Shown here piece by piece: positions 1 to 34,390 of a stretch of 34,390 nucleotides of DNA (position 1 is its first letter; each line of letters starts with the position of its first letter). A program made the position numbers and the translations under genes. The stretch spans positions 1 through 34,390 of the forward strand of contig DAHXLC010000026.1 in assembly GCA_027371815.1 (NCBI GenBank), in the 5' to 3' direction. This DNA comes from Candidatus Melainabacteria bacterium (GTDB lineage: Bacteria; Cyanobacteriota; Vampirovibrionia; Obscuribacterales; JAKAZS01). Under the pieces are notes generated by a model. The model ran no database searches and was not told the DNA's origin. It saw only the letters and a list, made by a program, of their open reading frames with translations.

Positions 1-1
1 A

Positions 2-1942
2 GACTATAAGCCAATTGAATCAATAGAAATCATGGATCGAAATGATAAACAAGTCTGCATTATTGAAGGCGATGATTCCAGAAGAATAATTCCGCTTAAT
101 CAAATATCCAATCAAATGCAACAAGCCATGTTGGCGGCTGAAGATCATTATTTCTTTGAACATCATGGCATTAATTTTGTCAGCATTATTCGAGCACTAT
201 TTGTTAATTTACAAGCGCATAAAGTTGTTGAAGGTGGATCAACAATTACCCAGCAACTAGTTAAAAATCTATTTTTTGGCGATAGCGGACGAACATATGA
301 TCGCAAAATTAAAGAAGCTATAGTATCTTTTGAAATTGAGCGCAAATACAGTAAAGAAAAAATTCTCGAATTATACTTAAATCAGGTCTATTTTGGTAAT
401 AATGCCTATGGCATCGAAAAAGCTGCTTGGAAATACTTTAACTGTGCAGCTAGTCAGCTTGATCTTGCTCAGTCAGCATTTTTAGCCTGCTTGGTCAAGG
501 CGCCTTCAGAACTAGGATCTCGGGTACATCGCCAAGCAGCCATCGAAAACCAGCAAGAAATTTTACAAAAAATGGTTGAATATGGCTATATAACTGATTC
601 ACAATACAACAAAGCAATTAAAGAAAAATTGATTTTCAAAAGTGGTACTAACCCTTATTCCCAATATCCTTATTATATTAGCTATGTAGTAGAACTATTA
701 AAGTCACGTTTTGGTGAAAATGATCTAAGACACCAGGGTTTAAAAGTCTATACTAATTTAGACCCAAATGCTCAAAGCAGTGCCGAAAAGGTGCTTAATG
801 AGTCTATTAAGCACGCACCTAAAGGAATTTCCCAAGCTGCACTTGTATCAATTAATGCTAGTGACGGAGCCGTTTTAGCTATGGTTGGTGGGGTTGGCGA
901 TTATTGGAAGTCTCAGTTTAACCGCGCAACCAATCCCCATACAATTGGTTCGGCTTTTAAACCATTTGTTTATTTAACAGCCCTGCTCGAAGATAAAATT
1001 GATTATGATACGATAATTGATGATGCACCAATAACTATCAAGCAGTCCTGGGGCTTACCTGATTATTCGCCCAAGAATTATGATCACCGATTCTTAGGCA
1101 AAATTACGGTTGCTCGAGCTCTAGCTGGATCGCGCAACGTGCCCGCTATTAAAATTGCCCAATTAGCTGGAGTTGACAATATAGTTGAAACGGCAAATCT
1201 TGCTGGTGTAACCACTAAAATTGAGCCTAATCTATCTATTGCCTTAGGCTCATGTGCCATTAGCCCGCTCGATATGGCTAGCGCTTACAGTACTTTTGCC
1301 CGTTATGGCATCAAAATTCAACCAACGGTAATTCGTAAAATTGAGAATTATCAAGGTAATATATTGTTTGCTGGTGAATATAAAACGGATCGAGTATTTC
1401 CTGCACAAAAAATATCTCAATTAATTGAATTAATGATTGGTGTAGTAAAATTTGGTACTGGTCGTGGTGCCCAATTAGCCGATCGCCCCGTAGCTGGCAA
1501 AACTGGAACAGCTGATCAATCTAAAGACATCTGGTTTGTTGGCTTTACGCCGGATTTAGTTACTAGCACCTGGGCTGGTAATGATCAAAACTTACCGATT
1601 GCTGGATCGCATGTAACTGGTGGCGATATCATGGCGCAAATTTGGCGTAAATATAATGAAGAATATTACAAAACCCATATCATGCCAGCGGGAAAATTTA
1701 TTTTAGTAAAACATGAAGACAAGAAAATTTTAACTCAAGATAATCTTAATAATGACAATACCCAAAATCTAAGCAATAATCCTTTAAATAATTCGACAGT
1801 TATTGAAAATGGTCAATTACAAAAAGATGATATTATAAAATTGCTTAAATCTACATCGAACAATGATCCAAAATTACAAAAAGAACAATTAAACATTATC
1901 GAAACTCAAAAGCAAGGCAATACTGAAACCAAAAACGAATAA
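2..1942 (+). CDS. Class A penicillin-binding protein (PBP1A-like transglycosylase/transpeptidase), 5'-truncated by the window edge
   Basis: GT51 motifs 'AAEDHYFFEHHGIN' and 'EGGSTITQQLVKNLFF'; transpeptidase motifs 'GSAFKPF', 'SRN' and 'KTGTA'. The frame is open from base 2 (DYKPIESIEIMDRND...), so the ATG at 32 is internal. The C-terminal tail is Asn/Gln-rich. Confidence 0.93.
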   Translation, partial: DYKPIESIEIMDRNDKQVCIIEGDDSRRIIPLNQISNQMQQAMLAAEDHYFFEHHGINFVSIIRALFVNLQAHKVVEGGSTITQQLVKNLFFGDSGRTYDRKIKEAIVSFEIERKYSKEKILELYLNQVYFGNNAYGIEKAAWKYFNCAASQLDLAQSAFLACLVKAPSELGSRVHRQAAIENQQEILQKMVEYGYITDSQYNKAIKEKLIFKSGTNPYSQYPYYISYVVELLKSRFGENDLRHQGLKVYTNLDPNAQSSAEKVLNESIKHAPKGISQAALVSINASDGAVLAMVGGVGDYWKSQFNRATNPHTIGSAFKPFVYLTALLEDKIDYDTIIDDAPITIKQSWGLPDYSPKNYDHRFLGKITVARALAGSRNVPAIKIAQLAGVDNIVETANLAGVTTKIEPNLSIALGSCAISPLDMASAYSTFARYGIKIQPTVIRKIENYQGNILFAGEYKTDRVFPAQKISQLIELMIGVVKFGTGRGAQLADRPVAGKTGTADQSKDIWFVGFTPDLVTSTWAGNDQNLPIAGSHVTGGDIMAQIWRKYNEEYYKTHIMPAGKFILVKHEDKKILTQDNLNNDNTQNLSNNPLNNSTVIENGQLQKDDIIKLLKSTSNNDPKLQKEQLNIIETQKQGNTETKNE

Positions 1943-1944
1943 AT

Positions 1945-2310
1945 ATGGAAACAATTACCAATTCTAACTTCAAAAACTCTAAAGCTATTACCATTTGGAT
2001 TTTAATATCTTTATCAGTAATGCTTTTGCTATTTTGTTTAACCCGTACTAAAGTATATGGTGGGTATAATTTATTTTTAAATGGTAAATCCGAAGTCATT
2101 GGTGCCAAAGTCTATATTGACAATAAATATTATGGCCAATTGATCAATAAAGACGAAAGCGGACTTGGTGGGGGATCCTTTTGGGCAAGGATTAAAAACG
2201 GTCATCATTTTCTCCAAATAATTAAAACGGGTTATCTATCTTTCAGCAAACCCTTTAACATGAATGAAGAAGAATATATTGGTATTGAATTAAAACCACT
2301 TAAAAACTGA
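1945..2310 (+). CDS. Small membrane-anchored PEGA-like domain protein
   Basis: One N-terminal TM (ITIWILISLSVMLLLFCL) followed by a PEGA-like pattern 'VIGAKVYIDNKYYGQL...ARIKNGHHFLQIIKTGYLSFSKPFNM'. Starts 2 nt after the PBP stop. Confidence 0.5.
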   Translation: METITNSNFKNSKAITIWILISLSVMLLLFCLTRTKVYGGYNLFLNGKSEVIGAKVYIDNKYYGQLINKDESGLGGGSFWARIKNGHHFLQIIKTGYLSFSKPFNMNEEEYIGIELKPLKN

Positions 2311-2375
2311 GGATTAAAGATATCGAAACTATACTAAACTCAAAAAACTTAGGTCTAATTGGTATAACCAGTATT

Positions 2376-3629
2376 TTGTTATTGGCTTATATATTATCCA
2401 ATGATCGTAAAGCCATAAATTACCGATTAGTTATCACCGGCTTAATCCTGCAGTTAAGCCTGGCAGTTTTTGTCCTTAAAGTTGAATTCGGCCAAAATTT
2501 ATTTAAGCAGATTGGTGACCTTATAACCAGTTTACTAGGTTTTTCGGACGAAGGAGCGGGTTTTGTCTTTGGCTTTTTAGTTAAAGAGCCGCAAAAACTT
2601 AGGAGTATGTTTGGTATTGGATCAGAATATATTTTTGCCTTTCGCGTTGTCCCCACGATTATTTTTGTATCCAGCCTAGTTAGTATTTCTTACTACTTAG
2701 GAATTATGCAGCGCATTGTTAAAGTTGTTGCTAAATTTGTAGCCTGGCTTATGGGAGCTAGCGGTGCTGAAGCCTTATCCAACGCAGCTAGCGTATTTGT
2801 GGGTCAGGTCGAAGCTCAATTACTAATCAAACCCTATGTGGCCTCAATGACTAAATCTGAACTTTTAGCCTCAATGGCAGGATCCATGGCCTGTGTATCT
2901 GGTGGCGTACTAGCTGTGTATATCGGTCTTGGGATTAAAGCTTCCTATTTACTAACAGCAAGCATTATGGCCGCTCCAGGAGCCTTAGTAATTTCAAAAA
3001 TAATTTATCCGGAAAAAGAAATTTCTAAAACCAAAGGTAGTGTCAAATTAGAAATTTTAAAAACCAATGTCAATTTAATTGATGCTGCCAGTCATGGTGC
3101 AAGTGATGGCTTAAGAATCGGCTTAAATGTAGTGGCAATGTTAATAGCTTTTATTGCCTTAATTTCTTTAATCGATGCCAGCCTAGCCTTTCTATCCTTA
3201 CAACTTAACTATTTGGGAATTCATTTGCACAATTTTGGCTTTACCAGTGACATTGTCAAGCTAAAAGATATTTTTGGCCTTTTATTTTCACCAATTGCTC
3301 TTATTTTAGGTGTTCCAGTTAACGATATTCACGTTGTCGGGAAATTAATGGGCGAGAAATTAGCTATAAATGAATTTGTTGCCTTTAGTGATTTGTCACG
3401 TATGGTCAATCATTTAACCACTGAAACTCTATCCAAAAGAGCTGAATTAATTGCTAGCTTTGCCTTATGTGGCTTTGCCAATTTTTCTTCAGTGGCCATT
3501 CAAGTTGGTGGCATCGGTGAAATTGCACCCAGTCGCCGTCAGGATATTGCCAAATTAGGGATGAAAGCCTTACTTTGTGGCACTATGGCAAGTTATCTAT
3601 CTGCAGCAATAGCTGGTTTATTAATTTAA
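2376..3629 (+). CDS. nupC: Concentrative nucleoside transporter, NupC (CNT) family
   Basis: 'LLGFSDEGAGFVFGFL', 'VGQVEAQLLIKPYVASMTKSEL', 'CGFANFSSVAIQVGGIGEIAPSRR'. The ORF start is a TTG and the same frame is open upstream, so the true start is probably earlier (e.g. TTG at 2349). Confidence 0.88.
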   Translation: MLLAYILSNDRKAINYRLVITGLILQLSLAVFVLKVEFGQNLFKQIGDLITSLLGFSDEGAGFVFGFLVKEPQKLRSMFGIGSEYIFAFRVVPTIIFVSSLVSISYYLGIMQRIVKVVAKFVAWLMGASGAEALSNAASVFVGQVEAQLLIKPYVASMTKSELLASMAGSMACVSGGVLAVYIGLGIKASYLLTASIMAAPGALVISKIIYPEKEISKTKGSVKLEILKTNVNLIDAASHGASDGLRIGLNVVAMLIAFIALISLIDASLAFLSLQLNYLGIHLHNFGFTSDIVKLKDIFGLLFSPIALILGVPVNDIHVVGKLMGEKLAINEFVAFSDLSRMVNHLTTETLSKRAELIASFALCGFANFSSVAIQVGGIGEIAPSRRQDIAKLGMKALLCGTMASYLSAAIAGLLI

Positions 3630-3648
3630 CCAATTATTATTTATTAAC

Positions 3649-4272
3649 TTATGGATTTACAAACAAAAAATCTTTAAATTTTTGCCAGAAAGTTCGATTC
3701 TTTAAATTAGCTAATTCCTTTCTGGTATCAGCTAGCCTTTGGGCTAAACGGCTATTATCTTCTTCAACAGCTTCAACAAGACTTTCTAAAATATGGGTTT
3801 GTTTTTTATGTTTCAAGAGTGATGTCATAAGAATAGTTCTTTCTTCATTAGCCTGCGCTAGTTCAAGCTCCATAAGTTTTAATTCATGATTTTCCTTTTT
3901 TAACACTGCAATCTCTTGCAAAGCCCAATATTGTTCAAGATTATCAACTTTTAATTTGGTATTTTCTTTAAGTAAGTCAGTTATTTTATCTAATAAAGCA
4001 ATTGATCGACGTTGCAGATATTGAACCTCATCTTTTAATAAGCCCGTTTGTTCATTATCTTTATATTTTTGAATCAATTCTAATACTTGACGTCTTACCC
4101 TCTTTTCGTTTGCGGTATTAATTTTATAATCAGGAGCAGTTGATACTACTTCTTGCGCCCATTGAAAAATATGATCAAGCCCATCTAAAGACATTGAATT
4201 AGTATCAGATCTAGTTATCGTATGTTCTAACATTTCAGTCATATTTATTTTGGCTAATTGTTCAGTGCTCAC
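3649..4272 (-). CDS. Hypothetical coiled-coil protein
   Basis: 207-aa ORF. Heptad-rich region 'LLKDEVQYLQRRSIALLDKITDLLKENTKLKVDNLEQ...VEEDNSRLAQRLADTRKELANLKN'. Confidence 0.7.
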   Translation of the reverse strand: MSTEQLAKINMTEMLEHTITRSDTNSMSLDGLDHIFQWAQEVVSTAPDYKINTANEKRVRRQVLELIQKYKDNEQTGLLKDEVQYLQRRSIALLDKITDLLKENTKLKVDNLEQYWALQEIAVLKKENHELKLMELELAQANEERTILMTSLLKHKKQTHILESLVEAVEEDNSRLAQRLADTRKELANLKNRTFWQKFKDFLFVNP

Positions 4273-4490
4273 GCTTAATCCCCCTAAAGTTTGATACTAT
4301 AATACCAATAAAGTGGCAAATAGTACAACTATATTTTAAATTATTTTTATATTCATCATTCAATTGTTAAAACACAAACAAAGTAAGATATCTATTCTAT
4401 ATCCAACCCGTCGTCTAAAGCCTGATCTCAACAAGAAGACAGATCAATAAAGTCATATTACTTCAGACAAGCTTACTTCAATAGGTATAT

Positions 4491-5807
4491 TTATTTTGCA
4501 ACAGTTAAAAGTTTTTGCCTAATTCTATATAAGGTATATAAATAACTAAATAATAATCCGATCTGAACAATTAAAGCTGGAATCACCTGAGCTTTGTCAA
4601 CAAGCATTATAATGATGGCATCTAAATTTATGAGCACCCATATTGGCAGGATTAACTTTTTAAAATTTAAGACTTCATTATTAAGGCTATAAATTATTGC
4701 TGAAGCTAAAGTAAAAATAGCCAAATCATAATACAACAAATGGGGTGAAATCACTGGTTCAATAAATATTCCTAAGATGTAAATATAAGGGAAATTATTA
4801 GGATTGTCTTTAAGCAATTTGTGACAGTAATATAAACAGCTTAAAGACAATAACAATGCCAGAAAATAAATTACTTGACGCACATTTTCGCGCAGCTGAT
4901 CCGGAACGGTAACTAAAAAACAACCAATAAAACTTGAAATAAGTTTTCGCGAATAAGCCAAATTATTTACGGTAAAGATACTATCAAAGACTTTAAAACT
5001 AAACAGCCAGGTTGCAAAAACTTTTGGACCAATTAACCCGCAAACCATAATTATCATTGAAATAACTGCTACTATCATGCCAAAAATAACTTGAGCATTT
5101 TTAGTCAATAAATACGAGCCGGCTACAAGTAAGGCAATCGGTAAATATTGAGGTTTTAAAAGCGTACACCCCAACATGAAGCCAGCCTTATAATAAGCTT
5201 TTTGTTTTAAAAAATAATAACTTAAACTTAACGGTAGTATTCCCAAGCAAAGATTAACTTGCCCAGTTAAAACTGTTATCACTACTGGAAAAAAAAGTAT
5301 ATTGCGATAAACTAGATTCCAGGATTCCAGCTGATAAGCTTGAGTAATTTTTTTAATGCTAAAATTTAAGGCTAATAAAGATAAGCTTTGCCAAAAAAAT
5401 AAAGCTTGCCACAATGGCAAAAAACTTAATGGCGCAAAAATTAAAGCTGTAGCTGGAGTGTAAAAGAAAAATGTATTCATTTGCTTGGATAAATCAGGCA
5501 AAAGTTTATGCACATAGTAATGAAACCCAGAATCACCTGTAAAATCAGGGTTGCTTGGATTCAGATACAAATTTTCCGTTAAATTATGACTAACTAAATA
5601 ACCTGCTATATAAAAGGTATGGGAAAAATCTAAATATTCAATTAGTTTTTTATGCCCAAAATCTTCATAAATCAACATTGAAATAACCATAAAAGTAAAA
5701 AAGATTACATTGATTTTAATATTTAATTTTGGCATTGCTAATCGTATTTCTCTTACTAGTAAAGTATTCATTGCGTAATTTACATAATTTTTTGTCAAAT
5801 ATGTCAA
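4491..5807 (-). CDS. Polytopic membrane protein, glycosyltransferase family 87 / DUF2029-like
   Basis: About 10 hydrophobic segments; 'FFYTPATALIFAPLSFLPLWQALFFWQ', 'LLKPQYLPIALLVAGSYLL', 'EPVISPHLLYYDLAIF' are typical of GT87. The start codon is uncertain. Confidence 0.68.
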   Translation of the reverse strand: MTYLTKNYVNYAMNTLLVREIRLAMPKLNIKINVIFFTFMVISMLIYEDFGHKKLIEYLDFSHTFYIAGYLVSHNLTENLYLNPSNPDFTGDSGFHYYVHKLLPDLSKQMNTFFFYTPATALIFAPLSFLPLWQALFFWQSLSLLALNFSIKKITQAYQLESWNLVYRNILFFPVVITVLTGQVNLCLGILPLSLSYYFLKQKAYYKAGFMLGCTLLKPQYLPIALLVAGSYLLTKNAQVIFGMIVAVISMIIMVCGLIGPKVFATWLFSFKVFDSIFTVNNLAYSRKLISSFIGCFLVTVPDQLRENVRQVIYFLALLLSLSCLYYCHKLLKDNPNNFPYIYILGIFIEPVISPHLLYYDLAIFTLASAIIYSLNNEVLNFKKLILPIWVLINLDAIIIMLVDKAQVIPALIVQIGLLFSYLYTLYRIRQKLLTVAK

Positions 5808-5947
5808 ATTCTGCTGTTAATTAATTTTACATCATTAGTTGTTTTTTTTAACCTTCTTACCTAAAGTGGGAAAAACCGCAAGTCATAGCGTAATTATCCT
5901 AGAGACTTTTAGCCTAAATTGTTTTAATTTAACTCATAAGCTTAAAA

Positions 5948-6763
5948 ATGCTCAAAATCTATGTTAAGGCGCTTATGAGATTTATGAATATGATTATTAT
6001 CAATATAACTAAATATTTTACCTTAATAATTTTAACGCTCGTAATTATGGCCTTAACTTCAACTTTAGTTTTAGCTCAAAGCGTAACGGATATTAATACA
6101 CCACTTATTCCGGGCGCATTAAGTTCAGGTCCTAATATGGTTCCCATGTCTGGGCCATTGCCACCGATGGGATCTGGAGCGACACCCATACCGGTAAATC
6201 CAGGTATGCTTGGACAACCAACTATCGTACCATGGATTAATAATGTACCAGCCAACACTATGGGTATCAGTAATTCAAATATGAATTTATCCATTTCGCC
6301 AGCCAGTACTTTTACCCCAGGTCAGTTAGGACCAAGTTTAACCGGTCAAATTCCTGGCCCACCTTCAACACCTGGGTCAAATCCAGGATCGCTAACCATG
6401 TCAACAGCTGGTTATGGGCAAAGTGCTGTTAACGTCAATGTAAATTATGGTGGTGGCCTACCCAATGGCGTGGCACCGATTAATCGTCGTGGCGGTCAAA
6501 GTACACGTGATTTTGGTTTACCCAAATATAATGGATCCTTAACTACGGATTTTGGTCAAAACTTAGCCACTAATCCTAATATTGCTATTCAACCTCAGTA
6601 TTCTCAAGATGGAACCAGAGCGGCTCAATATCCTGGTCAAATCAATTCTTTTAATCGTAATCCTAATTTAGCTAATGCTCAAGAAACCCTACAACTATAT
6701 GGTTCACAAATATTATTTAAAGGACCAAATAATCCACCTCAAATGACTATTGCCCCCTACTAA
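5948..6763 (+). CDS. Exported Pro/Gly/Asn-rich protein, paralog A
   Basis: Hydrophobic signal segment ending 'LVLAQSVTDINTPLIPGALSSGP'; 'GGGLPNGVAPINRRGGQST' motif shared with the next ORF. The start may be an internal Met. Confidence 0.7.
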   Translation: MLKIYVKALMRFMNMIIINITKYFTLIILTLVIMALTSTLVLAQSVTDINTPLIPGALSSGPNMVPMSGPLPPMGSGATPIPVNPGMLGQPTIVPWINNVPANTMGISNSNMNLSISPASTFTPGQLGPSLTGQIPGPPSTPGSNPGSLTMSTAGYGQSAVNVNVNYGGGLPNGVAPINRRGGQSTRDFGLPKYNGSLTTDFGQNLATNPNIAIQPQYSQDGTRAAQYPGQINSFNRNPNLANAQETLQLYGSQILFKGPNNPPQMTIAPY

Positions 6764-6787
6764 CAGGCTCTAAGGAGACTACCCAAA

Positions 6788-7753
6788 ATGTTAAATCTAA
6801 AATTACTTAATGCTTCATTACTTGCAGTTGTTGTAAGTTCTTTCATTGGTCAATCAGTTTTTGCCCAAAGCATAACTGATCCAACGACCCCACTTATTCC
6901 TGGTGCGTTAGGCAGTGGGCCGTTTATTCCGCCACCACAAGGAGCGCCACCAGCGCCAGGTGATGGCTCAACACCACTACCAGTAACGCCAGGCATGGGC
7001 GGCCCATCGACACTTTTACCCTGGGTACCAGCTATGCCAGCTAACTCCATCGATTCACTCAATTCAGGAATTCCACTGCCAGTTGGCCCACCAGTAGCTA
7101 CACCGCCTGGAGTGTTAGGCCCGATGTTAACTCCTTTTATACCCGGACCAGCTTCAACGCCTGGACCTAATCCAGGATCCTTAATGACTCCTTTATTAGA
7201 TAATGGTGGCCCTGGCGATTTTAATGCAGCTCAAGGCACTTTAGTTAATCCTGGTGGCGGCTTACCAGGAATGGGTGGCTATAATACAACTATAAACACC
7301 ATTCGCCGTGGTGGTCAACAAACCCATCAATGGGAATTACGTGGCCGCAATGCTGGTATGATTCCAGGATCGGGAGATGGCAGTCAAGGTGAAGTTGAAG
7401 AACTTGGTCCATATGCTGGTTGGGGTGTCCCTTTTGGTGTACCAACCGGTGATGGTCTACGCAACAGCTCTATTGACTTAGGCGGTGGTATGCAAATGAA
7501 AGTTGGTGGTGTAACGGTACCAACTGGCAATACCATATTAGATTATGGAACCAATGCCATGCGTGGTAATCCGATAATGGGTCTAGGTGCTCAACGATCT
7601 TTTGATTTTGGCCAAGGCTTTAGAAATAATGGTATTTACAGTAATGCTACTACTGATTATGGCTTTCCTTATCAACAATTTAATCCGGCTAACGTAGGAC
7701 CTCAAGCAACTGGTCAATTACTGCAACCAACAGCAATTGAAACCAATTTCTAA
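6788..7753 (+). CDS. Exported Pro/Gly-rich protein, paralog B
   Basis: Signal peptide ending 'SVFAQSITDPTTPLIPGALGSGP'; 'GGGLPGMGGYNTTINTIRRGGQQT'. RBS-like AAGGAG upstream. Confidence 0.78.
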   Translation: MLNLKLLNASLLAVVVSSFIGQSVFAQSITDPTTPLIPGALGSGPFIPPPQGAPPAPGDGSTPLPVTPGMGGPSTLLPWVPAMPANSIDSLNSGIPLPVGPPVATPPGVLGPMLTPFIPGPASTPGPNPGSLMTPLLDNGGPGDFNAAQGTLVNPGGGLPGMGGYNTTINTIRRGGQQTHQWELRGRNAGMIPGSGDGSQGEVEELGPYAGWGVPFGVPTGDGLRNSSIDLGGGMQMKVGGVTVPTGNTILDYGTNAMRGNPIMGLGAQRSFDFGQGFRNNGIYSNATTDYGFPYQQFNPANVGPQATGQLLQPTAIETNF

Positions 7754-7882
7754 ATCAAGTGTTAAAGATAAGGGGGGAATTTACGTAAGCCAATGGGAAT
7801 TCTCCCTCTTGTCCAAGACTCAAGTATTCAACTATTATTCAATCATGTTCAAGTTTCAAAGATTTTTTTAGGATTTAAGTAA

Positions 7883-8512
7883 ATGACTAAGGTTTTAAAA
7901 ATAAATAAAATTTTCAAATTAATAAGTTTAAGCCTTATAGTTCTTTTAACTTCATTAAATCTTAATCTTAAAGTAATGGCACAGCAAGGTATCCCTAATA
8001 ATGCCCCAGGTATTACCAATAACCAAGTAAATGCTTATGTTAATCCTTATATAAACAATAATTCAGCTAATAATCTTCAATCGGTTCAATCTTTTCGTCA
8101 ATCAACCTTTAATTATTTAACCAATAACCCAAATTTAACTAATAATCTTATGAATAATTCAATACCCGTAAATACTGTAAATAATAATTTAAACAATTCC
8201 TTACCAAACCCAACTGGTTTGCAACAATATAATATTGCCATGCAACCACATTTTGATCAGTCCAGTATCGCCATGCCTAATGCCAATGCTCCTGAGACCC
8301 AAGTTTTAAGCGCTGGAGTACAAACTCAAGTAATTAAAACCAGTACCAGAAGATCCGGATTCTCTAATATTTTAAGTGCTGTTGCCGGATTTGGTTTTGG
8401 ACCGATGCTTTATAGTACATCAATTCGACCTAATTATGGAAATCCTTTAGGACTAGCCTTTCAAGGTCTCGGGTATTCTGGTTTTGGTACTAGAAATGGC
8501 TTTAGATATTAA
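7883..8512 (+). CDS. Exported Asn-rich hypothetical protein
   Basis: Signal peptide 'LISLSLIVLLTSLNLNLKVMAQQ', a poly-Asn-rich middle, and a Gly/Phe C-terminus. Confidence 0.7.
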   Translation: MTKVLKINKIFKLISLSLIVLLTSLNLNLKVMAQQGIPNNAPGITNNQVNAYVNPYINNNSANNLQSVQSFRQSTFNYLTNNPNLTNNLMNNSIPVNTVNNNLNNSLPNPTGLQQYNIAMQPHFDQSSIAMPNANAPETQVLSAGVQTQVIKTSTRRSGFSNILSAVAGFGFGPMLYSTSIRPNYGNPLGLAFQGLGYSGFGTRNGFRY

Positions 8513-8536
8513 GCTTAATTTACAAAGGTGAAGAAT

Positions 8537-9202
8537 ATGAAATACCGTTTATCAATTACCCTACTTTCCACAATACTTTCAATAGTTTCATTTAATTCAG
8601 CTTATGCTGGTGAAGCTGGTGGAGCCAGATTTAGTTTTGCCCCAAATGTCTGGGGCGGTGGGGTTAAATCAGCTGGCACTCCAGAACCACCAATAGTTCG
8701 CAAGAAAGCAGTAGCGATATGGCATCCCGTGCAAGTTGCCAAACGCGCTCCCAGCGTCCCCCACGATGCTTCGTTCTTAGGCTTAGACAACGAGGTTTTA
8801 GCGAATCGCGTACCACAGGTATCTACGGCAACACAAGTAGCTATAGCACCAACTTATGCTCAAGTATTGCCACAAATGACAGCCAAGCCAATGAACGGTG
8901 CCTTTAAATCAGCTTTTGGCAAGCCTATAGGATGCACCCCAGCTCCGCAAATTGCTGTAGCTCATAGTTTACCTGTAGCTCCTGTAGCCATTCCATCTGT
9001 CAGTGCTCGTTTAGCCTCTAAACCAGCTATTCGACACTATAATAACAGTCGACCTATGCAAGCTATTGCCAAGAGCCTGAATAGTAGTAATGACAGTTAC
9101 GGCAAAAACTTTGGTTATGTCCCGCAAGCTGGAATATATAGTGGTGATGGTCAACACGTATCAACCAGTACGCAAGTACATGCTCAAATTATCAAACATT
9201 AG
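8537..9202 (+). CDS. Exported hypothetical protein
   Basis: Signal peptide 'MKYRLSITLLSTILSIVSFNSAYAGEAGG'. The ORF-track start (8528) is a GTG overlapping the RBS 'AAAGGTG'; the ATG at 8537 is preferred. Confidence 0.72.
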   Translation: MKYRLSITLLSTILSIVSFNSAYAGEAGGARFSFAPNVWGGGVKSAGTPEPPIVRKKAVAIWHPVQVAKRAPSVPHDASFLGLDNEVLANRVPQVSTATQVAIAPTYAQVLPQMTAKPMNGAFKSAFGKPIGCTPAPQIAVAHSLPVAPVAIPSVSARLASKPAIRHYNNSRPMQAIAKSLNSSNDSYGKNFGYVPQAGIYSGDGQHVSTSTQVHAQIIKH

Positions 9203-9273
9203 AACTCTTTTATAACTTACATTCGTTAAATTAAATTAAATTATATAACACACATTACTGGAGGTAATAAATC

Positions 9274-9705
9274 ATGGTAACCACAATTAAAAATACAACT
9301 AAGAAACTTCTTGCTTCACGCATGTTCAAGGTTGCCGCTCGAGTGGGTTTCCTCCTTGCGCCACAACTAGCCTTACTGGCACTTGGTGTTTATGACCAGG
9401 CCGTACACGCTCAAGGCTTAGTCGGAGCACCGGTCGATCCTCGCTATGGGCAATCCAATGAAGTCGGTCAATTAGCTGACTTTGGCTATGATACAGCTCG
9501 TGATATTTCGCGTGTAGTAACTGCCTTATCGACAATTCCTTCATCAATGGCCGGGATGAAAATAGCCTTTGGTCAAAGAGATGGTGGAGAATCCGCAATG
9601 AACGTAGCTAAAGGACTAGGGATTGGATTTGGCGGGCCAACAGCCGTCCACTTAATCGGGACGTTCGCAATCAACAACTTCGGTGGACTTGGTGGTGGTC
9701 TCTAA
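9274..9705 (+). CDS. Small exported protein with two hydrophobic segments, possibly VirB2/TrbC pilin-like
   Basis: RBS 'TGGAGGTAATAAATC ATG'; signal peptide ending 'AVHAQG'; hydrophobic segments around 'VVTALSTIPSSMAGMKIAFG' and 'GLGIGFGGPTAVHLIGTFAI'. It sits directly upstream of the VirB6-like gene. CDS is strong; the pilin assignment is weak. Confidence 0.65.
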   Translation: MVTTIKNTTKKLLASRMFKVAARVGFLLAPQLALLALGVYDQAVHAQGLVGAPVDPRYGQSNEVGQLADFGYDTARDISRVVTALSTIPSSMAGMKIAFGQRDGGESAMNVAKGLGIGFGGPTAVHLIGTFAINNFGGLGGGL

Positions 9706-9729
9706 ACAAAAGGGATTAGTTTTTAATTA

Positions 9730-9772
9730 AAAAAATGTCGATATCTTTTAATTCAAGATATCGACATTTTTT
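9730..9772 (+). terminator. Intrinsic terminator or attenuator hairpin
   Basis: Perfect 18-bp inverted repeat AAAAAATGTCGATATCTT / AAGATATCGACATTTTTT with a 7-nt loop and a terminal T-run. The symmetric A-run allows bidirectional action. Confidence 0.85.
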
Positions 9773-9866
9773 AACTTGAAGTGGGAATTTCCCCAATGAC
9801 AATTAATAATCTTTTAGTTAAACTAAGATCAATAGAATATATACCCATATTTAACTTTATCAGGCT

Positions 9867-12800
9867 ATGCAAAAATTCGCCAAACAAATAATAATCATAA
9901 GCTTATTCCTCTCCACTATTTTTCAAGCGGGAATAAATATCAGTGCTTTAGCCCAAACGTCAGAGCCACCACCTGGATATGGAATGAATAGCGGTGAGGC
10001 CATACCCACAGGAACTGCCGCTCAAACCCAGCCAACCGATCCGGCCAGCCCCTACTATAATCCTCAAACGACTCTAATTCAACAAGCTGCCGAACAAAAT
10101 GCCTATGGCACGATGTCCCAAAATGTGAATAATTTACTGGTTGGTAACACCTATCTTAATCAATATAATTCAACCTATTTAGGACTTCATGCTTTTTTTG
10201 GCAATGACATTGTCGGCAATTTATTTTCCAATATTGGTCAGTTATTTGGCAAATGGTTAACTGAATTAATTGATGGTTGGGTAGCCCAGGCCGCTCAGTT
10301 TTTAACTGCCTTTTTAAGAACTTTTGTCTTAAATCCTAACATTGCCGTAAACGGAATAGCGACGATTCCTGGAGGCCCAACTACTAATGATGGTATTAGC
10401 CAATACATCCGTGAAGGCGCCAATGTCATGTATGGTATTGCTATTGATTTATTATTACTGTTATTTATTTTATGTATCTGGCGCTATTGGGTAGATGCGG
10501 CCTGGAGAGGTAATAACAATTTAATGGGGGCTGTCGGTCGACTTATATTCACTTCAGGTCTACTTTTAGCCTGGCCAACCTTATATGCTTTTGAGATTCA
10601 AATCACTAATGAAATGATTAAAGCCATTTACTTTGATTCAACTTCACAGGTTTTAATGCTAGATTCAGCTATAGCAGCAGCAATCAAAGGCGGTTTAGTG
10701 GCTGGTGGCAGTTTATTAGTTAATGCCTTTGCTCCAGTATTAGGAGCAACCCTTGGTGGTGTTGCGGCTGGATCAATTGGTGGTGTTTTAGCTGGGGGCG
10801 TTGGTGAAGTAGTATCATATGCAGCTTTAGTTATATATTTAATTCTTGGTGTTGCTTTAATTTCCCAATTAATCTATATTTTAGTCTTAAAAGCTATTCA
10901 AACAGCCTTATTAACAGCTCAATATATGTTTGCGCCAATATTTCTAGTATTTATGGCCACTCCCGATACCGAAAACATTGCCAGTGGCTTTATTCGCTCT
11001 TTTGTTGAAGTTAGTCTATGGACATTTGTCTGGGTTGGTTTATTAAAAGTATTAGTTATTATTATATTTTCAGGCTATAATCCCTGGGGACAAATTGTCT
11101 TATGCGTTGGTGTTTTACAAATAATGATTCAAGTCCCTTCATTTTTATCTAGAGCCCAAATTAGCCCTATGTCCGATTATATTTCTGCCGGCATGGTAAC
11201 CGGTGGTCTTGTATCAATGGCTCAATCCATGGGCAAAGCAGCTCGCGCTCGCACCGGTCAATTTTTTGACTGGTATACCAATCAAAGGTTTGCAGCTGCT
11301 GGCATGCCTCAATCCCAAACTGTAGATTTAAATAATTTACCTAATGGCGTATCTAATCCTGGACTTTTAAATAATATCAGGGACAGATCAAGAGGTAAGG
11401 ATCCCAATAAAGGTGGAGATGGCGGTGTTAATCTTGGTGATGGCAAAGGTGTCGAATTTCCCAAAGACGCTAATGGCAATCCTATTAAACCACCACCAGC
11501 GGTAAAAACACCAACCAAACCAGGTCAAGGTGGCAAAGATGGTAATAAAAAACCAACTGGCACCGAAAATACGGATAATCCTAATGGTAAAAATGTCAAT
11601 CCAATTGATCCAAATGCCGCCAAAAAACCTGGTGAAAATCCAGCCAGTGCTGATGGTAGTAAACCAAACAATTTAAATGCGGCTGGAAACAAGGCAAATT
11701 CAAGTTCTACTGGAACCGCTGCTACTAGTATTGCTACTAGCGATGGCAAAACCAATTCGGTTTCATTGCCAGGTAGTCCAGTTTCAAGTCCGGTTAATAG
11801 TAGTAAAACTGGAACAGAATTAAATTCAGCTAATGGTACTAATAATGCTAAGGCGGGTAACAGCAGTAGCCTTAATTCAAATACCGCCAATATAACCACA
11901 CCAGTTACACCACCAATTAAAACTCCAACTAAGCCAGGCAATCCAACCAGTCAAGATCCTAATGCCAGCAAAAATATTAATCCGGCTGGTGCTAATAACG
12001 GCAAAGAAGATGGTAAAACAACTAACGCCAATTTAACGAATGAAGAAAGTAAAAATATTACCGGACTTAATGCCACTGATAAAAATGGTGTAACCAGTGA
12101 TGCCAATGCAAAAACTACCGGCAAAGATACCGCACCCAATGCTCAAGCTATTGAATCAGGAAAAACAAATACTAACGCTAATTTAACTAATGGCGCTACC
12201 GACCCTAGTAAAATTTCTTCAAGTAAAAATCCATTACTTGGCCCAGATGGCAAACCACTTGGCAGTTTAGCTAATGGCGCTAACAATAATCCAACTAATA
12301 ATCTCAATGGCATTGGCAACGCTACCCAAACTACCGTTCCACCTGTTAAAACCAGTCAGACCCAAAAAGCTAATACTGATAAAGCTAATGGTGGCACAGC
12401 TAAACAAGATGTCGAATCCGAATTACACACTCAATTAGATCAAAATGGACAACCAATTACCTTAGATTCTAACCTTAAACAACAACCAGGTCAAACCAAT
12501 GCTACTGGTAATCTTAATCCAACAACCGGTAAAATTGATACAACCGGCAGCCAAAATGCTAAGGGTTTACAGCCACCCAATGGCCAGCCCTTGCCAATTA
12601 CTCCAAATACGCAGTCGTTAAGCAACTTAATGGCGGACTTAAAAACTCCCGTATTAGGTAATGGTGTTACCCTACCTAATATCAGTAACGGCCAAACGGC
12701 TAAAACTACGGCCATTGGTAATGGTGCTAATAATACCGCTCGACAAGAATTAGATACTCAAGTATTTCATCTAAATGATGAGAATGGCCGACCGGTAACA

Positions 12801-15338
12801 GTTGAAACTAGTCTTAAACCAGCGGCAAGTCAAGTCAACAATACTACCACTAATCCTCAGCTTCAACAAGGCAATGTCAATATTAGCAATGGTCAGGCAA
12901 CTAATCCAGCGGCAACGAATCCTTTCACCGGCAACCCCACGCCAATGCTCGGCAATATTAATCCTAATATAATTACACCATTAACGGGCAATAATTTAAA
13001 TACTCAAGGCAAAATGCAAAGTCAAAATGGAGTTCAAAATTTAAATCAAGGTAATGGCAATCAGCCAAATCAGCAAGCCGAAACCGAATTAAATGTTGCT
13101 GTCAATCAAGGTAATGGACCAAATATTGTTGACAATAATATCCGCCTGCAGGGAATTTCTTCAGGCACCCCAATGTCCGGTAGCCAAGCCGGCAATGTTC
13201 AGTTTAACAATGGTAATACTGTAAGTCACAGTAATTCTAGCTTACCTGGAGCTAATCTAGCCACCAATATTCCAATAACACCACCAGTAGCAATTCCTGG
13301 CTCGCGTTCCTTTAATCCTGGAAGCAATTGGACTGGTACGTCTCGAGCTATAGCTGGTGGTTTAAGTGATGTTGCTATTGCTAACGGTAATGTTGATGCC
13401 ACCACCACACCAACATTTTCAAATTATCAAGATGCCCCTTCAATTTCTGATCCAATATTAAAAAATAATGTTAATGATGAATCAGTTCGACCAGCACAAA
13501 TGTTTACCCAGCCTAATTACATGCATGTATTACCCAGAGGCCTAGCTACTGATATTAGAACTGCTCAAGGTCCAACTCAGGAAACATCACCAACCGGCCG
13601 TCCTAATATTGTTGGTAATGGCAAAGGTACAGTTAATCACATCCGTTATGGTGCTAATGCTACCCGTGAACAAGAAGCAATGCAAATGTATGTAGCTGGT
13701 TACGCCGGAGCCTTAAACAGTGATTCAGAAGCCTATGATGCAGCTCGTCAATCAGCCATAACGGCTGGTGAAGATGGTCCACAAGGCGCCATGGAAAATG
13801 CCGCTGCTGGTTTTATGGCGTTTAGTGGTGGTAATTTTAGACAAACAGCTTTAGCTAAACAAAGATTCCAACGATCCTTATTTAAACATGCTGTCTTAGG
13901 CTCCGAAGCCTATGTATCCGGTCAAAGTGGTAATGCCTATACTGAATATTTACGTGTACGCTATGGCTCGATGACTCCAGATAAACAGGCCTGGTCAACC
14001 CATATTATGACCGATCCTGAATCTCCAGAATCAGGCTGGAGTGGTGACAACGGACCAGCAACCGACACCTTGCTTAATGCCGGTATTCCTATTACCGAAC
14101 CAGCCAGAGCCGCAGCTGCTAATAAGAACCTAAGAAAACTACCCATGTGGGCTAGAATTCCAGCTATCAAAGGTCTGGTAAATTATGAACAAGCTGTAGT
14201 CGATAATATGGCTGGCGCAAATGCTCACCCCATGGAAAAAGCTGCCCTGGTTGGTCATATTGGTCCAAATATTAAAGCCCCTGAAGTTGGTGCCGTTACG
14301 GCCATATATAGTGAATCGGCTACACCTGATGAAGATACTGGCAATATTGATTTAGTTCAAGAAGTTGCTCGTTTAGGTTCAACACCAATGTATAATGGCG
14401 ACTATGGCCGCGCCTATAAAAATATTCGTGCGATGATTGGTCATATGGGTAGTAGCGGTGGCAGTAGACATGCAGCCATGTCACCAATGACAAGCGCTCC
14501 CATTGGCATGAATCCATCAATTGGTGGTGGCAATGGTGGCTCTGCCCCAGCCCCCAATATCAGCTACAGCCAACCAGCCAATGGCTTAGGATCTGGCAAT
14601 GGTGGCGAACAAACAGTTATGTTAAACTTTGCGGACGAAGCCAATAACCTTAGCCCTAGTACTGGTAATTTAGGTAATATAACTGGTAATTTTGGTCAAT
14701 CAATTATCGGCCAACCGCAAGTCAATTATGTGACCAGACAAAATGGCGGTAATAGTAACGGTCAAACGCCAAGAGTGCAGGAAGTAAATGTGACTAATAA
14801 GGCTCAAGCCTATAGCCCCAATATTTCCGAAAGTGATATTGCTCATCAAGTAAGTAAATCTGGTGCTGATTTAAGCGCTAGAATTCACTCAGCCTCACAA
14901 ATTATTATGAATTTACACAATGCTGGTTTTAGCAATAATGAATTAGCCCATCCACAAATAGCTCAAACTGCTTATGAAGTACATAACAGCGATCCATCCA
15001 TGCTTTATAGCGCTAGTATTGCTTCGCGGGTTTTAGGTCCAGCTAATTTCACACCCCAAACCGTTCAAGTTGTACAACAAATGATTGATTCAGGTTGGTC
15101 TGGTGAACAAATTTCACGACCTGATGTTATAACAGCGCAAAGTATTATGAGTAATTCAGGCTCCAGTATTGCCCCAAGCCCACGTATAGTACAAACATTA
15201 CGTCGTGATCCACGCTTTCAGCCATCAATGAATTCCTTTATTCCAAATGATCTTTTAAAAGATCTCGAAAATCAAAATAATTATGGACGCAATAGTTTTG
15301 GTGGACGCAATAATGGCCAAGGACGCAATAACTTTTAA
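9867..15338 (+). CDS. Giant protein: TrbL/VirB6-like multi-TM N-terminus, long Asn/Gly/Thr/Pro low-complexity middle, helical C-terminal region
   Basis: Signal peptide 'ISLFLSTIFQAGINISALAQ'; five or more TMs between about aa 180 and 430, including 'AIQTALLTAQYMFAPIFLVFMATPDTENIASGFIRSFVEVSLWTFVWVGLLKVLVIIIF'. Low complexity about 11300-13500. CDS is certain; the family call is inference. Confidence 0.75.
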   Translation: MQKFAKQIIIISLFLSTIFQAGINISALAQTSEPPPGYGMNSGEAIPTGTAAQTQPTDPASPYYNPQTTLIQQAAEQNAYGTMSQNVNNLLVGNTYLNQYNSTYLGLHAFFGNDIVGNLFSNIGQLFGKWLTELIDGWVAQAAQFLTAFLRTFVLNPNIAVNGIATIPGGPTTNDGISQYIREGANVMYGIAIDLLLLLFILCIWRYWVDAAWRGNNNLMGAVGRLIFTSGLLLAWPTLYAFEIQITNEMIKAIYFDSTSQVLMLDSAIAAAIKGGLVAGGSLLVNAFAPVLGATLGGVAAGSIGGVLAGGVGEVVSYAALVIYLILGVALISQLIYILVLKAIQTALLTAQYMFAPIFLVFMATPDTENIASGFIRSFVEVSLWTFVWVGLLKVLVIIIFSGYNPWGQIVLCVGVLQIMIQVPSFLSRAQISPMSDYISAGMVTGGLVSMAQSMGKAARARTGQFFDWYTNQRFAAAGMPQSQTVDLNNLPNGVSNPGLLNNIRDRSRGKDPNKGGDGGVNLGDGKGVEFPKDANGNPIKPPPAVKTPTKPGQGGKDGNKKPTGTENTDNPNGKNVNPIDPNAAKKPGENPASADGSKPNNLNAAGNKANSSSTGTAATSIATSDGKTNSVSLPGSPVSSPVNSSKTGTELNSANGTNNAKAGNSSSLNSNTANITTPVTPPIKTPTKPGNPTSQDPNASKNINPAGANNGKEDGKTTNANLTNEESKNITGLNATDKNGVTSDANAKTTGKDTAPNAQAIESGKTNTNANLTNGATDPSKISSSKNPLLGPDGKPLGSLANGANNNPTNNLNGIGNATQTTVPPVKTSQTQKANTDKANGGTAKQDVESELHTQLDQNGQPITLDSNLKQQPGQTNATGNLNPTTGKIDTTGSQNAKGLQPPNGQPLPITPNTQSLSNLMADLKTPVLGNGVTLPNISNGQTAKTTAIGNGANNTARQELDTQVFHLNDENGRPVTVETSLKPAASQVNNTTTNPQLQQGNVNISNGQATNPAATNPFTGNPTPMLGNINPNIITPLTGNNLNTQGKMQSQNGVQNLNQGNGNQPNQQAETELNVAVNQGNGPNIVDNNIRLQGISSGTPMSGSQAGNVQFNNGNTVSHSNSSLPGANLATNIPITPPVAIPGSRSFNPGSNWTGTSRAIAGGLSDVAIANGNVDATTTPTFSNYQDAPSISDPILKNNVNDESVRPAQMFTQPNYMHVLPRGLATDIRTAQGPTQETSPTGRPNIVGNGKGTVNHIRYGANATREQEAMQMYVAGYAGALNSDSEAYDAARQSAITAGEDGPQGAMENAAAGFMAFSGGNFRQTALAKQRFQRSLFKHAVLGSEAYVSGQSGNAYTEYLRVRYGSMTPDKQAWSTHIMTDPESPESGWSGDNGPATDTLLNAGIPITEPARAAAANKNLRKLPMWARIPAIKGLVNYEQAVVDNMAGANAHPMEKAALVGHIGPNIKAPEVGAVTAIYSESATPDEDTGNIDLVQEVARLGSTPMYNGDYGRAYKNIRAMIGHMGSSGGSRHAAMSPMTSAPIGMNPSIGGGNGGSAPAPNISYSQPANGLGSGNGGEQTVMLNFADEANNLSPSTGNLGNITGNFGQSIIGQPQVNYVTRQNGGNSNGQTPRVQEVNVTNKAQAYSPNISESDIAHQVSKSGADLSARIHSASQIIMNLHNAGFSNNELAHPQIAQTAYEVHNSDPSMLYSASIASRVLGPANFTPQTVQVVQQMIDSGWSGEQISRPDVITAQSIMSNSGSSIAPSPRIVQTLRRDPRFQPSMNSFIPNDLLKDLENQNNYGRNSFGGRNNGQGRNNF

Positions 15339-18300
15339 GTAAATGCCACTAATACGCCAATGGCTGCAAAATAAATATGTTTCTTAAAAGTAACATTAAG
15401 ACTATTAGTTAATAAAGCCTCATAATGTAATACCTGACTGCGGTAATGCTTAACATGACTAGCAATTTCACTACTGGTTAATTTGTCAGTTTTATAGTCA
15501 ATGACATGCCAAGAACTATCTTGATCCTGCAAAACCAAATCAGGAATTTTTAAAGAATTATTTAACTTAGTATCTAAAATAGGTAATTCATGAAATATCT
15601 GGCTACTGGTTATAAGTAAGTTATATAAATCACTTTGATAAAACAAGTCAAGCAACTTTTGACCTTCATTAATTAACAATTTATATTTTAACGATCCCGG
15701 GCTAGCCATGTCACTTGCCAGACTAACAAGCAAATTAGCATTAGGGTAAGCATAATTAAAAGGTAAATTATCCATAATGATATGAAAATAATTCCCCAAA
15801 ACCCTAGCATCAAGATTATCAGTATTTTTAAAAAATTGCTTTTGATTATAAGTATCAGGAATTTTTGGCTGTAGTAAATTAGCCGAAATCCCTTCAATTA
15901 AACTCAAATCAACAGATTCAGGCTGAAGCCAATAAGATTGATTAGAATTTGCTAAAGGCACTAATTCTTGACCAATGGCAAATTGCGAAAAGTTAATATT
16001 TTTATACTCTTTAAATTTTTCGGTAAAAAAATCATAATATTGGTTAAACCAGTTATGGAAAATATTGGCTTTGGCCTTAAGGGGATTAATAATGATTAAA
16101 GAATCACGAGCTCTAGTCATAGCCACATAAAAAAGTCGTTTTTTTTCAGCTAATTCTTTTTTCTTACGCAATGATTTAACCATCTGAAAGAAATTACATT
16201 TTTGCGTATTGTCGTTAGCTTCTTTCGCTGTATTAAATAAAACTCCAAATTCTTCATCAAATAATATTTTATTATTATCACTAATACTTTCACTTTGAAA
16301 TAATGGCAGAATAACGCAAGGGTATTCGAGTCCTTTAGAACCATGAATGGTTAACAATTTAACTTGATCTAATTCATAGGTAATTGCCGGAGCAAAATCT
16401 TCACCATATTGCGTAAATAATTCTAAATTACGGATAAATTCACTTAACGTCAATTTATTATATTTATCAGCAATAGCCACTAGTTTCCAAATATTCTGGG
16501 ATTTGGATAATCCATATTTTTGCGTTAAAAGGATATTATCAAAATTAGTCAAAGTAATGATTTTTGTAAATAAATCAGCCAAACCAATTGATTTACTAGA
16601 AAGTATTAATTGCTCAAGGATTTTGGTAAATCGCAAAACTTTAATATTATCAGACTTACTTAAAATATTAAGAAAGTGATCATCCGTTAAAAATTCAAGA
16701 AAATCTATCGGTTTAGCTGATTTATTATCAGTATCGCTAACATTATGATAATTATCATAATGTATTTTAAATTGTAAAATTAAATCATCAGCAAAATTAA
16801 ACATTGGTGACCTTAACACTGACACAAAACTAAAAAAATCAGTGGTATTATCAATAAATTTAGCCAAATTAACCATATCAATAATTTCCTGACAATTGAG
16901 CAAACCCTTTTTACTTAATTTCAGGAATTTAATATTTGCTGATTGCAAAGCCTTTTCATAAAACTGAAAATCACTGTTTTTAGTAATTAATATAGCAATA
17001 TCACTATAATTAATCGATCGATACTGCTGGTCTTTTTTATCGAGAATTAAATATTGACTACTAATCAACTCATTAATTTTAAACACACAGGCTTGAGCTG
17101 CATACTCTTTAATATCCGGCGTTAATAATTTACCGGTACTATTTTCTGAGGCAAAAGCCAAATCAGAATTTAAAGTCAAATTAACCACTTCAACACTAGC
17201 ACCATCTATAGACTTAATTGCCGACATTAAATGATTATATTCACATTCATAATTTCGTTCCAAATTAGTTTTAAGCAAGAACTGAAAGAAAAAATTATTA
17301 AACTCAACAATATCGGTTTTACTGCGAAAGTTTTGGTTAAGACTAATGATTTTTCGGGGTTTATCACTAAGTTTAAATGCATCTAACTGATTAACCATTA
17401 AACTATTATTGCGAAAAATATCACGAATATAATTAAAGACTTCAACACTAGCACCTTGAAATTTATAAATGGATTGTTTATCATCACCAATAAAAAACAA
17501 TTTGGTATTAATGCCAGTTAATTTGGCAATTAACTTTAATTGTGATAAATTGCTGTCCTGAAATTCGTCAAGTAAAATACTTTGAATTTTATCATGATAA
17601 ATTGCCTGAATTTGTGGATTATCTAAAAGTTGAATACTGTACAAAATCAAATCATTATACTCAACCAGGTTATTACGTTGTTTTAAGGTATTAAAATTAA
17701 CTTCAACAAGTTTAAGAAAATCTAGAAAATAAGCAATATACTTTGCCGATGCTTCATCATTAATATTTAAGGGATAGGGAAATTCATCATTAAAAGTCTT
17801 AATTAAATCTCGAAATTCTTTAAGCGCATTATGTTCACATTTGCGCTTACCAAAACGAAAATCTGGTTTAAAATTTTGAATTTGCTCCATAACTTGCGGT
17901 AAAAAACTCGGGTCTTTTTCGAGAAAATTTAAATGCCGAATTAAATCAATTGCCAGTTTAGCAAAATCATTTAATTTACAAGTGCTGTCATGATTTTCTA
18001 ATTCCAGAATAAAATCTGTCAAATGATTTTCTTTACTAAATAGCCTTAACTCATTTAAATATAATTTAGCGGCCTTATCTTTAAATTCAACAAATATTTC
18101 TAAGGCCGTCTTATCATAGTAAGACTGAATTATTTCTTTTAATTCTAATGATTTGTTTAGATAAAATTTGATATTTTTGATTATTTCATCTATATCAAAT
18201 TGATAAAACAATTCGAGTGCTGGGCTGTTTTGAGCGATTCTTTGACTGATAGCTTCATTACAGGCTTTATCGATAAATTTATTTAAAGTTATATTATCAG

Positions 18301-18691
18301 TTACACTTACCTTACTATCATAATTAGTTTGTGCTGGATGGGCTTTTAAAAGCTTCTCACATAATGAATGAATTGTTCCAATATGGGCATTATTTAAATC
18401 TTCAATCAATTCATGAAAGCGAACATTATCAGGGGAACTTTCCAACATATCCATAAGCCTATCTCTAATTCTCAAGCGCATTTCTTCACTTGCTTTAGTC
18501 GTATAGGTAATCGCCAGAATATTATGAGGCATAAATTCTGGGTTATTTAATAAAATATTGAGGTACCGCTCAACTAAAACATGGGTTTTACCACTGCCAG
18601 CTCCAGCTGAAACCAGGACATTACAATCAATACTGGTTACAGCCTCCAATTGAGTTTCGGTTAAATGCTTGCTTAAAATGTTATTCATCAT
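15335..18691 (-). CDS. addA: UvrD/RecB-type helicase-nuclease, AddA-like
   Basis: Walker A 'VSAGAGSGKTHVLVERYL'; 'ILLDEFQDSNLSQLKLI'; 'VEYNDLILYS'; 'LLTIHGSKGLEYPCVILP'; 'RLFYVAMTRARDSLIII'; C-terminal PD-(D/E)XK motif 'WHVIDYKTDK'. Start is ATG at 18691 or 18688. Confidence 0.85.
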   Translation of the reverse strand: MMNNILSKHLTETQLEAVTSIDCNVLVSAGAGSGKTHVLVERYLNILLNNPEFMPHNILAITYTTKASEEMRLRIRDRLMDMLESSPDNVRFHELIEDLNNAHIGTIHSLCEKLLKAHPAQTNYDSKVSVTDNITLNKFIDKACNEAISQRIAQNSPALELFYQFDIDEIIKNIKFYLNKSLELKEIIQSYYDKTALEIFVEFKDKAAKLYLNELRLFSKENHLTDFILELENHDSTCKLNDFAKLAIDLIRHLNFLEKDPSFLPQVMEQIQNFKPDFRFGKRKCEHNALKEFRDLIKTFNDEFPYPLNINDEASAKYIAYFLDFLKLVEVNFNTLKQRNNLVEYNDLILYSIQLLDNPQIQAIYHDKIQSILLDEFQDSNLSQLKLIAKLTGINTKLFFIGDDKQSIYKFQGASVEVFNYIRDIFRNNSLMVNQLDAFKLSDKPRKIISLNQNFRSKTDIVEFNNFFFQFLLKTNLERNYECEYNHLMSAIKSIDGASVEVVNLTLNSDLAFASENSTGKLLTPDIKEYAAQACVFKINELISSQYLILDKKDQQYRSINYSDIAILITKNSDFQFYEKALQSANIKFLKLSKKGLLNCQEIIDMVNLAKFIDNTTDFFSFVSVLRSPMFNFADDLILQFKIHYDNYHNVSDTDNKSAKPIDFLEFLTDDHFLNILSKSDNIKVLRFTKILEQLILSSKSIGLADLFTKIITLTNFDNILLTQKYGLSKSQNIWKLVAIADKYNKLTLSEFIRNLELFTQYGEDFAPAITYELDQVKLLTIHGSKGLEYPCVILPLFQSESISDNNKILFDEEFGVLFNTAKEANDNTQKCNFFQMVKSLRKKKELAEKKRLFYVAMTRARDSLIIINPLKAKANIFHNWFNQYYDFFTEKFKEYKNINFSQFAIGQELVPLANSNQSYWLQPESVDLSLIEGISANLLQPKIPDTYNQKQFFKNTDNLDARVLGNYFHIIMDNLPFNYAYPNANLLVSLASDMASPGSLKYKLLINEGQKLLDLFYQSDLYNLLITSSQIFHELPILDTKLNNSLKIPDLVLQDQDSSWHVIDYKTDKLTSSEIASHVKHYRSQVLHYEALLTNSLNVTFKKHIYFAAIGVLVAFT

Positions 18692-21668
18692 TAGTATTAG
18701 TAAACCCACTTAAATCTTTAATACCACAAATCCCATAATAATTACATGATTTACAGATGTCAGCATTATAAGGAGAAACCGGAAATTTACCGTTAGCTAT
18801 TGACTGAGTAAAATCAAGTAAATTGGCTTTAGTTTTAGCCAAGTAATCATCAAGCGTAACGTCTTTAACAATAAGCTGTTTTAAAATTTTACCACTACCA
18901 ATCGATAAATAGTAACCATTACTGATGCAGTCTCTTTGGTTTTGAGCAATGAGCGCCAAAGCATATATGGGCAGCTGGGTATGAATGCCCTGCATAATAT
19001 CGTTAGTAGAAATATGCGTAGAACCAGTTTTATAATCAATAATAACAAATTGACCGTCGGCATCTTTATCGATACGGTCAATTTTGCCACGTATAAAAAT
19101 TATTTTATCTTGTTCAAGATTTATTGACAGTGGTTCAATCTCACCAAAAGCATATTCTAAAGCATAGGGTTGGCTTTTAGTTATAGCTGCATCAAGGTAG
19201 GTATTAGTCACAAAACGTTTTAATCTATAGAGATATTCATACTTTTTAAGTTGAAAGCGGTTACTATTACTCCAGGCTATTTTGGGTTCAATTTGGGCTA
19301 AGGCTTCATTAAAGGAAATATCTAATTGACGCAGAATATCATCGGCTGAATTTAGTTGCAGATTAATGATTTGCTTAAACAATAATTCTAAGACTAAATG
19401 GTAAAACGTGCCCAGTAAAGAGCTTTCCAATTGATAATCGGGTTCACGTTTGGGTTTAAGCTTTAAAAGATAAGTTGCAAAATAACGAAACGGACATTTA
19501 CCATATTCATTAAATCGGGATGGACTCCAGACCATTTCAGCAATATTAAACGTTGAACAATTAATATTGTTGATTTTAGTTTGCAGCATACGCCAAGGCT
19601 TAAGCTTATAATCATTTAAATATTCAATAAAATCACCACTTTCATTAAAAACTTTAGACTCATGAATATTACTTAAATTCAAATTATTAGTCAAATAATA
19701 ACTAATGGTACTGCGAACGGATAGAGGGATTTTAGACAATAATCGATAATTTTGCCGAATAATTGCTTCACTGGCAAAATTAGCTAAATCTTCACCCATT
19801 AATTTTTGATTTAACAGTATTGAACTGGTCATTAATTCTTCACCATTAGGATCATAGGTTGGACTGGACAATCTTACATAATTATGACTTTGTTTTATCA
19901 GGAGTTTTAATATGGCATAATCATAGGTAAAATCATGGCGCGGATTAAATAAATTTACACCACAATGCCGCCAACTACTTAATTCATCTTTGGAACTTAA
20001 AGAGTTAAGATTAGCTATACCAGGATAATATTCTTCACACAACCCGGCTATAAAAATATATTTATAGGCTTGGTTGGCAGCTTGATTAATACTGGTTACT
20101 AGAATATAATCACGATTTAATTTTGGTCGATGAATTGTTCTATTATCAACTTTTTGTAAGAGTAAACGGACAAAATTTTCATAAGTTATTTCGAAAATCA
20201 ATGGATTAATTAAATTATCCTGGACAATACTGGATAGACAATCACGAAATTGACTAATAGCCTGTTTGCTAATTATTTCTTGCTCTAATGTTAATGGAGT
20301 TAATTTTAAGCCTGGAATTATATAGGTATGAATTAAATCTTCAACATAAATGGCAAAATTTTCGAACGAATCTTTGGTATCAGGCAATTTAAATATTTGA
20401 CTAAATTTAACCATTTTTTCAAGTAACGTGGTCTTATTCACTAATGCTTTTAACCATTCGTTAAGCGATTCAACAACTAAATATTCTTGAGCTAATATTT
20501 CGAGATCAAGAATATCAACATCATTAAAAATCACTGTTTTAAAAAATGGTGATTTAATAAGATTAAGCAATTCCAGTCGGGGAAAATTATTTAACGACAA
20601 AGTAAGTAAATTAATTAAACATTTAATAATTGAACTTTCATCTAAATTAATATTGTCATCCAAATAATAAGGAATTTTACTGTCATTAAAGATATAATCT
20701 ATGGTATTAGTATAGTATTTTAAATTAGCCACAACCACCAGAATATCATTTAGATTATATTGCTGATTTATAATTAAGTCTTTAATTTGCCTGGCTATAG
20801 TTAAAATTTCATCATTAAAATCAAAAGCCTCATAGATTTCTAATTGTCGCAAACGAAAATTATTTTCATCATTTACATTGATAATATTAAAATACTTAGC
20901 ATAATGCTGGCTGATTAAAGCGTAACTAAACTGTTTCCACTGATATTCATTATTACTAAACCCATTGCTTTGAGCATAATCAAAAGACATGGTAATGTTA
21001 TTGGCATAAGGTAATAACTGGGTTAAAAATTGTAATTGGAGTTTATTAAAGCGATCAAAACCATCAATTATAATATCACCTAAGTTAAAATTTGACTGTT
21101 GACTAATAATTTGAATTAACTGAAAAACTAACTGCCGTTCATCAAGATAGTTTAAAGAATTTAATTTATCCCAATAACACTTATATATTTTTGCCAAATT
21201 AGTGAATTTAGCATTGCCGTGAAAATTTACGGCCAAGATTTGCAAAATCTCGCTAGGCGTTAAAAAAGCCCTTTCAAATTCATCGATTAAGGTAAGCAAA
21301 TCGTTGCCTAAACCGGAAGTTAAATTTACAAAATCACTTTCACTAGTTTGAACTTGACTACAGCCATTTAAAAGCATACTAAGCCGCAAATCATTCTTAC
21401 AGATTAACACTGGATAATTAAGCTTATTAATCAGCATTTTACAAAACTGATAAAAAGTTTGAATTTTAAAACCGGTTATAATTGATTGCGTCTTAGCTAA
21501 AGTCAGTAATTTTTCTTTGATAATATTAGCAGATCGCTGTGATGGAACAATAATATAAGTTAAATTACTATATCCATAACTCGTAATATTGGCTAAAGCC
21601 TTTGCCAATATTGCGTTGGTTTTGCCTTGTCGATAAGGTCCTAAATAAAGAGTGATTTTATCAGCCAT
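18681..21668 (-). CDS. addB: AddB-like inactivated helicase / PD-(D/E)XK nuclease
   Basis: N-terminal 'LYLGPYRQGKTNAI' Walker-A-like sequence; C-terminal 'WSPSRFNEYGKCPFRYFATYLL', 'IRGKIDRIDKDADGQFVIIDYKTG' and 'CKSCNYYGIC' (AddB-type Fe-S cysteine pattern). Overlaps the start of the addA-like gene. Confidence 0.82.
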   Translation of the reverse strand: MADKITLYLGPYRQGKTNAILAKALANITSYGYSNLTYIIVPSQRSANIIKEKLLTLAKTQSIITGFKIQTFYQFCKMLINKLNYPVLICKNDLRLSMLLNGCSQVQTSESDFVNLTSGLGNDLLTLIDEFERAFLTPSEILQILAVNFHGNAKFTNLAKIYKCYWDKLNSLNYLDERQLVFQLIQIISQQSNFNLGDIIIDGFDRFNKLQLQFLTQLLPYANNITMSFDYAQSNGFSNNEYQWKQFSYALISQHYAKYFNIINVNDENNFRLRQLEIYEAFDFNDEILTIARQIKDLIINQQYNLNDILVVVANLKYYTNTIDYIFNDSKIPYYLDDNINLDESSIIKCLINLLTLSLNNFPRLELLNLIKSPFFKTVIFNDVDILDLEILAQEYLVVESLNEWLKALVNKTTLLEKMVKFSQIFKLPDTKDSFENFAIYVEDLIHTYIIPGLKLTPLTLEQEIISKQAISQFRDCLSSIVQDNLINPLIFEITYENFVRLLLQKVDNRTIHRPKLNRDYILVTSINQAANQAYKYIFIAGLCEEYYPGIANLNSLSSKDELSSWRHCGVNLFNPRHDFTYDYAILKLLIKQSHNYVRLSSPTYDPNGEELMTSSILLNQKLMGEDLANFASEAIIRQNYRLLSKIPLSVRSTISYYLTNNLNLSNIHESKVFNESGDFIEYLNDYKLKPWRMLQTKINNINCSTFNIAEMVWSPSRFNEYGKCPFRYFATYLLKLKPKREPDYQLESSLLGTFYHLVLELLFKQIINLQLNSADDILRQLDISFNEALAQIEPKIAWSNSNRFQLKKYEYLYRLKRFVTNTYLDAAITKSQPYALEYAFGEIEPLSINLEQDKIIFIRGKIDRIDKDADGQFVIIDYKTGSTHISTNDIMQGIHTQLPIYALALIAQNQRDCISNGYYLSIGSGKILKQLIVKDVTLDDYLAKTKANLLDFTQSIANGKFPVSPYNADICKSCNYYGICGIKDLSGFTNTNDE

Positions 21669-21955
21669 GCTAATTTAAAATATATATTAAAGTAAAAGTC
21701 AATTTAATAAGTTACCACCTCTAAACAACTATACTAACAAGTTTTAAAGATAGTTACTAGCTTGCTTACTCGACCTTGACCCTTGGACTTAATGTATCGG
21801 TCTGTTATTGTAACAGTTCAACCGGCTTATCAGACTATATTCACCGAAATATTAATATTTTTTAGTAATACAACCTAATTATTTTATTAGCCTATAACCA
21901 AATCTTTGGTACTTTCGTATAAACACTAATAGCCTAAGGGATTTTCCCATTGTTT

Positions 21956-21988
21956 CTATGAATGAATAGTATTACTATTCATTCATAG
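21956..21988. promoter_or_regulatory. Perfect inverted repeat, candidate operator or hairpin
   Basis: CTATGAATGAATAG-TATTA-CTATTCATTCATAG: 14-bp perfect arms with a 5-nt spacer, 45 bp upstream of the ORF at 22033. Confidence 0.6.
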
Positions 21989-22032
21989 ATAAATTTTACA
22001 GTATTTATACTCTTTAAGGAAAAGTAAAAACT

Positions 22033-22263
22033 ATGTTTCAAAATGCCACTGATGAAGAAAAACTATGCCAAATCCTCAAAGCCTATGTTGAAGAATGGGG
22101 ACCAGAAAATGTTATTGTAAGCGTACCCAGACATTGGGAAAGTTACAGTAAAGACAGTCTGGGTAAAGTTCGTCTTGAATTTGAAACCGAAAACACTGTT
22201 TCAATTAGAGTTGAATATGATTTTGTCAGAATAAATTATGATGTAACACTTTTAGCAGCTTAA
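22033..22263 (+). CDS. Small hypothetical protein (76 aa)
   Basis: ATG preceded by 'AAGGAAAAGTAAAAACT' (RBS AAGGA). Mixed-composition protein with no recognised family. Confidence 0.6.
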   Translation: MFQNATDEEKLCQILKAYVEEWGPENVIVSVPRHWESYSKDSLGKVRLEFETENTVSIRVEYDFVRINYDVTLLAA

Positions 22264-22269
22264 TTTTTT

Positions 22270-22486
22270 AAACCTCTAATCGATTCAAGATTGCTAATGT
22301 CATTATAAGTATTAACCGGTAAAACACTTAAATCAGGAGTCCAATTTGAACCAGTATTGAAGCAGAATCAAAATAAATACGTTCACAATGCCTTTTATTT
22401 CCTTTAAATTCAGCAATCACTGTAACAGGAATTTTTACAAATTTTAAAGTTGGCGAGATCAATCTATCTGGAAATAATAGTAACTT
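22270..22486 (-). pseudogene. Frameshifted, 5'-truncated remnant of a SnoaL-like / NTF2-fold ester-cyclase-type gene
   Basis: Minus-strand translation 'KLLLFPDRLISPTLKFVKIPVTVIAEFKGNKRHCERIYFDSASILVQIGLL' (then stop), continuing in another frame as 'PDLSVLPVNTYNDISNLESIRG'. This resembles the C-terminal signature '(V)AEF.DGK...E.IYWDQASVLVQ.GLL' of SnoaL-like proteins. No in-frame N-terminus. Confidence 0.6.
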
Positions 22487-22509
22487 GAGTCAATTAACTT
22501 AGGCAATAA

Positions 22510-25500
22510 TTAAATAACACTTTTAAACAATTCGTTAGCTGAAATAGCTTTATCACCAATGCGATTAAATTTAATCCCCCATTGATTGGTTACTTCAACT
22601 TTAAGACTTGGTGGATTGGTCGCCATATCCTCAATAATATTATCAATTAATATCACATGCGTACTATGACTAGTTCGGCTTGGCCCAAACAGACTTTCAT
22701 TGGAATTAGCGTCTACTAATAAGATAATCGGGAAATTACCTTTATAATTTTTTAACGTGGTAGTAAAATCTTCTGGGGTACGAGCCGCTAAGATTTTACC
22801 AGCTTGAATGTCCTTAATATAAGTACCAAAGTATTTGGGACCAATTAAGACAAAGCCCTTATCTATGCCTTTATTAACATAACCATCAGCGTCAAGATGA
22901 GGAACAATTAAATTATAAATGTCCGCTAATTGTACTGTATTAATAGCTGGCTGAGTTCTTAATTGCTGATCGAGAACCTGATTATTATTTAAATAATAAA
23001 GCATTAATCGTTCACCAGTATCACCAGGATCGCCTGGAACAGGCTTGTCTTTAATATACTGAATCAAACCTTGAGCATTTGGATCAAGCGCCTTAAGCTC
23101 GGGTAAAGATGCTTCACTATAATGTAAATTCACCGCAGCAATCTGAAAAATTTGATTGGCAAAATTACGATAACCATCAAGTTTGATATCCTTAAATAAA
23201 CTAGGATCAAATTGATGATTTAAAACAGCCAGAGATTCTTGATCTGGGCGTAATCCCTTTGATCTTGCCACATCAATAACTTTACCAGTAGGCGAAATTA
23301 CTTTACCATTTATCGCCGTATCCGCAATGAGTTTAGCTGCATATTGGGGAGATTTAGTATAAACTCTAGCTTCAACAGTTGTAACATTACAGGTATTGTT
23401 TCCACCCTGATCAATTGTATGGGGAAAAGCCGTATTTAACAGTATTTGCTCGGCTAATTTACCACGAATATTTTTATCCAAATAACTTTCCGATCCTGCA
23501 CGTAACATTCTATTTATATGATGAATTGTATTAGCAATGTTAATATCATTAAGGCCATTTTTGCGCATAGTTTTAAGCGCATTATCCTTTAATAAAATCA
23601 AGCGATCACGACGAGCGGTATCACCAAAATAATGATCGCCTAAAGCTTTTAAAATACTGGTTTCACTAGCCAAATTACTCGATATGGCTGAACTATAGCC
23701 ATTAGCAAATAAATATTCCTTACTGCCATCAGTACCGTGAATAATTCTTAGACCTGGCTTACTGTTTAAAATTAAAGATCCATCATTACCAAGCGAAACA
23801 TAACCCTTCCATTCTTTAGGTTCAAATTTAGGATTGCCATCTTTATCAAAATATTTAATTTGCCAACGATAATTATCCGGTGAAGTCAATTCCATAGTGT
23901 AGTTATTATTATGATTTATCGTAACTTTTTGTAAGGTATTTTGAGGGCTAATTTCATAGTTAAGGGAAAAATCATTTGGGCCAAAAGCTTTAATAATCTG
24001 TCCCTGGGCATTAGCAAAATATCCAGTTTGGGCAATATCTTCAAATTTACTGTTACCAGTTTGACTAAAAATTAAATTATTATTTTGTCGATTATAAACA
24101 ATATTACCATTTTCTAACTTGTAACCATTAACAATTTTAAGCCTTAACAATGGCCCATCTTCACTAGCTAAATGAATTTCATCGCTAGGTGAAACAATTT
24201 TACTGTCACCTTTATTTAATTTTAGCCATTCATTATTTTGATTTTTTATATAGGTTCCATTAGTAGAAGAATCAGTATAGATAAACTGATTATAATTATG
24301 ATCGTAAGTAATTTTACCATGTTCATGACTGATAGTTTTGTCGAGCAAATCACTTTCACCTTTAGGAAAGAGTTTTGACCCAATGCTTGCACTACCATCA
24401 GTTAAATTAATTGGCCGCCCATTAAAAAAAACTTCTGGAATATTTGTTACCTGCGACTTAAATAGGTCAATTTTTGGACCATCCGGATTTTCGAGATGTA
24501 ATTCACTATTAGGGGTAATTTCCAGACTTCGATTAGGCGTTAGCGCAATATTAAAACCGGTTGAACCGTCCGGTTTAATATACACTGGCTTATTAAATTT
24601 ATTAGTAAATGTTAATTTACCATCATTAAAACTAATCATACTTCGAGCCTGGTATTCGGCAGAATTACCCGAACTATTTAAAAGCTTATCGGATTGAGGT
24701 AATTTGCCATCAATAAGCACATGGGCAACTTCATTAAAATCAGATAGTTGCGGAGCTTGGGCAAAAACTTCTTTTGCAAAAGTCGGATCAATCGGATAAA
24801 TTGGCGGGCGAATTGCATTAGGATAAGCCTGTTCAGCATTTGGCCAAAATGCCTGCAAATCATTTTGCGCTGGCTTAATATTTATAAGAGAATTAATTTT
24901 TGAATGATAGTCTTGAATTTTCGCTTTAGTTTCACCCATAATACCAAAACCAAGGCTAAACAAGCCCATTGTATAAGCCTGTTGGAAAAGATCTTGACTT
25001 GAGGCTAATTTGCCAGTATTAAAGTATGCATTAGTTTCTGTCCCCAGGATACTACCTGGCAATGAAGCTAATACTGAATTGCTTAAATTATTAGTAAAGA
25101 CTTTACCCATTACTGTCGATTCAAGCGCAGCCGTTTTAGCCAAACTACTTAAAGCAAGACTGGAGGCTGTCATAGTTGAAAACATCAAACTTGAGCTTAG
25201 GCCACTTTCCAAACGTTGACCTAAAAAATCAGTTAAATTCTGCTTGTTATGGCTTTGACCGGGCGTTAAAACAGCTCCATAAGTAAATCCAGTCAGGGCT
25301 GATTCTTTAAGGCTTAAACCCAGCGCCGAATTTGCGCCAGGGTCAACAGCCAATTTGCTTAAAGTTAAACCAATAGAATTAGCTTTAGCAAAGCCAAACG
25401 TATCCTGATTAATCGGCATCAATGCTTTACTAGCAAATTCACTTGAATTTAATTTCAAACTCAAATCTTCAGTTTTACTAAATTCTAAAGCGGTCTTATC

Positions 25501-25893
25501 TAAATTGGTATTAATTAAACTATCCTTAGCTAAATTACCAACAGTAACATCTTCAGCCAAAAATTGTGATCCAGATCCAAGACCATATTTTACAACGCCA
25601 CTAGTAAGCATTAACGGTAACAACATCCCCAAAGCCTGACCACTTTGGCTAGCATACCAAGAAGCCGTACCAAATTTAGCTGATTGGGGCTGAGTTATAA
25701 ACTGTAAATGCTTGTCTAATTCCGTGCCGGTAGTTTTATCAATTAACTGAACAAGACCGTTTACCGGCTCTTGCAAACCTGAATACACTAACGAATTACC
25801 AAAATCCTTTAATAAACTTAAAGTTTTGGAATTAGGTTTAACATTTTGAGCATTAAACTTGTCAGGTTTTACGAATTTAGCTACATTTTCCAT
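22510..25893 (-). CDS. FHA-domain protein with C-terminal putative papain-like cysteine peptidase domain
   Basis: FHA signature 'GSKLFPKGESDLLDKTISHEHGKITYDHNYNQFIYTDSSTNGTYIKN'. C-terminus has 'IDQGGNNTCNVTTVEARVY', 'HSTHVILIDNI' and 'VEVTNQWG', resembling papain-fold QG...C, H and N..WG motifs. CDS and FHA confident; peptidase is inference. Confidence 0.85.
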   Translation of the reverse strand: MENVAKFVKPDKFNAQNVKPNSKTLSLLKDFGNSLVYSGLQEPVNGLVQLIDKTTGTELDKHLQFITQPQSAKFGTASWYASQSGQALGMLLPLMLTSGVVKYGLGSGSQFLAEDVTVGNLAKDSLINTNLDKTALEFSKTEDLSLKLNSSEFASKALMPINQDTFGFAKANSIGLTLSKLAVDPGANSALGLSLKESALTGFTYGAVLTPGQSHNKQNLTDFLGQRLESGLSSSLMFSTMTASSLALSSLAKTAALESTVMGKVFTNNLSNSVLASLPGSILGTETNAYFNTGKLASSQDLFQQAYTMGLFSLGFGIMGETKAKIQDYHSKINSLINIKPAQNDLQAFWPNAEQAYPNAIRPPIYPIDPTFAKEVFAQAPQLSDFNEVAHVLIDGKLPQSDKLLNSSGNSAEYQARSMISFNDGKLTFTNKFNKPVYIKPDGSTGFNIALTPNRSLEITPNSELHLENPDGPKIDLFKSQVTNIPEVFFNGRPINLTDGSASIGSKLFPKGESDLLDKTISHEHGKITYDHNYNQFIYTDSSTNGTYIKNQNNEWLKLNKGDSKIVSPSDEIHLASEDGPLLRLKIVNGYKLENGNIVYNRQNNNLIFSQTGNSKFEDIAQTGYFANAQGQIIKAFGPNDFSLNYEISPQNTLQKVTINHNNNYTMELTSPDNYRWQIKYFDKDGNPKFEPKEWKGYVSLGNDGSLILNSKPGLRIIHGTDGSKEYLFANGYSSAISSNLASETSILKALGDHYFGDTARRDRLILLKDNALKTMRKNGLNDINIANTIHHINRMLRAGSESYLDKNIRGKLAEQILLNTAFPHTIDQGGNNTCNVTTVEARVYTKSPQYAAKLIADTAINGKVISPTGKVIDVARSKGLRPDQESLAVLNHQFDPSLFKDIKLDGYRNFANQIFQIAAVNLHYSEASLPELKALDPNAQGLIQYIKDKPVPGDPGDTGERLMLYYLNNNQVLDQQLRTQPAINTVQLADIYNLIVPHLDADGYVNKGIDKGFVLIGPKYFGTYIKDIQAGKILAARTPEDFTTTLKNYKGNFPIILLVDANSNESLFGPSRTSHSTHVILIDNIIEDMATNPPSLKVEVTNQWGIKFNRIGDKAISANELFKSVI

Positions 25894-26055
25894 AGATATA
25901 ATAAAGTAGACAGTACAAAGACTTTATACCCAAAACTAAGCCAAATTATGTAATTTTAAAATCAACCAATTTTTCAAACTTAAAATTGTAAAATTTCATT
26001 AACAATTGAATAAAAAACTACTTAAACTTAAAAATTCTGATATTCTAGAGTTGCG

Positions 26056-26067
26056 GATATTAATATC
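26056..26067. promoter_or_regulatory. Perfect palindrome upstream of the NO reductase gene, candidate Rrf2/NsrR-type operator
   Basis: GATATTAATATC, a 12-bp perfect palindrome in 'GCGGATATTAATATCTTTAA', about 80 bp upstream of the ATG at 26147. Confidence 0.35.
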
Positions 26068-26146
26068 TTTAACTCTCGAGCCACACCTTAGTTAATTAAT
26101 CAAATAATCAATCACCTAATTAACTACATCACAAGGAGTACAAAAC

Positions 26147-28411
26147 ATGTCCTGGCGTTGGAAATTAGCAGTTTTAATCGTTTTATTTCTTGGCTTTTCT
26201 ACCCTAATTTTTATGGCGCATGAGACAACTACACAAGCTCCAGTTATTCCGGATAAAGTAACCGACAAAACGGGAAACCTGCTTTTCACTGGTCAAGATA
26301 TTTTAGCTGGACAAGCAGTCTTTCAAAAATTTGGTTTAATGGATGTTGGCTCCATTTTTGGTCATGGGGCTTATAACGGACCAGATTTTTCAGCTGATTA
26401 TCTCCATCGCGAGTCGATAATCGGCCTTAATAATTTAAGTAATTTTAAATATCATTTAGATTTTGCTAATTTAGACAAACTTAAACAAGTCGAAATCAAA
26501 GAAAAATTAACAACTGAATTTAAACAGAATAATTATAATCCTGTCAGTAAAACCTTACCTTTTACTAATAATCAGGTGTCAGCCTACCAACAATTATTAA
26601 ACCATTATGATACTGAATTTACGAGTGCTCAAAAATTACCCTTACCCCTTAACTATATAAGTAATGGTAAAGAGCGAATTCAATTAACCCGCTTTTTTGC
26701 CTGGGCAGCCTGGGTCTGTTCAACCAACCGACCAGGTAAAACCTATACCTATACCAATAATTGGCCAAGTGAAGAATTAGTTGGCAATAAACCACATTGG
26801 CCAATTTTTTTCTGGTCAGCCATGAGTTTAATTATGCTTGTTGGTGGTATTGGCTTAACCCAGTTTCTCATGCAATCTTCGCCTGGATTAGGCTGGATGC
26901 CGGACAGCAGTACTAGTAAAATTGATGACAATGTTAAAGATTTTAAACCCTATCCCTCGCAAAAAGCATTATATCCTTATTTTGTAGTAACAATTTTACT
27001 TTTTTTATTCCAAGTTACTTTTGGTGTGGTGACAGCTCATTATATTGTTGAAGCTTCGGGTTTTTATGGATTTGATATTCGAAGTATCTTACCCTATAGC
27101 ATAACCAGAAGTTGGCATTTACAATTATCCATTTTTTGGATAGCTACGGCCTGGTTAGCTGGCGGCATGTTCATTGCGCCATTATTATCGAAACATGAGC
27201 CTAAATATCAAAATATCCTAGTTAACATTTTATTTGTCGCTATTGTTATTGTGGCTGTTGGTAGCATTACCGGCGAATGGCTCGGGATTAAAAATTATTT
27301 GGGAAATTTATGGTTTTGGTTTGGCCATCAAGGCTGGGAATATTTAGAACTAGGTCGGATTTGGCAAATTTTATTAACCGTAGGAATGGTGATTTGGGCC
27401 GTAATTATTTTCCGCAGTATTAAACCATTGCTGGTGGGCGAAGACCATGGCAGTTTACCTTATATGTTACTATACGGTGTTTTTGCCATACCATTATTTT
27501 ATAGTTTTGGCTTAATGTATAATCCAAGCACTAATTTTGCCATAGCGGACTTTTGGCGCTGGTGGGTAGTACATTTATGGGTAGAAGGTATTTTTGAACT
27601 TTATACCACAATTGTAGTAGCTTATTTCTTTTGCAGTTTAAAAATGGTATCACAAAAATCAGCTCTAACTGTAATATATGTCGACATCATTCTTTATTTA
27701 GGCAGTGGTATTGTTGGTATTGGTCACCATTATTATTGGACGGCTCAACCAGCCATTAATATGGCTTTAGGTTCAATGATTTCAGCTTTAGAAGTAGTAC
27801 CTCTAACCTTATTAACAGTCGAAGCCTGGAAATTTATTGAATTAGCTAAAGTTAATGGCTCAATAAAGAATTTTTCCCATTATTGGGCAATGATGTTTTT
27901 AATTGCTGTTGGTGTCTGGAATTTTGTCGGTGCTGGTATCTTTGGTTTCCTGATTAACACCCCAATTGTAAGTTATTACGAACATGCAACCTATCTTACA
28001 TCCAACCATGGCCATGCAGCTCTTATGGGCGTATATGGGATGTTAGCTATTGCCGCAATTTTATTTTCTGTACGTTATTTAATTAAAGAAGAAGCTTGGA
28101 ATAATAAATTAATTGGTATTTCTTTCTGGAGTTTAAATATCGGCTTATTATTAATGCTCGTATTAAATATCTTTCCAGCTGGGCTTGATCAAATGTTTGC
28201 TAGCTATACGCAAGGCTTTTGGTATGCCCGCTCCTATGAATTCACTCATTCAACCCTATTCCAAACCTTTACCTGGCTGAGGGTTATTGGTGATGTCACC
28301 TTTATAATGGGCGGGGTATTGCCTTTAGTCTATGTAATTTTAACCGGAATATTTAACTTACGACCATCTATAACAATAAATAGGTCAGAAAAAGAATTAT
28401 GCATTAAATAA
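26147..28411 (+). CDS. norZ: Quinol-dependent nitric oxide reductase (qNOR)
   Basis: N-terminal qNOR extension 'QDILAGQAVFQKFGLMDVGSIFGHGAYNGPDFSADYLHRE'; catalytic-subunit motifs 'RSWHLQLSIFWIATAWLAGGMFIAP', 'WWVVHLWVEGIFELYTTIVVAYF', 'GIGHHYYW', 'SNHGHAALMGVYGMLAI'. RBS AAGGAG. Confidence 0.95.
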   Translation: MSWRWKLAVLIVLFLGFSTLIFMAHETTTQAPVIPDKVTDKTGNLLFTGQDILAGQAVFQKFGLMDVGSIFGHGAYNGPDFSADYLHRESIIGLNNLSNFKYHLDFANLDKLKQVEIKEKLTTEFKQNNYNPVSKTLPFTNNQVSAYQQLLNHYDTEFTSAQKLPLPLNYISNGKERIQLTRFFAWAAWVCSTNRPGKTYTYTNNWPSEELVGNKPHWPIFFWSAMSLIMLVGGIGLTQFLMQSSPGLGWMPDSSTSKIDDNVKDFKPYPSQKALYPYFVVTILLFLFQVTFGVVTAHYIVEASGFYGFDIRSILPYSITRSWHLQLSIFWIATAWLAGGMFIAPLLSKHEPKYQNILVNILFVAIVIVAVGSITGEWLGIKNYLGNLWFWFGHQGWEYLELGRIWQILLTVGMVIWAVIIFRSIKPLLVGEDHGSLPYMLLYGVFAIPLFYSFGLMYNPSTNFAIADFWRWWVVHLWVEGIFELYTTIVVAYFFCSLKMVSQKSALTVIYVDIILYLGSGIVGIGHHYYWTAQPAINMALGSMISALEVVPLTLLTVEAWKFIELAKVNGSIKNFSHYWAMMFLIAVGVWNFVGAGIFGFLINTPIVSYYEHATYLTSNHGHAALMGVYGMLAIAAILFSVRYLIKEEAWNNKLIGISFWSLNIGLLLMLVLNIFPAGLDQMFASYTQGFWYARSYEFTHSTLFQTFTWLRVIGDVTFIMGGVLPLVYVILTGIFNLRPSITINRSEKELCIK

Positions 28412-28439
28412 TACTAGTAAAAAATCAAAAGGAGTAATT

Positions 28440-28886
28440 ATGATAATTTCACAAACACTTGAATATGCCCTGCGTGCCGTTGTTTTTATTGCTAATGGCC
28501 AAGAGCGATCCTATACCACCGCCCAAATAGCCAAAACCACAAAAGTTCCTCAGGCTTATTTATCTAAAGTATTGCAATCACTAGTCAGAGGTAATATAAT
28601 CCAATCACAACGTGGTTTTGGTGGTGGTTTTATCTTAGCCAAAAACGCCAATGAAATAAAAATATTAGATATAGTAGCAGCAGTTGATCCAATGGAACGG
28701 ATTCACACCTGTCCACTAGAATTAGCTACCCATGGATCAAATTTATGCAGCCTGCATAAAAGACTGGATGATGCTATAGCCACAATGCAAACCACTTTTT
28801 CAGGCACATCAATTACGCAAATCGTAAGCCAAGAAAATGCCATATTACCAATGTTTGAATGTCCAAAGCTTGAAGATGTTTCGTAA
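28440..28886 (+). CDS. Rrf2-family transcriptional regulator (copy 1)
   Basis: 'MIISQTLEYALRAVVFIANG...AQIAKTTKVPQAYLSKVLQSLVRGNIIQSQRGFGGGFILAK' winged helix; metal-site region 'CPLELATHGSNLCSLH'. Confidence 0.93.
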   Translation: MIISQTLEYALRAVVFIANGQERSYTTAQIAKTTKVPQAYLSKVLQSLVRGNIIQSQRGFGGGFILAKNANEIKILDIVAAVDPMERIHTCPLELATHGSNLCSLHKRLDDAIATMQTTFSGTSITQIVSQENAILPMFECPKLEDVS

Positions 28887-28961
28887 TTACCAAGGCTTAA
28901 AAGTAAATTCAGGGGTAACCTATTAAGTAAAAAATCAAATAAAGAAGGATTCAAATTCATT

Positions 28962-29408
28962 ATGATAATTTCCCAAACACTTGAATATGCCCTGCGAGCG
29001 GTGGTTTTTATTGGCAGTGGTAATAACACACCATTTACCACATTACAGATATCACAGGCAACTAAAGTGCCTCAGGCTTATTTAGCTAAAGTATTACAAT
29101 CACTAGTAAAAGAAAAGATTATTCAATCACAACGTGGTTTAGGCGGTGGATTTATTTTAGCTAAAGAGCCTGCAAAAATTAAAATTTTAGATATAGTTAC
29201 GGCTGTTGATCCTATAGAACGAATACTTACCTGCCCACTTAAACTAAAGTCACATGGAAGCAATTTATGTCGGTTACACCAACAACTTGATGATGCCATT
29301 GCTTTAATTGAATCAACCTTTAATACCAGCACCATAGCCGATTTAATAAACAAACCTACTACAGTCAAGCCTTTATGTGACTTTCCTAATCAAAAAATTA
29401 TTTCTTGA
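28962..29408 (+). CDS. Rrf2-family transcriptional regulator (copy 2, tandem paralog)
   Basis: 'MIISQTLEYALRAVVFIGSG...KVPQAYLAKVLQSLVKEKIIQSQRGLGGGFILAK'; 'CPLKLKSHGSNLCRLH'. The first ~50 nt are nearly identical to copy 1. Confidence 0.93.
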   Translation: MIISQTLEYALRAVVFIGSGNNTPFTTLQISQATKVPQAYLAKVLQSLVKEKIIQSQRGLGGGFILAKEPAKIKILDIVTAVDPIERILTCPLKLKSHGSNLCRLHQQLDDAIALIESTFNTSTIADLINKPTTVKPLCDFPNQKIIS

Positions 29409-29429
29409 AATATTAAAGAGGAATGAACC

Positions 29430-29636
29430 ATGACGATAACTACTAACACAACATTAAAAGAAATTCTTGATCTCCATCCTGAAGCTGTATCAATATTTAT
29501 AAAACATGGCTGCGATGTGAACAGCGAATGTGACGAAAGTATTCATGATACTGAATTAGAGTTATGTGAAGCCATGTGTCATTTAGATGACTTAGATGGT
29601 TTGATTAAAGAATTACAAGCCTTATTTGATAAATAA
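29430..29636 (+). CDS. Small Cys-containing DUF1858/DUF542 (ScdA/RIC N-terminal)-like protein
   Basis: 'TTLKEILDLHPEAVSIFIKHGCDVNSECDESIHDTELELCEAMCHLDDLDGLIKELQ' matches the layout of hybrid-cluster-associated redox/RIC N-terminal domains. Confidence 0.65.
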   Translation: MTITTNTTLKEILDLHPEAVSIFIKHGCDVNSECDESIHDTELELCEAMCHLDDLDGLIKELQALFDK

Positions 29637-29875
29637 TAAATAATTTAAACTAGTAAAACCGTAGTTTAAGCCAAATTAAATATTAATTAGTTTAACTTCC
29701 GAGAAATTAAGGTCAATGTGCCAGTAACATTATAAATTATCGATTTTATTTCATTAACTTATAAACTTAAAAATATAAATAATTAATTAAAATTAGACAT
29801 AGGTAGGCTTTAAGTACTAAACTATCAAGGAGTAAAGTATCAAAATAAACCTTAGGGAAAATCAGTCTACCAACA

Positions 29876-30811
29876 ATGAATAAGTCAATTATGCTCAACT
29901 TACCTGATTTAAGCCATAAAGTTATCATTGTCACCGGTGCAAATAGTGGTATTGGCTATCATACAGCACTCGAACTAGGATTAGCAAAGGCTAAAGTTAT
30001 ATTAGCCTGCCGCAACCTAGAAAAAGGACAATTAGCCTTAACTAAAATGCAAACGTCCTGCCCAAATGGCGATTTTATCCTTAAGCCTTTAGATTTAAGT
30101 GATTTAAACTCAATTCATAAATTTGTTCAAGAATTTTTAAATCAATATACGCAACTTGATATCTTAATAAATAATGCTGGAATTATGGCTATACCTAAAA
30201 GAACCATAACCAAAAATGGTTTTGAAATGCAATTTGGTACTAATCATTTAGGTCATTTTGCCTTAACTGGTCTTTTGTTAAAAATCCTCATCCAGACCGA
30301 CCGCAGTCGTATCGTTACGGTTAGCAGTTTGGCTCATAAACGCGGGAGAATAAATTTAAAGGATCTTCAAAGCGAAAAACATTACTCACCTTGGGGAGCT
30401 TATGCTCAATCTAAACTCGCTAATTTATTATTTGCCTTTGAATTAAATCGCTTATTTAATCAACATAATTTATCCCAAACTAGCTTAGCCTGTCACCCTG
30501 GCATAGCCAAAACCAATATCATCGAAACTGGTATGCAAGCAAACGGCAAAATAACCTTTCTCGGCAATATCATGAATTCACTAGTTGGCCTGGTTTCACA
30601 AACGGATTATGCTGGTGCCTTACCTACACTAGAAGCTGCTACGGTTCCTACTATAAATGGCGATACTTATTATGGGCCAGATGGTTTTAATGAATATACG
30701 GGTATGCCAAAATTAGTAAAGGCTAAACCTAAAGCCCACGACCTTAAAATGGCTAAAAATTTATGGCTGTTATCACAGGAATTAACCAAAGTAAATTATG
30801 AATTTAATTAA
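29876..30811 (+). CDS. Short-chain dehydrogenase/reductase (retinol-dehydrogenase-like SDR)
   Basis: 'VIIVTGANSGIGYHTALELGLAKAKVILACRN', 'LDILINNAGIMAIP', 'SPWGAYAQSKLANLLFAFEL' (YxxxK). Confidence 0.93.
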   Translation: MNKSIMLNLPDLSHKVIIVTGANSGIGYHTALELGLAKAKVILACRNLEKGQLALTKMQTSCPNGDFILKPLDLSDLNSIHKFVQEFLNQYTQLDILINNAGIMAIPKRTITKNGFEMQFGTNHLGHFALTGLLLKILIQTDRSRIVTVSSLAHKRGRINLKDLQSEKHYSPWGAYAQSKLANLLFAFELNRLFNQHNLSQTSLACHPGIAKTNIIETGMQANGKITFLGNIMNSLVGLVSQTDYAGALPTLEAATVPTINGDTYYGPDGFNEYTGMPKLVKAKPKAHDLKMAKNLWLLSQELTKVNYEFN

Positions 30812-30872
30812 TTTCATTAAATTAAAGCCAAACCAACCAATCATTAATAATTGCAATAAATTATTTTTATAT

Positions 30873-31214
30873 TTACTTGCTGATTTTACTCGTATAAAAC
30901 TTCAATCTAATTGTTTCTAGCGTTATTAAACCGTCTTTGACTACTGAATCAATTACCGGTAAAAAATTTTCAATATTTTTAATCGTATCATTAAATTCAA
31001 TAATAATTGGTAAATCAGTAGACAAACTTAATATTTTTGCACTATGAATTTGACTATGCGATCCATAACCTTCCATACCCCTAATAACAGTTCCTCCAGC
31101 TAATTTAAATTCGATAGCTCGTTTTAAAATCCACTCATATAATGTCATATGATCATGCCGGTCACTTTCACCAATAAAAATTTTTAATTTATAACCTTCA
31201 ATAAAATCACCCAT
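30873..31214 (-). CDS. DUF190 family protein
   Basis: 'YKLKIFIGESDRHDHMTLYEWILKRAIEFKLAGGTVIRGMEGYGSHSQIHSAKILSLSTDLPIIIEFND'. ATG at 31214 lies just after the CrcB stop (ORF-track start 31223 is a TTG). Confidence 0.9.
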   Translation of the reverse strand: MGDFIEGYKLKIFIGESDRHDHMTLYEWILKRAIEFKLAGGTVIRGMEGYGSHSQIHSAKILSLSTDLPIIIEFNDTIKNIENFLPVIDSVVKDGLITLETIRLKFYTSKISK

Positions 31215-31216
31215 AA

Positions 31217-31588
31217 TTACCAAATCCTCGATAAAATATAACCTAACCAGACAAAAACATAGCCTAAAACAATGTGCGTTATAACATTAATTAAAGCATA
31301 ATAAAATTCACTACTTTTCATTAACTGAAACGTTTCAAAGCTAAACGTCGAAAAAGTCGTATAACCACCTAAAAAGCCAATAAAGACCAAAGCGCGCAAA
31401 GTATCATTAAATAAACCTTTGTTTTCAGCTAAGCCTCCTAACAAGCCTATAATAAAACTTCCCGTCACATTAACAACTAACGTACCTAAAGGGAACGGGA
31501 TGCTAACTATATTTTGAATATTTTTAGCAATAAAAAATCGTGTCATCGATCCAACACCACCACCAATAAATATCATTAACCAATTCAT
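31217..31588 (-). CDS. crcB: Fluoride channel CrcB/Fluc
   Basis: 'GGGVGSMTRFFIAKN', 'PLGTLVVNVTGSFIIGLLGG', 'GFLGGYTTFSTFSFETFQLM'. Confidence 0.96.
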   Translation of the reverse strand: MNWLMIFIGGGVGSMTRFFIAKNIQNIVSIPFPLGTLVVNVTGSFIIGLLGGLAENKGLFNDTLRALVFIGFLGGYTTFSTFSFETFQLMKSSEFYYALINVITHIVLGYVFVWLGYILSRIW

Positions 31589-31589
31589 A

Positions 31590-32936
31590 TTAATTCGACC
31601 TTATATTTGCTTTAACACTAGTTTCAATTTTGTCTAAATCATTTAAATAATTAGTATAAGTCATTCCCGGCAAATTATTAATTTTTTTGTTTTTAAAATA
31701 ATCTATCTGACTTATAGATAAAAAGCGTAAATTGTCAACCATAGCTATCCCCGTCCCACAAATAAAAGGGATACTACCATCAGCAACTAATGTTTGCGCT
31801 TCTTGGGGGTGACGATAAAATTTAAAGCCAGCTAACATACCACAAACCCCTAAAGCTATTTTAGTACTACCAACAATTGTAGCAATAGGAATTTGAATAT
31901 GTGCCAATCTTTTATTTTTTTCATTTTGCTTAATTATTTTATTTAAATCTCCTTGTAAAAGAAATTGTTGCTGTTTGTAAAAAGTCAACCTGGACTTTAA
32001 TGATTGGTTGATGGCTTGATCTTGGGGGTGTTTGGCAACCATAACGATTAAACTATTTAAATTATTATTAAATTGATTTAGTTTATTTTGAAAATCAATT
32101 ACTTCAAGTTCTTTTAATTGATTTTTAACAATAGTTTTAACGATAACTCGATTAACTCTACTAACTATGGGACCCAAAATAATTAAAACACCAGATAAAG
32201 TAGTTAATAAAAAAGCCGGCCCATTTATTTTTGGATTTCGATCATGAACTGAAATTATCCCAAGCAGATTACCTAAGGCACCAGTCGTATTTTTTAAACT
32301 ATCCATCACAAACATTGAATTCTGAAATATATTAAAAGCTTTGGTTTGAAGATGAAACTGATTATACTGACTAATTAAAGCCTGTTGCAAAGTTTTTTGA
32401 ACGTTAACTTCCTGTACCTGTATTGGATTGCTATTTTTCAAATTCAATTCTTGGCCTAATAAGTTTAATTCATTATTTAAATTATTAACATGTTTAATGG
32501 CAATTTTAGGAATAATGTTTTTAGTTTTTAAATTATAAAATTTTTTAGTTTTTAAAAACAATTCATAAACTGGTTCAATACCACCAACAAACTGTCCAAT
32601 CATTTGCGGCATTAAAGAATATTCTAAAGTTACCGGATGTATTTTAGCTGGATTATTTAAATGCTGTTCCCGAGCAACCAAACCCACAATTAAACCAGCA
32701 TTTACTCCAGCAGCACTAGCCTCTTGACCGGCAAAATAGCGATAAGGTAACCAATTACTTTGCCGGTTATTTTCATAATTAAATAATAGATTAAAACGAG
32801 ATAACTCAATTTCTTTAAGTACTATTTCATTAAATGACTTTTCTTGCTCGAAATTTAAATTGTCTTGACTAGCCCAAGACCAAGAATTTAAATTTAATAA
32901 AACAAGTAATATTAATACTTGGGTAATTTTATTCAT
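31590..32936 (-). CDS. Uncharacterised exported/multi-TM protein, first gene of the fluoride-riboswitch operon
   Basis: Signal peptide 'MNKITQVLILLVLLNLNSWSWA'; hydrophobic segments 'AFLLTTLSGVLIILGPIVSRV' and 'IPIATIVGSTKIALGVCGMLAG'; coiled-coil-like central stretches. The ORF-track start 32954 is a TTG; the ATG at 32936 precedes the signal peptide. Confidence 0.8.
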   Translation of the reverse strand: MNKITQVLILLVLLNLNSWSWASQDNLNFEQEKSFNEIVLKEIELSRFNLLFNYENNRQSNWLPYRYFAGQEASAAGVNAGLIVGLVAREQHLNNPAKIHPVTLEYSLMPQMIGQFVGGIEPVYELFLKTKKFYNLKTKNIIPKIAIKHVNNLNNELNLLGQELNLKNSNPIQVQEVNVQKTLQQALISQYNQFHLQTKAFNIFQNSMFVMDSLKNTTGALGNLLGIISVHDRNPKINGPAFLLTTLSGVLIILGPIVSRVNRVIVKTIVKNQLKELEVIDFQNKLNQFNNNLNSLIVMVAKHPQDQAINQSLKSRLTFYKQQQFLLQGDLNKIIKQNEKNKRLAHIQIPIATIVGSTKIALGVCGMLAGFKFYRHPQEAQTLVADGSIPFICGTGIAMVDNLRFLSISQIDYFKNKKINNLPGMTYTNYLNDLDKIETSVKANIRSN

Positions 32937-32995
32937 GAACACGCCCTTACTCAATATGCATACGATAAATTAAACACATACAACCAGTTAAATTT

Positions 32996-33050
32996 TCTAG
33001 GAGTTATCAGCCGAGTAAGGCGGTTAAAAGTGAACCCCATCACTTAATAA
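32996..33050 (-). ncRNA. Fluoride riboswitch (crcB motif RNA) aptamer
   Basis: Minus strand: TTAAGTGATGGGGTTCACTTTTAACCGCCTTACTCGGCTGATAACTCCTAGA. P1 AAGTG/CACTT around loop ATGGGGTT; P2 GCC/GGC followed by conserved CTGAT; pseudoknot loop GGGGUU with 3' AACUCC (one G-U). It lies about 60 nt upstream of the operon's first ATG. Confidence 0.92.
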
Positions 33051-33122
33051 AATAATACCAAATCTATGTTATTTTGACAAGAAGCTAAAAGTTCAAGTAA
33101 TTGACAACTAAAACTAACTGTT

Positions 33123-34390
33123 TTAATAAATACTTTTAAATAAATCCTTAGCTAATACTGCCTTATTACCCATATGATTAAATTTACTGCCCCATTGATT
33201 GGTAAATTCCACTTTTAGGTTAGAATCTTTGCCTGTGGAATCGACTTTAATATCATGCAAGACAACAACATGGAATTTATGACCACCGCGATATGGCCCA
33301 AATATTCCTTCATCAACAGATGTATCTATTGATGCAATGAGCGGAAACATTTGTTTTTCTTTAGCATATTGAAGAAATTTTTCAAAATGACTGCTTTCAT
33401 TAGTATAGGAAACTGAACCATTTTTAAGCGAGTCTACTATTAATGGTGCAACGTTTTTACCTACCACCACAAAGCCCTTATCTTGACCAATATGGGGCTG
33501 ATCGTAATTATCATATGCTGGTACCAGATGATTATATAAATCAACCAGACGATGTGAATCGATATATGGTGAATCTTGAATTGTTTTTAATTCTAATTTA
33601 TGCATAGCGTTTAACGAATAAATCTGTAATTTTTCACCAGTATCATTTGGTCGAGTTGGATCTGGTACCGTTTTACTGTATTGAATAATATCTTCTGGCT
33701 TAGCTTGAGTTAAGGGAAAAATATTATAATAAATGTTAACAGCTGCGTTTTGGAATATTTGATTAGCAAAATTACGTATTCCATCAATTTTTATATCTTG
33801 ATATGGCAATAAATCATGGCTAGAATCGAAACCATTCCCTAAAACATCTAAAGATTCTTGATCTGGGTCTAAGCCACCACTGCGACCAATATCAATAACT
33901 TTACCATCAAAGGTAATAGTCTTACCATAGATAGCTGCATCAGCAATTAGTTTAGCCGCTTGCTGAGGCGATCGTTCGTAGACTCGAGTTTCTATAGTAG
34001 TTACATTACAAGTTTTATTATTACCTTGATCAATTGTTTTCGGGAAAGCTGCGTTAAATAATACCTGTTCAGCAAGCCTTGATCTTATTGGCTCTGACAG
34101 ATATCCTTCTGATCCACTAGCCAATAAGCGATTTACATGATGAAAAGTTAAGGCAATTTCATTATTACTAAATTGTTTTTGTTGCCCATATTCAATAAAA
34201 CTATCCATCAAATCATGAAATCTTGACTGCTGATCAAGATCACCAAATTTAGTAGCAATCAAACCTTCTAATATTGCTACCTGCGTATCTAAATTAGCTT
34301 TTTTCACATCAGTGAAACCGTTTTTATAAATTTTTTCTTCGCTACCATCCAGCCGTTGAATAAGTTTGTCACCATTATTACTTTCTAAAA
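33123..34390 (-). CDS. Paralog of the FHA/papain-like protein, 5'-truncated by the right window edge
   Basis: 'IDQGNNKTCNVTTIETRVYERSPQQAAKLIADAAIYGK', 'KFHVVVLHDI', 'VEFTNQWGSKF' align with the 22510-25893 protein. The frame stays open to the window end (LESNNGDKLIQRLDGSEEKIYKNGFTDVKKANLD), so the GTG at 34307 is not a convincing start. Confidence 0.85.
   Translation of the reverse strand, partial: LESNNGDKLIQRLDGSEEKIYKNGFTDVKKANLDTQVAILEGLIATKFGDLDQQSRFHDLMDSFIEYGQQKQFSNNEIALTFHHVNRLLASGSEGYLSEPIRSRLAEQVLFNAAFPKTIDQGNNKTCNVTTIETRVYERSPQQAAKLIADAAIYGKTITFDGKVIDIGRSGGLDPDQESLDVLGNGFDSSHDLLPYQDIKIDGIRNFANQIFQNAAVNIYYNIFPLTQAKPEDIIQYSKTVPDPTRPNDTGEKLQIYSLNAMHKLELKTIQDSPYIDSHRLVDLYNHLVPAYDNYDQPHIGQDKGFVVVGKNVAPLIVDSLKNGSVSYTNESSHFEKFLQYAKEKQMFPLIASIDTSVDEGIFGPYRGGHKFHVVVLHDIKVDSTGKDSNLKVEFTNQWGSKFNHMGNKAVLAKDLFKSIY

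Follow-up and report, generated by a model that had tools for sequence, protein, structure and literature searches.

The fluoride channel gene crcB of the Obscuribacterales genome analysed here belongs to a real three-gene operon that is very probably controlled by fluoride, and its first protein was recruited, in this genus only, from a family that is undescribed and restricted to the order. The co-regulation of the gene for this 448-aa protein with crcB and DUF190 is well supported; what the protein does is the part that we infer. The operon lies in the window, that is, the whole stretch of 34,390 nt of DNA that was analysed, on a contig that is part of a 2.77-Mb draft genome (76% complete) in which a single copy of crcB was found. 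Gene order and aptamer were obtained by computation: on the minus strand, a promoter-like site is followed by the fluoride aptamer, the 448-aa ORF, crcB and DUF190, and the gaps downstream of the aptamer are 54 nt to the ORF, 1 nt to crcB and 5 nt to DUF190.

33052..33080, minus strand: promoter-like site, TTGTCA-17-TATTAT, sigma-70-like with 10/12 consensus matches, just upstream of the aptamer
32991..33053, minus strand: fluoride riboswitch aptamer RF01734, 47.6 bits against a gathering score of 34
32936..32990, minus strand: predicted expression platform, a leader whose Shine-Dalgarno GAGTAAGGGCG is complementary to the aptamer's CGCCTTACTC (folding and duplex energies)
31590..32936, minus strand: 448-aa exported all-helical protein, a paralog within an Obscuribacterales-only family
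31217..31588, minus strand: crcB / Fluc fluoride channel, 123 aa, PF02537, E=2.1e-28
30873..31211, minus strand: DUF190 (COG1993) protein, 112 aa, PF02641, E=3.2e-34

The aptamer is the sole Rfam match above threshold within the window and aligns to the full model (positions 1-64, E=2.3e-10); by this covariance-model score it is a member of RF01734, and its binding of fluoride and its switching are predicted. The initial annotation had placed a crcB-motif aptamer directly upstream of the first ORF and not at crcB, and the covariance search of the minus strand, with its match above threshold at 33053-32991, bears this out. The start codon chosen at that stage, ATG 32936, stands as well, with the ORF running from there to the stop at 31590; the length of 454 aa does not, as 448 aa are read from this ATG and 454 aa only from an in-frame TTG at 32954. 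A Shine-Dalgarno-like GAGTAAGGGCG lies just upstream of the ATG. The close spacing that had been described is confirmed too, the crcB ATG (31588) coming 1 nt past the ORF stop and the DUF190 ATG (31211) 5 nt past the crcB stop. The assignment of CrcB/Fluc covers the full length of PF02537 (model positions 1-103 of 103; 99.1 bits against a cut-off of 32.9), and that of DUF190 reaches 117.5 bits against a cut-off of 23.4 for PF02641. A terminator between the ORF and crcB had been named as the kind of evidence that would speak against a single transcript; the hairpin scan returned no terminator-like site between the three genes, and its sole terminator-like hairpin is located within the ORF (32880-32862), a count equal to the chance expectation. 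The promoter-like site, recognised by consensus match alone, is also present in G002, another genome of the genus. The tight junctions and the occurrence of the arrangement in all three genomes of the genus thus sustain the original proposal that the three genes form one fluoride-controlled unit.

Several other features of the window deserve mention in their own right. Two proteins encoded on the minus strand at 22510-25893 and 33123-34388 have similar C-terminal halves with no Pfam match there; the longer one has an FHA domain, and the one at 33123-34388 is cut by the contig end. On the plus strand, 26147-29408 encodes a nitric oxide reductase of the quinol type (NorB) and, behind it, two tandem, mutually similar Rrf2-family regulators. 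Also on the plus strand, the genes at 5948-15338 encode a series of exported, proline/glycine-rich proteins that seem to belong to a secretion or conjugation-type system; the last of them, 1,823 aa long, lacks a Pfam match and has hydrophobic segments close to its N-terminus.

All three genomes of the genus that were examined (the analysed genome, G001 and G002) have the order riboswitch-ORF-crcB-DUF190, and in G001 and G002 too the ORF is preceded by RF01734. The ORF of G002 is 96% identical to the analysed copy and is separated from crcB by 1 nt, and that of G001 is 57% identical, with a gap of 39 nt. Because the genes past DUF190 in G001 are unlike those in the analysed genome and G002, the conserved block is the operon itself and, given its retention in both other genomes of the genus, the arrangement is more than chance. 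In the genus comparisons, the computed dN/dS values are 0.129 and 0.225 for the ORF vs 0.075 and 0.102 for crcB, so that the 448-aa ORF is under purifying selection (dN/dS 0.13-0.23).

At which level did the ORF join the operon? In the order as a whole, crcB was found in 47 of the 53 genomes, with one match each, and DUF190 follows it in 35 of the 43 loci that were retrieved with a readable crcB ORF. In the riboswitch-crcB loci outside the genus (L063, L064, L068 and L069), the aptamer sits directly on crcB with the ORF absent between them, and therefore the ORF is a genus-level insertion. Outside the genus, a family member occurs near crcB in only two genomes and in other arrangements: in G008 it is convergent, lies directly past crcB-DUF190 and shares a 4-nt overlap with an MgtE gene on its upstream side, and in G003 it is found about 3 kb downstream of crcB. 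The AU test rejects a clade uniting the window protein with the crcB-linked copy of G008 (p=0.0003), and likewise one that also includes the G003 copy (p=0.001); no riboswitches were detected beside the G008 and G003 crcB loci, nor at seven further paralog loci, the majority of which are linked to transporters. A member in G041 is near two riboswitches, divergent from the first and downstream of neither, and adjoins an ABC/HlyD/outer-membrane-efflux gene set and a DUF190 gene. So the insertion took place within this genus, and the cases of G008, G003 and G041 are independent events or chance.

Two of the loci encountered in this survey are of interest on their own. The gene set in G041 (L062, G041:C18:7766-13147), in which two riboswitches flank the ABC transporter, HlyD and outer-membrane efflux genes together with DUF190, with no crcB nearby, is a possible fluoride-induced three-part exporter. 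A stretch of about 60 kb in G006 (G006:C1:106949-168310; L059, L060 and L061) contains eight fluoride riboswitches above threshold, with TPR, MFS, ABC/HlyD export, universal-stress-like and enolase-like genes as neighbours, and is an unusually dense fluoride regulon.

A possible mode of switching is suggested by the leader. In the window and in G002, the aptamer's CGCCTTACTC is complementary to the Shine-Dalgarno GAGTAAGGGCG of the ORF, with calculated duplex energies of -16.8 and -15.2 kcal/mol (p=0.056 and 0.0625 against shuffled Shine-Dalgarno regions). The leader of G001 offers another pairing, between CCTACGA, located just after the 3' pseudoknot strand begins, and TCGTAGG upstream of the ATG (p=0.003). 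With either pairing, the start site would be blocked until fluoride folds the aptamer, which predicts a translational switch that acts on the ORF first; the switch has to be regarded as a prediction because the whole leader folds no better than shuffled sequence. A terminator-type expression platform was also considered, and none was seen on the terminator scan. The 1-nt junction between the ORF and crcB suggests translational coupling, and since crcB starts 1 nt after the ORF, crcB and DUF190 would follow it in this manner. Under the resulting scenario, the insertion of a copy of the Obscuribacterales family between the riboswitch and crcB-DUF190 would date from the ancestor of a single genus; as long as fluoride is absent, a section of the aptamer would base-pair with the first ORF's Shine-Dalgarno and keep translation low, and Mg-bound fluoride would fold the aptamer, free the Shine-Dalgarno and permit translation of the 448-aa ORF, after which crcB and DUF190 would be translated by coupling.

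So what is the first protein? It had been described as a protein with a signal peptide, at least two further hydrophobic segments and a coiled-coil-like middle that matches no recognised fluoride-resistance family; the analysis supports a helical protein with a signal peptide and without a match to any known family. The putative signal peptide, read from the sequence letters rather than by a dedicated predictor, is MNKITQVLILLVLLNLNSWSWA, and the AlphaFold2 model is all-helical (pLDDT 92.3, pTM 0.85). Neither the protein nor its family has a match in Pfam or PHROG or a significant match among PDB sequences, NCBIfam yields three single-member matches only (E=0.004-0.007), tblastn in plasmids and phages gave nothing significant, and the fold search found no PDB or viral fold resembling the model at E<=0.001. 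Homologs are present in all 53 Obscuribacterales genomes searched, in 1-9 copies each; none were found in seven genomes from other families of the class, and a search of 386 genomes of the phylum with the family alignment gave no match except in the window's own genome. The window copy matches the family profile over its full length (E=9e-145) and has the same helix plan as the model of a distant NarK-linked paralog; it is thus a member of the family of Obscuribacterales helical proteins defined here. The proposal of the initial annotation, a candidate new fluoride-response factor, is not supported in that form: by descent the protein is not dedicated to fluoride and is one paralog of an order-wide family, most copies of which are unlinked to fluoride genes and lie far from crcB and RF01734. 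The expected association of homologs with crcB holds for the three genomes of the genus, G008 and G003; among the 149 members examined, the majority lie away from crcB. This copy may plausibly serve in the fluoride response, but such a role would be specific to the genus. The helix lengths hint at three repeats (24-162, 171-302 and 307-447), each with a glycine-rich hydrophobic hairpin; internal triplication stays a suggestion because the profile comparison does no better than reversed controls (best forward pair E=7e-5, controls reaching 1e-4). It is uncertain whether the later helices enter the membrane, as their hydropathy is marginal for membrane spans.

Can the neighbours of the paralogs help in understanding the function of the family? 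Within 5 kb on either side of the 149 members, the same-strand neighbours at distances of up to 120 nt include SulP permeases (G004, G005 and G049), NarK-type porters (several genera), MscL, MgtE and bestrophin-like proteins, and one paralog adjoins an ACR3-type/arsenite-exporter-like SBF protein in an arsenic gene set that, except for SBF, is named by resemblance only. Most paralogs adjoin no transporter. Within 2.5 kb of members, NarK is observed 12 times vs 0.14 expected, SulP 7 vs 0.84 (P 3e-5), bestrophin-like proteins 3 vs 1.1 (P 0.1) and CrcB 3 vs 0.18, the last count amounting to two events because two of the three are genus-mates. The adjacency P values treat genomes as independent though they are related, and NarK, SulP and bestrophin were picked post hoc, so that the values for these families are leads, not tests. 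CLC anion channels, the class chosen beforehand, were observed 0 times vs 0.18 expected, and a general enrichment of polytopic membrane-protein neighbours is not significant (p=0.087). One clade of the family is located between NarK-type porters in what seem to be nitrate-respiration clusters of several genera (L141, L150, L199, L236, L247 and L214).

The hypothesis that we favour is that the 448-aa protein, exported by its signal peptide and, by virtue of its glycine-rich hydrophobic helices, most likely residing in or on the inner membrane, would support the ion-handling membrane protein that is made with it, here the Fluc channel. This reading in its entirety, namely a fluoride-induced envelope or inner-membrane accessory to Fluc whose ORF is switched on first, with crcB following by coupling, appears to us to be evenly poised; we are much more confident of the co-regulation than of the role. 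In its favour we count the RF01734 match, the 1- and 5-nt junctions, the gene order in three genomes, the purifying selection, the two different aptamer-Shine-Dalgarno pairings in the genus and the paralogs located by ion transporters; against it, we count the transporter-free majority of paralogs, the p=0.087 for membrane enrichment, the fact that CLC is never adjacent, the unremarkable folding of the leader, the p=0.056 for the pairing in the window, the marginal hydropathy, and the functioning of crcB without the ORF in nearly all relatives. A more general idea has mixed support and strikes us as rather unlikely: the family would be a hitherto unrecognised group of exported Obscuribacterales proteins that assist channels and transporters of inorganic ions, each paralog being produced together with its own partner (Fluc, NarK, SulP, ACR3-type, MscL, MgtE, bestrophin-like) and tuning its stability or activity, and the window copy being the partner of Fluc under the fluoride riboswitch.

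The ORF might instead encode a protein with a general task in the envelope stress response or envelope structure of Obscuribacterales, not specifically tied to ion transport, that was captured by the riboswitch and guards the envelope in fluoride or acid stress without touching Fluc. This would agree with an order-wide, multi-copy family that has such varied neighbours as Sel1, radical-SAM, complex I-like and aldo/keto reductase genes, and with the lack of general enrichment of membrane-protein neighbours; the retention of the tight crcB junction over long divergence and the excess of NarK and SulP neighbours over expectation argue against it, and we regard it as a serious, if doubtful, contender. 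It is improbable that the ORF was inserted by chance, plays no part in the fluoride response and is retained only as a leader or coupling device since its loss would disturb crcB translation: the arrangement is indeed limited to one genus, with three genomes known, and an intact reading frame would be important if the genes are coupled via their 1-nt junction, but dN/dS of 0.13 and 0.23 along the whole 448 aa indicates selection on amino acids, not merely on an open frame. Least credible is an ion conductor or pore beside Fluc, e.g. a second fluoride or counter-ion path, formed by six glycine-rich hydrophobic helices in three hairpins, as the helix plan of three long-medium-short units with such a hairpin in each might suggest, given that PDB has no channel or transporter match by sequence or fold, the hydropathy is marginal and the three-fold repeat is unsupported over reversed controls.

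Much of the knowledge of the fluoride response has been read from genes placed behind fluoride riboswitches. A protein of an undescribed family in the first position of a fluoride operon is a concrete handle on an order-wide family that is absent from the databases searched and, if the link to ion transporters is true, would represent a new type of transporter accessory protein. We found no literature linking DUF190 with fluoride. The long helices and hydrophobic hairpins are reminiscent of alpha-helical pore-forming proteins of the AhlB, SmhB and NheB type, with weak and insignificant matches; such an identity is not supported, as the best fold match of this kind has E=0.075 and a TM-score of about 0.1, and NheB is matched by 1 of 60 members only (E=0.007). 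The commonest partners of the fluoride riboswitch are fluoride exporters, followed by Na+/H+ antiporters (PMC11139923), and the additional genes known from fluoride operons encode enolase, pyrophosphatase, Na+/H+ antiporter, universal stress protein and cation transporters (in part after PMC11139923). The operon described here resembles the RF01734-crcB/Fluc operons in having the same aptamer, the Fluc channel and DUF190 in one transcription unit, and differs from them in the undescribed exported helical protein between the aptamer and crcB. Like the known extra members of fluoride operons, the 448-aa gene accompanies the exporter as a further gene controlled by fluoride, whereas its product, in Pfam, NCBIfam, PDB sequence and fold searches, resembles none of them.
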